NCBI RefSeq assembly: GCF_000760695.4
Contig: NZ_JHEG04000002.1
Coordinates: forward strand, 186,001-250,000
Origin: Tolypothrix bouteillei VB521301
GTDB taxonomy: Bacteria > Cyanobacteriota > Cyanobacteriia > Cyanobacteriales > Nostocaceae
Length of the DNA: 64,000 nt
Direction: 5' to 3'
Position 1 is the first letter of the stretch. Every line of letters begins with the position of its first letter. The notes below the pieces were generated by a model. That model was not told the origin of the DNA. It ran no database searches and saw only the letters and a program-made list of their open reading frames with translations. The translations under genes and the position numbers were made by a program. Positions 1 to 64,000 of this stretch are shown piece by piece.

Positions 1-797
1 TCATGGTAGATCTCCCATTGGGAGCTACAGAAGACCGCGTTTGCGGTACCATTGACATCGAAAAAGCTTTATCAGAAGGTGTTAAAGCCTTTGAACCGGG
101 ATTGTTGGCAAAAGCCAATCGAGGTATTCTCTACGTAGATGAAGTGAACTTGCTAGATGACCATCTCGTAGACGTGCTTCTTGACTCTGCAGCAAGTGGC
201 TGGAACACGGTAGAAAGGGAAGGTATCTCCATTCGTCACCCAGCTCGTTTCGTGCTAGTAGGTTCTGGGAACCCAGAAGAAGGGGAACTGCGTCCTCAAC
301 TCCTCGATCGCTTTGGCATGCATGCTGAGATTCACACAGTGAAAGAACCAGCTTTACGCGTGCAAATTGTGGAACAACGGGCAGAATTTGACCAAAATCC
401 TCCGGCTTTTTTGGAAAAGTACAAATCTCAGCAGGAAGAACTACAGCAAAAAATCGTCAATGCCCAACAGCTTTTACCAAGTGTTACAATTGATTACGAT
501 TTACGAGTGAAAATCTCTGAAGTTTGTTCTGAACTGGATGTCGATGGCTTGCGGGGTGATATTGTCACCAACCGCGCAGCTAAAGCAATAACCGCGTTTG
601 AAGGGCGCAACGAAGTCACAGTTGATGATATTCGTCGCATCATTACTTTGTGTTTGCGTCACAGGTTGCGGAAAGACCCCTTGGAGTCTATTGATTCTGG
701 TTACAAAGTAGAAAAAGCTTTTGGTCGGGTTTTTGGTGTAGAAATACCTGAAGATACAGCACAAACAAACGGTACGGGACAAAAGGTGAGAAGTTAG
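1..797 (+). CDS. chlI: Magnesium chelatase ATPase subunit I, 3' part (partial)
   Basis: This is the C-terminal ~265 residues of the AAA+ ATPase subunit that, with ChlD and ChlH, inserts Mg2+ into protoporphyrin IX, the first committed step of chlorophyll synthesis. The gene enters from outside the window; the methionine at base 3 is internal, since the Walker A part of the usual ~370-residue protein is missing. Visible are the Walker B segment ([13 protein letters not shown]), the sensor-1/arginine-finger region ([19 protein letters not shown]) and the C-terminal lid helices ([19 protein letters not shown]). The match to the family is strong and uninterrupted, so this is a functional housekeeping gene and a cyanobacterial marker. 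Confidence 0.96.
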
Positions 798-874
798 CGA
801 TCGGTCATTGGTCATTTCATCAGTGACCGGTGACCATCCAGATTAATCAGTAACCGCTAACCAGTGACTTAATT

Positions 875-1171
875 ATGAGATTTTGGCGCTTTTGGTTTAA
901 TTCATTTATTTTATCGAGCCAGTACAACCCTCCGCGCTTTGTGGAGATGGTAATGGTTTTAGTGGCGCTTGTATTGCTCATGATTTGGCAAATTACATTC
1001 GAGTCGCCATACATGATACTTGGTTGGAGTTTGGTAGTTGGAGCATCATTTTCTATATTGGTACGAGAAGCCATTGCTCCAACTCCAGAAACGCGCATCA
1101 ATCAATTAGCAGCATTTTTGTTTTTGATAATTAGTGGCTTTGGGTTTTTGTATGTTTTTCAAACTGTTTGA
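875..1171 (+). CDS. Small two- or three-helix membrane protein, conserved-hypothetical type
   Basis: A 98-residue protein with a basic, aromatic N-terminus (RFWRFWFNSF), then hydrophobic segments at about 24-40, 46-62 and 76-97, so it is probably an inner- or thylakoid-membrane protein. No catalytic motif is visible and I do not recognise a named family. It lies 77 bp behind chlI on the same strand, separated by a stretch of short repeated words (gtcattggtcatt, cagtgac), which makes a shared operon possible but not certain. The ATG at 875 is the only reasonable start. Confidence 0.7.
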   Translation: MRFWRFWFNSFILSSQYNPPRFVEMVMVLVALVLLMIWQITFESPYMILGWSLVVGASFSILVREAIAPTPETRINQLAAFLFLIISGFGFLYVFQTV

Positions 1172-1263
1172 ACCCGAAGTCCGAACTAGTATTGCGCCAC
1201 ATGAATTCTGAAGTCAATAACCATAATATAGCAATCCTAAATCATTTGTAGAAAATTTAGATT

Positions 1264-1322
1264 GCTAATGGCTAATGGCTAATGGCTAATAGCTAATGGT
1301 TAATAAGCAATTAGCTATTAGC
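1264..1322. repeat. Heptamer tandem repeat ending in a 13-bp hairpin
   Basis: Six heptamers (gctaatg with variants gctaata and gttaata) run from 1264 to 1305. The unit at 1285-1297 (gctaatagctaat) is the exact inverted complement of 1310-1322 (attagctattagc), giving a 13-bp stem with a 12-base loop. Short tandemly repeated heptamers are typical of filamentous cyanobacterial intergenic DNA. It may act as a terminator-like structure for the upstream genes. Confidence 0.85.
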
Positions 1323-1416
1323 CGTCTTCGGTATTATCCCATTTTGTGCAGTTCTGAACCTGAGTGTTCCCTAACAACTATTAAAATTAAGAGATTCCTT
1401 TCAAAAGGATATTAGT

Positions 1417-2028
1417 ATGACCCAAGCCCTACCCAAATTAGTCACTTTTGAAGAATTTTTGAGATGGAAACCTGAAGTAGGACGATACGAACTGCACAAT
1501 GGATTGGTTATCGAGACGCAACCAACGGGACCGCATGAACGAATCAAAGGTTTTTTAGCTTCCGAATTAACCGTTGAGTACAAACGGTTGAAATTGCCTT
1601 ACTTCATACCGAATCAGGCGCTAGTAAAACCGCCAGGAAGCGAATCAGGGTATTTGCCCGATATTTTGATAATAAATGATGAAAATTTAGCAGCAGAACC
1701 ATTGTGGGAAAAAGAATCGACAGTTTCCCAGGGTGCATCAGTTCCTCTAGTTATTGAAGTTGTTAGTACTAACTGGCGTGATGATTATTTGAAAAAGTTC
1801 GCTGATTATGAAGAAATGGGTATTCCCGAGTACTGGATTGCGGACTACGCTGCTTTGGGTGGCAAACTTTTCATTGGCAATCCAAAGCAACCCACTCTCT
1901 CCATTTACGAATTGATAGAAGGCGAATATCAGCGAGTGACCCAGTTTCGTGGAGACGATCGCATTATCTCTCCAACTTTTCCCGAATTAAATCTAACTGT
2001 GCGGCAAGTTTTTCAGGCAAGGACTTAA
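1417..2028 (+). CDS. Uma2 family (DUF820) restriction-endonuclease-fold protein
   Basis: A 203-residue protein with the Uma2/DUF820 layout: VTFEEFLRW near the start, a PD-(D/E)XK core made of LPDILIIND (acidic residue) and VIEVVSTNWRDDYLKK (ExV plus lysines), then IPEYWIAD. The length is normal for the family. These genes occur in many copies in cyanobacteria; their biological role is unresolved, with proposals ranging from transposon-derived nucleases to defence. An AAAGGATATT stretch precedes the ATG. Nothing links it functionally to the neighbouring CRISPR array, although both are nucleic-acid related. Confidence 0.9.
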   Translation: MTQALPKLVTFEEFLRWKPEVGRYELHNGLVIETQPTGPHERIKGFLASELTVEYKRLKLPYFIPNQALVKPPGSESGYLPDILIINDENLAAEPLWEKESTVSQGASVPLVIEVVSTNWRDDYLKKFADYEEMGIPEYWIADYAALGGKLFIGNPKQPTLSIYELIEGEYQRVTQFRGDDRIISPTFPELNLTVRQVFQART

Positions 2029-2322
2029 CCCTTGCACTGCACTACGTTTTATAGTTTGGTAAAATACCATTATTGTAGTACTTATGTTCCAAAAAACGCG
2101 GATGGGTAGGTGTTTAAAAACGCTTAACTCAAAAAAGACCTTCTATGCCTGAGTACATCAGGGTTACAGCCGAATTTTTCTTCCCACCCATCCGCGCTCC
2201 CTACTAGGTATAGGTTTCAGCCATTTTCTCTTGACACTACCAGTCTCAATCGTGTTACGATAAACCCATTCGCGCCAGAGAACCTTGAAAACTAAATAGA
2301 GAAACCCTTTCAAAACCCGGCA
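2029..2322 (+). promoter_or_regulatory. CRISPR leader
   Basis: The AT-rich, ORF-free stretch upstream of the first repeat. It holds an 11-bp inverted repeat, cgcggatgggt at 2097-2107 and acccatccgcg at 2186-2196, enclosing ~78 bases. A possible sigma-70-like promoter follows: TTGACA at 2231-2236 and TACGAT at 2256-2261, with 19-bp spacing, which would start the transcript about 55 bases before the first repeat. The leader is assigned to this side because repeats are perfect here and decay at the other end, and because the repeat ends in attgaaac as read left to right. Confidence 0.65.
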
Positions 2323-4594
2323 GTGGCAATTTATACGAATCCCTATCAGGGATTGAAACAATAGCGCTAAAGCAGGCGCACATCTAACAGGCAAGTGGCA
2401 ATTTATACGAATCCCTATCAGGGATTGAAACAATTGCTTCAATCAAGTAAATCCATCCCGGTTCAGTGGCAATTTATACGAATCCCTATCAGGGATTGAA
2501 ACAATTGTAGTGCTCGACCTAGCCGAACCCGGATACGGTAAGTGGCAATTTATACGAATCCCTATCAGGGATTGAAACGATTTACTTGGTGGGGAGTAAT
2601 GATGAAGTTCTTACCGGGTGGCAATTTATACGAATCCCTATCAGGGATTGAAACGAGCGGGTTGCTAAGGCTGAGGAAGCACGATTCAAGTGGCAATTTA
2701 TACGAATCCCTATCAGGGATTGAAACGGACTGTGCATTATTTAAAACCCCCATTGCTGGGGTGGCAATTTATACGAATCCCTATCAGGGATTGAAACGTA
2801 TTGAGAGCCAGCTTTATAGGGGTTTATAGCTTATGTGGCAATTTATACGAATCCCTATCAGGGATTGAAACTCAAATTATCTATAGCTTTCATAACTGCG
2901 ATCGGTGGCAATTTATACGAATCCCTATCAGGGATTGAAACATTTTAATCAATCACGGTAAAGAACCTTTTGAAGTGAGTGGCAATTTATACGAATCCCT
3001 ATCAGGGATTGAAACGTATTGGACCCCAAGAACCTTCATCACCATATTTTGCGTGGCAATTTATACGAATCCCTATCAGGGATTGAAACGTTTCACTTAT
3101 GCCTGGAAACATCTCATCTATTCGTGGCAATTTATACGAATCCCTATCAGGGATTGAAACCACCTCGGCATAGCCTTCGTAAGTGAAAAACCGACAGCCG
3201 TGGCAATTTATACGAATCCCTATCAGGGATTGAAACTGCCTTGGGTGGTGCCTTTGGAATTTCAGAGTAGGGCGTGGCAATTTATACGAATCCCTATCAG
3301 GGATTGAAACGTAGTTTTTGAACTTCACAGTTGACCAATGGTTGGTCGTGGCAATTTATACGAATCCCTATCAGGGATTGAAACGAAAAGCTCAGATCGA
3401 AGGTAGGGGGCTATATTCGTGGCAATTTATACGAATCCCTATCAGGGATTGAAACGGTTGGCTGTGACGTGCCAACCTTTTTTTAATGTGGCAATTTATA
3501 CGAATCCCTATCAGGGATTGAAACTTTACCACAGCAACCACAACCACAGCCCGAAGAGGTGGCAATTTATACGAATCCCTATCAGGGATTGAAACAAAAG
3601 TGGCGCAACATATGAAGAGAAAATGGCTTTGTGGCAATTTATACGAATCCCTATCAGGGATTGAAACTCCACACGGCTTGCGGTAATTCAATGTGCAAGT
3701 GCGTGGCAATTTATACGAATCCCTATCAGGGATTGAAACAATTGATCAAGGTGCGCTTGATAACGGATTTTCGTGGCAATTTATACGAATCCCTATCAGG
3801 GATTGAAACTTAGTTATGCAAAACCTTCACGCTATTGCTTCAGTGGCAATTTATACGAATCCCTATCAGGGATTGAAACGCCTAATGCCCAATACCAGTT
3901 ATCAGAGCAAGTGTGGCAATTTATACGAATCCCTATCAGGGATTGAAACAATATTAATCATGGGCACAACACCCGTATTAAGTGGCAATTTATACGAATC
4001 CCTATCAGGGATTGAAACAGCTTTACAAGGTCACTTTTATCTAGTCTGTGAGAAGTGGCAATTTATACGAATCCCTATCAGGGATTGAAACATATCGTAG
4101 CCGTAATGTTGGTTGATGCCGAACCGTGGCAATTTATACGAATCCCTATCAGGGATTGAAACGTTCTTCTTCCTCAGGGTAATCTAAAAGGCATGGGTGG
4201 CAATTTATACGAATCCCTATCAGGGATTGAAACAGATAAATCACTTGATAGAAACACTAAGATGAAATGTGGCAATTTATACGAATCCCTATCAGGGATT
4301 GAAACAAAGTGGAGAAAGCCCTGGAACATTACCCAATGTCGCGTGGCAATTTATACGAATCCCTATCAGGGATTGAAACAAGATTGATGCCAATATTCAA
4401 ATTGTTTTTGCATTGATGTGGCAATTTATACGAATCCCTATTAGGGATTGAAACAATTTTCAAAAACAAAACTACCAGATAAATAATGTGACAATTTATA
4501 CGAATTTTTATTAAGTATTGAAACATCGAAGTAGCGACCAACGCCCCATGCCTCTGAGGTTGCAATTTATACAAAAGATTATTAGGATTGAAAC
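2323..4594 (+). CRISPR. CRISPR array, 32 repeats and 31 spacers, no cas genes in the window
   Basis: Repeats are 37 bp, beginning gtggcaatttatacg and ending cagggattgaaac, with a short inner palindrome (ccctatcaggg). I place repeats starting at 2323, 2395, 2466, 2542, 2618, 2690, 2761, 2835, 2905, 2979, 3053, 3124, 3200, 3274, 3348, 3419, 3488, 3559, 3631, 3703, 3773, 3843, 3913, 3982, 4055, 4126, 4197, 4269, 4343, 4418, 4488 and 4559. The first 29 are identical. The one at 4418 has one change (cag to tag), 4488 has several, and 4559 also lost a base (36 bp). Spacers are 32-39 bp and all look different. The attgaaac 3' handle is typical of type I and III repeats. With no cas gene in the window, the array must be served in trans if active. 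Transcription is inferred left to right. Confidence 0.98.
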
Positions 4595-4628
4595 ATTGCG
4601 ATCGCAATTTCCTTGGGTAGGTAGTAAG

Positions 4629-4720
4629 CCATGCGATAATTAACAGATCCAAGAATCTGGGCACTGAGCAACAATAGCAGAGACTCCTATACCTAACGAT
4701 CCATGCGATAATTAACAGAT
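4629..4720. repeat. Pair of 20-bp perfect direct repeats between CRISPR array and cupin gene
   Basis: The 20-mer ccatgcgataattaacagat occurs at 4629-4648 and again at 4701-4720, 72 bases apart. The second copy ends 23 bases before the cupin ATG. It could be an operator pair or the footprint of a lost insertion; the sequence does not decide. Confidence 0.8.
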
Positions 4721-4743
4721 TGATTTCCCAATATTCAGTCAAC

Positions 4744-5205
4744 ATGATTATTGACCCAACAAACGTACCAAAGGAAACGGGTTCGCGCTACCCACAACAG
4801 TTTCAAGAGGTTGTCGCCGGACGGATACGACAGCGATTGGGTAATTTTGCTGGCTTGAAAAATTTTGGTGTGAATTTAGTGACTCTAGAACCAGGAAGCA
4901 CTTCTGCACTACGGCATTGGCATTCTCACCAAGATGAATTTATTTACGTATTAGATGGCGAAATCATTTTGGTGACAGATGCAGGCGAACAAAGGCTAAC
5001 TCCAGGAATGGCTGCCGGGTTTCCCGCTGGTGACGGCAACGGACATCATTTGCTCAATCGTTCCAGTAAAGTAGCGATGTATTTAGAGGTGGGAGATCGG
5101 ACTCCAAATGATGCAGTCACTTATCCAGATGACGATTTGCTAGCACAAGTTAGTCCTGATGGTAAATCCTGGATTTTTACTCATAAGGATGGCACTCCTT
5201 ATTAA
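4744..5205 (+). CDS. Single-domain cupin protein
   Basis: A 153-residue cytosolic cupin. The first cupin motif, HWHSHQDEFIYVLDGE, supplies the usual metal ligands (two His and a Glu) and the second is in FPAGDGNGHHLLNR. Cupins of this size are often metal-dependent enzymes or sugar/small-molecule binding proteins, and the substrate cannot be read here. I chose the ATG at 4744 (MIIDPTNVP); a TTG at 4720 is in frame but sits on the end of a direct repeat and has no ribosome site. It is isolated: array on one side, transposase fossil on the other. Confidence 0.85.
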   Translation: MIIDPTNVPKETGSRYPQQFQEVVAGRIRQRLGNFAGLKNFGVNLVTLEPGSTSALRHWHSHQDEFIYVLDGEIILVTDAGEQRLTPGMAAGFPAGDGNGHHLLNRSSKVAMYLEVGDRTPNDAVTYPDDDLLAQVSPDGKSWIFTHKDGTPY

Positions 5206-5293
5206 TTTTTCTTCCACTTCTACTCAAGTGTGATTTTGAGGAAAAATTAATTCCTAGTTTCTACTCCCTCGTTTCTCAAAAAGCAAAGTTTTA

Positions 5294-5449
5294 TCACTCT
5301 AGTCCTAGCTTTTGCCATTTATGTAATACTTCTCGCACCGTTTGTGCGCTCCAATTAAAGTAAGCCGCTATCCTCTCTACTTACCAACCATGTGCGCTTA
5401 ATCTAATGGCTTCTACTCTGTCTTTCACGTTCTACAGTACATTTGCCAT
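5294..5449 (-). pseudogene. IS630-type transposase N-terminal fragment, broken
   Basis: Reading the minus strand from an ATG at 5449 gives MANVL, a stop, then NVKDRVEAIRLSAHGW, a second in-frame stop, then VERIAAYFNWSAQTVREV, continuing LHKWQKLGLE and a stop. This matches the helix-turn-helix start of IS630/Tc1-type transposases (VEKIA..FNWS..TVR..L.KWQ..GL). Two internal stops and loss of the catalytic DDE part make it a fossil. The flanking 5206-5293 and 5450-5760 hold no other recognisable gene. Confidence 0.75.
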
Positions 5450-5702
5450 TCTCAAGTGAAAAAGAGTTCTATCTTGCTCTCTAGTCAGAAATACCCTTAA
5501 ACGGCTCTACCCATCTCTCTGTTACTTATAAACACATTATAGCGTTTCCTAAGCAACTGAGGTACACCCAAATCTTGTTAAACAAGGTTATTAGCTTTGA
5601 AAATGTACTTCACCAGATTGGGAAACGTTGTATATATTTACTTATCTTTACATAGTTTATTTTTTTCACCTCGTTCTACTTAATTCATTAAAAAAGTTGA
5701 AG

Positions 5703-5792
5703 TAGGAAAAGTGGGTTGATTTTAAAAAAGAATAGCTTTGTTTTTAAAACCTGATAAGGTTTGATATGTTATGTCCAAATCACAGGAAAAAT
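5703..5792 (+). repeat. Upstream region of globin gene, duplicated at 6477-6565
   Basis: About 90 bp before the globin ATG (taggaaaagtgggttgatt ... gctttg ... ctgataaggtttgatatg) aligns almost end to end with 6477-6565 in front of the broken nucleotidase gene (taggaaaggtcggttgatt ... gcttta ... ctgataatgtttgatata), roughly three bases in four identical by eye. The two genes probably share promoter elements through duplication. Confidence 0.7.
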
Positions 5793-6207
5793 GTCTTTAA
5801 ATGTTGAACTATTAGAACAAAGTTTCGCTCAAATAAAACCTCGCGCTGAGGACTTTGTAGCTAGTTTCTATGAAAACCTGTTTGCATCTCACCCAGAAGC
5901 AAAGCCGTTATTTGCCAATACTAATATGGTAGAGCAACGGCAACATTTGTTAGCTGCTCTAGTCTTGGTAGTACAAAATCTCCGGAAACCAGAGGTTTTA
6001 GAAGAAGCTTTAAAAAAGCTAGGAGCCAAACATATCAGCTATGGAACTGCTCCCGAACATTACCCTCTAGTTGGACAAGCACTGCTAACAACTTTTGAGC
6101 AGTATCTTCAGCAAGATTGGACTTCTGAAGTGGAGCAAGCTTGGACAGATGCTTTTGGAGCAATTACCGCTTTGATGCTAAAAGGTGCAGAGGAAGTATA
6201 TCCTTAA
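5791..6207 (+). CDS. Single-domain haemoglobin of the flavohaemoglobin lineage
   Basis: A 138-residue globin. By alignment to E. coli Hmp and Vitreoscilla Hb it keeps B10 Tyr (Tyr27 in VASFYENLF), CD1 Phe (Phe41 in PLF), the proximal His (His81 in AKHISYG) and the tyrosine of the proximal triad (Tyr91 in PEHYPLVG). No FAD/NAD reductase domain follows, so it is a haem-only protein for O2/NO binding or NO detoxification with a partner reductase. I prefer the ATG at 5791 (MSLNVELLEQ) over 5761, because the paralogue at 9196 starts identically and AGGA precedes it. It is paralogous to both globin domains of the 9196-10998 protein. Confidence 0.93.
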   Translation: MSLNVELLEQSFAQIKPRAEDFVASFYENLFASHPEAKPLFANTNMVEQRQHLLAALVLVVQNLRKPEVLEEALKKLGAKHISYGTAPEHYPLVGQALLTTFEQYLQQDWTSEVEQAWTDAFGAITALMLKGAEEVYP

Positions 6208-6530
6208 TTTTAAGGAGACTTATCGACCTTTTGAAGACAAATTTTGACTGAACAGCCGATTTGAGATGCTCAATGCTTTGCTCATAAGTCATTTTGTAGC
6301 TTGTGGGTAAAGCCTATTTAATAGCCAACGCAAGTTTCAGTAGAGAACAGCAGATGCAGACGAATTACAAATACTCGCCTTAGCAAACTTATAAGGAAAA
6401 TGTTTTCAACACCTTTATAGTAGGTATACAGTTGCCATACCTTATCAAGTATCTCAAACCCAATTAATCGGAAAAGTAGGAAAGGTCGGTTGATTCTCTA
6501 AACAAGTAGCTTTATTTTAAAAATCTGATA
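6208..6530. other. Intergenic region without a recognised gene
   Basis: No convincing gene. The right end (from 6477) is the duplicated upstream region described at 5703. The rest is AT-rich with scattered short repeats. Confidence 0.5.
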
Positions 6531-6840
6531 ATGTTTGATATATTATATTCAAATCATAAGCAAACATATATGTCCCTGCTTTCTGGATATATCAATCAGG
6601 TGCGCCGGGAAGAGAAAAACGTGCTGTTTATTATTTCTGGTGATATGCTCCAAGTTTCAACAATTGATACAGAATACCAAGAAATTTCTAACATAGAAAT
6701 TATGAATTACTTGGCTCCTGATGTGGTGACCTTGGGAAATCACAAATTAGGTTATGGGTTACCTCACTTACTGTTTCTGGAGAAGATGGCAAATTTCCCA
6801 ATAGTAAATGAGTAAATGCCAATTTATACATTAAAAAGTA
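6531..6840 (+). pseudogene. 5'-nucleotidase/metallophosphoesterase fragment, frameshifted
   Basis: The reading frame encodes ~94 residues including LFIISGDMLQ, TIDTEYQ, IEIMNYLAPDVVTLGNHKL and GLPHLLFLEKMANFPIVN, which match the metal-binding N-terminal domain of bifunctional 5'-nucleotidases (GD.LQG and GNHE motifs). It then stops; shifting frame after position ~6811 recovers NANLYIKK, the expected continuation. The shift coincides with an 8-base near-duplication (gtaaatga then gtaaatgc). The metal-ligand motif GNHE reads GNHK, and the catalytic remainder of the ~500+ residue family is gone, so this is a dead gene. Confidence 0.75.
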
Positions 6841-7011
6841 GAACTCGATCGCTTTCACGAAACTGATGGTACTCAAGGACGATTTACAACTAGTATGTCA
6901 CTTGCAGATAGACGCGATCGCCGAGATGAAAGAACCAATCCGCCTAACTTAGAAGCTTGTTTAGATGTAGACACCGAAAGATTTATACAGCTATTCGATC
7001 GACTTGTCTGA
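6838..7011 (+). pseudogene. Orphan C-terminal coding fragment of unknown family
   Basis: In frame from 6838 one reads VELDRFHETDGTQGRF, then TTSMSLADRRDRRDERTNPP, then NLEACLDVDTERFIQLFDRL and Val with a stop at 7009-7011. The composition is protein-like and there is no start codon before it with a ribosome site, so it looks like the 3' end of a decayed gene. I do not recognise the family. It occupies the gap between the nucleotidase remnant and the 7105 gene. Confidence 0.35.
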
Positions 7012-7104
7012 CGAAGTTTATAATGCTTTTTCTTAAAATCTCCGTGATTAATATCACACTACTTTGATAAACAATATGAATAATTTTCAAAAGGAGAATT
7101 TATC

Positions 7105-9138
7105 TTGAATATAATTTCTAATTCGGAAAATCTGTCCATGACATCTAGCCAAGTAGTAGAAAATAATCATCAAACAGGAAAAGTGTATTTTATCCGGCAT
7201 GGTGAAAGTACCAGCAACGAACGCAATATTTTTGCAGGGGTGTTAGATGTAGATTTGACTACATTTGGGAGATTGCAAGCCCGTCAAGCAGGTTTCGATC
7301 TCAAGAAAAAAGAAGTGAAGTTTGATGCTGTATATGTCTCTCACATGAGACGCGCACGACAAACTTGTGAAATTGCACTTGCTGAAAGTCAGGCTTTGAA
7401 AGTCCCCGATACTCCTATTCAAATCGACCATCGAATTAGTGAGAAGTCTTTTGGGATTTTTGCGGGACGTAACCTGAATTTATTGCGTCTAGCTTTGGGC
7501 TACGAAGGCTTCGAGGAAATGTTGCATTCACATAATGAAGCACCTCCAGCTGGCGAAAAGATCGCACAAGTTTACGATCGCGCTGCTAGTTTCTACGAGG
7601 AACGAGTTGTACCGCACTTAGAACGCGGTGAAAATGTTCTGGTAGTATGTCACCAATATGTATTGGAGCCTTTAGCACTTTATTTAAGCAATTTGCCACC
7701 AACAGCTTATAAACATCTGAAACTTCCTAATGGTAAAGCTCTCAGTCGAGATGAGCTAGTCAAGTTTCGCAACAAAGAATCCAGTGGTGCTGCTTCTTTA
7801 CGCAAACAGATCAACGATCTGTCAATTATGTGGGCAATTTTGCTCTATGCTGCTGCTTTCTTATTAGGATGTTTGCTTAGGGCGTTAAGTGCTTCTGAAG
7901 GGGGAATTCCATCAGTACTATTTCGAGCTATCATCGTTGCTTGTCTTGCGGCTTCAACCTTTTATACATACTTAGACATTGACTTTGCAGCCAGTAAACG
8001 CAAAGTTACGGCAACTGTGAAATATATAGTCTATGGGTGGATGTTAGTTAGATGGACAGTGGGGCTATTTTTAATATTTTCTGGAATCTTGTATCAAAGC
8101 CCTGGCGATTTATATAAAGTTATGTGGGTGCTTTTTTTGATGGTGCCACCCGCCCTTACTTCCCCAGTTTTATCGATACTTTGGGGCGGTAATCTTTATC
8201 CCTCAGCTATTTTATCCAGGACTTTATCAATCATTACTCCAGTAGCACTGATTGTGACATTTGGTTTGGCAAAACAATTACCAATTAACTCTTCCAGCCT
8301 AATATTTTTTGTTATTATTCTCATTGTTGGTTTGGCAATACCAGGAGCTATAGCTCAGTTTTGGCGTGACAAATCTCCAGTTGAATCAAACCACCATAGC
8401 AAGAACTGGAAATTTATCGGCGTGCTAGCTGTTGCATTCATGGCTTTTGCAACCGGGTTTCAGTTTACTGTGCCAACATTCACTTCTGACTTATTTTCTG
8501 CAACAGATGTCAACAGTTCTCTAGCTTGTTTACAGCAACTAGCCGTAGCAACATTAGTCTTTCTCTTAATACGCATCTTTGCTGTATTAACTTCAGTATT
8601 AACGAAAGGTAAGCTCAATAAGGCAGAATCTCAAGATGCTTATATTCTGCTTGTTAATCCCAACTTTTTCCTTTGGGCTGCTCTTTTTATCGGAGTTAGT
8701 ACAACTGCGAATCCCGCAGCAGTAAAATATGCAATTTTTTGGGCAGCACTAGGTTTTTTCTGCATACCACTCATCGAGCAGATATTGTTTATGAATTCAT
8801 TTGGGAATGAATTATTGCGAGAAACACTGCGTTCTTCGAGATTGGCAACAGCAGAAATCCAAAAGCTGTTCCTGGAATTGGATACAGATGGAAGTAAAGC
8901 ACTCAATAGAGACGAGATTATGGAGCTTTTAGGTCGAATAGAAGATATGACAACAGGAGAACGTAGCTCCCAAGAAATCAGGAAATACATCACAGATTAT
9001 CTTTTCGCCACTCTTGATGCCGATAAAAATGGAACTGTCGATTTGCAAGAATTAGAAGAGTATTTATCAACATATGGGTTAGTTGCTAATCTGAACATCG
9101 TTCCTGGTATTGCATCCGCAGTTGCATCAAGGGTTTAA
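7105..9138 (+). CDS. Histidine phosphatase - multi-pass membrane - EF-hand fusion protein
   Basis: A 677-residue fusion. Residues ~26-210 form a histidine-phosphatase (phosphoglycerate-mutase-like) domain: RHG at 31-33 with phospho-acceptor His32, SHMRRARQT at 79-87, and the second catalytic His183 in VCHQY. Residues ~235-575 contain about ten hydrophobic helices; a segment reading PPALTSPVLSILWGGNLYPS resembles bile-acid/auxin-type carriers, which is only a suggestion. Residues 593-604 (DTDGSKALNRDE) and 638-649 (DADKNGTVDLQE) are two canonical Ca2+-binding EF loops. The start is the TTG at 7105, placed 9 bases after a clear aaggag. It suggests a calcium-regulated membrane protein with an attached phosphatase. 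It lies between two globin genes. Confidence 0.88.
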   Translation: MNIISNSENLSMTSSQVVENNHQTGKVYFIRHGESTSNERNIFAGVLDVDLTTFGRLQARQAGFDLKKKEVKFDAVYVSHMRRARQTCEIALAESQALKVPDTPIQIDHRISEKSFGIFAGRNLNLLRLALGYEGFEEMLHSHNEAPPAGEKIAQVYDRAASFYEERVVPHLERGENVLVVCHQYVLEPLALYLSNLPPTAYKHLKLPNGKALSRDELVKFRNKESSGAASLRKQINDLSIMWAILLYAAAFLLGCLLRALSASEGGIPSVLFRAIIVACLAASTFYTYLDIDFAASKRKVTATVKYIVYGWMLVRWTVGLFLIFSGILYQSPGDLYKVMWVLFLMVPPALTSPVLSILWGGNLYPSAILSRTLSIITPVALIVTFGLAKQLPINSSSLIFFVIILIVGLAIPGAIAQFWRDKSPVESNHHSKNWKFIGVLAVAFMAFATGFQFTVPTFTSDLFSATDVNSSLACLQQLAVATLVFLLIRIFAVLTSVLTKGKLNKAESQDAYILLVNPNFFLWAALFIGVSTTANPAAVKYAIFWAALGFFCIPLIEQILFMNSFGNELLRETLRSSRLATAEIQKLFLELDTDGSKALNRDEIMELLGRIEDMTTGERSSQEIRKYITDYLFATLDADKNGTVDLQELEEYLSTYGLVANLNIVPGIASAVASRV

Positions 9139-9195
9139 TAGAAGGCTTAAAATAATTGCATACTATCAGTACAAAGTAACCTTAAGGAAATAAAT

Positions 9196-10998
9196 ATGTC
9201 TTTAAATGTTGAAATTTTAGAGCAAAGTTTTGAAAAAGTTAAACCACACGCTGATGAATTTGTAGCCAGTTTCTACAATAATCTTTTTCAAGCACACCCA
9301 GAGGTAAAGCCGTTATTTGCCAATACTGATATGGCAAATCAACAAAAAAAGCTGTTAAGTTCTCTGGTTCTAGTGGTAGAAAATCTCCGCAGTCCTGAAG
9401 CTTTAGGTTCAGTTCTCAATTCACTAGGAAGTAGACATATTAGCTATGGAGCTATTCCCAATTATTATGGGCTAGTGGGAGAAGCTTTGCTACTGACATT
9501 TGAACAGTATCTGGCTGAAGATTGGACTCCTGAAGTTAAACAAGCTTGGTTAGATGCCTTTACAGCTATTACTGCGTTGATGCTAAATACACCAACAGGA
9601 GTTAAATCTGAGATAGCAGCAAATTCAGAACATCAAGCACTTAAAAAACCAGTTGAGCAAAAACTAGGGGGAATTCCACAGGTAAAACCAGCCGACCAAA
9701 TCTTAACAGAAATACCAGAAGAACCTTTAGAGTTACCTGTAGAAATATTAGTAAACAGTTTTGAAAAAGTTAAACCCCAAGCCGATGAATTTGCAGCCAG
9801 CTTCTACAAAAATCTTTTTCAAGCACATCCAGAAGTGAAACCACTGTTTACTAAAACAGATATGAAAACTCAAGAGAAAAAACTGTTAAATTCTCTGGTT
9901 TTGGTGGTAGAAAATCTCCGCAATCCCGAAGCTTTAGGGACAGTTCTCAAAGCTTTAGGAGCTAGACATACTGGCTATGGTACCATTCCCAAATATTATA
10001 AACCAGTGGGGGAAGCTTTACTGTTGACTTTTGAGCAGTATCTCCAACAAAATTGGACTCCTGAAGTCAAAAAAGCTTGGCTAGACGCTTATAGAGTAAT
10101 TACTGCGTTGATGTTAAAAGGTGCGGGGGAAGAATCTGCACCTAAAGTTGTAGAACAACCTACAAATGTAGCAAAACCTGTCCCATCCGAACAACCTGCA
10201 ACTTGGCAATTTCATACCAAAAGATCGGAACTGTCATTCAGCAAATTCAAGCAAATTCCTCATAAACTGATGGATGCTTTCTGGATAGCACCAACATGGT
10301 TAATCGCTATAGTTTCAGCAGTTCTTTTTGCAGTAGTTGTTGTAATTGTTGATGATAATTCTGTGTTGGGAGAGGTTTTGGGTGCGGCTGACACTGTCAG
10401 TTTGGTGGTGGCGCTAGTTCTATTCATTAAAGAAACTCCAGATCGCCGCAAACAATTTCACTACCAAGCTTGGGGTACAGTTGATGCAGCACATGGGGTG
10501 AAAGTTAGCTATGCCAGAATTTTAGCACTTCAAGATTTGAATGAAGATGGTGTTTCCCTCAGAGGACTAGATGCTCCTGGTGCGGAGTTAGTAGATATTA
10601 ATCTCTCCCATGCTAATTTGAGTAATGCTAATTTAATGACAAGTGATTTGACTAATGCCAATCTCCACTCTGCCAATTTAGATAATGCTAATCTCTGTGA
10701 GGCTAAACTTAGTGGTGCTAATCTAAGTCATGCAAAACTCGGTTTTACTCGCTTGAGTCGAGCTAATCTCAATAGTGCCAAGCTGAATGATGCTAATTTA
10801 ATTTGTGCAGATTTGAGTCATGCCAACCTAAGTGGTGCTAATTTGAAAAATGCAAGTTTGAGTGGTGCTAATTTGCAAGGAGCTTACTTAGGTAGTGCCA
10901 ATCTCAAAAATGCTAAAGTGAGCGAAGCTGAACTCAGTGGTGCTTTTCTAGAAGGTGCAATTATGCCTGATGGTTCAAAATATCGCTCTCAAAATTAA
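9196..10998 (+). CDS. Tandem globin - membrane - pentapeptide-repeat fusion protein
   Basis: A 600-residue fusion. Globin domain 1 is ~1-132 and globin domain 2 ~181-308. Each has B10 Tyr (FYNNLF, FYKNLF), CD1 Phe (PLF), and the proximal His (His81 in SRHISYG; His258 in ARHTGYG). A Pro/Glu-rich linker leads to two membrane helices at ~365-386 and ~393-411, followed by pentapeptide repeats from ~455 to 590 (A(N/D)L pattern such as ANLSNANL), which form a right-handed quadrilateral beta-helix. There is no reductase or cyclase output. It could be a membrane-anchored O2/NO sensor or store with a protein-interaction spine. The ATG at 9196 follows taaggaaataaat, a good ribosome site. Confidence 0.92.
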   Translation: MSLNVEILEQSFEKVKPHADEFVASFYNNLFQAHPEVKPLFANTDMANQQKKLLSSLVLVVENLRSPEALGSVLNSLGSRHISYGAIPNYYGLVGEALLLTFEQYLAEDWTPEVKQAWLDAFTAITALMLNTPTGVKSEIAANSEHQALKKPVEQKLGGIPQVKPADQILTEIPEEPLELPVEILVNSFEKVKPQADEFAASFYKNLFQAHPEVKPLFTKTDMKTQEKKLLNSLVLVVENLRNPEALGTVLKALGARHTGYGTIPKYYKPVGEALLLTFEQYLQQNWTPEVKKAWLDAYRVITALMLKGAGEESAPKVVEQPTNVAKPVPSEQPATWQFHTKRSELSFSKFKQIPHKLMDAFWIAPTWLIAIVSAVLFAVVVVIVDDNSVLGEVLGAADTVSLVVALVLFIKETPDRRKQFHYQAWGTVDAAHGVKVSYARILALQDLNEDGVSLRGLDAPGAELVDINLSHANLSNANLMTSDLTNANLHSANLDNANLCEAKLSGANLSHAKLGFTRLSRANLNSAKLNDANLICADLSHANLSGANLKNASLSGANLQGAYLGSANLKNAKVSEAELSGAFLEGAIMPDGSKYRSQN

Positions 10999-11147
10999 GC
11001 CCAGTACAGTTAGCGCTTACGCTATCGCTACAACCTACATTCCGCACCTGAGTATACAAGGTTGTTGAGACCGTGGTAAGTAGCTTTGTAGAGATTGTAC
11101 GAATACAAATTCCACACCTTAATTACTGAAATAAGTATAAAAAATTG

Positions 11148-11345
11148 CCAGGAATGATAGAGATTCAAAAAGCAGTAACGGCTTTCGACTAACTGCGCGA
11201 TCGCGTTAAAGAAAATCGCAGTTTTTTTGAAGCAGCTACTGCATCACTTTTAAAACGAGTGCAAATATTGCTGGAAAGAGGAGTTCCCAACAGATGGAAT
11301 GGCGTGCGGGTATTTACCGATAATGAAAACGAATATACTTATCTT
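11148..11345 (+). pseudogene. Chimeric fossil: MCP fragment fused to cyclase 3' end
   Basis: Bases ~11148-11255 align without gaps to 15441-15548 inside the methyl-accepting chemotaxis gene (MIEIQKAVTAFD, stop, LRDRVKENRSFFEAATASLL). From ~11256 the sequence instead aligns to 22823-22916, the last codons of the REC-cyclase gene and its 3' flank (RVQILLERGVPNRWNGVRVF). The switch falls at a short shared word (tttagaa in both parents). The reading frame is kept across the junction, but an in-frame TAA replaces a CAA codon. It is a relic of a second or duplicated copy of the downstream operon from which ~7.3 kb was lost. Confidence 0.88.
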
Positions 11346-11417
11346 ATTGTAATTTTATGCAACAATATAAACTGTGTGTGCCAAGCTTAAATGTCAAATA
11401 TACTACCAGGAAAAATA

Positions 11418-12605
11418 ATGAGACAACTGACAGCACCGATATACTTCTACTGCGACCCAAGAGAAGGCGTTCCAGAGGGCAATAAGTTACAGCATTGTTT
11501 GGTTTGTCTGGCAGAAGGCTTTAGAGAATTAGGTATACCTTTTTTTTCTAATGTAAATTATTGGCAGGAGTCCCCAGAACAAAGATATCTGATTCGTCAC
11601 AATCCAGACATTACCCCAAATGATTGTTCTGTAGTTATACTCTCAAATAATTGGTACACTGTTAATCTTCCTTTACCAAGAAATTTGTTTCATCCCAGTC
11701 GAAAGTATTTAACTGTTTATATAGATACAGAAGATGGCGATCGCACTTATATCGACCGACCCGAATTTAAGCAGTTTGACTTCATTTTGAGAAATCACTT
11801 TAACAAACATTTCCATTATGGCGATAATTTTTACCCTTGGCCTTTCGGACTCACTTATCGGATATTGCGAGAGTTAGAGCAAGTCCCTAACTTTCAAGAT
11901 AGAAATAAACACCTACTCATCAATTACAGACATTGGCAAACCAATACCCATTCTGTCAGGCAAATGACTGGTAGCCAGGTGATTCCGCATCTTGCAAAAA
12001 TATTGCCCATTTACAACTATATTGATAGTGAAAAGCCTGTAGATGATTATAACTATCATCATTGGAAACAATCAGGCGGACGCCATTACCCAAGTTACTA
12101 CGAGCGCCTGAAAAATTCAGCTGCATGTGCAGCCTTTGGAGGTTTTTTTATACCCACTTGGTTTAAGCACCCTGGGAGTTTCGCCAGTCGGATTGGAAAG
12201 CGTGTTTTTACTGAGTTGAAATTAAAGTCCAACACAGCCGTACAATGGGATAGCTGGCGATTTTGGGAATCATTAGCAGCAGGATGCGTAACTCTTCACA
12301 TAGATTTTGAGAAATACGGTTTTGCTCTCCCTACAATGCCAAAGAACTGGCAACATTACATCGGGATAGACTTAGATAATGTACAAGAAGCTGTAGATAG
12401 AATAGCAGCACAACCGGAAATTCTTGAAGAAATCGGCACGGCGGGGAGACGTTGGGCATTAGAACACTATAGCCCTGTCCCGATGGCGATCGCCTTTCTC
12501 AAAACAATTGGGTATCACGATCTGCAATGTGCAAGTACATCCAACAACGGACAAGGCTCTTTGAAATCGAGCCGTACTACTAGTGGTCTGTCAACCCAGA
12601 ATTGA
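11418..12605 (+). CDS. Glycosyltransferase-like protein
   Basis: A 395-residue cytosolic protein. The C-terminal half carries WDSWRFWESLAAGCVTLHID and PKNWQHYIGID, then ILEEIGTAGRRWALEHYSP, the pattern of retaining GT-B glycosyltransferases in which a conserved acidic E plus small residues (ESLAAGC) bind the sugar nucleotide. The N-terminal half (YFYCDPREGVPEGNKLQHC, VVILSNNWY) looks like the acceptor domain. The substrate is unknown. I favour the ATG at 11418 (MRQLTAPIYFY), 8 bases after AGGA, over the in-frame ATG at 11391. It stands alone between a pseudogene and a hairpin. Confidence 0.65.
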   Translation: MRQLTAPIYFYCDPREGVPEGNKLQHCLVCLAEGFRELGIPFFSNVNYWQESPEQRYLIRHNPDITPNDCSVVILSNNWYTVNLPLPRNLFHPSRKYLTVYIDTEDGDRTYIDRPEFKQFDFILRNHFNKHFHYGDNFYPWPFGLTYRILRELEQVPNFQDRNKHLLINYRHWQTNTHSVRQMTGSQVIPHLAKILPIYNYIDSEKPVDDYNYHHWKQSGGRHYPSYYERLKNSAACAAFGGFFIPTWFKHPGSFASRIGKRVFTELKLKSNTAVQWDSWRFWESLAAGCVTLHIDFEKYGFALPTMPKNWQHYIGIDLDNVQEAVDRIAAQPEILEEIGTAGRRWALEHYSPVPMAIAFLKTIGYHDLQCASTSNNGQGSLKSSRTTSGLSTQN

Positions 12606-12622
12606 CAGGTGGTTGTTGGGTG

Positions 12623-12647
12623 CTTGGTGCAGCTTTGCTGCACCAAG
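12623..12647 (+). terminator. Perfect 11-bp hairpin after the glycosyltransferase gene
   Basis: cttggtgcagc at 12623-12633 pairs exactly with gctgcaccaag at 12637-12647 over a ttt loop, 18 bases after the stop codon. No T-run follows, so it may be a factor-assisted terminator or a 3'-stabilising hairpin rather than a classic intrinsic terminator. Confidence 0.6.
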
Positions 12648-12803
12648 GCTTATGACAGTTGCGTAAGTCCTGTAAACTTAACAAAATTTTAAACTAGCAG
12701 TTGCGATCTTGCACCTTGGTAGGGGAACAATATGGCAGGCAACAGCTTGTGACTTTCAAAGCTGGCTGTCACCAGACAAGTCCTCTATAAAGCTGAAGGA
12801 GTT

Positions 12804-13019
12804 TTGGCGTTGACTAGATATGAACCACTCAGTATAGATTGTTTGCGATCGCAACAACATTTAGATGGAAGCATCGCTAAGTTTCCCTGTTCGTTTGCAG
12901 AAGCAGTTGCTCCGATCGAAACGTTGGTATTCCAGGAATTTAACCGCCAAATTATTAAAAATCAGCTTTACTATCACGCAAGAGAGCATATAAATACTGA
13001 TGTTATTATTACTTTTTAA
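12804..13019 (+). CDS. Short unknown ORF at the head of the chemosensory operon
   Basis: A 71-residue ORF from a TTG at 12804 with gaagga four bases upstream (12795-12800). It ends 20 bases inside the following cheW, which would give translational coupling. The sequence (MALTRYEPLSIDCLRSQQHL ... FAEAVAPIETLVFQEFNRQI) has no motif I recognise. It could be a small operon-leading protein or simply a leader that couples translation into cheW. Confidence 0.4.
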   Translation: MALTRYEPLSIDCLRSQQHLDGSIAKFPCSFAEAVAPIETLVFQEFNRQIIKNQLYYHAREHINTDVIITF

Positions 13020-13482
13020 TGTAGGAACTCATTCATATGCTATTGAAAGTTCTCATGTGGTTGAAGTGATCCCTAGAGTTGCTTATAGGGAAGTGCATCA
13101 CGTACCAAAATATGTCGCTGGTTTATTTAATTATCGAGGAACCATTGTACCTGTTATTGATTTGTGCCACTTGATTCGAGGAACACCAAGTCAAACACAT
13201 TTAAGTACCCGTGTGATTGTTGTTAGTTATCCTGGTAAAAATAACCTATTGCAGTACATTGGTTTGATGGCAGAACGAGTTGTCAAAACTCTGAACAAGT
13301 CAAAAACGGAGTTTGTTTCCTCAGGGTTGCTAGCACATGAAGTTCCATATTTGGGGGAAATGATTATGGACGAAAAAGGAATGATTCAGCATATTCATCT
13401 AGCTCGTTTATTTACGAATTTACAACAAATCAATTTGTTAGAACCAAAAGAGGGAAAAACAAATGACGTTAACAGCTATTGA
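13000..13482 (+). CDS. cheW: CheW coupling protein, WspB-like
   Basis: A 160-residue CheW-domain protein that would link chemoreceptors to the CheA kinase. Diagnostic residues are FNVGTHSYAIE near the start, VVEVIPR, and the core VAGLFNYRGTIVPVIDLCHL. It begins the operon cheW-cheR-MCP-cheW-cheA-cheB-cyclase and overlaps the next gene by 20 bases, implying coupled translation. The position next to a TPR-carrying CheR matches wspB-wspC of the Wsp system. Confidence 0.9.
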   Translation: MLLLLFNVGTHSYAIESSHVVEVIPRVAYREVHHVPKYVAGLFNYRGTIVPVIDLCHLIRGTPSQTHLSTRVIVVSYPGKNNLLQYIGLMAERVVKTLNKSKTEFVSSGLLAHEVPYLGEMIMDEKGMIQHIHLARLFTNLQQINLLEPKEGKTNDVNSY

Positions 13483-14743
13483 AACCCTTTTGAGTCAAAG
13501 AATTGGAATAGATGCTAGTATAATAGGCTCTCGCAAAATTTCTAAAGTAGTGGATAAGCGCCTTTCTGCTTGCGGGCTATCTAATATAGAAACTTATCTC
13601 AAGCTTCTACAAACCTCTCCACAGGAATTTGAAGAACTCGTGGAACAAATCGTTGTTCCAGAAACCTGGTTTTTTCGCGATCGCAAATCCTTTGATTTTC
13701 TCATCAATTTTGTTCGCTCTGAATGGTTACCCAAATTCTGTCATACCAAACTTCGTGTTTTGAGTGTACCCTGCTCGAGTGGTGAAGAACCTTACTCAAT
13801 CGCTATTGCTTTGATGGAAGCGGGATTACGCACAGATCGGTTTAGCATTGATGCTATTGATATTAGCAAACATGCGATCGCCAAAGCACAGCAAGCAATT
13901 TATAGCAAAAATTCATTCCGTGGTGAAGAATTTGTTGAACGCAATCGCTATTTTCAACAAACAGCCGAGGGCTTTGAAGTTCTACCATCTATTCGCAGTC
14001 AAGTCACTTTTCGACAGAGCAATATTTTGAGTGCATTTTCTGTTATTCAAGCCAAGTATAATGTCATCTTTTGCCGCAATTTATTAATTTATCTTAAACC
14101 ATCTACCTGCACTCAAGTCCTCAATCTTGTCGAACGACTGTTACTCCCTAACGGGTTGCTTTTTGTTGGCTCTTCGGAAACTGGAAAAATCAAGAGCGAT
14201 CGCTTTACACCCATTCGCCAGTCTTTTACCTTTGCCTACTGTAAGGTTGAGAGTAGCCAATTGCCAATACAAAAAATAGAATTAAAAAAAGACAAACACA
14301 TACAACTTAATAAGTTCAATCAAAAGCCAATCCGACACTTGTCTTCTTGTCTCAAGAAAACACCCACCGCTTCTACCATTAGTTACACTAAAACACAATC
14401 CACTATTCATCAACCGAATATTACGCAACCTCATGAAAATCTTCACATAGCTAAAAAATTAGCTGATGAAGGACAAGTGGAAGTAGCAATTCATTATTGC
14501 AAACAGTATCTCGAGAGCGAGCAAACTAGTGCGGAAGCTCATGTTTTATTGGGTACACTATACCAGGCAAAAACTGAGTACAATCAGGCGGAACGGTGTT
14601 TCCAAAAAGCTCTTTATCTCAATCCAAACTGTTATGAAGCATTGATGCAGCTTGCTCTCCTAAAAGAATATCGCGGAGATCTAGTGAGTGCATCAATTCT
14701 TCAGCAACGAATCCAAAAGTTAAGGATAGGGATTAAGGAGTAG
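13463..14743 (+). CDS. cheR: CheR-type receptor methyltransferase with C-terminal TPRs, WspC-like
   Basis: A 426-residue SAM-dependent glutamate methyltransferase for chemoreceptors. The N-terminal helical domain is ~1-70; the SAM-binding domain has VPETWFFRDRKSF, LSVPCSSGEEPYSIA (motif I), IDAIDIS, and FCRNLLIYL (motif IV). A low-complexity linker (~270-325) leads to tetratricopeptide repeats at ~330-420 (ADEGQVEVAIHYCKQYLE, AEAHVLLGTLYQAKTEYNQA). A CheR with C-terminal TPRs is the WspC arrangement. It adapts the MCP encoded just downstream. Confidence 0.93.
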   Translation: MTLTAIETLLSQRIGIDASIIGSRKISKVVDKRLSACGLSNIETYLKLLQTSPQEFEELVEQIVVPETWFFRDRKSFDFLINFVRSEWLPKFCHTKLRVLSVPCSSGEEPYSIAIALMEAGLRTDRFSIDAIDISKHAIAKAQQAIYSKNSFRGEEFVERNRYFQQTAEGFEVLPSIRSQVTFRQSNILSAFSVIQAKYNVIFCRNLLIYLKPSTCTQVLNLVERLLLPNGLLFVGSSETGKIKSDRFTPIRQSFTFAYCKVESSQLPIQKIELKKDKHIQLNKFNQKPIRHLSSCLKKTPTASTISYTKTQSTIHQPNITQPHENLHIAKKLADEGQVEVAIHYCKQYLESEQTSAEAHVLLGTLYQAKTEYNQAERCFQKALYLNPNCYEALMQLALLKEYRGDLVSASILQQRIQKLRIGIKE

Positions 14744-14943
14744 GGATTAGGAGCTAGAGGGTAAGTCACAGTCATTCCTTGTCATACCATTTTGGATTGA
14801 AAAAGTTGTACTTAGATTGAATTTTACCAAATAGTCCGTCTCACTCTTTTCCAATTGGTATCAACACCTTTTCTCTGACTTTTACTTCCCTACCACCTAT
14901 CTCATACCCCCTAAACGTTATCTTCTACCCTCAACCTCCTAAT

Positions 14944-16701
14944 ATGTTAAGCAATACATTTAAAAATCAATCCTTGCAAGGTCGAATCATGACCTCCTTC
15001 ATTTTGATGGGTATATTAATTCTCATTGTAGCTGTGGTAGGCTTGTTTGCCACATTTCGTCTGAGTAGCAATATTAATACATTAAGTAATAACAGTTTAC
15101 CCAGTATAGTTGGATTGTGGAAAGTCAATGAAGGTCAAACGCAAATAGAATCCTCAGAAAGAGCTTTATTAATTCCAGGACAAACATTACAAGAACGGCA
15201 AACTGAATTGGAAAGAATCAAAAATGCTTGGAAACAAATTAATGAGGGCTTTAAGCAATACGAAGAGACACCTCGAAGTGAAGAAGAAGATAGAAACTAT
15301 AAGAAATTGTTAGACAACTGGGATAAATGGAAAAACAACCATGAGGAATTTCTCAGAATTGAACGACAGTTTGAAAGTATGGAAATTCTCAATCCTTATG
15401 CTAAAGAAATGGAACTTTGGCGTCAAGGAAAAGGAACTTCACCAGAAATGACAGAAATTCAAAAAGCAGTGACGGCTTTCGACCAAATGCGCGAGCGCGT
15501 AAAAGGAAATCGCAATTCTTTTGAAGCAGCCACTACATCACTTTTAGAATCAATCAGAATTAATGAGGACACGGCTTCAAAAGCTGATAAATCGTCTGAA
15601 GATGATATCAGCCAATCACGATTCGCAACCATTATTGCCATATTGATTGGACCTGCGATCGCTATCTTCTTTGGCAAATATTTCAGCAATATCATTGCCA
15701 AACCTTTGGGAGCTAAGATTGCAGGAGTTGTGGATGTTGCTCAAAGAATATCAGGTGGCGATCTCACCACACAAATTCAACTTTCCGAACAAGAAGACGA
15801 GATTGGCAAGCTGCAAAGAGCTTTTCACACCATGAGTAAAGACTTGAACGCTCTGATTCGTCGCGTTCAACAATCAGGGGTACAAATTACAACCTCTACA
15901 ACTCAAATTGCTGCTTCTGGAAAAGAATTGGAGGCTACAGTTGCAGAACAACTCGCATCAACCAAAGAAGTCACAACAACAGCTCGTGAAATTGCTGTCA
16001 CCTCTAAAGGACTTGTGAAAACAATGGAGCAAGTTGCAGATATGGCTCAAGCCACTGCGATCGCAGCGAGTGATAGCCAAGATGAACTTGCAGAGATGGA
16101 AAGCGTGATGCGACAGCTTGCAGAAGCAACCACCTCCATTACTTCAAAGCTGGGCATCATGAATAAAAAAGCTGGTAACATTAATAACGTTGTCGTTACC
16201 ATCACCAAAGTTGCCGACCAGACCAGCATTCTATCTTTGAATGCAGCCATTGAAGCAGAAAAAGCAGGAGAATACGGAGCAGGCTTTGCTGTCGTAGCAC
16301 GAGAAATCCGACGCCTTGCCAATCAAACTGCAGTCGCCACTTTAGAAATCGAGCAGATTGTCAAAGATATGCAATCAGCTGTAGCTGGTGGAGTGATGGA
16401 AATGGATAAATTCAACAATTCTGTCAGCAGTAGTGTTGACCGGATTGGCAAGATTAGCAACCAGATTGGTGCAGTCATTCATCAAGTGCAGAGTTTACCT
16501 CCCCAGTTTGAACAAGTCAGTCAAAGCGTAGAAGAACAATCTTTTGGGGCGCACCAAATTAGCGAAGCCATGGCGCAATTGACAGAAGCATCCCATCAAA
16601 CAGTAGATGCTTTACGCGAAACCAATAGCGCCTTAGAGCAATTAGATGATGCCGCCCAAGCATTACGAGGAGAAATTTCTCGCTTTAAAGTACAAAGTTA
16701 G
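14944..16701 (+). CDS. Methyl-accepting chemotaxis protein, WspA-like
   Basis: A 585-residue transmembrane chemoreceptor. TM1 is at ~15-38, an all-helical four-helix-bundle-type sensor domain spans ~40-220, TM2 is at ~225-250, then a HAMP domain (~253-305: KPLGAKIAGVVDVAQRISGG) and the cytoplasmic signalling coil with its hairpin tip (NAAIEAEKAGEYGAGFAVVA). The ligand is unknown. It lies 200 bp behind cheR and 8 bp before the second cheW. A fragment of a paralogous copy lies at 11148-11255. Confidence 0.95.
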   Translation: MLSNTFKNQSLQGRIMTSFILMGILILIVAVVGLFATFRLSSNINTLSNNSLPSIVGLWKVNEGQTQIESSERALLIPGQTLQERQTELERIKNAWKQINEGFKQYEETPRSEEEDRNYKKLLDNWDKWKNNHEEFLRIERQFESMEILNPYAKEMELWRQGKGTSPEMTEIQKAVTAFDQMRERVKGNRNSFEAATTSLLESIRINEDTASKADKSSEDDISQSRFATIIAILIGPAIAIFFGKYFSNIIAKPLGAKIAGVVDVAQRISGGDLTTQIQLSEQEDEIGKLQRAFHTMSKDLNALIRRVQQSGVQITTSTTQIAASGKELEATVAEQLASTKEVTTTAREIAVTSKGLVKTMEQVADMAQATAIAASDSQDELAEMESVMRQLAEATTSITSKLGIMNKKAGNINNVVVTITKVADQTSILSLNAAIEAEKAGEYGAGFAVVAREIRRLANQTAVATLEIEQIVKDMQSAVAGGVMEMDKFNNSVSSSVDRIGKISNQIGAVIHQVQSLPPQFEQVSQSVEEQSFGAHQISEAMAQLTEASHQTVDALRETNSALEQLDDAAQALRGEISRFKVQS

Positions 16702-16709
16702 GGGTCTGT

Positions 16710-17381
16710 ATGTTAAATGATTGCTGGAATCAAATTGGAGTCATGGGCGATCGCTCCTGTAGCGAATTAAAAACCGTAATTCACTGCCATGACTGTCCTG
16801 TTTACGCCGCCGTAGGCGATAGTTTGCTAGAACGAGATCCCCCACTCAACTACATGGATGAGTGGATGAATATTCTCTCAGAAACACCCGTTGATGAAGA
16901 AACCGAAAGCAATGAAGCGATTATCAGGACAGAGGAAGCCATTTCCATCGTCATCTTTCGACTTGCTCGGGAGCGATTGGCTTTTCCAGTGGTCATTTTG
17001 CAAGAAGTGACTCATCCATGCGTGATTCAACCTCTACCCCACCGGAGCAACGAGTTATTTTTAGGATTGGTGAACATTCGTGGGGAAACATTACTTTGTG
17101 CTTCTCTCAGTTACCTGCTGAATCTGCAAACAACAGAAGAAACTTCTCACGATATCAAACGAATGATCGTAGCAGGACAAGGGAACGACAAATGGGTTTT
17201 TCCAGTTGATGAAGTTCATGGAATTTACCGCTTTCACTCTCAGGAGTTACGGGATGCTCCCGTTGTGATTACTAAAGCTACTCAAGGTTATACCAAAGGA
17301 ATCATTCATTGGCAGGGAGAAAAAGTGAATTATCTGGACTCTGAATTGTTGTTTTACACTCTCAATCACAAAATTTTGTAG
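16710..17381 (+). CDS. cheW: CheW with N-terminal cysteine cluster, WspD-like
   Basis: A 223-residue protein. Residues ~1-35 hold a Cys/His cluster (DCWNQIGVMGDRSCSEL followed by IHCHDCPVYAAVG, with CxxC at the end), and residues ~70-220 are a CheW domain (LFLGLVNIRGETLLCASLSY, WVFPVDEVHGIYRF). From memory this N-terminal pattern is that of WspD, the second CheW of Wsp systems; the cysteines could bind a metal. The gene begins 8 bp after the MCP stop. Confidence 0.9.
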   Translation: MLNDCWNQIGVMGDRSCSELKTVIHCHDCPVYAAVGDSLLERDPPLNYMDEWMNILSETPVDEETESNEAIIRTEEAISIVIFRLARERLAFPVVILQEVTHPCVIQPLPHRSNELFLGLVNIRGETLLCASLSYLLNLQTTEETSHDIKRMIVAGQGNDKWVFPVDEVHGIYRFHSQELRDAPVVITKATQGYTKGIIHWQGEKVNYLDSELLFYTLNHKIL

Positions 17382-17435
17382 CGGTGAGGGATTAGGAGGT
17401 AGGGAATAATTATTAACTAACAATTAATTCGATCT

Positions 17436-20312
17436 ATGAATGAATACTCCGTAATGGATCTGTTTCGTCAAGAGATTCAAGCTCAGGTGACAATCTTTCG
17501 GGAAACTCTTGAGATACTAAGAACGCAGCCCTTTTCCATGACAGAACTCGAACAAGCAACTCAAGCAGCTCATTCAGTATGGGGAACTGCTCGACTTGTA
17601 GAGTTGGAGGTTGCTTCTGACTTGGCGCAAGTTATGAAGCAGTGTTTTATGGCTGCTCAAGATAAAACTGTAACGCTTGGTGAAGAGCAGATCGAGCTTT
17701 TACTTCATGCTAGCGATTTACTTTTGAGTATGAGCAAAGCAGCAGATGGAGATTTCAAGCAATGGCTCTCAGATTATTCTTGGGATTTAGCCACGACTCA
17801 AAAGGCAATTTCAATCTTACCGACTGTAAATGTACTACAATTAGAGGACATTCATGCTGTAAATGTACTGAAAATTGAAATAAAGACAGCACAATTAGAT
17901 ACAACGGATTCTGTAAATGCATTGCCTAGCGAGACTCCCGTACCGCCATCAGATGCAACTCATTCTGTAACGACCCTAACAGGCGATGATGATGGTTCAA
18001 TGATGGATCTGTTTCGTTTGGAAGCAGAAGCGCAAATTACTGTCATGAATGAAGGGCTGTTAGCCCTAGAAAGCAATCCTCACTCAGCACAAGTATTGGA
18101 AACATTAATGCGAGCCGCTCACTCAATTAAAGGGTCTGCTCGAATCGTTGCACTTGATGCGGTGGTTAACTTGGCTCATGTTATGGAAGATTGCTTTGTA
18201 GCAGCGCAAAATAAAACCATAACTTTAGATTCCGACCGAGTTGATGTACTGCTCCAAGCAGTAGATTTATTGCAAGGCATCAGCGAGGTGAGCAATGCAG
18301 ATTTACATCAATGGCTGGCTAACAATGAAGCAGCTTTTGAACGGATGCGAGTCTCTGTAGAGACTATTTTAAATCCCAAAGCGGCACCTTTACTTATCCA
18401 AGAGAACACTTCTAACGCTCCCGTTCCTGTTTCATCTCTACTGGGAACTGAATTAAATCCCGATTCAGCGCTTGTTGTGGTGAACCAATCTCCACCACCT
18501 GCTCAAGTAATGGTTCAGGAGCGTTCGGAATTGACTGCTCCTTCTAGTTCTGCATCCGAACAGATTGCTGTTCAAGATAGAGTGGTGCGGGTCAGTGCTG
18601 AAAATTTGAACCGGATTATGGGTTTGGCGGGGGAGTCATTGATTGAAGCGAACTGGTTGCAACCTCATGCAGATTCTATGATGTCTCTCAAATGGCGTCT
18701 TGTCGAACTTTCTAGAACTTTAGAACATTTGCAAGATGCTCTTGACAGAGGAGCATATCAACAAGATGGGAAGGAATACTTGGAGGAGGCGCGACAACGG
18801 GAGCAAGAATGTCTTGATTTTTTGAGCGATCGCCTCAACGAATTGGAGCTTTATGCTCAACGAACTGCTAATCTCTCGGATCGTCTTTATCGGGAAGTTA
18901 TTACTTCCCACATGCGCCCCTTTGCTGATGGCGTACAGAGTTTTCCACGCATGATTCGCGACTTAGCACGCAAGCTGAACAAGCAGGTAAATTTAGAAAT
19001 TGTTGGTAAAGCAACATCGGTGGATCGCGACATTCTTAAAAAACTGGAAGCACCTCTGACTCACATTCTCAGGAATGCTGTGGATCACGGAATTGAACTT
19101 CCAGAGGAACGTGCTGCTACAGGAAAACCAAGTGCAGGTACAATCCGTTTGGAAGCTTTCCATCGAGGAGGTATGTTAGCAATTACTATTGCTGACGATG
19201 GTCAAGGTATAGATCCAGAGCAGTTGCGCCAGAAAGTTATTAATAAAAACCTGACAACGGCTGAGATAGCAACTCAACTCTCAATTAGCGAACTGATGGA
19301 GTTCCTGTTTTTACCAGGATTTTCCACAGCAAAACAGGTGACTGAAATTTCCGGGCGTGGTGTTGGGTTAGATATTGCCAAGAGTATGGCGCAAGAAGTC
19401 GGTGGAACGGTGCGTGCTGTTTCTCAAAAAGGATTGGGAACAAGTTTCCACTTTCAATTACCTTTGACACTCTCTGTTGTTCGCACGCTACTAGTTGAAA
19501 TTTCTGGAAGACCTTATGCCATTCCCTTAGCTAGAATTGGTCACATTATCACAGTGGAACGTTCAGATGTTTCTGATGTCGAGAATAAACAATATTTCAC
19601 GATGAATCAGAAAAATATTGGTTTGATTGCTGCTCATCAGATTCTAGAACTCAGCGAACCCTCACCCACGTCCGGACCACTTTCGGTGGTTGTGGTTAGC
19701 GATCGCGATGATACCTATGGATTGGTCGTCGATAAATTTCTCGGCGAACACGATTTGGTTGTCAGACCTCTAGATCCCCGCTTGGGGAAAGTTCCCGATA
19801 TCAGTGCAACATCCTTACTCAGCGATGGGTCACCAGTTCTGATTGTGGATGTCTCGGACATAGTGCGCTCGATGGATGCCATTCTGAATGCAGGACAACT
19901 GACCAAAGTTGGTGTTGTCACAGCAGAAGAAATGGCAAACAAGCGTAAGAAAATTTTAGTCGTTGATGATTCTATTACGGTAAGAGAAATGGAGCGCAAG
20001 TTGTTGGAGAACCGGGGTTATCAAGTGGATGTTGCTGTTAATGGTATGGAAGGATGGAGCGCTGTTCGCACCAACCATTACGACTTGGTCATCAGCGATA
20101 TTGATATGCCACGAATGAATGGAATTGAACTCGTTCGGCAAATCAAGAATCATCCCCGCCTGCACTCTCTACCTACCATCGTTATGTCCTACCGAGACCG
20201 GGAGGAAGACCGCCTTCAAGGCTTAGAAGCAGGTGCAAATTACTACTTGACAAAAAGTAGTTTTCATGATGATACGCTGATAAATGCTGTTGTCGATTTA
20301 ATAGGTCGTTAA
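17436..20312 (+). CDS. cheA: Hybrid CheA kinase with two Hpt domains and a receiver, WspE-like
   Basis: A 958-residue histidine kinase. Two phosphotransfer domains are visible: His46 ([13 protein letters not shown], a degenerate version) and His229 ([13 protein letters not shown], canonical). Then come a dimerisation helix pair, the HATPase domain ([21 protein letters not shown]-box, [11 protein letters not shown]1, [13 protein letters not shown]2), a CheW-like regulatory domain (~680-815), and a C-terminal receiver at 838-958 with Asp888 (ISDIDMP). CheA-REC is the WspE architecture. The first Hpt looks like a decayed duplicate of the second. Confidence 0.95.
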
Positions 20313-20316
20313 TATT

Positions 20317-21351
20317 ATGAGAATTGCCATCGTTAACGACTTAGCCATTGCTGTAGCGGCGCTCCAAAGAGTCTTGTTAAAAGTTCCCGATTATCAAGTT
20401 ATCTGGGTTGCTCGTGATGGAGCCGAAGCAGTTGCCAAATGCAAACAAGATACACCAGATCTAATCTTAATGGATCTGGTGATGCCTGTGATGGATGGGG
20501 TAGAAGCAACTCGTCAGATCGTGCAAAACTTTTCTTGTGCGGTTCTGATTGTGACGGTGAGTGCAGAGCAAAATGTTGCCAAAGTCTACGAAGCAATGGG
20601 TTATGGCGCACTTGATGCTGTTGATACTCCAGTCTTAGGTCAAGAAAGCGCTCAGACAGCAAACCAGTTATTAACGAAAATTTCCAGAATCCGCAAACTG
20701 CTGAAAGTCTCTCCCACAAATACAAAGCCATCTGTTCGATCTCCTCAGTTAGAGCGGCGTAACAATCTCGTGTCTGGAACCTCTTTAATTGCTATTGGTT
20801 CTTCAACAGGCGGACCGAAAGCACTCGCCTCGATTTTGTCAAAGTTACCCGCCAATTTTCCTGCAGCGATCGCCATTGTTCAGCACGTTGATGCCGATTT
20901 TTCAGCAGGATTTGTGGAGTGGTTAAACCAACAAACAGCATTGCCGGTGAGATTAGCCATTGCAGGCGATCGTTTGCAAGCGGGGACAGTTCTCGTTGCT
21001 GGTACAAACGACCACCTGTATTTAAAGCCGGACTTAACCCTCAGTTACATCAAAGAACCGATAAATTATCCTTACCGTCCATCTGTTGATGTCTTTTTCA
21101 AAAGTCTCGCCCAACACTGGACGCGTCAGGGAATTGCTGTGCTGTTAACGGGAATGGGAAGAGACGGTGCTCTTGGCTTAAGTGCCTTGAAAACTCAAGG
21201 TTGGCATACTATTGCCCAAGACAAAGCAAGTTGTGTGGTGTATGGAATGCCCAAAGCGGCGGTTGAGTTAGATGCAGCTGTAGAAATTTTATCCCCTGAT
21301 GCCATCGGCTCTGCACTCACTTCTAGCCCTTATTTAAAATCCAAAATCTAA
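20317..21351 (+). CDS. cheB: CheB receptor methylesterase, WspF-like
   Basis: A 344-residue two-domain protein. The receiver (1-~120) starts [20 protein letters not shown], resembling WspF as I recall it, with phosphoacceptor Asp53 ([17 protein letters not shown]). The methylesterase domain (~150-340) shows the catalytic Ser in [10 protein letters not shown], His in [11 protein letters not shown], and Asp in [10 protein letters not shown]. It removes methyl groups (or deamidates) from the MCP. It follows cheA by 4 bp, so it is co-translated. Confidence 0.95.
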
Positions 21352-21383
21352 AACCTCCAATCTCCCCATCTCTCAATCCCCCA

Positions 21384-22895
21384 ATGGACGAGCAAATCAC
21401 TGTATTACTTATTGACGACCAATCCATCATCGGTGAAGCCATTTCTCGAATGCTCGCTCCCGAAAAGGATATTGTGTTTCATTACTGTAGCGATCCGACC
21501 CAAGCAATTAAAGTCGCCAAAGATTCCCAACCAACTGTTATTCTGCAAGATTTGGTTATGCCACAAATGCAAGGGCTGCTGTTGGTAAAATTTCTGCGTT
21601 CCAAAGATGCACCCACTTGCAATATTCCTCTCATTGTGCTGTCTAGTAAAGAAGAACCTGTTATCAAAGCCAAAGCATTTGAACTTGGGGCAAATGATTA
21701 TTTAGTCAAACTACCCGATCGCATGGAGTTAATTGCTCGCATTCGCTATCACTCAAAAGCTTACATTAACTTTCTCAAGCGATTGGAAGCGGAAGCCCTC
21801 TTCAAAGCTGAAATTCTCCGTCAAGCAGCATATATAGAGCAGGTTGATAAGGTAACATCTGCAGCGAGTGATGTAGAACGAGATGCTTTTCAACCAGAGG
21901 CTCTTGCAGAAGTTACCAAACGCAGCGATGAACTCGGACAGCTAGCAAGAGTCTTTACCAACATGGTGAAAACCGTCAAAACACGGGAAAAAGAGCTAAC
22001 AAGTGCCAACGCTCAGTTAGAGTCTTTGTTAAAAGCTTACGGGCGGTTTGTACCTCACGAATATTTGCGGTTTTTACGCAAACAAACGATTACGGATGTG
22101 CAACTGGGCGACCACGTCAGCAAAATAATGGCGGTTATGTTCAGCGACATTCGCTCCTTCACAACCATTTCTGAGACTATGACACCCCAGGACAATTTTA
22201 ATTTTGTCAATGCTTATTGCAAGCGTGTCAGCCCTGAAATTCGCTCTCACTACGGTCTTATTGTTAAATTTTTAGGTGATGGGATGATGGCTGTGTTTCC
22301 TGAAGGGGCTGATGATGCGGTGGCATCTGGAGTTGCCAAACTCAAACGGGTTCAAGAATATAATAAAGAACGTGCGGTGAAAGGTTATTTTCCCCTCCAT
22401 ATAGGCATAGGGATTCATGTCGGGCATGTGATGTTAGGTATGGTGGGTGAAGAAAACCGGATGCAGGGGGATGCTTTGTCCGACACTGTTAACCTGACAG
22501 CTCGCTTGGAAGGGCTGACGAAATTTTATGGTGTGTCAATGCTGATCTCCGAGCAAGTGCTGCGTCATCTTAGTAGCCCAGAAAAGTATCAGATTCGGTT
22601 TTTGGATCGGGTAATTGTCAAGGGACGGACGGAAGCGATCGCCGTTTATGAAGTCCTCGATGCAGAAATTGAAGAAGTTCAAATCCGAAAACTGCAAACA
22701 CAATCAGAGTTTGAGCGAGGTTTGGAATCCTACAAGAACGGTGAGTTAGAACTAGCAAAAACGTATTTTGAAAAAGTACTTGCTATCCATCCTTTAGATA
22801 AGACAGCGATGCTTTATTTAGAACGGGTGCAAACATTGCAGGAAAGAGGAGTTCCTAACAACTGGAATGGCGTGTGGACATTTACTGAGAAATGA
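21384..22895 (+). CDS. Receiver - class III adenylate cyclase response regulator
   Basis: A 503-residue output protein. The receiver (1-~125) has Asp56 in TVILQDLVMP and the stretch IVLSSKEEPVIKAKAFELGA followed by NDYLVKLPDRMELIARIRYH, which I recognise as WspR-like. A linker/HAMP-like region (~165-215) follows. The class III cyclase domain (~245-425) has metal Asp255 (FSDIRSFT) and Asp299 (KFLGDGMM), adenine-specifying Lys295 and Asp367 (SDTVNLTARLE), and Asn370/Arg374. A helical, TPR-like tail ends the protein. Lys/Asp at the base-selecting positions favours ATP, hence cAMP. It begins 32 bp after cheB and is the only dedicated response regulator of the operon. Confidence 0.93.
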   Translation: MDEQITVLLIDDQSIIGEAISRMLAPEKDIVFHYCSDPTQAIKVAKDSQPTVILQDLVMPQMQGLLLVKFLRSKDAPTCNIPLIVLSSKEEPVIKAKAFELGANDYLVKLPDRMELIARIRYHSKAYINFLKRLEAEALFKAEILRQAAYIEQVDKVTSAASDVERDAFQPEALAEVTKRSDELGQLARVFTNMVKTVKTREKELTSANAQLESLLKAYGRFVPHEYLRFLRKQTITDVQLGDHVSKIMAVMFSDIRSFTTISETMTPQDNFNFVNAYCKRVSPEIRSHYGLIVKFLGDGMMAVFPEGADDAVASGVAKLKRVQEYNKERAVKGYFPLHIGIGIHVGHVMLGMVGEENRMQGDALSDTVNLTARLEGLTKFYGVSMLISEQVLRHLSSPEKYQIRFLDRVIVKGRTEAIAVYEVLDAEIEEVQIRKLQTQSEFERGLESYKNGELELAKTYFEKVLAIHPLDKTAMLYLERVQTLQERGVPNNWNGVWTFTEK

Positions 22896-22942
22896 AAACC
22901 AAGATAATACTTACCTGAGTGCGATCGCTCAATGTATCCCGT

Positions 22943-23152
22943 TTAAAAATTGTTGAAATTTACTGTAAGCGTCTGCCCTCCCACCATCACTTCATCACCC
23001 GGTACTAATTTCCGTCTTCGCCTGGTTTCAACTGAACCATTGACTTTGACATCGCCTCCCTGAATCATCAGTTTTGCTTGCCCACCAGTCGGAGTGACAC
23101 CCATCAACTTCAAAAACTTGTCTAATTCAATTGTACTGTTGCTTGTGTCCAT
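22943..23152 (-). CDS. S4-domain RNA-binding protein (YaaA/YbcJ-like)
   Basis: A 69-residue protein that is almost entirely an S4 RNA-binding fold: IELDKFLKLMGVTPTGGQAK, LMIQGGDVKVNGSVETRRRR, KLVPGDEVMVGG. Such stand-alone S4 proteins associate with ribosomal or transfer RNA. It is convergent with the cyclase gene and sits 46 bp downstream of the tRNA-like gene on the same strand. Confidence 0.88.
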   Translation of the reverse strand: MDTSNSTIELDKFLKLMGVTPTGGQAKLMIQGGDVKVNGSVETRRRRKLVPGDEVMVGGQTLTVNFNNF

Positions 23153-23198
23153 AAGCCGTGGGAGAAGTAATATCCAAGCATTTTTACCGGGACAGAAG

Positions 23199-23270
23199 TT
23201 TTAGGGGCAGGGCTCGAACCTGCGTCCAGTCGGTCCAGAGCCAACCGCTCTACCACTGAGCTACCCTGTT
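23199..23270 (-). tRNA. tRNA-Gln(CUG)-like gene with imperfect acceptor stem
   Basis: The minus strand folds into a cloverleaf: D-stem GCTC/GAGC with loop AGTGGTA, anticodon stem GTTGG/CCGAC with loop CTCTGGA (anticodon CUG, glutamine), T-stem GCAGG/CCTGC with loop TTCGAGC. The acceptor AACAGGG/CCCTAAA pairs only at four of seven positions, and CCA is not encoded. The three arms are too regular for chance, but the frayed acceptor leaves open a tRNA pseudogene or an att-derived remnant. It abuts the stop of the 23273-24694 gene. Confidence 0.6.
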
Positions 23271-23272
23271 GT

Positions 23273-24694
23273 CTATTCTACTTTATTGCTCCGATCCTGC
23301 AATCTTTCATGATGTTTTTGTAACGTACTGCGATGTATCTCATCTCCTATTGGGATATCGCGCTTAATTGTTTTGCCAGAGAAGAACCCTGAATTACGCA
23401 AGACTTCAGCCAACATGGGATTAGCGACCGAAACTCCATGCACCAGTTCCGGTGTTGCTTTAAATGCAACTGGTTTGCCAGAAGGACGTGGGACAGTCCA
23501 TCCCTTCTTTACTGGATCGACATTATGTTTTCGACAAGTTGATTCAACCAGATTGAGGTTGCACGATTGCTGACCAGATAGAATTTCCCAAGGTAGCGGG
23601 AGTTCATTCCAAATGAATGTGTCGGGATCGAGTCCGGAACCGACACTGTAGTGCCATGCAACAACATCGGCTGCCATAAGGCTCAGCACTTTACCGAAAC
23701 AGATGGTTTGAAGAATCTCTTCTGCCCCCATTGCATAAAGTAGTGCCATCCAGTTATCCCTGGCTGTGTTCCAAGCACTTGCTGTATTATTCCAAGTGCT
23801 AGAATCATTGCCGCGACGGACAACCATAGTGGAACGGTTGATGTTAGAGCGCTCCCATACATCTAGGAGTAATCTGGCAATCTCCTCAAGAATTCCATAC
23901 CATCGCCCCAACAGTTCTCCTTTTTGGGCATCGCTCAGATAAGCCAGAACCTCTTGTGTAGGATAGACATGAGCGATCGCCCACCAGTTTGTATTTGCAC
24001 TGTTTCGGCAACGCTTGAAAAGCACATCAGCAATCTCATCGTATGGACGCTGCTGACCATAAATTGTAAACTCACTCCGCAAGTTGCAGCGGGCAGTGTA
24101 GTAGGCAATGAAACATGCAGTGTCGCGATCGGTCGAAAAGTCTCCCCATGGCAGGCTATGAGCCAGTCCAGACTTTCCAACTTTTGTAAACATGAGCTTC
24201 TTCAACTCGTAAATCAGCTTATGCAGCTTAGCTTCCATTCGAGCCAGGTGACGAAAAAGTTTGTTGTAGCGCCGCTTTGAGATATCCATCCCGCACTCAT
24301 GCCGTTCGTTACGATTTAAGCGATCTGCTTTGAAATCATTGCTACCAAAAGACTTATGAATCTCCTGGCTGATATGACGAATAAACTGTTCAACAGCATC
24401 GGGATGGTCACAGGCTTCAGTGTCTAATGGATAGGCAGTTGTAAATAACTCCATCGCTTTGTTCACCTGACGTTGCAAACCAATAGGCTTAGCAAAATCT
24501 TGCAACATTGAGGTATAGCCGAAGAAGTGTTGCCGCAGAGAACCTTTAGCTGCCTTTTGTAAAGAGGACTGCTCGGCTTGGTTTAATTGATTCTGTAGTA
24601 ACTCAAGAATGTTATCAGCAACATCTTCTGGGCGTCTGCGCTGATTGAGGGAACGATAAAGCCATTGCATTCGAGCGTCATTTGTTATATTCAC
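23273..24694 (-). CDS. Unrecognised 473-residue soluble protein next to the tRNA-like gene
   Basis: A long intact ORF starting MNITNDARMQWLYRSLNQRR and ending QKHHERLQDRSNKVE. It is basic, helix-rich and unusually rich in Trp, Arg and His, with no membrane segment, no Walker motif and no nuclease signature I can name. Its stop codon lies two bases from the end of the tRNA-like gene, the classic place for a gene brought in by a tRNA-targeting island, and the region beyond is full of mobile-element debris. I cannot assign a function. Confidence 0.7.
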   Translation of the reverse strand: MNITNDARMQWLYRSLNQRRRPEDVADNILELLQNQLNQAEQSSLQKAAKGSLRQHFFGYTSMLQDFAKPIGLQRQVNKAMELFTTAYPLDTEACDHPDAVEQFIRHISQEIHKSFGSNDFKADRLNRNERHECGMDISKRRYNKLFRHLARMEAKLHKLIYELKKLMFTKVGKSGLAHSLPWGDFSTDRDTACFIAYYTARCNLRSEFTIYGQQRPYDEIADVLFKRCRNSANTNWWAIAHVYPTQEVLAYLSDAQKGELLGRWYGILEEIARLLLDVWERSNINRSTMVVRRGNDSSTWNNTASAWNTARDNWMALLYAMGAEEILQTICFGKVLSLMAADVVAWHYSVGSGLDPDTFIWNELPLPWEILSGQQSCNLNLVESTCRKHNVDPVKKGWTVPRPSGKPVAFKATPELVHGVSVANPMLAEVLRNSGFFSGKTIKRDIPIGDEIHRSTLQKHHERLQDRSNKVE

Positions 24695-25040
24695 TTCGTT
24701 TACCAGCCCAACAGACGAAGCCTAGCCTACCATTATAACATTATTGCCACTTCAGCGATTTACCAGACTCGTTTCGACCTCAGAAAAAATCAGGCTAAGC
24801 AGTCACTGGGTGCGAGCATCGGTCATTTGCGCTTATAGAACCCATCCTTTACAAAGCTTGCTGGAAGTGCGAGCTTGCGTTGCGATCGATGATAGCCTTT
24901 GCAGCCGCATCGCATGAGCACAACATACAAATTAGCTTTTCTTATGAATACTATTTATATTGATAAGTCAAGCACTCTTGATATTTTGTAACAATATCGT
25001 TATATTTATTTACATAAGTTAATAAATAAGGAAACGAGCT
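24695..25040. promoter_or_regulatory. Divergent intergenic region before the Psb34-like gene
   Basis: No ORF. The right half becomes very AT-rich (ttgtaacaatatcgttatat and following), typical of promoter DNA for small cyanobacterial stress or photosystem proteins, and ends in the ribosome site aaggaaac before 25041. Confidence 0.4.
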
Positions 25041-25211
25041 ATGTACACCACTGTTAACGAAGATGGCATCCTCAACAACTATCCAACCGAAACAAAAATG
25101 CAGTTTGCTGAATACCCTGCAATTTGGGAACAGCGTCAATATCTTATCCAAGGCGTGTTTGCTACATTACTTGTCGCTACTCTCGTTCTGGTTGCTTTTA
25201 CTGCTAGTTAA
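25041..25211 (+). CDS. Psb34-like (ssl1498 family) small photosystem II assembly protein
   Basis: A 56-residue protein, MYTTVNEDGILNNYPTETKM ..., with the conserved LNNY(A/P)xE N-terminal signature and a single membrane helix at ~35-55 (GVFATLLVATLVLVAFTAS). This pattern fits the ssl1498/Psb34 family, which binds PSII assembly intermediates and resembles high-light-inducible proteins. aaggaaac lies 8 bases before the ATG. The assignment is from the remembered motif, so another small Hli-like protein is possible, but the gene itself is convincing. Confidence 0.7.
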   Translation: MYTTVNEDGILNNYPTETKMQFAEYPAIWEQRQYLIQGVFATLLVATLVLVAFTAS

Positions 25212-25524
25212 GACGAGTAGATTTGCTTCAAACTTCAATCGACAATTGGTTTTCATGTTCTCCCTAGCGATCGAGGCTGGGGTTTTTCCATTGAAAGAGC
25301 GTTATCTCAAAGTAACTGCAAGTGTAAGTGCAATATGGCTGTACTCATAGCAGGCAGTTGGCTTATCTCACTGTGGATAGAGGTGACATACTAAAATAAA
25401 CCAGATTTGACACTCCTCAATTTCACTCAACAATTCAATTAGGCTTTCAAGCATACTATGAATAGAAAGCAATATTAAAGCTTTTCAATCACAACTAATT
25501 TAATCACAAATTCGGAGAAAAAAG
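25212..25524. other. Intergenic region with a dispersed 21-bp repeat
   Basis: No gene recognised. Bases 25271-25291 (starting tcgaggctggggtttttcca) recur exactly at 29873-29893, in another gene-poor part of the island. The right end is AT-rich and supplies the promoter and ribosome site (ttcggagaaaaaag) of the crystallin gene. Confidence 0.5.
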
Positions 25525-25881
25525 ATGAAAGACAATCAACACGAACAATTGTTTCAGGAACTTGGCAATGAGGTGGCTGCTATCTGTACTGGAGGTGCAG
25601 CATATTTATACAAGGATGATGGATATAGAGGGGGGATGCTAACATTTACTGAAGGTACTGACGACCTTCATTGGTATGGTTTCAACGACGAAACCTCATC
25701 TATTCAGATTACAGGGACTACTCCTTGGATATTTTATGAAGACACATACAACAGAGGTAAAGCTGTAGTACTCAACCCTGGTTCCTATAACAAATACCAA
25801 TTAGCACAAATGGGAATCAAAAATGACTCGATTAGTTCTCTCATTCGAGCCGATCTCGATCCGACCCGAATACTCGTTTAG
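25525..25881 (+). CDS. Beta/gamma-crystallin-fold protein
   Basis: A 118-residue protein with a Greek-key crystallin pattern: YKDDGYRGGMLTF and FNDETSSIQI form one motif, and FYEDTYNRGKAVVLNPGSYN plus GIKNDSISSLI form the second. The N/D-x-x-S-S signatures (NDETSS, NDSISS) are the calcium-binding clamps of microbial beta/gamma-crystallins. No signal peptide is visible. The role is probably structural or stress-related calcium binding. Confidence 0.85.
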   Translation: MKDNQHEQLFQELGNEVAAICTGGAAYLYKDDGYRGGMLTFTEGTDDLHWYGFNDETSSIQITGTTPWIFYEDTYNRGKAVVLNPGSYNKYQLAQMGIKNDSISSLIRADLDPTRILV

Positions 25882-25929
25882 TTCTAAGAGGCGGATAATT
25901 CCTCCCAGAGTTCCTCTGTTGTAAGATTT

Positions 25930-26138
25930 GGGGTACTAGTAGTATCAGAACAGAAAACCAGGTTAAGCTTAAAAGTCTTATTGCATAAAGATTTTATTGA
26001 GAGTTGTAGTAGCTCAATGCATGAAATCGCATTCGTCACCTCTTAACGAAAAAATCAAGGGTTTCAGCGCATGAAACGTAAATGTAGTATTTATGTAGTA
26101 CTAATACCTGGTTTTCTGTTCCAATGATACTTGTACCC
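25930..26138. mobile_element. MITE-like element with ~25-bp terminal inverted repeats
   Basis: The left end reads ggggtac..agtatca then gaacagaaaaccaggt (gaacag... at 25948-25963). The right end is the inverted copy, acctggttttctgttc at 26106-26121 followed by tgatact and gtacccc to 26138. The core 16 bp is perfect. The ~209-bp unit has no ORF. The right terminal repeat runs straight into the integrase remnant, so insertion or deletion here probably removed the 5' part of that gene. Confidence 0.65.
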
Positions 26139-26358
26139 CCATTCTCATGCGTCGAGGGCGGTAGATTATAAGAATGTTTTTGAGGTGCAAAACCAATTGG
26201 GGCATAACAAAACAGATGCCACGAAACTATACGTCCGCACGAAAAAAGACGCGGGCACTGGTACGGTGTTACCGAGGTTCCGATCTAACAAAAACAAAAA
26301 AACACTCCTCGCCAATAATTTAGGGGTCACGCCGACAAGGGTGACCGTCGCTTCCTAG
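26131..26358 (+). pseudogene. Tyrosine recombinase (integrase) C-terminal remnant
   Basis: The frame gives PHSHASRAVDYKNVFEVQNQ, LGHNKTDATKLYVRTKKDAG and TGTVLPRF, matching the C-terminal catalytic block of tyrosine recombinases (H.HAS...., VQ..LGH....T..YV) with LGH and the nucleophile Tyr in LYVR still present. The arginine-bearing parts upstream are missing and the frame opens inside the terminal repeat of the MITE. It marks a former mobile element or island integrase. Confidence 0.75.
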
Positions 26359-26491
26359 TTGTTGTAAGTTGACATAAACATTACTAATTATTCTAATTTT
26401 CCGAAATCATTCGATTAGGCATGGTAGTTATTATGAGAATAAACGACTATAAATAACTTCTATAACTAGCTACGGGGACATACCCAACTTT

Positions 26492-26520
26492 AAAGCCCAG
26501 TCGCAATTGACCGGGCTTTT
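26492..26520 (+). terminator. Intrinsic terminator-like hairpin
   Basis: aaagcccagtc (26492-26502) pairs with gaccgggcttt (26509-26519), one mismatched position, loop gcaatt, followed by a short T tract. It lies between the integrase remnant and the split gene. Confidence 0.75.
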
Positions 26521-26567
26521 GGCATAGAAAAGTAGTTGTATAATCCCAAGTAAAGAAGCTAAGAAAG

Positions 26568-26825
26568 ATGAATGCGAATCCTTATCTTCAAGCTGTGGTG
26601 GAAGCCCCATACTACGAGGATAAACCATTATTTCCGTGGGCTATTGCGGACTACAAGTCGTTCGAGTTTATTCGATTGTCTGGCAAGATGACGGACCGGG
26701 AGGTCGGTTTGGTCTTCGCTCAACTAATCCAGTACAACGATTTAGAATGCGAGGGGAACGCGAACAATGTGTTACACCGAGTCATTCAAGCTACAAGTTT
26801 GGTTTTACCAAAAAACTGGGTTTAA
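26568..26825 (+). pseudogene. 5' part of a gene split by the TnpB element
   Basis: It encodes MNANPYLQAVVEAPYYEDKP, LFPWAIADYKSFEFIRLSGK, MTDREVGLVFAQLIQYNDLE and on to SLVLP, after which the frame runs four residues into element DNA and stops. The 3' part resumes in the same frame at ~28188 as GGLQVRTATDKVINPSCCCG. Removing ~1377 bp (459 codons) restores one continuous frame of about 204 residues through the junction VLPGGLQVR. I do not recognise the family; cysteine-rich PSCCCGLETW is its most distinctive part. Confidence 0.75.
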
Positions 26826-28185
26826 AGCCCCGTCCTTCAAGGACGGCTTTACATTATTTTATCTAGCAATATAGCAGATAAAATATGTTATAATCAGGAC
26901 ATGATAGTAAGAGAAGCCAAGCTAAAAAACGGAACCAAAGAGCAATACTTAGCCCTTGATGAGGCTATCAGAACAACGCAGTTTATTAGAAATAAAGCTG
27001 TACGGTTTTGGATGGACAATAAAGGAGTTAGTAAAGCTATTTTGTACAACTTATGCAAAGATTTGGCAGCAGAGTTTCCTTTCGCAAAGAAGTTAAACTC
27101 TGCTGCTAGACAAGCTAGTGCTGAACGGGCTTGGGCTGCTATCTCTACGTTTTATTCACGATGCAAAAAAGGTTCGGGGAAGAAAGGCTATCCAAAATTC
27201 AAAAAACATTGCCGCTCGGTAGAGTACAAAGTTTCGGGATGGAAGTTATCAAGTGATTGTAAATCAATCACCTTCACTGACGGCTTTGAGGCTGGAACTT
27301 TTTCTATATTTTGCAACAATGAAACTCAAGAAGACTTGCACAGATTAAAGATTAATCGGGTGCGAGTAATTAGAAAAGCAGACGGTTATTATGCTCAGTT
27401 TTGCTTTGATGCTGACCGCAAGGAAACAGGAAAATATACGGGTAACGTTGTTGGGTTAGATTTGGGGTTAAAGTTTTTCACCAAAGATCAACACGATAAT
27501 GCCGTGATATATCCACAATTCTTGCGTTCGTCAGAAAAGCGATTAAAGAAAGCCCAACGCCGTCTGAGTAAGAAATTCGTCAAGGGTGCTAAACCCCAAT
27601 CAAAAAACTATCACAGACAAAGGAAAAGACTGGGTAAAATCCATCTAAAAATTCAGAGGCAGCGTCAAGACTGGGCAATTAAGCAAGCTCGGTGCGTAGT
27701 CCACTCTAACGATGTGGTTGTCTATGAAGATTTAAAGATTGCCAATATGGTAAAAAATCATCAATTGGCTAAGTCCATTTCTGATGCTGGTTGGTATCAA
27801 TTCACTCAATGGCTAGACTATTATGGCAAGATTTGGGACAAAGCAGTTGTGGCGGTGTCACCTAACTACACATCACAAGATTGTTCTAATTGCGGTCATA
27901 GAGTGAAAAAATCTCTCAGTACCAGAACGCATTCCTGTCCTAAGTGCAAAATTGAACTATGCCGAGATACCAATGCGGCTCTGAACATTTTGCAAAAAGG
28001 AATGAAGATACTCGGTACTGAGTGGCAACTAAACGGTACTTCTGGGCAAGAAGAATCCGCCTCTTGCGAGGGAAAGCATGGGGAGAAGACCGCCTCTACT
28101 ATTGAAGGGAAACTCGATATAGCAAGTGGACTTCTGTGAACCATGAACTAGAATCACCGTGGCTTCAGCCCGGTGAGTATGTCAA
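26809..28185 (+). mobile_element. IS200/IS605-family element carrying only tnpB
   Basis: The left end has a subterminal hairpin at 26824-26850 (aaagcc ... gtcc/ggac ... ggcttt). The right end has a hairpin at 28154-28176 (tcaccg-t-ggc, ttca, gcc-cggtga) followed by gtatgtcaa. Exact boundaries are inferred from restoring the host reading frame, so they may shift by a few bases. No tnpA is present, so it depends on a transposase in trans. It is inserted in the sense orientation of the split gene. Confidence 0.75.
26901..28139 (+). CDS. tnpB: TnpB RNA-guided nuclease of IS200/IS605 type
   Basis: A 412-residue TnpB. All catalytic parts are present: RuvC-I Asp187 (GLDLGLKFF), RuvC-II Glu276 (VYEDLKI), a zinc ribbon with Cys328, Cys331, Cys346, Cys349 (CSNCGH ... 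CPKC), and RuvC-III Asp356 (RDTNAALNIL). N-terminal lysine/arginine-rich helices (~1-110) would bind the omega RNA. It therefore appears active. TnpB cuts DNA guided by an RNA made from the element's right end and helps retain the element. The ATG at 26901 is the first in the frame. Confidence 0.95.
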   Translation: MIVREAKLKNGTKEQYLALDEAIRTTQFIRNKAVRFWMDNKGVSKAILYNLCKDLAAEFPFAKKLNSAARQASAERAWAAISTFYSRCKKGSGKKGYPKFKKHCRSVEYKVSGWKLSSDCKSITFTDGFEAGTFSIFCNNETQEDLHRLKINRVRVIRKADGYYAQFCFDADRKETGKYTGNVVGLDLGLKFFTKDQHDNAVIYPQFLRSSEKRLKKAQRRLSKKFVKGAKPQSKNYHRQRKRLGKIHLKIQRQRQDWAIKQARCVVHSNDVVVYEDLKIANMVKNHQLAKSISDAGWYQFTQWLDYYGKIWDKAVVAVSPNYTSQDCSNCGHRVKKSLSTRTHSCPKCKIELCRDTNAALNILQKGMKILGTEWQLNGTSGQEESASCEGKHGEKTASTIEGKLDIASGLL

Positions 28186-28200
28186 CGGGAGGTCTCCAGG
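28060..28200 (+). ncRNA. Probable omega (reRNA) guide for TnpB
   Basis: In this family the guide RNA spans the 3' end of tnpB and the right end of the element, with the guide being the flanking DNA. Here the scaffold would include the hairpin at 28154-28176 and the guide would start near 28186 (cgggaggtctccagg). The 5' limit is a guess; no promoter is evident. The identification rests on position and the hairpin, not on a matched covariance model. Confidence 0.5.
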
Positions 28201-28556
28201 TTAGGACTGCTACCGATAAAGTAATTAACCCAAGTTGCTGTTGTGGACTAGAAACGTGGCGAGACTGGTTGAGGTTTGTGAAGAAAGGTCAATCGCCTTG
28301 GCTTGGACACGATCCAAGTCCGTGGGTCGAAAAGGTAGGAGGTTTGGTTCGCGTGTGGTCAGATAAGGGAGCGAAGGCATTTCACATAGACTTTGAGCAA
28401 TCCAAGTTTGAAGCGGAACTAAGCAAGGTGCAGCAAGACTTGAATGCACTCTTAGAACGGAGCGAGGACTGGGCTAGTAGAGAGGGGTGTTCAGAACCCA
28501 GCAAGTTATCCGGCAAGTTCGACGAATGTTTCAATATTTCACGTTGGCAGCGATAG
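28188..28556 (+). pseudogene. 3' part of the gene split by the TnpB element
   Basis: It encodes GGLQVRTATDKVINPSCCCG, LETWRDWLRFVKKGQSPWLG, HDPSPWVEKVGGLVRVWSDK, GAKAFHIDFEQSKFEAELSK and a helical tail ending at a stop at 28556. The GTG at 28173 that opens this frame lies inside the element's right end and is not a native start. Together with 26568-26810 it forms one host gene of unknown function. Confidence 0.75.
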
Positions 28557-28721
28557 CGAACGAGCAGGTGATAACCTCTTAACTGTACCTTCGCTCCGTA
28601 CCAAAAGGTTGCATCCGTCCGCCAGGGCTTCTAAATCTTCCCGGCTGGGTCTGACAGCTGTATCTATGACCACGTGTTCAAAGTTGCGGCTGTGTATACT
28701 CGCTTGCAATAAATCCACCAC
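28539..28721 (-). pseudogene. ParA-family ATPase fragment
   Basis: The minus strand encodes HVVIDTAVRPSREDLEALAD followed by GCNLLV, the Walker B and following helix of ParA/MinD-type partition ATPases (VVIDTAARPSREDLEALADGCDLLV is the usual form). Walker A and the C-terminal half are absent. It points to plasmid or integrative-element ancestry of this island. The remaining bases to 28874 hold no gene. Confidence 0.65.
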
Positions 28722-28889
28722 TTTAATGGGTTAAGGTTAGATTGCTTGTATGTTGGTTCTTGCTGAGTCATCACTTACATCTTAATGATACTGCACTTTT
28801 GGGGATGGCGAAAGTGTTATGCACCATGAAGGGCGGATAGCAAACATTGGCTTCATAATATTATGTAGTATTTCATGGAGAAAAAGACC

Positions 28890-29141
28890 ATGCAAAGTAG
28901 AAAATTACGCTCTAATGTGGGTAAAGATGGAATCTTGCATCTTGATATCCCGATTGGTGTAACAGACAAAGAAATAGAAGTTATGGTGATTTATCAGCCA
29001 GTAGAACTATCAACACAGGCAGAAACACCAGAAGAGTTGGGATGGCCTGTTGGTTTTTTTGAGCAGACGGCAGGTTCGTTACAGGATGACCCAATAGTAA
29101 GATATCCTCAAGGCGAATATGAACAACGGGAGTCACTCTAA
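28890..29141 (+). CDS. Antitoxin of a type II toxin-antitoxin pair
   Basis: An 83-residue protein (MQSRKLRSNVGKDGILHLDI ...). The N-terminal 50 residues suggest a swapped-hairpin or short DNA-binding fold, and the acidic C-terminus would wrap the toxin. I place the start at the ATG at 28890, 9 bases after ggag, instead of the ATG at 28875, which overlaps that ribosome site. Its stop directly adjoins the toxin start, the usual antitoxin-toxin operon order. Confidence 0.75.
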   Translation: MQSRKLRSNVGKDGILHLDIPIGVTDKEIEVMVIYQPVELSTQAETPEELGWPVGFFEQTAGSLQDDPIVRYPQGEYEQRESL

Positions 29142-29552
29142 GTGATTTATCTGTTAGATACGAATGCTTGCATTGTTTATCTAAATCGCCCTATGTCTGG
29201 TGTACGGCAAAGATTACAATCGGTATCACCACAGGATGTGGCAGTGTGTTCAGTTGTGAAAGCTGAACTATTTTATGGTGCGATGAGAAGTAACAATCCC
29301 GTACTTACACTTGCTAAACAAGAAGCTTTTTTAAATAATTTTGTCTCCTTGCCTTTTGATGATTTAGCCGCAACAATCTTCAGTAGAATTCGTGCGGAAC
29401 TGACCAGCTTGGGGACTCCCATTGGTCCGTATGATTTGCAAATTGCTGCTATTGCCTTAGGGCATCAATTAACCCTGGTAACACATAATACTCGAGAGTT
29501 TGTCCGAGTGAAAGGGTTACAGATTGAAGATTGGGAAGAAGAGAGTCAATAG
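29142..29552 (+). CDS. vapC: PIN-domain ribonuclease toxin, VapC family
   Basis: A 136-residue PIN nuclease. The acidic site is complete: Asp6 (LLDTNAC), Glu42 (KAELFYGA), Asp98 (GPYDLQIAA), with Asn116 in THNTREF. VapC toxins cleave specific tRNAs or rRNA when freed from the antitoxin. The start is a GTG at 29142, immediately after the antitoxin TAA, so translation is coupled. Confidence 0.92.
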   Translation: MIYLLDTNACIVYLNRPMSGVRQRLQSVSPQDVAVCSVVKAELFYGAMRSNNPVLTLAKQEAFLNNFVSLPFDDLAATIFSRIRAELTSLGTPIGPYDLQIAAIALGHQLTLVTHNTREFVRVKGLQIEDWEEESQ

Positions 29553-30154
29553 CAGTTACCCGCGAGTGACAGTATTTTTTGGCGTGAGTTGCTACGACAT
29601 TTCCAGTCTAGGGTTTTGGGATAGCAATACCAGTGTCTGTGGCTATCGCCACTTCTAGACGTTGAGCCGAGATCCGACCAAAAACCGACAAGATGGGCTA
29701 AAAAGTCTTATCCTGTCTGGGTTGAAAAATTTGCTACATTGAATTCAAAAAGCTGTTATTTACAACGCAAAATCAAGCCTTTTGAGGCCATATTGCAGGA
29801 AATTACAAACATCTCGGCTCGATACCGAGTGGGTTCGTTCCGCATGGAGCAAAAGTGCCAGCTTGGGAGTGCTCGAGGCTGGGGTTTTTCCATCGATAGA
29901 TTCCTGACAAGCGATCGCCTTTGGCGCAAGCTGTACCCAGCTTATCGCGTGGAGCACAAGCTGAAAGAGCGCTCATCGCCAATCCATGCCGAAAGCCCAA
30001 TTGTGAGAGTGCATAAACAGACTTGGCTGAAACCTATAGAATATTAAAATCGTAAGAGCACCACTTTTTTACCTGATGCTCCACATATATTTTTCGCCAT
30101 GCCTGTTGAGGAAATTAATATTTATTAAATTACCCCTAACAAAAAACTTTTACT
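29553..30154. other. Gene-poor region with repeats
   Basis: A 102-codon open frame (29739-30047) exists but lacks family resemblance and a good ribosome site, so I do not call it. The 21-bp word at 29873-29893 repeats that at 25271-25291, and gagcgctcatcgcc near 29968 recurs near 33898. It probably consists of decayed mobile DNA plus the promoter of the next gene. Confidence 0.5.
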
Positions 30155-30637
30155 ATGAGAAAACTGTCTCTGATTCTCTCCTTAGCTATCCTAGCTTTTG
30201 ACAGTGTAGTTGTTAACAGCCAAGAAACCTCCTCACCCAATACTTACACTCAATCTGTCACTCGTGAAGTTTTAGCTGATGGCTATCCGACTCAAGATAA
30301 AAAGCAAATTCTTGAGCTTGTACGCTATACAATTGCGCCCAGAACAAAACTCCCTACTCATACTCATCCAGGAATGCAGATTGAACGAGTAGAGGCGGGA
30401 ACTTTAACTTATACTGTAGTTCAAGGAGAAGCTAGAGTAACGAAAGCTAACGGCACAAAATTGCTTCTTCAAAAAGGGAAAACGATACAGCTAACAGTAG
30501 GAGATTCTTTGGTTGAACCTGCCGGAATGGTTCATTATGGAGAAAATCAAACAAACAAATCAGTGATTCTGTTGTCTGCTTCTCTATTTAATGCCAATCA
30601 ACCAAAAGCTATTTTAAGCAATCCTGAAAACAGATGA
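30155..30637 (+). CDS. Secreted or periplasmic cupin
   Basis: A 160-residue protein with an N-terminal signal peptide (MRKLSLILSLAILAFDSVVV), then a single cupin barrel: HTHPGMQIERVEAGTLTYTV supplies metal-binding His and Glu, and EPAGMVHYGEN the second motif. Its substrate is unknown; exported cupins of this type may act as metal-dependent enzymes or small-molecule binders. It is unrelated in sequence to the cupin at 4744. Confidence 0.82.
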   Translation: MRKLSLILSLAILAFDSVVVNSQETSSPNTYTQSVTREVLADGYPTQDKKQILELVRYTIAPRTKLPTHTHPGMQIERVEAGTLTYTVVQGEARVTKANGTKLLLQKGKTIQLTVGDSLVEPAGMVHYGENQTNKSVILLSASLFNANQPKAILSNPENR

Positions 30638-30751
30638 ATTTTAACTTATGTACTTCAAGGTGCTATCAAAGTTTATTTTCTCTGAAAATTCCGGCTGCAT
30701 CAGCTAGAATCATTGATACAGGTCATCTCACAGAACCCTGGAGTTGGGCAA

Positions 30752-31783
30752 ATGAAACACGCACGTCTAATTATGAATCCAGTGTCTGGAACTGATGAGC
30801 CTAATCCCCTGAAATTACCAGATATGCTGGCAGCACTAGAAGCAGAAGGTATTCGGGCGGATCTAGCATTTACCAAACCCGATGAATCTCCGGCGGTCAT
30901 TGCCCAACGAGTTGTTGAAGAAGGTTACTATGATATGGTCATCGTAGGGGGCGGTGATGGTACGGTCAGCGAAGTCGCAAAAGGATTGCTTCATGCCCCA
31001 ATTCCACTGGGAATTTTACCTATAGGTACTTATAATAATATTGCTCGAACCCTGAATTTACCAATGGATTTTCTCCAAGCCTGTCAAGTTTTGGGTCGGG
31101 GACAAATTAAGAGCATTGATGTTGGACAAGCTAATGACGAGCACTTCTTTTTAGAAGCCGCTGGGGTAGGGCTTGATGCAACTCTATTTCCGATTGGCGA
31201 AGAAATCAAGGGTGGAAGATGGGGACGAATGCTTCAAGCTTTTCGCTTAGCCATGGGTTATCAACCGCAAGCTATGAACATTGAGTTAGATCGTCCCATT
31301 GGTCAAGCCAGAACTCATCCAGCGCCAACCCCAAGATTTTTAAGACGAAAAATAGCAAGTCGCAACGAATTTCAAATTAAAGCTTTGTTAGTTGTAATTG
31401 CAAATACACCTTATTATGGTGCTGCATTTATGGTTGCACCAAATGCGATCGTAGATGATGGTTTGCTCACAGTCACAATTTACCGTCAATTTAGCAAGTG
31501 GGAATTGGTTCGTCATTTTTGGTCGATCAGTCGCGGACAGTATCACTACAACCCCAAAATTGAGACTTACCAAGTTGCATCGGTTCGTGTCTCCTCAAAT
31601 TCCAAATTACCCGTTCATCTTGATGGGCATCAAATTGGTGAAGTTCCGGTAAGGTTGAAAGTACTCAAGCAAGCATTGAAAGTCTTTCTTCCAGATGATG
31701 ACACGCCAACCTATCAATCTGAAGATGATGCCAATCCACCTGTTGCGCTTCCAGTGGAGTCACAAAAACAAGTGGATGAGTAG
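30752..31783 (+). CDS. Diacylglycerol/lipid kinase family protein (YegS/DgkB-like)
   Basis: A ~343-residue lipid kinase: MKHARLIMNPVSGT at the start, the nucleotide-binding VIVGGGDGTVSEVAKGL, LGILPIGTYNNIARTLNLP, and the C-terminal beta-sandwich ending HLDGHQIGEVPVRLKV. It phosphorylates diacylglycerol or a related lipid with ATP. The in-frame ATG at 30713 would add MIQVISQNPGVGQ, so I prefer 30752, where family members begin. A strong terminator follows. Confidence 0.9.
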   Translation: MKHARLIMNPVSGTDEPNPLKLPDMLAALEAEGIRADLAFTKPDESPAVIAQRVVEEGYYDMVIVGGGDGTVSEVAKGLLHAPIPLGILPIGTYNNIARTLNLPMDFLQACQVLGRGQIKSIDVGQANDEHFFLEAAGVGLDATLFPIGEEIKGGRWGRMLQAFRLAMGYQPQAMNIELDRPIGQARTHPAPTPRFLRRKIASRNEFQIKALLVVIANTPYYGAAFMVAPNAIVDDGLLTVTIYRQFSKWELVRHFWSISRGQYHYNPKIETYQVASVRVSSNSKLPVHLDGHQIGEVPVRLKVLKQALKVFLPDDDTPTYQSEDDANPPVALPVESQKQVDE

Positions 31784-31807
31784 ATTTTAGATTTCTTCTA
31801 GAAAAAC

Positions 31808-31839
31808 AGAAGGGTGGAATTTCATTTTCCCACCCTTCT
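31808..31839. terminator. Bidirectional terminator between convergent genes
   Basis: agaagggtgg (31808-31817) pairs perfectly with ccacccttct (31830-31839), loop 12 bases, with AT-rich flanks on both sides. It separates the lipid kinase gene from the convergent peroxidase gene. Confidence 0.85.
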
Positions 31840-31885
31840 ATTATTAATTATTGCTCGCGATCGCTCGCTGGCTGCTGGTTACCGA

Positions 31886-33529
31886 TCAAACCATCACTCC
31901 TGCAAACTTTAGAAGATCGGCGATCTGGCGAATTTCTTTACCATTTGGTAGTTTGACACCTTGGGATGGGTCCCAATCTTGACTCAGAAAAGAGTTATTA
32001 TCGTTTCTCATCAGACCAATGAAGGTTTCCGCGACAATGCGGCTACCAACTTCACCTAAAGAGTCGCCATTGGCACGAATTTCAGACTCTTTGAGAATGT
32101 AATACCATGCTGGAGTCTTTTCTAAGAAAGGTGCGAGGGCTTGATTCATTTGTGGTGAATTCCGGCGTTGAAGTTCTTCAGATGTCAATCTTTTCACACC
32201 CAATTTATCAGCTAGACTTTGCCCGGTAGGAATACTGAGGAAGTATCCGCGCAGTAAGTTCCGCTTGGCAAGATGTTTGAGAAGGTCATTGATCGCTTGA
32301 GTCTTAGCTGGATCGATTTCATTTTGCATATCTGACAAAAACTTTGTCAAACGCGTATCAATTCTGCGTGCTGAATTTCTACCTCTTATAGAAGCCCTAC
32401 CTTTGTCAGCAAAGCGGTTCCATTCAATAATCCAGTTAAAGGGTAGAGTAGGATTACCTCCCAAACCTCCTTTTCCTGTAAACAGGAAGAGCAAATCAAA
32501 TGTTGAATTAGCAACTCGTGATGGAGTGTCTCTGTCTGTAAAATTACGATTGTGGTCATACGCACCACGTATCAAACTATGACCAAATCGATAAGCTGCG
32601 ACAGAGAATTCAAGGGGCATAAAGAGTTCTCCATTGCGTAGCTTGTAGAATTTCAGTCCACCCGTGAGGATGCTGTCTACTGTCCCCTTGACTGTGAGTG
32701 TTTTGAGAAAATCATTAATGACAAGCCATTGGTAATGCCAGCGAACTAACTGCTGCGCTCGGTTAAAAAGAGTTCGATTATCTTTAGCATTTTCAGGTTC
32801 GTTAGCTCGTACCCAATCTACAACTGCATTGTGGAACCGTAGAAAGGCAACATGGAACTGTGCCACAATCAGATTCTCATCGTTGCGACTGTCACCAATG
32901 ATAGCTCTCTTGTTCTCATCGCGTGGCAGATCGCGCATCAAATCGCCTTCTGGCGGAATTTTAACTCCAGGTATACTTGGATCGTCAGTTGCTTGACCCA
33001 CTTTGAGTTTGACTGGGTCCTTTTCTTGATAAAAATTCTTTGCTTCTGTTGGCTTTTGAGAAGGATCTAGGGTTGGTCCATCACCATAAACACTGTCAAG
33101 ATCGAATGTCGGTCGGCGCAAATTTTTGAGTTTTTCAATAACAGTACTGGGTGGTAAAGGTTTGAAATCCTCGTTGGTAATGTCAGTTTTTAGATCTTGG
33201 GCCGTGCGGTCTGTGTTGGCAGTGATGTCATGGTCAATAAATTGTCCCCAGTAGGTAAAGACTGGAGGTATGGTTGAGCTAATTGGTGCTTGTGGTGGTA
33301 GCGGAGCGCTGAAGTCTGTACTGTCAATCATTGCATCGCCCAACGCTTTGAGCTTTGCAATTGTATCTTTGGTATTTGTAGCTGGCAGTAGGCTGTTTGG
33401 ATCTTTAGCAAGTTCTGGAAAAAGGTAATCAAAATCGGTTTCTACGTCGATCGCCCGCGTCCCAGTTCCTTCAACTTCTTTTTCCTTAATATAACCACCG
33501 TGACTAAATTGAAATGGAATGCTTTGCAT
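31886..33529 (-). CDS. Animal-type haem peroxidase (peroxidase-cyclooxygenase superfamily)
   Basis: A 547-residue haem peroxidase. The distal site is FTYWGQFIDHDIT (catalytic His), followed by the DSRNDENLIVAQFHVAFLRF region, and the proximal haem ligand is His in AYRFGHSLIRGAYDHNR. No signal peptide is seen. Bacterial members oxidise halides, phenols or lipids and are considered precursors of the mammalian peroxidases. The ATG at 33529 has tctcct on the plus strand (aggaga) just upstream, a good ribosome site. Confidence 0.92.
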   Translation of the reverse strand: MQSIPFQFSHGGYIKEKEVEGTGTRAIDVETDFDYLFPELAKDPNSLLPATNTKDTIAKLKALGDAMIDSTDFSAPLPPQAPISSTIPPVFTYWGQFIDHDITANTDRTAQDLKTDITNEDFKPLPPSTVIEKLKNLRRPTFDLDSVYGDGPTLDPSQKPTEAKNFYQEKDPVKLKVGQATDDPSIPGVKIPPEGDLMRDLPRDENKRAIIGDSRNDENLIVAQFHVAFLRFHNAVVDWVRANEPENAKDNRTLFNRAQQLVRWHYQWLVINDFLKTLTVKGTVDSILTGGLKFYKLRNGELFMPLEFSVAAYRFGHSLIRGAYDHNRNFTDRDTPSRVANSTFDLLFLFTGKGGLGGNPTLPFNWIIEWNRFADKGRASIRGRNSARRIDTRLTKFLSDMQNEIDPAKTQAINDLLKHLAKRNLLRGYFLSIPTGQSLADKLGVKRLTSEELQRRNSPQMNQALAPFLEKTPAWYYILKESEIRANGDSLGEVGSRIVAETFIGLMRNDNNSFLSQDWDPSQGVKLPNGKEIRQIADLLKFAGVMV

Positions 33530-34013
33530 TATCTTCTCCTCGTTTATGTTTTCTTCTTTAGATGGTTTTGCAGATCGAAGTCGTTAATATTGTTTGAGAT
33601 TCCCAAACACCCTTGTTTTTGTATAGTTGTCAGTGAAATCAACTTATGCGCTGTTAGCACTCACACTTGGTTGACTGCCTTTTTCTAAGGTGTCAGACAA
33701 AACCCTTTTCTGGTATCACCTTCAAGGGTACTTTTAACAATCTGTAATTTTGGTGAGTGCTTGGCGATCGCCCCTGTACAAAAGGTAATGATGATACAGT
33801 TTGATTGAATCCGAAAAAAAGCTCTGTAAAATTTAATATTTGGCGGGTACGGAAGTTAGAGTTTAGGAAATGAGGAAGATTTTTATCCTTAAGTGGGAGC
33901 GCTCATCGCCTGTGAAGGACTGACTTTGGGATTCTACAATCTAATGTTTTGGCTCTTGTATTATATGACTTTTTTGTCCTCGGTCAGTCCTAGCACAAGT
34001 TGCTTTTTTAATA
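33530..34013. other. Intergenic region without a recognised gene
   Basis: It holds the presumptive promoter of the peroxidase gene at its left end. I see no ORF of family quality. The word gagcgctcatcgcc near 33898 also occurs near 29968. Confidence 0.5.
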
Positions 34014-35360
34014 CTATTTCTTAGCAATACGCAATATTGCCGCTACACTGCGCTCCACATCAGCATCAGTGGTTGCCCAGGATGATACGCTAATTCGCAT
34101 GGCTGTGTGTCCCTGCCAAACAGTACTCCCACACCAACAAGTACCATCTGCTTGAATCTCTGCAATGGCACGAAGAGTCGTTTCTGCATCTCCAAAAGAT
34201 ACCAAAACTTGATTCAAAACTACATCATTAAGAATTTGATATCCAGCTGCTTGAATTTCTCTTGCAAAATGTCTCGCATGATGGCAAGTCCGTTCAACAA
34301 GATCGGCAACTCCAGAACGACCGAGCGATCGCAGTGCTGCCCAAACTTCAACTCCACGGGCGCGTCTGGAAAATTCTGGTGTGTAGTCAGAGGGATTGCG
34401 GCGATCGCTTACAGTTGGTAAATACGAAGCACTAACCGCCATTGCGGCTCTTAACATATCTGCATTGCGAACAAATGCCACCCCGCTATCATAAGGAACA
34501 TTCAACCACTTGTGAGCATCGGTTGCCCAAGAGTCTGCTTGTTCCACACCAGCTGTCAGATGAGCTAGAGAGGGAGATGCAGCTGCCCAAAGCCCAAACG
34601 CACCATCAACGTGTACCCACACTCCCGATTTGCGGGTACGTTCGCAAATCTCCCCTACGGGATCGCATGCACCCGTGTTGACGTTTCCAACTTGGGTACA
34701 AACGATCGCGGGACTCGTGACGGATGGGATTGCTTCCGGACGCATCCGCCCTTGAGAGTCTGCGGGTACCTTGACCACTCGATTGCGACCCAATCCCAAC
34801 AATCCCAATGCTTTGAGCAAACTCGGATGCACTTCTTCGCCAACGACAACTGTAATGGGTGGTGCGCCAAACAACCCATCCGCTTCTACATTCCAACCTA
34901 CCTGTTCGAGGACAGCGTGACGAGCAGCAGCGAGCGCTGTAAAGTTGGCAACAGTTGCTCCCGTAACGAATGCTCCACCACACTCAGGAGGTAAGTGTAA
35001 TAAATCCAGAAGCCAGTATAGAGCAACCTGTTCCAAAAAGGCAGTTGCAGGTGTAATGTGAGCTAGCCCGGAATTTTGGTCCCAAGCTCCGGCTAACCAG
35101 TTGGCTGCTAGCGTTACGGGGAAAGAACCTCCTGTCACAAAGCCAAAAAAACGAGAACCCGCCATTGCCATCGTTCCAGGGGAACCAAGTTCATCAAGTA
35201 ACTGTAAAATGAGTTCTGGATCGGCAGAATCTTCAGGTAGTGGCTCATCAAACTGAATCAGCTTAGCGATCGCGTCTGCTGATGGAGCAACTTTACGGTT
35301 TTCTAAGGATTCAAGATAACGAATTGCAAGGTTAGAAGTTGTTTCCAAAAGTTTCCGCAT
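34014..35360 (-). CDS. PLP-dependent group II decarboxylase (aromatic amino acid/Glu type)
   Basis: A 448-residue fold-type I decarboxylase. The PLP Schiff-base lysine is in TDAHKWLNVPYDSG, with the upstream VHVDGAFGLWAA aspartate binding the pyridine nitrogen and GAFVTGATVANFTALAAAR binding phosphate. This sequence resembles bacterial pyridoxal-dependent amino-acid decarboxylases, for which the substrate (aromatic amino acid, glutamate, aspartate or diaminobutyrate) cannot be fixed by eye. The next gene on the same strand is 70 bp upstream, so an operon with the FAD monooxygenase is plausible. Confidence 0.9.
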   Translation of the reverse strand: MRKLLETTSNLAIRYLESLENRKVAPSADAIAKLIQFDEPLPEDSADPELILQLLDELGSPGTMAMAGSRFFGFVTGGSFPVTLAANWLAGAWDQNSGLAHITPATAFLEQVALYWLLDLLHLPPECGGAFVTGATVANFTALAAARHAVLEQVGWNVEADGLFGAPPITVVVGEEVHPSLLKALGLLGLGRNRVVKVPADSQGRMRPEAIPSVTSPAIVCTQVGNVNTGACDPVGEICERTRKSGVWVHVDGAFGLWAAASPSLAHLTAGVEQADSWATDAHKWLNVPYDSGVAFVRNADMLRAAMAVSASYLPTVSDRRNPSDYTPEFSRRARGVEVWAALRSLGRSGVADLVERTCHHARHFAREIQAAGYQILNDVVLNQVLVSFGDAETTLRAIAEIQADGTCWCGSTVWQGHTAMRISVSSWATTDADVERSVAAILRIAKK

Positions 35361-35430
35361 TGTTGAAGTTTATATTAAAGTGGCAAAATTATTCTTACCG
35401 AGCGCGGACATAAATTTCGATGTCATTCCC

Positions 35431-36630
35431 TCAAACAGTTAATTTTACCTGCTCGATGCCTTGACGCAACTCGCGCTGTCGCTTGAGCCAAGACTGTCGA
35501 ACACCGTTGCGAATAACAGGAGCAAATTGACTCGCCCCCCATCTTAAGAATGCACTTTTCCCCAGTCGTTCTGCAAGAGATGCTTCCTCACTTTGAAGTT
35601 GCTGTGCTCTTATAATCTCCGATTCTCGCTCGGCTTGAATCTGTGGCAGTGCGGCATCAATTGCTTCATCTCCGGCTTTTGAAAGCAACAGGGGAACGAG
35701 ATGATTTGCTGTAACGATCGCATCTCGTAATGCCATATTGATTCCTTGGGCGCGGATAGGTGACATGGGATGAGCAGCATCTCCTAAAAGGACTAATCCC
35801 GGTACATACCAGCGCGGACAGCGCCCAACCACAACAGATAGCAACACGGGTCGCTCAATGGTGTGAGCATTTTGCTGGAAATGCTCTGCCAACCATGGGG
35901 GTGATGCGGAAGCAAGCTTGACAGACCAATCGATGTGTTTCCAGTCTTGAGAGTCACCTTCGTGAAGCGCCCAGCCTACTTGAAGATTGCCTTCTGAGGA
36001 ACGGAACAACCCAAATGCGTTTTTGTCCCGAACAATTGAATAAAAGATGTTTTTGGTTTCAAAGCGCGGGCTATCTGCCAATTTAAACCATAGAATGTTA
36101 AAGCTTTGAGATTGTTGCTCTAGCTCCAATTTGGCGCAACTGCGAACGGTGGAATTCCGACCATCTGCTCCAATGACTAAATCGGCAAAAAACGAGCGAT
36201 CGTCACTCAGTTTTACACCCGAAACTCGTTTGTCGCTCCAATGTAAATCCCTGACGGTTGAACCCCGGACAAATTCAAAATGGGGGTAGGTGCTGGCAAG
36301 ATTAATTAATGTTTCAAGGAAAGCAGGCTGTGAAACAAGGGTACAAGGCTTACTACCAGGTTCTAGTGGTTCATTCACTCGAAATAGGGTGCGGTTGTTG
36401 ATGGAGAATTCCCAACCATCTAAGGGGCGATGGGGAATGGACTCCAGTACGGATAGTAACTCCATTTGTTCTAAGGCATCAAGTCCACTAGGCATCAGTC
36501 CTTCACCGCGAAAGGCTCTTTGGAAGTTACGGGATGCTTCAATGAGCTTGACTGCAATGCCTCGTTTTACTAAAAGGAGTGCAAGTGTTGCACCAGTAGG
36601 TCCTGCGCCAACAATGACAACTTGATTCAT
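35431..36630 (-). CDS. FAD-dependent aromatic-type monooxygenase
   Basis: A 399-residue group A flavoprotein hydroxylase (p-hydroxybenzoate hydroxylase fold). Signatures are the FAD dinucleotide motif VVIVGAGPTGATLALLL at 4-20, the DG motif LVIGADGRNSTVR, and the GD motif LVLLGDAAHPMSPIRAQGIN. It would hydroxylate an aromatic or polyketide-like substrate with NAD(P)H and O2. It is the first gene of a minus-strand pair with the decarboxylase. Confidence 0.92.
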   Translation of the reverse strand: MNQVVIVGAGPTGATLALLLVKRGIAVKLIEASRNFQRAFRGEGLMPSGLDALEQMELLSVLESIPHRPLDGWEFSINNRTLFRVNEPLEPGSKPCTLVSQPAFLETLINLASTYPHFEFVRGSTVRDLHWSDKRVSGVKLSDDRSFFADLVIGADGRNSTVRSCAKLELEQQSQSFNILWFKLADSPRFETKNIFYSIVRDKNAFGLFRSSEGNLQVGWALHEGDSQDWKHIDWSVKLASASPPWLAEHFQQNAHTIERPVLLSVVVGRCPRWYVPGLVLLGDAAHPMSPIRAQGINMALRDAIVTANHLVPLLLSKAGDEAIDAALPQIQAERESEIIRAQQLQSEEASLAERLGKSAFLRWGASQFAPVIRNGVRQSWLKRQRELRQGIEQVKLTV

Positions 36631-36751
36631 CCAGATTACTCCACTCCGCGCTATCTTAATTTTACAGTAGTTTTCAATTCAGCATTTTTGAATTTGCTTT
36701 AACACTGAATTATTTTTGAGATTATATTTAGCCAATCGACCAATTAAGAAA

Positions 36752-37789
36752 ATGTTTATAAAGTCTGTTTCAGTTTTTGTACATCGTTTTTTACTTTCTT
36801 TAGCAGTAATGCTGCTAGTGTCCGTGTTGTTACCACTTCAAGCGCGGGAATCTTTTGTCACTACAGCACAGATGAATACGACATTGTTAAATACTATTGA
36901 TGTCTCAGCCGCTCAAGGTAATGTTGGGATTGGGGTTTTAGACCTAAACACTGGTAAAAGTTGGTTTCGTAATGGCAAGCAGCGCTTTCCCATGCAAAGT
37001 GTTTACAAAGTGCCGATCGCAATTGCTGTTTTAAAGCGAGTGGATGAGGGTAAGCTTGGGCTCAACCAATCCGTGACTGTGACCCGTCAGGATTTTGCAC
37101 CAGGATGGAGTCCAATGGCTCAAGAGTTTAAAGGTAACAGCCAAAAATTTACGGTTCAAGACCTTCTCGAACGTTCTGTTGGAATAAGTGACAATACGGC
37201 TGCTGACGTTTTGGTGCGATTGGTGGGTGGAACCGGACAAGTTAACGCGATTTTAAGTAGGCTGAAAATTCGTGATGTCCGTGTAGATAGATTAGAGAGG
37301 CAATTACAGTCTGATTGTGTGGGGCTGACCAAGTTTCGCCCGGAATTGGCTGATGAAAAAAAATGGTCTGAAGCTGTACAAAAAATTCCAGATAGTGTTA
37401 AGAAATCGGCAATAGAAAAATATCTTACAGATCCGCGAGACACTGCCACTCCTGAAGGGATAATTGATCTTTTGGTTAAGTTACAATCCAATCAGTTATT
37501 ATCTAAAAAATCGACTGCTTTATTACTTAAAATAATGACTGATTCTCCAACAGGTGCAAAGCGTCTGAAAGCAGGGCTACCTAATAACTGGTCTATTGCA
37601 CACAAAACTGGTAGCGGTCCTGATGTTTTGGGAATTGGAACTGCGACCAATGATGTTGGTGTCATCAGTTCGTCAAATGGAAAACGAGTGGCGATCGCTG
37701 TATTTATAGCTGGTTCTAAAGCCCCTGTAGAAGCTCGGGAAAAAGTGATGTCTGACGTTGCTTCAGCAGTTGTAAAAGCAGTGGAGTAA
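36752..37789 (+). CDS. bla: Class A serine beta-lactamase
   Basis: A 345-residue exported hydrolase. The signal peptide covers ~1-32 (FLLSLAVMLLVSVLLPL). Active-site elements are SVYK with nucleophile Ser83 and Lys86, SDN at 146-148, Glu182 in the omega-loop (DRLERQLQ, similar to the subclass A2 layout), and KTG at 285-287. It should open beta-lactam rings in the periplasm. I use the ATG at 36752 (MFIKSVSVF); a TTG at 36716 gives a longer but poorer signal peptide. Confidence 0.93.
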   Translation: MFIKSVSVFVHRFLLSLAVMLLVSVLLPLQARESFVTTAQMNTTLLNTIDVSAAQGNVGIGVLDLNTGKSWFRNGKQRFPMQSVYKVPIAIAVLKRVDEGKLGLNQSVTVTRQDFAPGWSPMAQEFKGNSQKFTVQDLLERSVGISDNTAADVLVRLVGGTGQVNAILSRLKIRDVRVDRLERQLQSDCVGLTKFRPELADEKKWSEAVQKIPDSVKKSAIEKYLTDPRDTATPEGIIDLLVKLQSNQLLSKKSTALLLKIMTDSPTGAKRLKAGLPNNWSIAHKTGSGPDVLGIGTATNDVGVISSSNGKRVAIAVFIAGSKAPVEAREKVMSDVASAVVKAVE

Positions 37790-37830
37790 GCAGCACAAAG
37801 CTCATATCAGTTTAGTATTCCGTGTTTCAA

Positions 37831-37978
37831 CCTAAGGTGGTGTACAGACCTTTAGAAAAGAGATGAAACATCGTGAAAAGGAAGAATTAGAATTAAGTTC
37901 TCCCCTTTTTTAAGGGGGGTTAGGGGGGATCGAAACCGTAAGAATGCACTTTAGAAGACTTGCGTACACCACCGTAGG
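37831..37978. mobile_element. MITE-like element with 15-bp inverted ends and TA duplication
   Basis: cctaaggtggtgtac (37831-37845) and gtacaccaccgtagg (37964-37978) are inverted repeats with one mismatch. Inside is a G-rich hairpin (ccccttttttaagggg). Each end has a TA just outside aggtggtgtac/gtacaccaccg, the target duplication expected of IS630/Tc1/mariner-type transposition. No ORF is present, so it would move in trans. Confidence 0.65.
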
Positions 37979-37998
37979 TATTTCAACTCGGGTATATG

Positions 37999-38913
37999 TT
38001 AAGAATATCGCAAAACTCCATTATCATTAGAAATTCCCCGAATCGCAATTGATGTATAGTTATACGTGCCATCCATTCTGCGACAATATGCTGTTAAGAT
38101 ATCTCCAGCAATAGTTATGTTCTCACAGGACTCTTGATAACTACTATTGGTTGTAGGGTCGCTATCATAGCGCAAAACTCCATTATCGTTGCAGATTCCC
38201 CGAATCAAAATTGATGTATGGTTATATGTACCATCCATTCTGCGACAATATGCTGTTAAGATATCTCCAGCAACGCTCATATTTTCACAGGACTCTTGAT
38301 AACTGCTAGGAGCAAGCTGTACGGGTTTATCTTTAGTTTTTGTTTTAAGAACTGGAATTTGCCCGGAAGAAGTATGTTCTAGTTGAACCGCAACCTTACC
38401 TTCCTCAAAAGCCCTTTGAAACACATCAAGATTATCTGAAGTGGCGTAGCCCAATCCATCGTAAAAACCAATTGCAAATGCGATCGCAGCTTTGTCCCCA
38501 ATCGGCTGATTCATTCCAATCGCATAATTAATGTATTCACCAATTGCAGTCGCTGGCTTGACAGAATGACAGGCGTTAAGTAACACGCATTCTACATAAT
38601 TTGCGTGCAATTGAAACAATGATGCCAGTCCTTCTGCGGGGACTGGCTTATTTTCTTCCGCATCGTCTTCTAACAGCAAGCTACCATCTTCTAGCCCGTG
38701 TCCGCAAAAGTGAACAATTTGGGGCTTTTCCTCTGCAAGAGCACGGCGAATATCCTGAGGGCGGACAGCAGTTCTGAGCGTAACCTTAAATAAATTCCGT
38801 TTTGTAGCGCGGCGAATAGCTTCTTCAATTGAGCGAATTTCTCGATCCAAACGCAATCCATGAGGAATTGCAGCCAGAATTAGGATTGTTTTCACACCCG
38901 TGCTGTCACTCAT
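37999..38913 (-). CDS. CHAT caspase-like protease fused to a cyanovirin-N (CVNH) lectin
   Basis: A 304-residue protein. The N-terminal ~180 residues are a CHAT (caspase-HetF-associated) domain with the catalytic dyad His72 (VHFCGHGLEDGSLLLED) and Cys115 (VLLNACHS). Residues 203-304 are a cyanovirin-N fold made of two near-identical repeats, SYQESCENMSVAGDILTAYC at 204-223 and SYQESCENITIAGDILTAYC at 258-277, each with the cysteine pair and an RGI(C/S)NDNGVLRY end. No signal peptide is visible, so it is cytoplasmic despite the lectin domain. The repeats are 162 bp apart, with 43 identical bases, indicating recent duplication or conversion. Confidence 0.9.
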   Translation of the reverse strand: MSDSTGVKTILILAAIPHGLRLDREIRSIEEAIRRATKRNLFKVTLRTAVRPQDIRRALAEEKPQIVHFCGHGLEDGSLLLEDDAEENKPVPAEGLASLFQLHANYVECVLLNACHSVKPATAIGEYINYAIGMNQPIGDKAAIAFAIGFYDGLGYATSDNLDVFQRAFEEGKVAVQLEHTSSGQIPVLKTKTKDKPVQLAPSSYQESCENMSVAGDILTAYCRRMDGTYNHTSILIRGICNDNGVLRYDSDPTTNSSYQESCENITIAGDILTAYCRRMDGTYNYTSIAIRGISNDNGVLRYS

Positions 38914-39666
38914 AAGTTGTGTATGAAGCAGGTATTAAGGTTGACGCTTTGATAAAATCAATTTACAGCTTTATTATAGATGAGTCAATTCAGCTATCTT
39001 CGATTCTTAAACCTATAAAATGCAGCAAGTAGCCGCTCACATTGGCTTCTTTGTGAAGCAGTTTGAGCAGCTACCCAAAGTTTAGGTGGAGTGGCTGGTG
39101 TTGCAATCGCCGCTCAAATATATCTTCAAGCAGATAGCCCGTTCTTTTCTTCGCATTACCCATTGAATTTAAACTCCAAATCCGAGGGATGTACGAACCA
39201 GGTGGGAATCATCAGTAATTATCCCTGTTTTCGTATATAAACACACAGATAATTAACATATTTTCTAAAACTAGAGTGATAAAGTACTAAATACCTACTC
39301 CTGAGATAAATATGACTCAACAGTTTTCTCCTGACAAAGTCAATTTTATTGATTTAAGTCTAATTAATAATAATAACCACACCCTACTTCAAGAAATGGA
39401 ACGATCGCATTTAGAGCCATGAATACTTTGTGTATGACTGCAATCTTTTTCTCTGTTTTTGACCATCAAGATTCAGTAATTCAGTACTACTCCTGTTGTA
39501 AGAGTGACTCTTAATTGTCACTTTTAATTACACCCTTCTACCAGAAGGATTGGTTGCAGAGTTAGAGTTAGAGAAAACTTTGACAAAATGCATTCAAGCT
39601 AAGAAAAATTAGTTGCTACAGCATTGTAGCTGTTTACATTCATAAGTAATTATAATAATCTTTACC
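38914..39666. other. Long intergenic region with decayed coding traces
   Basis: No intact gene. A frame near 39060-39235 reads AATQSLGGVAGVAIAAQIYL then QADSPFF and looks like a gene end without a start. A 36-codon ORF at 39312-39422 begins MTQQFSPDKVNFIDLSLINN. Another fragment before 39612 reads LLPEGLVAELELEKTLTKCI. These could be pieces of one or more small decayed genes; I recognise none. The right end is AT-rich promoter DNA for the next gene. Confidence 0.4.
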
Positions 39667-41475
39667 ATGTTAAAACAAGCTTTATCTGCTATTAAGAAAG
39701 TCTCCGCTCGTCTACTCTGTCAGCTTTTAGGACAGCCTAGTATTAGTCATTTAGAAACTCAACTGCAAACTCAACAGGTTCAAATTCAGCAGTTAGAAGA
39801 GCAAGAAAGAGCACTTTACCGAGTTATTAGTAAAATCCGAGCTTCTCTGGAGTTAGAAACAATCTTTCGTACAGCCACTAAAGAAACTTGCAAGTTACTC
39901 CGCATCGAGCGAATTGCCGTATACCGTTTCCATGAAAACTGGGGTGGAGAATTTGTCAGCGACTTTGAGTTTGCAGAGCCTGGATGGGATGATGTAGAAA
40001 CATTAGGAAAAAATACGATTTGGAACGATTCTTATTTACAAGAATATCAAGGAGGACGGTATCGTAATAATGAAACCCTAGCTGTTTCAGATATTTACTC
40101 AACAGGCTTTTCTCAATGCCATTTAGAAATTTTAGAACAGTTTCATATTCGAGCTTATGCAACAGCACCAATTTTTGTTGGAAAAAAACTGTGGGGAATA
40201 CTTGCTGCTTATCAGCACTCACAGCCACATGAATGGAAAAAATTAGAAATTCAGTTTCTCTCTCAAATTGCAACACAGTTAGGGTTTGCAGTGAAACAAG
40301 CAGAATTTTTAGCTCAAGCAGAACAAAAAGCAGCAGAACTGCATAAAGCAAATCAGCAGCAGGAGATTTTGTTTAATTTAGTTGCTGAAATTCGTGAATC
40401 TCTTAATCTAGACACCTTGTTTAAAACGACTGTACGAGAAATTCGTAAAGCTCTCCGTAGCGATCGCGTCGGGATTTTTCAATTCGATCTTGAATCGAAC
40501 TATACCTCTGGTGCATTTGTTTCCGAGAATGTTTTGCCTGACTACGATTCTACGCTCGCTACAAAGGTGAAGGATCATTGTTTTGGTGAAAAATATGCCG
40601 ATGCTTATCACCAAGGGCGCATACAGGTATTATCAGATGTTTATAAATCCGGGCTAAAAGATTGTCACCTTCGCGTGTTAGAGCAATTTCAAATCAAGGC
40701 ACAAATTATTGTACCCCTTATGAAGGGTAAAACTTTATGGGGATTACTATGCGTTCATCAATGCCGTTCTCCGCGAGAGTGGACCACATCGGAAATTCAA
40801 TTTATCCGACAGTTAGCAGCTCAGTTTAATGTGGCTCTAGAACATTCAGAATTATTAGAGCAATCTCGCTCTCAAGCTCGTCAACTTGAGAGGGCAAATC
40901 AAGCTTTAGAACTTGCAAATTCTCAGTTAGAAAAACTGAGTAAGTTAGATGCTTTAACTAAAATAGCAAATCGTCGTTGTTTTGATGAATTTTTAGAGCA
41001 AGAATGGAACCGACTCACAGGAACTGAGAACTATTTATCTTTAATTCTATTTGATATTGATTATTTTAAGGATTATAATGATTGTTACGGACACCTAGTT
41101 GGAGATGAATGCTTAATACAAGTTGCTCGTGCAGCAAAATCTGTATTAAAGCGTCCTACAGATCTACTTGCTCGTTATGGTGGTGAAGAATTTATTGTGG
41201 TTTTGCCAAATACCAACAAATCAGGTGCTATTAAAGTCACTCAGTTGATTCAAAGATCTATTCAAAAATTAAATATTCCACATACGAGAAAAAATGATTG
41301 TCAATCTATTGTGACCGTCAGTTTAGGTGTTGCAATTCAAAGACCAACATCTCAAAGTTCCGCTCAAAGCTTGATTGATGCAGCCGATAAAGCTTTGTAC
41401 AAAGCTAAAGAAGAAGGACGCAATCGGTGGGTTTGTGCTACAAAAGTTTATCCCCAACAATACAGACAACTTTAA
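39667..41475 (+). CDS. Dual-GAF cyanobacteriochrome-type diguanylate cyclase
   Basis: A 602-residue signalling protein: coiled coil (~25-55), GAF1 (~60-215), GAF2 (~235-397), coiled coil, GGDEF domain (~425-590). GAF1 carries the canonical bilin-binding Cys151-His152 (FSQCHLEILEQF) and QGGRYRNNE. GAF2 carries both Cys333-His334 (KDCHLRVLEQF) and a DXCF motif, Asp303-His-Cys305-Phe306, typical of dual-cysteine blue/green cyanobacteriochromes. The cyclase has intact GGEEF at 505-509, Asp463, and an RxxD inhibitory site (RPTD, 496-499). It would make c-di-GMP under light control. Confidence 0.9.
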   Translation: MLKQALSAIKKVSARLLCQLLGQPSISHLETQLQTQQVQIQQLEEQERALYRVISKIRASLELETIFRTATKETCKLLRIERIAVYRFHENWGGEFVSDFEFAEPGWDDVETLGKNTIWNDSYLQEYQGGRYRNNETLAVSDIYSTGFSQCHLEILEQFHIRAYATAPIFVGKKLWGILAAYQHSQPHEWKKLEIQFLSQIATQLGFAVKQAEFLAQAEQKAAELHKANQQQEILFNLVAEIRESLNLDTLFKTTVREIRKALRSDRVGIFQFDLESNYTSGAFVSENVLPDYDSTLATKVKDHCFGEKYADAYHQGRIQVLSDVYKSGLKDCHLRVLEQFQIKAQIIVPLMKGKTLWGLLCVHQCRSPREWTTSEIQFIRQLAAQFNVALEHSELLEQSRSQARQLERANQALELANSQLEKLSKLDALTKIANRRCFDEFLEQEWNRLTGTENYLSLILFDIDYFKDYNDCYGHLVGDECLIQVARAAKSVLKRPTDLLARYGGEEFIVVLPNTNKSGAIKVTQLIQRSIQKLNIPHTRKNDCQSIVTVSLGVAIQRPTSQSSAQSLIDAADKALYKAKEEGRNRWVCATKVYPQQYRQL

Positions 41476-41550
41476 CAATTTCTTCAAGGAAACCCTACGC
41501 GAATAACGGGGGGCTTAAGGGGAATGGCACTAAGAAATAGTAGAAGCCTA

Positions 41551-41587
41551 GCGACACGGGGACTTGGAGACGCGGGGACGCGGAGAG
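41551..41587. repeat. Short GC-rich tandem repeat
   Basis: gcgacacggggacttggaga then cgcggggacgcggagag: imperfect copies of (g)acgcggg/gacacggg. Such runs are scattered in filamentous cyanobacterial intergenic DNA. It lies between the photoreceptor gene and the hybrid kinase. Confidence 0.6.
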
Positions 41588-41748
41588 ACTCAATTAAGGA
41601 GGGGAAAAGGAGAAATAAGGAGCTTACCGCAGATGTTATAACTTTGTAAAGCACAGAGTTCGACGTTTCTATTCAATGAGTTAGAAACGGCTAAGATTTG
41701 GGAAACATACTGTAAATGAAGCAGTTTTATTGTCTCAAGGTGACTGAA

Positions 41749-44700
41749 ATGACTACAGCAGTTGAGCCACTGACCAAGATTCTGGGTTATAGAATTAGCG
41801 AGCGACTGTATGCAGGCTCTAGAACCCTAGTTTATCGCGCAATCCGCGAGGTCGATCGATTGCCAGTAGTCATCAAGATACTCAAGCAGGAGTATCCTAC
41901 ATTCAATGAATTGCTGCAATTCCGCAATCAGTACACCATTGCCAAAAATCTTGACTTCGGGGGTATTGTTCGTCTTTACAGCTTAGAACCTTACCACAAC
42001 AGCTATGTATTGGTGATGGAGGACTTTGGTGGTATCTCGTTACGAGAGTGGATACACAAAGAAATCAACAGCAACTGCGCTTGCGAAGGGAGTGCTCTGC
42101 GCTATCACCCTTTGGGTAGCTCCCTTTATAAGTATCCCTTGAAAGTGTTTTTGGACATTGCGATCGCCCTAGCAACAATTCTTGATGCACTTTACCGCCA
42201 CCGGATCGTCCACAAAGACATTAAGCCTGCCAATATTTTAATTAACCCAGAAACCCAGCAGGTAAAGTTAATTGACTTCAGCCTTGCTTCCCTACTTTCT
42301 AAAGAAACCCAAGAAATTTACAGTCCTAATGTTTTGGAAGGTACTCTCGCCTATTTGTCACCAGAACAAACCGGACGGATGAACCGAGGAATTGATTACC
42401 GTAGTGATTTCTACTCTTTAGGTATTACTTTCTTTGAACTTCTTACCGGACAATTGCCTTTCCAATCTAACGATTTGATGGAAGTCGTTCACTGTCACAT
42501 CGCCAAACAACCTCCTAGTGTTGACAGCTTGAATCCTCATATTCCCCCGGTGCTATCTCATATCATCAGCAAACTGATGGCAAAAAATGCTGAAGACCGC
42601 TATCAGAGCGCTTTAGGGTTGAAACACGATCTAGAGATATGTCTGAACCAACTGCTAACCACCGGGCAGATCGATCGGTTTGAAATTGGACAACGAGATG
42701 TGTGCGATCGCTTCATCATCTCAGAAAAGCTCTACGGTCGTTATAACGAAGTAGCAAGTTTACTAGCAGCTTTTGACCGAGTTTCTCAAGCAGGTAGCGA
42801 ACTCATGCTAGTGGCAGGTTTTTCCGGTATCGGCAAAACTGCTGTAGTTAACGAAATCCACAAACCAATTGTGCGGCAACGGGGTTACTTTATTAAAGGT
42901 AAATTTGACCAGTTTCAACGCAACATTCCCCTATCTGCTTTTTTACAAGCATTTCGCGATCTCATCGGGCAATTACTCACTGAAACTGATACACAATTAG
43001 CTCGATGGAAGAACAAAATTCTCTCAGCTTTGGGAGAAAACGCTCAAGTCATTATTGAAATGCTCCCAGAACTCGAGCGCATAATTGGTCAACAACCTTC
43101 TGTTCCCGAACTCTCAGGTAGTGCTGCTCAAAACCGCTTCAACATCCTATTTCAAAAATTTATCCAAGTGTTTGCTACAAAAGATCATCCTCTGACGATC
43201 TTTATCGATGACTTGCAGTGGGCAGATTCTGCTTCCCTCAAGTTTATGCAACTGTTAGTGAGTGAAATAGAGAGCCGCTACCTCTTATTAATTGGGGCTT
43301 ACCGAGATAACGAAGTCTCTGCAACGCATCCACTGATGCTGACACTTCAAGAAATTGAGAAATTAAAGGTTAAAGTCAATACTGTTACTCTTGCTCCTCT
43401 AGATCGATCCTCAGTGAATCAGTTAGTTGCTGATACATTCAGTTGTTCGCTGGATCTCGCCTTACCATTAACAGAGTTAATATTTAGCAAAACGCTGGGA
43501 AATCCATTCTTCACGACTCAGTTTCTCAAAGCACTCTATGAAGATCGATTGATTGCATTCAATTTTCATGGTGGTTACTGGGAGTGTGACATTGCACAGG
43601 TTCGCTCCCTTACCCTAAACGATGATATTGTAGAATTTATGGTAGTTCAAATCCAGAAGTTACCCCAAGCCACTCAAGAAGTGTTGCAGTTAGCCGCTTG
43701 TATTGGTAACTCTTTTGATTTAGAAACGCTAGCCATCGTTTATGAAAAATCCCAAACTCAAACTGCCAACCATCTGTGGAGGGCTTTGAAAGATGGGTTG
43801 ATTTTACCGCAGAATGATGTTTATAAGTTTTTTCAACAAGAAATATTTTTGAGCGATCGCGAGCCATTGGTAAACGGTCAACTAGGAAAAATAACCACCA
43901 GCTATAAATTTCTGCACGATCGCGTCCAGCAAGCCGCTTATTCTTTGATCCCTCAAAATCAAAAGCAAACGACTCACCTTAAAATTGGGCGACGGTTGTT
44001 AGAAAACACATCACCAGCAGACCAGCATGAGAAAATTTTTAATATTATCAACCATCTCAACCTGGGTGTTGAAGCGATCGAGCTTCCTCACGAACGAGAG
44101 CAATTAGCAAATCTTAATTTGGTAGCGGGTCTTCAGGCAAAATCTGCAACAGCATATGAAGCGGCACTGAGATATTTGAGTACAGGTATAATGTTCCTAG
44201 AACCCCATAGCTGGCAAAATCAGTATGATTTAACACTGAATTTGTACTTAGCAGCAGCAGAAGCAGAATACCTGAATACGAACTACGAGCAAGCAGATCG
44301 GCAAATAGAAACGCTTCTGGAAAATGTCAGGGATACATTACAAAAAGCGAGAGTTTACGAAATCAAAATTCAATCTTTAATTTCTCAGTCTCAGATGCAG
44401 TCAGCGCTAGATATAGCGTTAGAGGTCTTGCAGATGTTAGGTATCAGTTTAGAGAACGAGGCGATCGCCATCTCAGAGATTGAAGCATTAATCGACCTAC
44501 CAGAAATGACTGACTTGGATAAACTAGCAGCACAGGGAATTTTGATGACCGTTGCTCCTGCGGTTTTCCTTGCGAATCCCCAAATGTATCCACTCATTGT
44601 CTTTACAATGGTCAATTTGTGCATTAGATATGGCAATTCTAGCTTTGCAGCTTATGCATATGTCATCTATGGATTATTTCTCTGTGGTGGAGGGGATATT

Positions 44701-47208
44701 GAGTCTGGCTATAAGTTTGGTCAGCTCGCGATCGAGTTGTTAGACCGCTTTGATAGCAGGAAGCTTAAATCTAAAGTTTACTTGATGTTTCACAGCAATA
44801 TTCGCCAATGGAAAGAACACTTTCAAGCTAGCTTGATACCTTTGCAGGAAGCATTTCATATTGGTTTGGAAACTGGAGATTTAGAATTTGCTTGCTACAG
44901 TGCTATGACATATTGTGATTTTTCTTTTCACACTGACTCAGAGCTAGAAACAGTACTCTACAAGCAGACTCAGTATCTAGAAATTACGCAAAATTTAAAA
45001 CAAGAGTATCAACAAATTCACATTCAAATAAGCAGGCAATTTCTATTAAATTTAAGCGATCGCGCAATAGATAAGTTACGTTTGGTTGGTGATAGTTGTA
45101 ATGAAACCGAAATGTTACCAATCTGGACTAAATATGAGGTAGGCTTCATCTTATTTATTGTATATTTATACAAACTCATTCTTACCTATTTCTTTGAAGC
45201 TTATGGTGATGCAGTGGAAAATCTGCGACTAGCAGAACCATACCAAAACGGTGCTAGAACCACAATTCATATTGCGGAGTATAATCTGTATTCATCTCTA
45301 GCGCTCTTGGCGCATTATCTGGATGTATCAGCGTCCGAACAGCAGCAGTATCTCCAACAGGTCGCTGAAAACCAAGCACAGATGCACCTGTGGTTAACTT
45401 ACGCCCCAATGAACTATCAACATATGTGGTGTTTGGTCGAAGCAGAAAGAAACCGGGTGCTGGGTAACAGAGCCGTCGCCATCGAAATGTATGACCAAGC
45501 TATAGAGAGGGCGAAACAGCAGGGCTACATTCAGCAAGAAGCGATCGCAAACGAACTCGCTGCCAAGTTTTATCTTCACTGGGGCAAACAGCAAATCGCA
45601 CAAAACTACATGATTGAATCCTATTACTGCTATACTCGTTGGGGAGCTAAAGCTAAAGTTGCCGATTTAGAAACTTGTTATCCCCAACTTTTAGCCCCTA
45701 TCCTCGAACAAATGCCTTTCGCTTTCTCTACTAGTGAAACCATCGTTGTACCCGGTCGGATAAGTTCTCACAATTCTGCCTCTTCAGGTAATAATACTGC
45801 CTCAGTTGCTTTAGATTTAGCAGTGATTCTCAAGGCTTATCAAACCCTTTCTAGTGAAATTGAATTAGAAAAACTTGTCTCTACCTTGCTGCACGTCGCC
45901 CTGGAAAATGCAGGAGCTGATAAGTGTGTGTTGCTGCTGTCTGAGAACGGTCATTTGTTAGTACAAGCGATCGCCAATATAGAGAATTCCTCAACACTAC
46001 TCCACCCACAACCGATAGAAGAATGTTTAGAAGTACCGTTGAGTCCAATCAATACTGTTAAACGCAGTTTACAACCATTAGTAATTTTAGATGCAACTGT
46101 ACATCCTAGATTTACTCATGACCCATACATTCAGCAGCACCAGCCCAGGAGTATTTTGTGCAGCCCTATTTTGCATCAAGGAAAATTGTTGGGTATTTTG
46201 TATCTAGAAAACAATCATTCTATTGGAGCGTTTACCGACGATCGCGTTGATATCCTCAATCTCCTTTGCACTCAAGCAGCAATTTCTTTGGAAAATGCTC
46301 GTTTGTATCAAAAATCACTGCACTACGGTCAACAGTTAGAGCGATCGCTGCAAGAGATGCAGCAGATGCAGCTGCAATTGGTACAGAGTGAAAAAATGTC
46401 AGCTTTGGGAAATTTAGTGGCTGGTGTTGCTCATGAAATCAACAATCCTGTCGGTTTCATTTCTGGGAACATCGAACCAGCTAAAGATTATGTTCGAGAT
46501 TTGTTGGATTTAATCACTCTTTACCAAGAAAAGCTTCCCAATCCTGACACAGAAATTGAAGATAAAATTGAAGAGATCGACTTGGAATACATACGTGAGG
46601 ATTTACCCCAGTTGCTCGAGTCCATGAGCTTGGGAGCTAATCGCATTCGCAGTATTAGCACCAGTTTGCGAACCTTCTCTAGAACCGATAAAGATTGCAA
46701 AGCACCCTTCAACATTCATGATGGTATTGACAGCACAGTTTTAATTCTCAGACACCGTTTGAAAGCTAACGAATGCCGTCCCGCAATTGAGGTGATTAAA
46801 AATTATGGTGAAATCCCTCTAGTAGACTGCTTTGCCGGACAACTCAACCAAGTCTTTATGAATTTGTTAGCAAATGCCATTGACGCCCTAGAAGAATCTA
46901 ATTTAGGGAAGAGTATGACAGAGATCGCCGCCAAACCCAATCGCATTACAATAAAAACCCATGTAGCTGAATCAGGTCAGCATATTGTGATTCGGATTGC
47001 TGATAACGGAGTGGGAATGTCCCAGGAAGTGAAGCAGAAGGTATTTGACCATTTGTTCACCACGAAAGCCGTTGGTAAAGGAACAGGATTGGGATTGGCG
47101 ATCGCACGTCAAATTGTAGTAGAAGCTCATGGAGGCACAATTGACGTAGATGTTATTCCGCAAGAGAAGACAGAGTTTGTAGTCACGCTGCCGATTGTTG
47201 AGGCATAA
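41749..47208 (+). CDS. Giant hybrid Ser/Thr kinase - AAA ATPase - GAF - histidine kinase
   Basis: About 1819 residues. An N-terminal Ser/Thr kinase (~10-300) has Lys43 (VVIK), HKDIKPAN (155-162) and DFS (Asp177; DFG variant). It is followed by an AAA/STAND ATPase with Walker A GFSGIGKT and FIDDLQWADSASLKFMQ, a long helical repeat region (~700-1290), a GAF domain (~1350-1500), and a histidine kinase with phospho-acceptor in GVAHEINNPVGF, N-box NLLANAIDALEES, and G boxes ADNGVGMS and GTGLGLAIARQ. This is the HstK-type architecture of heterocystous cyanobacteria. The start at 41749 follows aagg by 8 bases. The kinase domain contains a ~22-residue insertion at ~107-128 encoded by palindromic DNA. 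Confidence 0.93.
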   Translation: MTTAVEPLTKILGYRISERLYAGSRTLVYRAIREVDRLPVVIKILKQEYPTFNELLQFRNQYTIAKNLDFGGIVRLYSLEPYHNSYVLVMEDFGGISLREWIHKEINSNCACEGSALRYHPLGSSLYKYPLKVFLDIAIALATILDALYRHRIVHKDIKPANILINPETQQVKLIDFSLASLLSKETQEIYSPNVLEGTLAYLSPEQTGRMNRGIDYRSDFYSLGITFFELLTGQLPFQSNDLMEVVHCHIAKQPPSVDSLNPHIPPVLSHIISKLMAKNAEDRYQSALGLKHDLEICLNQLLTTGQIDRFEIGQRDVCDRFIISEKLYGRYNEVASLLAAFDRVSQAGSELMLVAGFSGIGKTAVVNEIHKPIVRQRGYFIKGKFDQFQRNIPLSAFLQAFRDLIGQLLTETDTQLARWKNKILSALGENAQVIIEMLPELERIIGQQPSVPELSGSAAQNRFNILFQKFIQVFATKDHPLTIFIDDLQWADSASLKFMQLLVSEIESRYLLLIGAYRDNEVSATHPLMLTLQEIEKLKVKVNTVTLAPLDRSSVNQLVADTFSCSLDLALPLTELIFSKTLGNPFFTTQFLKALYEDRLIAFNFHGGYWECDIAQVRSLTLNDDIVEFMVVQIQKLPQATQEVLQLAACIGNSFDLETLAIVYEKSQTQTANHLWRALKDGLILPQNDVYKFFQQEIFLSDREPLVNGQLGKITTSYKFLHDRVQQAAYSLIPQNQKQTTHLKIGRRLLENTSPADQHEKIFNIINHLNLGVEAIELPHEREQLANLNLVAGLQAKSATAYEAALRYLSTGIMFLEPHSWQNQYDLTLNLYLAAAEAEYLNTNYEQADRQIETLLENVRDTLQKARVYEIKIQSLISQSQMQSALDIALEVLQMLGISLENEAIAISEIEALIDLPEMTDLDKLAAQGILMTVAPAVFLANPQMYPLIVFTMVNLCIRYGNSSFAAYAYVIYGLFLCGGGDIESGYKFGQLAIELLDRFDSRKLKSKVYLMFHSNIRQWKEHFQASLIPLQEAFHIGLETGDLEFACYSAMTYCDFSFHTDSELETVLYKQTQYLEITQNLKQEYQQIHIQISRQFLLNLSDRAIDKLRLVGDSCNETEMLPIWTKYEVGFILFIVYLYKLILTYFFEAYGDAVENLRLAEPYQNGARTTIHIAEYNLYSSLALLAHYLDVSASEQQQYLQQVAENQAQMHLWLTYAPMNYQHMWCLVEAERNRVLGNRAVAIEMYDQAIERAKQQGYIQQEAIANELAAKFYLHWGKQQIAQNYMIESYYCYTRWGAKAKVADLETCYPQLLAPILEQMPFAFSTSETIVVPGRISSHNSASSGNNTASVALDLAVILKAYQTLSSEIELEKLVSTLLHVALENAGADKCVLLLSENGHLLVQAIANIENSSTLLHPQPIEECLEVPLSPINTVKRSLQPLVILDATVHPRFTHDPYIQQHQPRSILCSPILHQGKLLGILYLENNHSIGAFTDDRVDILNLLCTQAAISLENARLYQKSLHYGQQLERSLQEMQQMQLQLVQSEKMSALGNLVAGVAHEINNPVGFISGNIEPAKDYVRDLLDLITLYQEKLPNPDTEIEDKIEEIDLEYIREDLPQLLESMSLGANRIRSISTSLRTFSRTDKDCKAPFNIHDGIDSTVLILRHRLKANECRPAIEVIKNYGEIPLVDCFAGQLNQVFMNLLANAIDALEESNLGKSMTEIAAKPNRITIKTHVAESGQHIVIRIADNGVGMSQEVKQKVFDHLFTTKAVGKGTGLGLAIARQIVVEAHGGTIDVDVIPQEKTEFVVTLPIVEA
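42070..42135. repeat. Palindromic repeat inserted in frame inside the kinase domain
   Basis: Within the kinase gene, aagggag (42086-42092) and ctccctt (42120-42126) flank a sequence with repeated gcgct/gctc words. It encodes CACEGSALRYHPLGSSLYK, unlike the surrounding conserved kinase sequence (EINSN ... YPLKVFLDIA). The boundaries are approximate. Confidence 0.5.
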
Positions 47209-47706
47209 ATATCACCTCCGAATAAAGATTTATCCTTAAGGCAGCAGAAGCGGCGAATCTTTGAGTTTTTGGACAGAGAGATTAGTGCCTTCCCGCTCGA
47301 AGATTTCTTAATTAAATGAACCGCAGAGGCGCAGAGGACACAGAGGAAAGAGGAGAAGAAGATCGGTAGTCTTATGGCGGAAAGGGAGTAATAATAGATT
47401 GCAGAAAATAAACTTTTATTTATTCTTATAGAAGAATAAGTACTCTACCTCTGTAAAGAGGAAAGCAAAATTTTATGCCAACAAATACAAACAATGTTTC
47501 CTGCTAGATGTGCTGTTTCACATTGTATTAAATTGCTAGCTTCTTAAGACCAGGTCAGCCTATTTTCTAATATTATTTGCAAATCTTATTACCTCGATCT
47601 ATCAAAAGTAGGAAGTTTACAGATGTAAGAGTTATCACAATGAAAGTTAACATTTTTTTTTGAAGTGTTTCTCTATAAAGACTTGAACAAATTTTAGGAG
47701 AGAGTC
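47209..47706. other. Intergenic region with a short tandem repeat
   Basis: No gene recognised. At 47322-47350 there is an imperfect repeat (cgcagaggcgcagaggacac then agaggaaag), related words of which recur near 50659-50672 (aggcgcagaggacg). The right end is AT-rich and ends in the ribosome site taggagagag of the next gene. Confidence 0.55.
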
Positions 47707-47955
47707 ATGCAAAACGATAAAGATTTTACTTCCTATAAAACCGGAATAACTTTGCAAAAGGGAGATTCTGGTACTGCTGTAACTCAATTGAAAGAGCTAT
47801 TGAATGCTCAGGGTTCTACTTTGCCTACAGATGATACTTTTGACTCAGCAACTCTTTCAGCAGTCATTTCATTTCAGCAGAAGCATGGATTACCTGTAAA
47901 TGGAGTTATTGATTCCCAAACTTGGACAGTTCTCCAAAAGGTTACACACTCATAA
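47707..47955 (+). CDS. Peptidoglycan-binding (PG_binding_1) domain protein
   Basis: An 82-residue protein that is one PG-binding domain: LQKGDSGTAVTQLKELLNAQ, DDTFDSATLSAVISFQQKHG, LPVNGVIDSQTWTVLQ. It lacks a signal peptide and any catalytic domain, so export or a partner is needed for wall binding. taggaga lies 6 bases before the ATG, and a strong terminator follows, so it is transcribed alone. Confidence 0.92.
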   Translation: MQNDKDFTSYKTGITLQKGDSGTAVTQLKELLNAQGSTLPTDDTFDSATLSAVISFQQKHGLPVNGVIDSQTWTVLQKVTHS

Positions 47956-47987
47956 AAACAGAGTTTTAGAATGACTTCACAAAACAT

Positions 47988-48034
47988 CAACCCCAGGCAA
48001 AAAATATTTACCTAGGGTTGGAGCACGTTTTTTC
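47988..48034 (+). terminator. Intrinsic terminator
   Basis: caaccccagg (47988-47997) pairs with cctagggttg (48011-48020), one mismatch, and a run gttttttc follows a few bases later. It ends transcription of the peptidoglycan-binding protein gene. Confidence 0.8.
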
Positions 48035-48171
48035 ACAGTTTAAAATATTCTTGGATAAAGAATATACAGTTAAGGATGGAAGGATTTTTTGCTGTTTATA
48101 TTTGAAAATCAGGTAGAAACGATCGCTCGATCGTCTGGCGGGCGATCGCCCTTATTGCAAAAGCGCTCAAC

Positions 48172-50580
48172 TTGAGTCAAATTTGCTCGACATCTTCAAG
48201 GGCTTCCTTCCCTATTTCTACCGATAGTGAATATTTTAACTCAATCTTTGGGAATACTGAGTATAGTTTAACCTATCAGGTTGCTATGCAATACGTGCTC
48301 TACTCGATCGCTTTCTATGTTTTGCTGATTGTTCTTACGTACTTCATCACCTTTTTACAACTTTGTAAGTCAAGGCTCCAATACCCAAAGTACCAGCTTG
48401 AAAAAGCTAACACAGTACCCACTTACCGCAAAGAGCTATTTCAAGCTTCAATTAAAGAATTAGAGGAATTTGGGTTTCAACCATGCAGTTATTTGCTAGT
48501 TCAACCAATGGTGAGGCTCGATCCCCCTACAACTTACGAGCTTTTACTTTATCACAAAGCATATAAAACCTACGCTATAGTTAGCGTTCGCCGTCCAGCG
48601 GAAACTGTCAATCTCTTTGATATTGAGTTTTTTACCTTTTTTCGAGATGAAAGCTTACTTTTAACTATGAATGGTAAGGGGTATAACGTTCTTGGCGACA
48701 CGCCTAATGTCATTATTCAAGATGCATATACAACTCAAACTTCCATTCAATGGCAAACTCATGAAAACAAATTAAATCAGTTGGCTGCTAAGACACAACC
48801 TTGGGGTATAGCACCTAACACTTTTACTAAGGCTCTTGAAAAATACATCAAAAACTACGTTGATTGTTTGCTCAAGAAAAAAGAAATTCTACCAATTGAT
48901 GGCTCGAATCTATTTAGATTGCATTGGCTTGTTGCTTTAAAAATAACCAAGAAAACCGTACAGGGTGCTAACAAAGCATCAAGTTTAGTTGCACAACGCA
49001 AACAACAAGCTAAAACAAACAGCATTCTTCAAGTCGAAATCCCTGTGGAACTTGAAGTGGAGCAATTTCAATGGATGGAGTCACAGCAGAAAGGACTTTT
49101 AGGAGGGAAATTACGCACTTGGTTGCTATTGGGAAGTCTGGTTTTGTTTATTGTGAGTTACACGAAATTGTTTGCCACTCAAAGCTTAATTATTTTTATA
49201 GGAGTTCTGTTTTTTCATGAAGGCGGACACTTGTTAGCCATGAAATTTTTTGGCTATCAAGATGCATCTATGTTATTTCTACCTTTTTTGGGTGCAGTCG
49301 CCACCGCCCGTAAAGATGATGCTACACTTGCTCAAAAATTTTGGATTTCCCTAGCAGGTCCGTTACCGGGATTAATTTTGGGTGTAGGATTGGCGATCGC
49401 TTCTCGCAACGGTGGTTACCCGAGTTGGGTCATAGAAACTGCTTGGATGTCGATCGGTTTGAATCTATTTAATTTACTTCCTATCTACCCTTTAGATGGA
49501 GGTCAAATTGCTAATTTATTACTATTTTGTCGATTTCCTTATACCGATGTCCTCTTTAAGATTTTTGGTACAGTCGTTTTGGGGCTATTAGCAATATCTC
49601 AACCGGGATTTTTATTATTAGTTCTAGTCGTTTTGGTTAGCATCCCATCTAACTTTAGGACTGCAAAAGTAAATGCTCAGTTGCAACAAGAACTGAAGCA
49701 ACAAAAACCGACAAGCCAAGAAAATCTGTTGCATTCTATTTTCAAAAAGTTAAAGCACTTAGGTTATGGAAATTTGTCTTTTGGTACGAGATACACACTG
49801 GCAAAAAATTTACTTGAGCGTCACTATGAAGCGCATACTAAGGGGAGAACAGTATTCTTTCTGTCCCTTGTTTATTGCAGTAGCTTACTTGCGGGTATTG
49901 CTGGGAGTTTGAGTGCAATTACACCCAATTGGTTGATGGCAACAGCTTCTTTATTTGAAGCACCTGAAACAATTAGAAAACGTGCTGTTGAGGTCAGAAA
50001 ACAAGAAATTGAGAGTGCAACTACAGCGTTGCGTTTAAATCCCAAGAACACCCATGCTTATATCAGGCGAGCGCAAGCACGGCTCACTTTGCGGGATTAT
50101 AAAGGAGCTGTTGCAGATTATAACTCGGTTGTGCAGCTAAATCCCAACAATATTCCCCACCGTCTAACTCGGGCTAACTTTCATTTAACTTTGCAAAATT
50201 ACAAAAGTGCAATTCAGGATTATGATTGGGTACTCAGTTTAAATCCTAACGATAGCCGAACCTACCGCAGAAGAGCGCAAGCACGTAATTTATCTGGAGA
50301 TTATAAAGGTGCGGTTACCGATTACAGTACAGTTATCAAATTAAATCCCGAAAACTTTTTGTCTTATCTCGAACGGGGACAGATTTACCTACAGTTAAAA
50401 GATTATAAGGCGGCGCTCGCCGATGCAAACTCTGCTCTCAAAATTGATTCAAAACAACCCGAAGCTTATGAGCTTCGCAGCCAAGCACGCCGTTATTTGG
50501 GAGATCGGCAAGGTGCGATCGCAGATGAACAAATGGCACAGAAGCTTTATCAAGCGTCGGAGGGAGAAGAAGCAATTTAA
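48172..50580 (+). CDS. M50 (site-2 type) membrane metalloprotease with C-terminal TPRs
   Basis: A protein of up to 802 residues. Membrane helices occur at ~40-65 and through ~315-500. The zinc site is HEGGH (His349-Glu-x-x-His353, in VLFFHEGGHLLAMKFF) and the third ligand is Asp in LPIYPLDGGQI, the site-2 protease signature. After a further helix (~565-590) there are five TPR-like repeats (~610-790: AYIRRAQARLTLRDYKGAVA and similar). It probably cleaves membrane-bound regulators, with TPRs recruiting partners. The start is uncertain: TTG at 48172, or the in-frame ATG at 48286 directly before the first helix. Confidence 0.88.
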   Translation: MSQICSTSSRASFPISTDSEYFNSIFGNTEYSLTYQVAMQYVLYSIAFYVLLIVLTYFITFLQLCKSRLQYPKYQLEKANTVPTYRKELFQASIKELEEFGFQPCSYLLVQPMVRLDPPTTYELLLYHKAYKTYAIVSVRRPAETVNLFDIEFFTFFRDESLLLTMNGKGYNVLGDTPNVIIQDAYTTQTSIQWQTHENKLNQLAAKTQPWGIAPNTFTKALEKYIKNYVDCLLKKKEILPIDGSNLFRLHWLVALKITKKTVQGANKASSLVAQRKQQAKTNSILQVEIPVELEVEQFQWMESQQKGLLGGKLRTWLLLGSLVLFIVSYTKLFATQSLIIFIGVLFFHEGGHLLAMKFFGYQDASMLFLPFLGAVATARKDDATLAQKFWISLAGPLPGLILGVGLAIASRNGGYPSWVIETAWMSIGLNLFNLLPIYPLDGGQIANLLLFCRFPYTDVLFKIFGTVVLGLLAISQPGFLLLVLVVLVSIPSNFRTAKVNAQLQQELKQQKPTSQENLLHSIFKKLKHLGYGNLSFGTRYTLAKNLLERHYEAHTKGRTVFFLSLVYCSSLLAGIAGSLSAITPNWLMATASLFEAPETIRKRAVEVRKQEIESATTALRLNPKNTHAYIRRAQARLTLRDYKGAVADYNSVVQLNPNNIPHRLTRANFHLTLQNYKSAIQDYDWVLSLNPNDSRTYRRRAQARNLSGDYKGAVTDYSTVIKLNPENFLSYLERGQIYLQLKDYKAALADANSALKIDSKQPEAYELRSQARRYLGDRQGAIADEQMAQKLYQASEGEEAI

Positions 50581-50708
50581 ATGATTTGCTAAAAATTCAA
50601 GATACAGCAGCAAGGATTTCCCTCTCGTAAGCTGTTTCTTATCTAATGTGCATATTAAGAGGCGCAGAGGACGAGAAGTACTTCTACCTTCTTGCATTAA
50701 CTACGTCT

Positions 50709-52127
50709 CTATTGGTTGCTAAAATACTGTCGATAAAGCTCACAACTAGGCATAACCAAATTGCCGTGCAGCTTGACTAACCCCATGCTATGTAGCTTAA
50801 ACGCACTTAACTGCTCTATCTCTACAGGTGTTGATGATGCGATCGCCTGCTCATATGCGGTTGCTAATTGAGGATGCTCTTGTAAGCTTCGTAAATGTCG
50901 GTGCAGGTGATTGCAATAAATACCAGCATTTGTTGCTGCTGTTTGCATTAATTGCTTCAAAGTTAAGTCTTTTCGTGCTAGATGATACAGAGCTTGTTGC
51001 ACGAGATATGGATGTCCTGCGACAAGCTGCATAAGTTCTGATAATTCATCTTCAGATAAATGAAGCCCATAGCGTTGGGATAAATCCAAGACATGCAGAG
51101 GTGTAAATGCCTGTAACTCTATTGCCAAACCTACATTAAACGGAGACTTATTAATATCCAAAGGAATATAAACTTCAGTGGAATGGACAATCACCAGACG
51201 AAGATTTTGCCACAGAGGATTGCCACTATCCCCATAAGCCGCTTCTTCATACCACGAGCGCAGCAGCGTAAAGAAATCATCAACAATTTCTGGGTGTAAA
51301 AACACTTCATCAACTTGATCTAATGCCAATACCAAAACACCATTAATCTCTGGCAACAAACAGTCTTCAAAATAAGCGGTACAGTTACTTTTACTGCCAA
51401 AAGTTTCACTCCAGTAATCCTCTACCCGATGTGGTAACTGCAACTTCCGAGTCACAGAAGCACAGAACCAACGTAAAAATTTATCTAAGTCATTGAAAAT
51501 ACAACGTTCTGCTCGCTGCAAGCTAAGAGCTACCGTCCGTACTGTATTACCTGGAGCGGAACATTGTTGTTTAGCATGAGCTAAAATTCTGACCATTAAA
51601 GAAGTCTTACCCATTTGACTTGGTGCTTTAATGCGAATGAGTGCTCCTGGTTTGGTAATTTCTTCATAACATCGAGATTCTACGGCTGGACGCTCTACGT
51701 AAAGATGAGAATTCAGTGGAATCAGTCCTACTGGGGAGTCGAATTCTGGAGATGGAAGACTCGGCGATCGAAAAGTAGAAAAAGACAAGGAGGACAAGAT
51801 CGATTCTTCCCTTGTTTGTTGGTCTTCCTCCTCTTTCCTGGAAGTTCTTTGTGCCAAAACTGCCATCAAATTATTTTTATTGACTTTTTCCCCAAGACTA
51901 GATGAAAGAATTTGCCACAACTTCGGACCCACATCATGCTTGATGTATTCAGGAGCATAGCCACAATCCACTGCTATTTGGTCATATTTTTGACCTAGTA
52001 AAGCTCCTCGCAGTACGGCAACTTCAATATTTCTCAGGTGTCTTTTAGTTTTGGCAACGACTGCAGCATCTGCCAGTTTTAAAGCGATTTCAAAGTTGAT
52101 TGTTTGCTCTTTAACACTTTCTATCAT
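50709..52127 (-). CDS. AAA-like ATPase with vWA-MoxR-associated N-terminal domain
   Basis: A 472-residue protein. Residues ~10-85 (IEVAVLRGALLGQKYDQIAV, GYAPEYIKHDVGPKLWQIL) match the helix-turn-helix-like N-terminal domain found on cyanobacterial vWA-MoxR-associated conflict proteins. After a Ser-rich linker, a P-loop ATPase follows with Walker A APSQMGKTS at 168-175 and Walker B LVLALDQVDEVF. Such proteins usually act as sensor/switch NTPases with effector partners. It is separated by 22 bp from the ParA-like gene upstream on the same strand. Confidence 0.85.
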   Translation of the reverse strand: MIESVKEQTINFEIALKLADAAVVAKTKRHLRNIEVAVLRGALLGQKYDQIAVDCGYAPEYIKHDVGPKLWQILSSSLGEKVNKNNLMAVLAQRTSRKEEEDQQTREESILSSLSFSTFRSPSLPSPEFDSPVGLIPLNSHLYVERPAVESRCYEEITKPGALIRIKAPSQMGKTSLMVRILAHAKQQCSAPGNTVRTVALSLQRAERCIFNDLDKFLRWFCASVTRKLQLPHRVEDYWSETFGSKSNCTAYFEDCLLPEINGVLVLALDQVDEVFLHPEIVDDFFTLLRSWYEEAAYGDSGNPLWQNLRLVIVHSTEVYIPLDINKSPFNVGLAIELQAFTPLHVLDLSQRYGLHLSEDELSELMQLVAGHPYLVQQALYHLARKDLTLKQLMQTAATNAGIYCNHLHRHLRSLQEHPQLATAYEQAIASSTPVEIEQLSAFKLHSMGLVKLHGNLVMPSCELYRQYFSNQ

Positions 52128-52149
52128 GTGTCTGTTGTTACTTTCTTGG

Positions 52150-52935
52150 TTAGTGGTTAGCGATCGCTGCTTTCAGGTTACTGTTAATCAATGCTTTTTC
52201 CGCCACCTGTTGAAGCATTTGACTAAAGGGATGATCCGGATATTGCAAACAAAAAAGCCCATTGCTACCTAGTTGTGCCATATCTTCTGAAAGTGGAAAT
52301 ATACCTGCAATTGGGACATTGTAAGTTTTTTCTACCTTTTGTTGTAGTTCTGAAAAGTCCATGCAACTTGGTGTTTTGTTGATGACCATCATCATCTGGA
52401 CGTTAAGCTGACGGGCAATATTAACAGTAACAGCAGTTCCTTGAAAGTCTTGTCGATCTGGACGTAACATGACTATTAAAAGGTTAGAAATAGCGATAGA
52501 CAGCAAAGTTTCTCGACTCAGACCGGGGTGAGTATCAACAAATAAATAGTCCAATTGCAGTTCTTCAATCAACTGCCTGAATCCACTCTTGAGTATACTA
52601 ACGTTGTATCCTTCACAAAGAATTCTGGCAATTTCATCAGCATTGATACTTGAAGGTATGAGAAAAACCTTGCCTGTTTCCTCGATTTCTAGATACGAGC
52701 TAACATCATATGCGGTGTCAGTTATAGAACTGCGATTCCACAAATAGTCATTTAAAGTTTTGCCTGTAATTGTCTCGCTAATATTAAAGAGAGCATGAAT
52801 ACCGGGAGATTGAAGATCGGTATCAACAATCGCAACTCGGTTACCTTGGAGTGCTACGGCTACTGCTAAATTTGCTGTTAAGTTAGATTTACCAGTTCCG
52901 CCCCGAAATGAGTGAACCGCGATAATCTTGGACAT
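52150..52935 (-). CDS. MinD/ParA-like P-loop ATPase
   Basis: A 261-residue SIMIBI-class ATPase. The Walker A is SFRGGTGKSN; the signature lysine of KGGxGK is arginine here, while the P-loop lysine is kept. Walker A' is VAIVDTDLQSPG and the switch is DYLFVDTHPGLSRETLL. It may position or regulate its neighbours; an ancestral partition role is possible, but no centromere-binding ParB is adjacent. It lies directly upstream of the AAA protein gene and 119 bp downstream of the coiled-coil gene, all in one direction. Confidence 0.9.
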   Translation of the reverse strand: MSKIIAVHSFRGGTGKSNLTANLAVAVALQGNRVAIVDTDLQSPGIHALFNISETITGKTLNDYLWNRSSITDTAYDVSSYLEIEETGKVFLIPSSINADEIARILCEGYNVSILKSGFRQLIEELQLDYLFVDTHPGLSRETLLSIAISNLLIVMLRPDRQDFQGTAVTVNIARQLNVQMMMVINKTPSCMDFSELQQKVEKTYNVPIAGIFPLSEDMAQLGSNGLFCLQYPDHPFSQMLQQVAEKALINSNLKAAIANH

Positions 52936-53054
52936 TGTATTTATAACTTTAATTTATATAAATTCTAAATTTTTGTTGTTTTGCCAAGAACGAAAGAGTT
53001 TTCCTCTTAGTATCTCAGCCGTGAACTTTTCACCTATCAAATAAGACTACTCAA

Positions 53055-53471
53055 TTAGCAGTCAAAATTCCGAAAATATTCACCCTCTGCTTGCAATTGT
53101 TGAAAAGACTCAGTCTGGGTAATTTCTGCGACCCGATCTGTCAGTTTATCTAGATCGATCTCGATTTGTATCTCTTGGATTTGAGATTTTCCGGTTTCTA
53201 ACTGCATTCTCAGTAAACTTTCTAATTCAGCTTTTTCTTGCTTTAAAGCTTTAATTTCTGCCCGTAAACTCTCTTTGGTACTCTGCAGCCAAGATTTAGA
53301 CTTTGCTTTAACTCTATTCTTCCTCAACTGCTTTTTGGTTCTTCTGAAAGGACAACGCACAACAACATCGTTCGCTGCACTTACGAAAGAAGCGAAATTC
53401 ACAATGCTATCGCCTGTCTCCAGACTCAAGGAGACTTCTTCAATACCGTCATCACGAAAATATTGCGACAT
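53055..53471 (-). CDS. Basic coiled-coil protein of unknown function
   Basis: A 138-residue protein with an N-terminal beta-rich part (DGIEEVSLSLETGDSIVNFA), a strongly basic stretch (RRTKKQLRKNRVKAKSKS) and a long coiled coil (~68-130, LRAEIKALKQEKAELESLLR). I recognise no family. The basic patch could bind nucleic acid. Its position upstream of the ParA-like and AAA genes suggests it is the third member of that unit, perhaps an adaptor. Confidence 0.65.
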   Translation of the reverse strand: MSQYFRDDGIEEVSLSLETGDSIVNFASFVSAANDVVVRCPFRRTKKQLRKNRVKAKSKSWLQSTKESLRAEIKALKQEKAELESLLRMQLETGKSQIQEIQIEIDLDKLTDRVAEITQTESFQQLQAEGEYFRNFDC

Positions 53472-53652
53472 AATTTACTCCATATCAATCTCAAACATCT
53501 TCAAACAGCCGGACGTGTCTCCCAACGACTTCATCTTTACTAAGATGACGCGATCGCCTGACCTAAAGAAAGATCAGTTTTGCAGCGAAGAAGGACATGG
53601 AGAACTGGTCTTGACAAAACAGCAAATTTATGATGCTAATGAATCTCAAATC

Positions 53653-54552
53653 TTAACTCGGATTCACGGGTGAATATTCGCCAAACTTCCAGCGAAAAGG
53701 GCAAGCATTCCTACTTTCCAAAACTTGCTCAATCTCAAACTCCACTAAACGTTTCGCCCCAGCAAACTCACTCAATTTCTCAGCATCCCAAATCACTTTT
53801 GCTTGTCCTGTCAATTGCAGTGTATGCCCGCTTTCAAAATTAACGAACAGTAACCCTGCATGAGGATTTACTTGTAAATTGCCAAAGGTTTGAAACATAT
53901 TATTTCCTGCATAATCGGGAAACAGCAATTTGTGGCTATTTATGACTCGCACAAACCCCGGACAACCACCACGGTGAGACGCGTCATTGCCAAATTCTGG
54001 ATGATAACTGGCAATAAAAAATGTATCAGCTTGAGTTATCCAGCTTTCATCGGTTTGGCTGAGGACATCTCTAGTCAATATTTCTGGCTGTTTGAGTGAC
54101 TCTGCCAGTTTGGTTTCTATATGACGTAATTGGATATATTTTGGACAGTTAAAAAAAACCTGCTTGAGTTCAACGTAAATTTTGCCATCTGATTGTAAAG
54201 TCGCTTTGCCATTGAGACGCAAGCGTCTGCGGTTTGCGAAATCAATGACTAACAGACCAATAGTATTATGACTGGCAAGATTCTGAGTGAGTAAATCTCT
54301 CGTTAAAAAAGTAGGATGAATCTCTATGGTTTGCTCGCTTAAGACTCGCACAAAACTAGAATCTCCTGTCAATAACGAAGCCCAAACCCTTCCCTTGGCA
54401 TTTACTGTACTTGCAACCGCTAATTGTTGATTCTTAAGAAACTCTTGGGCTGCGGGCTTAATGAGATTTCCAATCGTTTGACACAAACGTTGTGCCTCTT
54501 CTCGAACCCCTGCTTTATTTTGGATTGCAATTTCTCCAGAATGAAAAGTCAT
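53653..54552 (-). CDS. Pyridoxamine 5'-phosphate oxidase-fold flavoprotein
   Basis: A 299-residue protein with two split-barrel PNPOx-like halves: QQLAVASTVNAKGRVWASLL and FLTRDLLTQNLASHNTIGLL in the first, ADTFFIASYHPEFGNDASHR and NNMFQTFGNLQVNPHAGLLF in the second. This matches uncharacterised FMN- or F420-binding PNPOx-related oxidoreductases rather than PdxH itself. The gene seems independent of the ParA cluster downstream (180 bp gap). Confidence 0.85.
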   Translation of the reverse strand: MTFHSGEIAIQNKAGVREEAQRLCQTIGNLIKPAAQEFLKNQQLAVASTVNAKGRVWASLLTGDSSFVRVLSEQTIEIHPTFLTRDLLTQNLASHNTIGLLVIDFANRRRLRLNGKATLQSDGKIYVELKQVFFNCPKYIQLRHIETKLAESLKQPEILTRDVLSQTDESWITQADTFFIASYHPEFGNDASHRGGCPGFVRVINSHKLLFPDYAGNNMFQTFGNLQVNPHAGLLFVNFESGHTLQLTGQAKVIWDAEKLSEFAGAKRLVEFEIEQVLESRNACPFRWKFGEYSPVNPS

Positions 54553-54853
54553 ATTTATTTGAGGAAAATAATCATTTTTATAGTACTTATAATACTGTTG
54601 CTCGATAAAAATCTTTACTTATCTATATATTTAATGACTTAGTTGAAATTATCCAAGAACGGTTTTGGTTTCATTGGGCTGACTGAAATCGATCTTGGAA
54701 AAGAGTATGTACTTGTGGTATTGCGCGAAGCACAGAAATTTTGATATCTCTATCTATAGAGGTACATCTTTAGAAGGAGTTTCGCAACGTAGGTCAAGCA
54801 GATAGCAAAAGACACAGGGAAGGATACCGTTATCAAAAAACTGACTTAAGAAT
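54553..54853. promoter_or_regulatory. Divergent intergenic region before the NB-ARC/WD40 gene
   Basis: No gene. AT-rich DNA that must hold the promoters of the PNPOx-like gene (leftward) and the WD40 gene (rightward). gaaggag near 54775 is too far from the ATG at 54854 to be its ribosome site. Confidence 0.4.
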
Positions 54854-57800
54854 ATGGCAACTCTAAATGCTTCTCAACAAGGACTGATAAAAATCAAGCA
54901 AGCGAGAAGTCAAAAAGGTTGGTCTGTTGATGATTTCAGGTGGCTCGAAGCAGCAAGTCTAGTTTTAGGAACAAATTGGAAAGAACAGGGAGTGCTTGCT
55001 GTAGGTATTTCTGAAGGAACTTGGAAAAGATTTTTAGCCGGGAAACACCCAATTAATGCCGAAGCATTTAAAGCTTATTGCCAAATTCTAGAGCTGAATT
55101 GGGAAGAAGTTGCCCAAAAGAAAGTAAAAGATAGAAGAAATCCCATTACCCCCCAACCCCAAAGCCATCCAACCCCAGAAGGGATCTCGAAACACCCTAT
55201 CTCTCCATCTCTCCCACTTTATGCAGACTGGGATGAAGCCCCTGACGTATCAACTTTTTATGGTCGTGAAGAAGAATTAAATACTATCAAGCGCTGGGTT
55301 GTGCAAGAAAACTGTCGTTTGATAACGGTGCTGGGTATGGGTGGGATTGGCAAAACGACACTTTGTGTCAAGTTAGCACAACAAATTTTAGATATGCAGG
55401 ATACGAGGTCTGTCATTTGGCGCAGTCTTCGCAATGCACCCTCACCAGAAGATATTTTGGCTGAACTGATTCAGTTTTTATCGAGACAACAAGAAACGAT
55501 TTTGCCAGATGGTCTCGATAACAGAATCTTGCTGTTACTAAAATATTTGCGTTCCTCCCATTGTCTGCTAATTCTAGATAATGCTGAATCAATTTTACTC
55601 TCAGGCGATCGCACGGGTCGTTATCGGGTAGGATACGAAGGATACGACCAACTGTTGCGATGCGTGGCAGAAACTTCGCATCAGAGTTGTTTGATTCTCA
55701 CGTCACGGGAAAAACCCCAAGGACTGGCAAAGTATGAAGGGGATAGTTTACCCGTTCGATCTTTACAACTGACAGGTTTACCAGAAACAGAAGGGCGCGA
55801 ATTATTTCGTGCTAAAGGAAAATTTACAGGTTCTGAAACTCAATGGCAAGCTTTGATTTCGCGCTATGGTGGTAATCCCCTTGCTTTGAAGATAGTCGCG
55901 TCTTCTATCCGCGATTTTTTTGATGGTAGTATTTCCCAATTTTTGGAAATCTCCCAACAAGGCATATTTATCTTTGATGATATTCGCGATTTACTCAACC
56001 AACAATTCCACAGACTCTCCACATTAGAACGGGATATTATGTTTTGGATTGCCATCAATCGCGAACCTGTTTCCTTATCAGACTTGCAAACAGATTTTGT
56101 AACCCATGTTCCCCCTCGTGAATTGCTAGAGTCTCTGTCATCTTTGCAAAGACGTTCTTTTATTGAAAAAACAGATGGGGGCTTTACTCAGCAACCCGTT
56201 GTGATGGAGTATGCTATTACTCAAATTATTGAGAAAATATCCCAAGAAATTCAAGAATTGCCAAATGCAGAACGAGAAGGAAACACTCAACACAACCCTA
56301 CCCTCTATTCCCTACTACGCCAGTCGCCTCAAGGGGGGGAACCAGGCTCCCCTACCTCCTTATTCATCAGCCATGCTTTGATTAAAGCCCAGGCTAAAGA
56401 TTATATACGGGAGACTCAAATTCATCTGATTTTACAACCGATTATTAATGAATCGGTTTCTCAGCTTGGCAGTGTAGAAAATATTTCCCATAATCTCTCT
56501 CAAATTCTCTCCCATTTACGCGGAAAAACACCTAAAGAAACCGGATATGCAGCCGGAAATGCGTTAAATTTATTACATCAAGCACAATTTGATATGACAG
56601 GCTTTGATTTCTCCGGTTTAACGCTGTGGCAAGCATATATGCAGGGCGTACACCTACATGATGTTAATTTTTCTAATTCCGATTTATCTCGCTGTGTTTT
56701 TACTGAAACTTTAGGTAATATTTTGTTCACTGCTTTTAGTCCGGATGGTCAGCTTTTGGCAACTGGTGACACGGACTGTAATGTGCGTCTTTGGGAAGTC
56801 GAAACGGGTAGATTATTGTTAATTTGTCAAGGTCACACCAATTGGGTCAGGTTTGTTGTTTTTAGTCCAGATGGAGCAATTTTAGCAAGTGGGGGTGCGG
56901 ACCATACGGTAAAATTATGGAATGTCAGTGATGGGGTTTGTATAAAAACCCTAATCGGGCATTGCCATGAGACATTTTCTGTTGCTTTTAGCCCCAATGG
57001 TGATATTTTAGCCACTGCAAGTGGCGATCGCACGGTCAAACTTTGGAATATTCGTGACGGGAACTGTATGAAAACGCTTAGCGGACACACAGACTGGGTG
57101 CGTTGTGTGGCGTTTAGTCCAGATGGAGAAATTTTGGCAAGTAGTGGTGCAGACCATAAGATTAAATTATGGAATGTAGAATCAGGTGAATGCTTGCAAA
57201 CCCTCACCAAACACCAAAGTTGGGTGCGTTCCATTGCTTTTAGTCCAAGAGGTGACACCTTAGCCAGTGGAGGTGGCGATCGCGAGATCGAGATCTGGAA
57301 TTATCACACAGGTGAGTCCATCGCAACTTATACAGGACATACAAAAAGTGTTTATTCCGTTGCTTATAGTCCTGACGGAGATATACTCGTGAGCGGAAGT
57401 GGCGATCGTACTGTCAAACTTTGGAATTGCCATACCCACACTTGCATAAAAACACTGCACAAACAAACCAATGAAGTTTGTTGTGTTGCTTTTAGCCCAG
57501 ATAACCAAACTATTGCTTGCGTCAGCTTAGATCAAACAATGCGATTGTGGGATTATCGCAACGGGCAATGTTTAAAAACCTGGCAAGGAAACACTGATTG
57601 GGCACTTCCGGTGACATTTAGCCCCAACGGGCAAACTTTAGCAAGTGGTAGTAACGACAAAACAATTAAATTATGGGATTGGCAAACAGGAAATTGTCAG
57701 TTGAGCTTGCAAGGACACACAGACTTTATTTATGGTTTAGCATTTAGTCCAGATGGGCAAATTTTAGCCAGTGCTAGCACAGATTCTACAGTCAGGTTGT

Positions 57801-58573
57801 GGGCTGCAAACACGGGAAAATGCTTTCAAATTTTACAAGGACACGCGGATTGGGCTTATACTGTAGCTTTTCACCCTTCATCTGAAATTATCGCCAGTGG
57901 CAGTGCCGACTGTACTATTAAACTGTGGGATTGGCACACCGGACAATGTTCCCAAAATTTAATCGGTCATGCAGACAAAATTTGTGGAATAGAGTTTAGT
58001 CCAGATGGGCAAATTTTGGCCAGTGCTAGTGCTGACCAAACTGTAAAGCTGTGGAATTGGAAAACAGGTCATTGCATAAAAACTTTACCTGCTCATGATG
58101 CGAGGGTTTACACCGTTATATTTAGCCCAGATGGCCAAACTTTAGCCACTTGTAGCACCGACCAAACTATAAAATTATGGGATTGTGAAACGGGTCAATG
58201 CCTTAAAATACTTACAAAGCATACCAATTGGGTATTTGCCATTGCTTTTAGCCCAGATGGACAAACCCTTGCTAGCGCTTCCCACGACCAAACCGTCAGA
58301 ATATGGGATGTCAAAGCGGGGAAATGTCAACATATCTGTGTTGGACACGCCCATTTAGTTTCTTCCGTTGCTTTTCATCCGGACAGCAAAGTCATAGCGA
58401 GTGGTTCGCAAGACCAATCCGTAAGGATTTGGGATGTAAAGACAGGCAAATGTATGAGAATCTTGAGAGCGAAAAGACTCTATGAAGGGATGAATATTAC
58501 TGGTGTGAGAGGGTTAACGGATGCAACGGTTTTGACACTAAATTCTTTGGGTGCGGTAAGTTTAGATAGGTAA
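54854..58573 (+). CDS. STAND NTPase: NB-ARC with 14 WD40 repeats
   Basis: A 1239-residue protein. Residues 1-90 form a helical N-terminal domain (LIKIKQARSQKGWSVDDFRW, WEEVAQKK). The NB-ARC NTPase has Walker A GMGGIGKTT at 161-169, Walker B LLILDNAES and the ARC helices with RYGGNPLALKIVASSI (GxP motif). A short pentapeptide-like bridge (~600-625) leads to 14 WD40 blades (FSPDGQ.LASAS.D.TVKLW...), enough for two seven-bladed propellers. STAND proteins of this kind oligomerise on ligand binding, and several bacterial relatives sense phage. The effector is not a recognisable nuclease or protease here. Confidence 0.94.
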   Translation: MATLNASQQGLIKIKQARSQKGWSVDDFRWLEAASLVLGTNWKEQGVLAVGISEGTWKRFLAGKHPINAEAFKAYCQILELNWEEVAQKKVKDRRNPITPQPQSHPTPEGISKHPISPSLPLYADWDEAPDVSTFYGREEELNTIKRWVVQENCRLITVLGMGGIGKTTLCVKLAQQILDMQDTRSVIWRSLRNAPSPEDILAELIQFLSRQQETILPDGLDNRILLLLKYLRSSHCLLILDNAESILLSGDRTGRYRVGYEGYDQLLRCVAETSHQSCLILTSREKPQGLAKYEGDSLPVRSLQLTGLPETEGRELFRAKGKFTGSETQWQALISRYGGNPLALKIVASSIRDFFDGSISQFLEISQQGIFIFDDIRDLLNQQFHRLSTLERDIMFWIAINREPVSLSDLQTDFVTHVPPRELLESLSSLQRRSFIEKTDGGFTQQPVVMEYAITQIIEKISQEIQELPNAEREGNTQHNPTLYSLLRQSPQGGEPGSPTSLFISHALIKAQAKDYIRETQIHLILQPIINESVSQLGSVENISHNLSQILSHLRGKTPKETGYAAGNALNLLHQAQFDMTGFDFSGLTLWQAYMQGVHLHDVNFSNSDLSRCVFTETLGNILFTAFSPDGQLLATGDTDCNVRLWEVETGRLLLICQGHTNWVRFVVFSPDGAILASGGADHTVKLWNVSDGVCIKTLIGHCHETFSVAFSPNGDILATASGDRTVKLWNIRDGNCMKTLSGHTDWVRCVAFSPDGEILASSGADHKIKLWNVESGECLQTLTKHQSWVRSIAFSPRGDTLASGGGDREIEIWNYHTGESIATYTGHTKSVYSVAYSPDGDILVSGSGDRTVKLWNCHTHTCIKTLHKQTNEVCCVAFSPDNQTIACVSLDQTMRLWDYRNGQCLKTWQGNTDWALPVTFSPNGQTLASGSNDKTIKLWDWQTGNCQLSLQGHTDFIYGLAFSPDGQILASASTDSTVRLWAANTGKCFQILQGHADWAYTVAFHPSSEIIASGSADCTIKLWDWHTGQCSQNLIGHADKICGIEFSPDGQILASASADQTVKLWNWKTGHCIKTLPAHDARVYTVIFSPDGQTLATCSTDQTIKLWDCETGQCLKILTKHTNWVFAIAFSPDGQTLASASHDQTVRIWDVKAGKCQHICVGHAHLVSSVAFHPDSKVIASGSQDQSVRIWDVKTGKCMRILRAKRLYEGMNITGVRGLTDATVLTLNSLGAVSLDR

Positions 58574-58733
58574 CTCCACGATACTTCAATTCAGATTTGG
58601 TTTGAGTTGGAACTGTTGTTATCTTCAAAATTGAGTAACTAATGCCTCGATACTTTGCATTGACAAAATATGGGGGATTTGGCAATTGGGTATGGCTTGT
58701 GTTGTATTGAGAACCGCGATAAGAAAGTTGCAT
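58497..58733 (-). CDS. DUF4278 domain protein
   Basis: A 78-residue protein beginning MQLSYRGSQY and containing two further KYRG motifs (NAKYRGISYS, ELKYRGVTYL), the repeating YRG signature of cyanobacterial DUF4278 proteins. Function is unknown. Its 3' part overlaps the end of the WD40 gene on the opposite strand by 77 bp. Confidence 0.75.
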   Translation of the reverse strand: MQLSYRGSQYNTSHTQLPNPPYFVNAKYRGISYSILKITTVPTQTKSELKYRGVTYLNLPHPKNLVSKPLHPLTLSHQ

Positions 58734-59036
58734 GACTGAATTTTTTTGGTTAGCTAGTTTTGACTGTTATCACAATAGGATTTCATTTCCTTTCAGTCCA
58801 TGTATAAAAGTTATGTAGTTGGTATGTTAAAGACGGCTTAACTTTTCACTAATTGTCATGTCAAATTGAACTTTGGATAAATTAGCAACAGAGCAGTGGC
58901 AAACTGAAGCGATCGCCATGAGGACAGCACATACAATTTTAATACGCTTGTTTAATATCTACAAAATAAAAGAACTTACACCTTTAAATTTTTGTAAGTT
59001 CTTTGACTTCAGAAAAATTATATTGGAAGAATAAAT
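58734..59036. other. Intergenic region without a recognised gene
   Basis: AT-rich. A pair of inverted words, gaacttacacctttaaattt and aaatttttgtaagttc (58971-59002), can form a hairpin that may terminate transcription of the small exported protein gene coming from the right. Confidence 0.5.
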
Positions 59037-59210
59037 TTAATTACCACCACGATTGAGCGAATAATTAACAGGATTTTCTACAGTAGACTGGTTGGACACT
59101 AATCTACGAGGAGCACAAGCCTGTGTAAATAACAAAATGCCGATTGGTAACGCAAGTGTCAATATTCTATTCCAGTGCATCTTGTTCATAGAATTTATTA
59201 AACTCTTCAT
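59037..59210 (-). CDS. Small exported protein, possible lipoprotein
   Basis: A 57-residue protein (MKSLINSMNKMHWNRILTLA, then LPIGILLFTQACAPRRLVSN). A basic n-region and hydrophobic helix are followed by Ala-Cys at 31-32, a weak lipobox (FTQAC), then a polar tail. aaggag lies 8 bases before the ATG, which makes the gene convincing despite its size. No family is recognised. It is on the same strand as the flavin monooxygenase 126 bp upstream. Confidence 0.6.
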   Translation of the reverse strand: MKSLINSMNKMHWNRILTLALPIGILLFTQACAPRRLVSNQSTVENPVNYSLNRGGN

Positions 59211-59335
59211 CAGTTCAACTCCTTGATTGCAGGTGTTCTGTTATGTTTATAGAATTTGCTAATAAAAAAGTCGATACAGAAAAGTTAAGGATTTCAAAAC
59301 AGAAGCTAACTTAACTTCTACTGCATCATTCTTAA

Positions 59336-60619
59336 CTAGAGTGACACATTCAATTCTTGACACGATAATAATTTTCTTTCCAGCAATTGAAAGGCAACTC
59401 TTTTACCTGTACACCAGCCGTAATAGCCATAAGTTGCAGAGTAACCAACAATTTTCTCAAAGCCTACAAAATACAGCGTTGGATCGATAATAGATTGACA
59501 CTTGCCATCTGTTTTTGGTAGTAATCTATCGTTTACATTAAGATACAATTCAGGCTGGCTCAATATTTTATTGATACCGGGACGAAAGCCAGTACCTAAA
59601 ATAATTGCATCATAATCTTGTGATATACCATTGGCAAAAATTACGCCTGTTTTTGAGAGTTTCTGAATACGACTAGAGATAACTTGAATATTTCCTTTTT
59701 TGATTTGTTTGACAGTACCTCTATCTACCCAAGCTACACGACCCTGATTAACTTCTACATCTATTGGTCCTTTATCTTCTGGATAGATAGAGTACGCACT
59801 CAAATCTAAAGCAAAACGCTGAACAAATCGATCGGTCTCTTTGATTTCTGCTTGTAATTGTTCTGGAGAGAAATCTATGGCTCTCTCCATAGCTACTATT
59901 TTAGTATCTGTAGTATTTTGATTAAACAACTGTTTGAAGTATGACTTACTTCGCCATAACCAATATTGTAGCGATCGCAATCTTGGATACAGAGGAAAGA
60001 CCCAACGTTTACCACGAATTAACATATCTACAGCAGCAGCACCATGTTCATATAAATCTAGTGCTATTTCTGCTGCTGAATTTCCCGAACCAACCACTAA
60101 AACTTTCTGATTTTGATAAGGTATGCCATTTTTATAGGCACTACTATGAATAATCTTACCTGAAAAATCTTCTTGTCCGCAAAAATTTGGAATCACAGGT
60201 TCATTAGTTAGCCCAGTACAGATTACAAGAACCTTGCAGTGTAGAAGGATTTTAGTTGTTTGTACTTGCCAGTTATAATCTTTTTGATTCTGATTATAAA
60301 TTTTAGTAACACTTTGTACTTCTTCTATAAAACGAATATGTGAATCAACTTGAAAATGATGTGCATACTCTGTTAAATAATGTACTATGTCATCTTTGGT
60401 CTTAAAGGTAGAATATTGTCCCTTACCTTCAAAGAAAGGTAGAGTAAAATAAGGATTTTGGCTCACTAATCGCTCGTAGGCATTTTTCCAGATAGTTGCT
60501 ACAGTGTCACCTTTCTCTATGACGACAAAATTATCGATCCCAAATTTCTTTAAACTAGCAGCTACAGTAATACCGCAAAAACCAGCCCCAATAATGATAA
60601 CGTCTAGTTTAGTGTTCAT
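59336..60619 (-). CDS. Flavin-containing NAD(P)H monooxygenase
   Basis: A 427-residue two-dinucleotide-fold flavoprotein. The FAD motif is DVIIIGAGFCGITVAASLKK near the start; the second nucleotide motif is VLVVGSGNSAAEIALDLYEH; ILGTGFRPG near the C-terminus completes the family pattern. Such enzymes hydroxylate amines, sulphides or ketones, or act as N-hydroxylases in natural-product pathways. The start at the ATG at 60619 (MNTKLDVIII) is preferred to 60640. It is divergent from an exporter gene. Confidence 0.88.
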   Translation of the reverse strand: MNTKLDVIIIGAGFCGITVAASLKKFGIDNFVVIEKGDTVATIWKNAYERLVSQNPYFTLPFFEGKGQYSTFKTKDDIVHYLTEYAHHFQVDSHIRFIEEVQSVTKIYNQNQKDYNWQVQTTKILLHCKVLVICTGLTNEPVIPNFCGQEDFSGKIIHSSAYKNGIPYQNQKVLVVGSGNSAAEIALDLYEHGAAAVDMLIRGKRWVFPLYPRLRSLQYWLWRSKSYFKQLFNQNTTDTKIVAMERAIDFSPEQLQAEIKETDRFVQRFALDLSAYSIYPEDKGPIDVEVNQGRVAWVDRGTVKQIKKGNIQVISSRIQKLSKTGVIFANGISQDYDAIILGTGFRPGINKILSQPELYLNVNDRLLPKTDGKCQSIIDPTLYFVGFEKIVGYSATYGYYGWCTGKRVAFQLLERKLLSCQELNVSL

Positions 60620-60871
60620 AGAATTTACTTTGGTTGTCAATCTTAACTGTTACCTTTATAAAATTGGGTGCTTCAATAGTCGATGTAGATTAGTTAGGGA
60701 ATTTGAGCCGTTACCAAAGTACTTAAATCTTGTTTCTAACTCCTAATGCCATAAGTTAAATTTGTAAGTTAAATCACTCTAGTAGCCAGTTACTTAACTT
60801 TTCTGTATGGACAAGAAAATGGTTAGCCTCTATATATAAACAGCAAGACTATCTATGGCAAAAGAGTTGAC

Positions 60872-62494
60872 ATGAACTTAATAACTTTGCTGTTACGCTC
60901 TTCTTGGAAAATTATGGCTCTTGCTGCTTTCATGGGGTTATTAAGTGGGATTAGCACAACTGGATTAATTGTAATAATTAATACTCAGCTAAATCACTTA
61001 TCACTAGTAACAACATTAATTTGGAGTTTTGTCGGTCTTTGTTTTCTAAAATTTATGACTAATATTATTTCTAAATATTTGTTGATAAATTTGTCAGAAA
61101 AAGCAATTGTGGATTTACGCCTTACATTGAGCGAAAGAATTTTAGCTGCTCCACTATATCATCTAGAACTTTTAGGAAAACATCGTATCTTAGCTACATT
61201 AACAGACGATGTGTTAGCAATTGCTAACACAGTTTACATTATTCCTACGTTGTGTATCGATGTAACTATTGTAGCAAGTTGTCTTTTTTATTTATTGTGG
61301 TTATCCCCAATCATCTTTTTTTTGGTAGTCATCTCTTTATTATTAGGAATATTGAGCTATCAACAGATTGCTTGCAAAGCAACATCATTTTTTCGCTTAG
61401 CTCGCCAGCAAGAAGATAGATTGTTTAACCATTTTCAGAGTATGACTGAAGGGACAAAAGAACTTAAGCTTCACTATCAGCGACGACAAACTTTTTTGAG
61501 AAAAGAACTTCAAGAAACCTTACAAGTCTATCGGCGTAAAAATGTAATTGGGATGACTATATTTGCAACTGCTGCTAGTTGGGGCAATAGTTTATTCTTT
61601 GTGGTTGTGGGACTGGTAATTTTTGCTTTGCCTGCTCTCCAAATTATCCACACTCATATTTTATCTGGATATGCACTGACTATTCTCTACCTGCTTTCAC
61701 CTTTAGACTACATTATGAGTGCTATTCCTACTTTCAGCAAGGCAACAGTTGCTTTAAAGAAGGTAGATTCTCTCAAACTATCGTTGTCCGATCGCTGTGA
61801 TGGAAGCTATAAAATGGCTTGGGATAAAGCTGATAATTTTTGCGATCGTTTAGAATTTGTGGGTATCGCTCATACTTATCATAAAGATTCAGAAGATACA
61901 GCTTTTACTCTTGGTCCAATCGATTTGACTATTTTAGGTGGCGAAGTTGTTTTTGTAATTGGTGGTAATGGTAGTGGAAAGTCTACTCTTGTTAAACTGA
62001 TGACTGGTTTATATACTCCTGAAAGCGGAAAAATCTATCTCAATAGCAAATTAGTTACTGCGGAAAATCAGGAGTGGTTTCGCCAACACTTTTCCGTAGT
62101 TTTTTCCGATTTTTATCTGTTCGATAACTTTTTATATTTAGAACGACCTATTACTGACAACCAAATTCATGACTATTTAGTTAAATTACAACTAGATAAA
62201 AAAGTAAAAATTAAAGATAGCGTAATGTCTACTATCTTAGTATCTCAAGGACAACGAAAACGTTTAGCCTTGTTGACAGCTTATTTAGAAGACCGTCCTA
62301 TATATGTATTTGATGAATGGGCTTCCGATCAAGATCCTGTATTTAAAAAGATTTTTTATACTCAAATATTACCTGAATTGAAAAATAAAGGCAAAACTGT
62401 AATAGTCGTTACTCATGATGACCAATATTTCTATTTATCAGACCGCATAGTTAAGTTAGATTATGGTAAGGAAAAATGCAAGATAATTTATTAA
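60872..62494 (+). CDS. Cyclic-peptide-type ABC exporter (fused permease and ATPase)
   Basis: A 540-residue transporter with about six membrane helices in residues 1-300 and an ATPase domain (~330-540): Walker A IGGNGSGKST, signature VSQGQRKRLALL, Walker B IYVFDEWASDQD, switch His VVVTHDD. EWASDQDP in place of the usual EPTSALD is characteristic of the PvdE/SyrD cyclic-peptide exporter family. The substrate may be a peptide or siderophore-like compound. It is divergently arranged with the flavin monooxygenase, consistent with a small natural-product locus. Confidence 0.9.
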   Translation: MNLITLLLRSSWKIMALAAFMGLLSGISTTGLIVIINTQLNHLSLVTTLIWSFVGLCFLKFMTNIISKYLLINLSEKAIVDLRLTLSERILAAPLYHLELLGKHRILATLTDDVLAIANTVYIIPTLCIDVTIVASCLFYLLWLSPIIFFLVVISLLLGILSYQQIACKATSFFRLARQQEDRLFNHFQSMTEGTKELKLHYQRRQTFLRKELQETLQVYRRKNVIGMTIFATAASWGNSLFFVVVGLVIFALPALQIIHTHILSGYALTILYLLSPLDYIMSAIPTFSKATVALKKVDSLKLSLSDRCDGSYKMAWDKADNFCDRLEFVGIAHTYHKDSEDTAFTLGPIDLTILGGEVVFVIGGNGSGKSTLVKLMTGLYTPESGKIYLNSKLVTAENQEWFRQHFSVVFSDFYLFDNFLYLERPITDNQIHDYLVKLQLDKKVKIKDSVMSTILVSQGQRKRLALLTAYLEDRPIYVFDEWASDQDPVFKKIFYTQILPELKNKGKTVIVVTHDDQYFYLSDRIVKLDYGKEKCKIIY

Positions 62495-62571
62495 ACAACG
62501 GAGTTGAGCAAATTTTACAGCCCTCAGGAATCAGAGTCAATTTCAATGGCTCAGTCGTAGCTATGCTCTAG
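62476..62571 (+). CDS. Very short ORF overlapping the exporter 3' end
   Basis: MQDNLLNNGVEQILQPSGIR and 11 more residues. The ATG at 62476 is preceded by taagga and overlaps the exporter stop by 19 bases, typical of coupled translation. At 31 residues it may be the stump of a longer operon partner that has been truncated. No family is recognised. Confidence 0.35.
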   Translation: MQDNLLNNGVEQILQPSGIRVNFNGSVVAML

Positions 62572-62607
62572 CACAGGTTGGTGGAACTCAAAGATCTACC
62601 TGCTAAA

Positions 62608-64000
62608 CTAATGAGAAATTGTGCTAATTCCATCGCACAAACGCCTCTCATCTTCTTTAAGATTCGCGCTATTTTTCAAATAATCCTTCACCCAATCACA
62701 ACCCTGTGCTAATAATTTATCTGGGCTAGAATTTAAATCCAAATGCCAGAAAATGACATTTCCCAAGGAGTCGGAAGAAGCTAAAACCTGACCGTCTGGA
62801 CTAAAGCTCACGCTTTTAACACCTGCATGATGACCTCCAAGGATTTGCCGTATTTTTCCATCCCACGTCCATAATTTAACAGTCTTGTCTTCACTGCCTG
62901 TAATAAGAGTTTTACTGTCGGGACTAAAAACCAAGCTATTGATATTACCCTGATGACAATACAGTGTCGCTAAGATTTGACCTTGCAAATTCCAAAGTTT
63001 AATAGTTTTATCTTTACTAACAGTAGCAATGGTTTGACCATCAAGACTTATAGCTACAGCTAAAATCCCATCTTTATGTCCCCGCAAGGTCACAAGTTCT
63101 TTACCTTGTCGGTTCCAAATTTTAGCGGTTCCATCTTGGCTACCTGTGACAACGAGCTGACCGTTGGGAGTAAACTTTACACTCCTAACACCCGCTTGGT
63201 GTCCTCGCAGGGTTAATAACTCTCTACCTGCTAAATCCCACAGTTTCACTGTATTATCCCAACTCGCGCTGGCAATTGTTTGACCATCAGGACTAAATAC
63301 AGCGCTTCTGACATCGCCTTGATGTCCTTGGAGTGTCACCAATTCTTTACCATCTAAATTCCACAACTTGACTGTTTTATCTCGACTGGCGGTAACAACC
63401 ATTTTCCCATCAGGGCTAAACTGCAAACTTCTCAATGCATCGCTGTGACCTTGTAGGGAAGTTGCATATAAAGTTTCCGCACCTTTGAGCTTCCACAGTG
63501 TGGCAGTGTTCAGCTTTCCTACCGTACCAAGAAATTGACCTTTAGGGCTAAAACTAATACCAACAGAAGCAGCTTCTTTGAGATTTTCACTCCAAGCGGC
63601 GACTGTTGTTATCTCCGATTTTGGATTGAGAATTTTGGATTGGGGATTTGTTTGTGACCCAATGCTTGCTCCTTCTGGTTTCCACAGTCTGACACTCCCA
63701 TCCTCACCACTGCTTGCTAGGGTTTTACCATCTTTGCTAAAGTGTACGCCCCAAACAGCGTCTTGATGCCCGTGTAAAACTTGTAACTGTTTGCCTCTGC
63801 GGTTCCAAATTCTTACAGTTGTATCCGAACTTCCTGTAGCAATGGTTTGACCGTCGCGACTGAAAACTGCACTACCGACAATATTCTCATGACCGTGCAT
63901 TGTTGCTAGTTCTTTTCCTTCTAAATTCCAGAGTTTCGCGGTTTTGTCCCGACTGGCAGTGACCAGATTTTTACCATCGGAACTGAAATTGACGTACATC
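62608..64000 (-). CDS. WD40-repeat protein, C-terminal part (partial)
   Basis: The visible 463 residues are WD40 blades (VFSPDGQTIASASWDNTVKL and similar, about ten) ending in the typical cyanobacterial cap LLAQGCDWVKDYLKNSANLK. The frame opens in the middle of a blade at the window edge, so the N-terminus, which in relatives carries an NTPase or other effector, lies outside. A linker (~115-140, QTNPQSKILNPKSE) interrupts one blade. It is convergent with the exporter gene. Confidence 0.92.
   Translation of the reverse strand, partial: MYVNFSSDGKNLVTASRDKTAKLWNLEGKELATMHGHENIVGSAVFSRDGQTIATGSSDTTVRIWNRRGKQLQVLHGHQDAVWGVHFSKDGKTLASSGEDGSVRLWKPEGASIGSQTNPQSKILNPKSEITTVAAWSENLKEAASVGISFSPKGQFLGTVGKLNTATLWKLKGAETLYATSLQGHSDALRSLQFSPDGKMVVTASRDKTVKLWNLDGKELVTLQGHQGDVRSAVFSPDGQTIASASWDNTVKLWDLAGRELLTLRGHQAGVRSVKFTPNGQLVVTGSQDGTAKIWNRQGKELVTLRGHKDGILAVAISLDGQTIATVSKDKTIKLWNLQGQILATLYCHQGNINSLVFSPDSKTLITGSEDKTVKLWTWDGKIRQILGGHHAGVKSVSFSPDGQVLASSDSLGNVIFWHLDLNSSPDKLLAQGCDWVKDYLKNSANLKEDERRLCDGISTISH

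Follow-up and report, generated by a model that had tools for sequence, protein, structure and literature searches.

A Wsp-type chemosensory operon of Tolypothrix bouteillei with a predicted receiver-gated adenylate cyclase as terminal regulator

A cluster of seven genes, all located on the + strand between positions 13000 and 22895 of the window (the 64-kb stretch of Tolypothrix bouteillei VB521301 DNA that was analyzed), is probably a Wsp-type chemosensory operon in which the terminal response regulator is a predicted receiver-gated adenylate cyclase. The assignment is based on the gene set and its order, the protein families, the active-site residues and the kinship of the receiver and the kinase to Wsp, all as seen at the level of sequence. 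The Wsp surface-sensing system in Pseudomonas makes c-di-GMP, and Wsp is usually regarded as a c-di-GMP system. The arrangement itself has already been published for Phormidesmis priestleyi BC1401, where wspB, C, A, D, E and F lie on one strand, as in the window, and the place of WspR is taken by a class 3 adenylate cyclase (Chrismas et al., 2016; PMC4971617); the available part of that report left the regulator open and also placed a Wsp system in L. boryana PCC 6306 and Geitlerinema PCC 7407. The WspR-type receiver on the cyclase is not mentioned there, and WspR was sought among GGDEF proteins encoded elsewhere. Within the literature searched, largely open-access papers, no other cyanobacterial description of the arrangement was found.

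Organization of the gene cluster and its kinship to Wsp

The ORF coordinates and Pfam domains gave the gene order CheW, CheR-TPR, MCP, Cys-motif CheW, CheA-REC, CheB and REC-(HAMP-like)-class III cyclase-TPR (Table 1), with intergenic spacings of -20, 200, 8, 54, 4 and 32 bp, respectively. The Wsp core set, i.e., CheW, CheR-TPR, MCP, second CheW, CheA-REC and CheB, is complete in one cluster, and the one-to-one match with wspB, C, A, D, E and F proposed in an earlier note on this DNA was borne out by domains and gene order. The same note had placed the cluster start at 12804; the first gene, cheW, begins at 13000 (ATG), and 12804-13019 is a separate frame. This frame showed similarity to two HD-like proteins of 336 and 368 aa (tblastn E 5e-7 and 4e-6; phmmer E 1.9e-6), which adjoin two other operons of the same type and whose HD domain gave weak, sub-cut-off Pfam matches (E 0.014 and 0.076), and it is probably a shortened remnant. 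The reported absence of a stand-alone CheY holds for 11 of the 13 ORFs of at least 100 aa between 10000 and 26000, in which Pfam found no single-domain receiver, two overlapping frames (110 and 118 aa) lying outside that scan.

Table 1. Features of the cluster in window coordinates
Feature	Position	Strand	Details
71-codon TTG frame	12804..13019	+	overlaps cheW start; resembles N-terminal part of HD-like proteins
CheW (WspB position)	13000..13482	+	160 aa; PF01584 E 2e-21
CheR-TPR methyltransferase (WspC position)	13463..14743	+	426 aa; PF01739 E 2e-43, PF00515
MCP: 4HB sensor domain, HAMP, signalling domain (WspA position)	14944..16701	+	585 aa; PF12729, PF02203, PF00672, PF00015
CheW with N-terminal Cys motif (WspD position)	16710..17381	+	223 aa; PF01584
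CheA-REC hybrid kinase, two Hpt regions (WspE position)	17436..20312	+	958 aa; PF01627 (two stretches), PF02518, PF01584, PF00072
CheB methylesterase (WspF position)	20317..21351	+	344 aa; PF00072 + PF01339; NF009206 464.5 bits (cut-off 342)
REC - HAMP-like - class III cyclase - TPR-like response regulator (WspR position)	21384..22895	+	503 aa; PF00072, PF00211
WspR-type receiver	21384..21803	+	Asp11/Asp12, Asp56, Ser87, Lys109
Signalling helix + HAMP-like segment (about residues 141-218)	21804..22037	+	predicted model; homologues
Class III nucleotide cyclase domain	22128..22640	+	residues 249-419; PF00211 E 4e-19

Phylogenetic analysis placed the CheA in the WspE clade, a single group of 88 wsp-type kinases including those of Pseudomonas (SH-aLRT 100), the outsiders being seven other CheA from the same genome; L173 and L177 (short CheA) and L129 were left out of the tree. 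The Cys motif was present in 79 of 84 second-CheW ORFs and in none of 75 first-CheW ORFs with a pattern widened post hoc, after inspection of the misses of a stricter form that had given 46/84; the WspD-position proteins of Azoarcus and Mesorhizobium and the second CheW of the window all carry it. The 4HB sensor class, a broad one, is common to the window receptor and two proteobacterial WspA-position proteins, and surface sensing by the window operon can be suggested by analogy only. Similar to the window, the proteobacterial Wsp comparators (L090-L094) contain the six core proteins, a hybrid CheA, a WspR-type receiver (58-65% identity to that of the window across the five) and the WspD Cys motif; they differ in gene order (A-B-C-D-E-F-R, as against B-C-A-D-E-F-R) and in having GGDEF rather than a class III cyclase as output.

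The cluster also shares features with two further groups. In the WspH systems of Burkholderia, too, a WspR-like receiver encoded in a Wsp operon is joined to an output other than GGDEF, which unlike that of the window is a histidine kinase (PMC8552884, in the part available). The statement in the earlier note that known Wsp systems signal through c-di-GMP overlooked WspH (PMC8552884) as well as the cyanobacterial report of 2016 (PMC4971617). From synteny in GenBank, searched with queries from Proteobacteria, that paper concluded that every Wsp system appears to employ exclusively either WspH or WspR (PMC8552884, same part). Multidomain regulators in CheR-TPR clusters, the feature by which the ACF class was judged here (available part of PMC3447774), occur in the window too, and mononucleotidyl cyclase, phosphatase, kinase and GGDEF outputs are all described for that class. 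In the same part of the ACF survey, domains are tallied cluster-wide, and the WspR-type receiver lineage is neither singled out nor is output exchange tree-tested.

Receiver, linker and cyclase of the terminal regulator

The best PDB matches of the receiver were 3bre (E 3.3e-44) and 3i5a (E 4e-43), both of which we take to be WspR, with PleD at 2.4e-14. Asp11/Asp12, Asp56, Ser87 and Lys109 were invariant in an alignment of 18 receivers, and the motif LSSKEEP..KA. quoted in the earlier note corresponds to residues 86-113. The receiver tree, which leaves out receivers shorter than 115 residues or identical ones, separated 112 WspR-type receivers from 22 other receiver rows (SH-aLRT 99), two of the latter being duplicates of the receivers in CheA and CheB of the window. 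The WspR-like character had been claimed with a receiver phylogeny named beforehand as a possible refutation, and both PDB matches and tree sustained it. The GGDEF output is absent and PF00211 takes its place; the terminal regulator is therefore no WspR.

Two segments missing from the earlier note are the HAMP-like linker between receiver and cyclase and the C-terminal TPR-like segment. The structural model (mean pLDDT 72.5, the cyclase part being of low confidence) predicted linker helices at residues 113-165, 171-178 and 183-218. Pfam found no HAMP domain in the regulator of the window; PF00672 was matched below the cut-off (E 0.0028) in homologue L125 and is precomputed for homologue P0120.

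The alignment of the window protein with 37 out of 120 listed homologues revealed Asp255, Asp299, Lys295, Asp363, Asn370 and Arg374 to be invariant in 38/38, comprising the two metal-binding Asp, the adenine-selecting Lys and Asp, and the transition-state Asn and Arg. A class III cyclase with ATP-type residues had been proposed, and these residues are in place. As for the proposed base-selecting pair Lys295/Asp367, Lys295 stood and Asp367 was rejected: it is invariant too, but occupies a different motif position, and the alignment favors Asp363, which lies seven residues ahead of Asn370 and stands where Cya2 has Gly and photoactivated cyclases have Thr. A Lys/Asp pair is described for ATP users in the available part of PMC4215837, and the predicted product of the cyclase is cAMP.

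Distribution of outputs and origin of the arrangement

Among 386 cyanobacterial genomes, 23 yielded WspR-type receivers (E <= 1e-25), at 26 places in all, with a cyclase at 13, a kinase at nine, a SpoIIE phosphatase at four and GGDEF at none, the outputs being labeled by Pfam at 11 places and by similarity at the rest. Outside these places the receiver was joined to SpoIIE, GGDEF, kinases or a predicted guanylate cyclase; REC-GGDEF in a cyanobacterium was seen once, in L153 Pseudanabaena, outside the 386-genome sample. Full-length relatives (>=69% identity) occur in nine of the 386 genomes, its own counted and three candidates scored per genome; homologue P0013 (81%) comes from Anabaena sp. 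PCC 7108. With L129 and L130 dropped from the locus counts (same contigs as L072 and L071), 11 of 15 distinct window-type loci had CheA, CheB, CheR and a WspD-type CheW on the strand of the regulator, and 14 of 15 had CheB. The cyclase regulator of L125 has no che genes within 20 kb and that of L071 (same contig as L130) is accompanied by CheB only, so the cyclase regulator may work with other kinases; a second wsp-type operon, with kinase output (L086), is present in the window's genome, and cross-talk is therefore possible. Cyclases joined to WspR-type receivers stem from at least three lineages, the AC3 count including L165, whose cyclase is interrupted by a stretch of undetermined bases and which was excluded from the cyclase tree. 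The output domain has probably been swapped repeatedly in this lineage, and the behavior of the WspR-type receiver as an output socket is new within the literature searched, largely open-access papers.

By sequence, the arrangement of the window is most closely related to operons with a SpoIIE phosphatase as output. Window-type operons clustered with them in the receiver tree (SH-aLRT 93) and the CheA tree (98), and the CheA+CheB+receiver concatenation recovered AC1 and two SpoIIE operons as one clade (100/100), excluding nine cyanobacterial loci (L071, L074, L075, L076, L085, L125, L132, L135 and L156) that lacked receiver, CheA and CheB together or were not put forward. The CheA of SpoIIE operon L134 falls outside this group. 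With SpoIIE as the output of the closest operons, an immediate change of c-di-GMP for cAMP, as the word "rewired" in the earlier note implied, is unsupported, and a single clade of window-type (AC1) and GGDEF receivers was disfavored by the AU test (p 0.021). Direct rewiring of a REC-GGDEF system is hence very unlikely, although GGDEF is the output in the sampled Pseudomonas and Burkholderiales loci, a cyanobacterial GGDEF case exists, and the outside receivers join the receiver tree closest to the GGDEF rows, so that, overall, GGDEF may predate the other outputs. The trees are compatible with either order of change, from SpoIIE to cyclase or the reverse.

Proposed signaling route and its meaning

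In the favored reading, a 4HB receptor array with the two CheW as couplers would control the CheA-REC kinase, CheR-TPR and CheB tuning the array, and the kinase would pass a phosphoryl group onto the WspR-type receiver at Asp56. The resulting change would travel via the helix and HAMP-like segment to a cyclase dimer and alter cAMP synthesis from ATP; phosphotransfer, the direction of regulation, the product and the dimer are what we infer. Two other readings have been weighed. The cyclase regulator could be a neighbor under other control, with a REC-GGDEF protein encoded elsewhere acting as WspR, a possibility that Chrismas et al. weighed for Phormidesmis and that the 42 GGDEF matches in the genome and the two WspR-modelled REC-GGDEF proteins elsewhere in Phormidesmis (Chrismas et al.; PMC4971617, in the part available) would allow; this is improbable, given that the WspR-type receiver is fused directly to the cyclase, that the sole other such receiver detected in the genome (E <= 1e-25) has a kinase as its fusion partner and is encoded at the end of a wsp-type operon of its own, and that the cyanobacterial places sampled lack GGDEF. 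The operon could also be a genuine Wsp type with a cyclase yielding cGMP or another product, or an inactive one with the receiver acting by binding. The related AC3 operons (L141, L143, L148 and L155) do carry the Glu/Gly pair known from Cya2, a guanylate cyclase, but the invariant ATP-type residues of the window type speak against this reading, to which we give little credence.

No cyclic-nucleotide-binding (CNB) domain was found in the 64-kb window, and a CNB gene there was dropped as a candidate cAMP effector; on the same contig only C2:357930 was detected, plus C2:328981 below the cut-off. The window differs in this from Phormidesmis, where a CNB gene is reported ahead of wspB (PMC4971617, available part). 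Elsewhere, MscS channels with a CNB domain are encoded within or close to three cyclase-type operons; Phormidium tanganyikae and Iningainema both have such a channel. A small HMM applied to the fetched loci found CNB at 4/26 distinct cyclase-type loci versus 1/83 others (one-sided Fisher p 0.011) and, in cyanobacteria alone, at 4/22 versus 0/22 (p 0.054), a post hoc comparison with unequal flanks and with an HMM seeded from three of the positive loci, a choice that biases it toward association. With the Pfam model on whole genomes, among the matches listed within 5 kb of the operon, 2/9 window-type versus 0/14 other-output genomes (four of them with AC2 cyclases) were positive (p 0.14). For these reasons the CNB/MscS association is statistically weak and suggestive only.

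A broader reading is offered tentatively: the WspR-type receiver may be an ancient plug-in socket (at least eight phyla) through which an array drives a fused GGDEF, SpoIIE, kinase, adenylate cyclase or predicted guanylate cyclase, c-di-GMP being one derived case, and in some cyanobacteria there might be a contact-to-channel circuit in which the cyclic nucleotide opens a co-encoded MscS with a CNB domain. If true, one receiver lineage would have acquired at least five types of enzyme as outputs, among them class III cyclases drawn from at least three sources, and Wsp kinase genes would therefore not reveal what Wsp controls. The receiver would then lend itself naturally to testing how a phosphorylation switch becomes output-independent. 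For cyanobacteria, the cluster would name the concrete genes by which a chemosensory array could act on cAMP and possibly on ion channels.

Organization and conservation of the operon

The operon consists of seven same-strand genes separated by short gaps, which code for a CheW, a CheR-TPR protein, a 4HB-type MCP, a second CheW, a CheA-REC hybrid, a CheB and a REC-cyclase. It is carried on the 454,739-base contig (C2) of the assembly, the other contig being 9.49 Mb. The earlier note began the cluster at 12804; its start was found at 13000, and 12804 opens a separate 71-codon frame resembling the N-terminus of an HD-like protein that adjoins two related operons (L065 and L072). The Wsp-type operon with a cyclase output described in the earlier note was borne out by domains and gene order, with a correction in residue numbering. 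The CheA proteins of 88 wsp-type loci formed one clade (SH-aLRT 100), separate from seven further CheA encoded in the window's genome. A cysteine motif was present in 79/84 second-CheW ORFs vs 0/75 first-CheW ORFs, using a pattern broadened post hoc (an earlier pattern matched 46/84 second-CheW ORFs). CheA, CheB, CheR and the second CheW were found on the regulator's strand in 11 of 15 distinct window-type loci; of the remaining four, L072 and L131 had the second CheW, CheA and CheB, L071 had CheB only, and in L125 no che gene was seen in the fetched DNA.

In terms of wsp positions, the window order is B-C-A-D-E-F-R, whereas annotated Azoarcus and Mesorhizobium loci are A-B-C-D-E-F-R. A published operon shares this gene order, and a class 3 adenylate cyclase takes the place of WspR in it (PMC4971617); a cyclic-nucleotide-binding gene precedes that operon, unlike in the window, and regulators and effectors are called unclear there. 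Two further sources describe WspH, in which a similar receiver is joined to a kinase (PMC8552884), and a mononucleotidyl cyclase among the outputs of CheR-TPR clusters (PMC3447774). With its Wsp-type core and an output other than WspR, the window operon has an arrangement first reported in 2016.

Coordinates of the operon and of features noted in the window and related loci
Sequence	Coordinates	Strand	Feature
Window	13000-22895	+	Seven-gene operon
Window	21384-22895	+	REC-cyclase, 503 aa
Window	9196-10998		Protein with pentapeptide repeats and globin domains (two stretches)
Window	25525-25881		Small beta/gamma-crystallin-like protein
L086	G000:C1:4556000-4575500		The window genome's other wsp-type operon; output REC-HisKA-HATPase
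L072 (Moorena MAG)	1051-3677		Two consecutive open frames together holding CheA
L128	1-737		Sulfate-permease-family gene upstream of window-type operon
L137	1-1285		Sulfate-permease-family gene upstream of window-type operon
L134 (Brasilonema)	9995-14223		Receiver with AC1/SpoIIE set, CheA with Iningainema; MscS homologue next
L148	9962-12791		Adjacent WspR-type regulators, cyclase and SpoIIE outputs
L156	9765-14294		Adjacent WspR-type regulators, hybrid kinase and kinase outputs

Receiver, outputs and their exchange

The two best PDB matches of the receiver by sequence were 3bre (3.3e-44) and 3i5a (4e-43), both WspR and listed as response regulators; the next full-length receiver protein was PleD (2.4e-14). 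In a tree of 134 receiver rows, built on few columns and with many poorly supported forks, 112 WspR-type rows were set apart (SH-aLRT 99) from 22 others, namely CheA and CheB receivers from the window and related loci (two entered twice) and receivers adjoining GGDEF or cyclase genes. Both results place the receiver with the WspR type, as the earlier note had proposed. When 18 cyanobacterial and proteobacterial receivers were aligned, 45 positions were invariant, including Asp11, Asp12, Asp56, Ser87 and Lys109.

Full-length relatives (at least 69% identity; three candidates scored per genome) were present in 9/386 cyanobacterial genomes, own included. WspR-type receivers (E ≤ 1e-25; ten candidates scored per genome) occurred at 26 places in 23/386 genomes, with outputs, assigned by Pfam for 11 places and by similarity labels for the rest, of window-type cyclase (9), a different cyclase type termed AC2 (4), SpoIIE (4), histidine kinase (8) and hybrid kinase (1); a GGDEF output was found at none of the 26. 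GGDEF is available in the window's genome, as 42 matches were found there. Its second WspR-type receiver, on the large contig, is fused to a kinase and is the last gene of a wsp-type operon. In the SpoIIE loci L074-L076 and L135 the regulator precedes CheB, and CheA was not found in the fetched DNA.

A scan of named genomes, taking the best 80 of 565 confirmed stretches by two motifs and likeness to the window and hence not an unbiased census, reached at least eight phyla by record names, many being MAGs. Together with other loci, 115 regulators were labelled by similarity as SpoIIE (41), GGDEF (30), AC1, the window type (17, two rows duplicate), kinase (12), AC2 (6), AC3 (5, one cut by unknown bases) and hybrid kinase (4). 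The SpoIIE label was confirmed by Pfam in 15/15 proteins submitted. Two gammaproteobacterial records (L162, L183) have both a REC-GGDEF and a REC-SpoIIE in the surroundings of one wsp-type operon.

The earlier note read the output as rewired directly from c-di-GMP to cAMP. Among 44 concatenated operons, 13 AC1 and two SpoIIE operons formed a clade (100/100), and a single clade of AC1 and GGDEF receivers had an AU p of 0.021; therefore, a direct step from c-di-GMP is not supported. The 35 cyanobacterial operons were split (97/94) from nine chosen outside operons, five of them GGDEF, and L153, the sole cyanobacterial GGDEF operon of this tree, sat among the cyanobacterial ones. In the CheA tree rooted on outside CheA, SpoIIE operons branched earliest; in the receiver tree, outside rows joined nearest the GGDEF rows via a very long branch. 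The nesting differed by tree, with AC1 inside SpoIIE for receivers and two SpoIIE inside AC1 for CheA. CheA was found in the fetched DNA of 3/8 cyanobacterial SpoIIE loci; the third of these, L134, has a CheA grouping elsewhere, a mismatch with its receiver which suggests that regulators were exchanged between operons.

Cyclase domains and cyclic-nucleotide-binding neighbors

The class III cyclase domain spans residues 249-419, and Asp255, Asp299, Lys295, Asp363, Asn370 and Arg374 were invariant in 38/38 sequences (the window protein and 37 of the 120 homologues listed). Of the base-selecting pair Lys295/Asp367 named in the earlier note, Lys295 stands, while alignment with Cya2 and photoactivated cyclases replaces Asp367 by Asp363, which lies opposite Gly of Cya2 and Thr of the photoactivated enzymes. 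According to published work, adenylate cyclases have Lys and Asp and the guanylate cyclase Cya2 has Glu and Gly (PMC4215837), and the Cya2 variant E488K showed adenylate cyclase activity (PMC5995499). The product is predicted to be cAMP because Lys295/Asp363 match the adenylate cyclase pair and E488K has that activity. In the structure model (mean pLDDT 72.5, cyclase part weak), the last helix of the receiver continues into a long helix; helices 171-178 and 183-218, compatible with a HAMP-like unit, come next, and the cyclase and helices at the C-terminus complete the protein. Five 617-aa homologues (P0093, P0102, P0103, P0108, P0119) combine receiver, cyclase and PAS_4, a further regulator variant.

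When 54 cyclase domains were placed on a tree, AC1, AC2 and AC3 each fell among different non-Wsp cyclases, of which the 29 included were a partial sample from the window's genome and best matches of related genomes. Grouping all 25 Wsp cyclases was rejected (p = 5e-9), as were AC1 with AC2 (p = 2e-6) and AC1 with AC3 (p = 9e-10). AC2 had Lys in 6/6 and Asp in 5/6, namely those where the pattern displayed it. Since all four uncut AC3 sequences carry the Cya2 pair, Glu and Gly, at the base-selecting places, their predicted product is cGMP.

MscS-type channels that carry a cyclic-nucleotide-binding domain occur in or near three operons. In Phormidium tanganyikae (L128) the channel gene shares the strand of cheW and lies 74 bp upstream of it; in Iningainema tapete (L141, AC3 type) it separates cheA from cheB; in Moorena (L072/L129) it is found 2.5 kb downstream, at a distance of two genes and on the opposite strand. 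In L070, a gene for a protein with two copies of the domain comes 0.9 kb after the regulator gene. With a search model seeded from three positive loci, the domain was found in 4/26 cyclase-type vs 1/83 other fetched loci (p = 0.011), or 4/22 vs 0/22 in cyanobacteria only (p = 0.054). The Pfam model over whole genomes gave a match near the operon in 2/9 window-type vs 0/14 others (p = 0.14). Association of the domain with cyclase-type operons is suggestive, not established. The domain was not found in the window, nor by scan in MscS homologues of four SpoIIE loci (L073, L132 partial, L133, L134); elsewhere in the window's genome it had 36 matches, 32 above cut-off. Just beyond the sulfate-permease genes of L128 and L137, same-strand matches to cyclic-nucleotide-binding domains lie in long frames (contig identity taken from coordinates), which suggests a binding domain fused to these proteins.

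Any mechanism past the sequence level is what we infer. Relative to the literature searched, what seems to be novel is the link at the level of the receiver, the finding that outputs were exchanged repeatedly, the origin of the cyclases from three sources and the presence of channel genes nearby.
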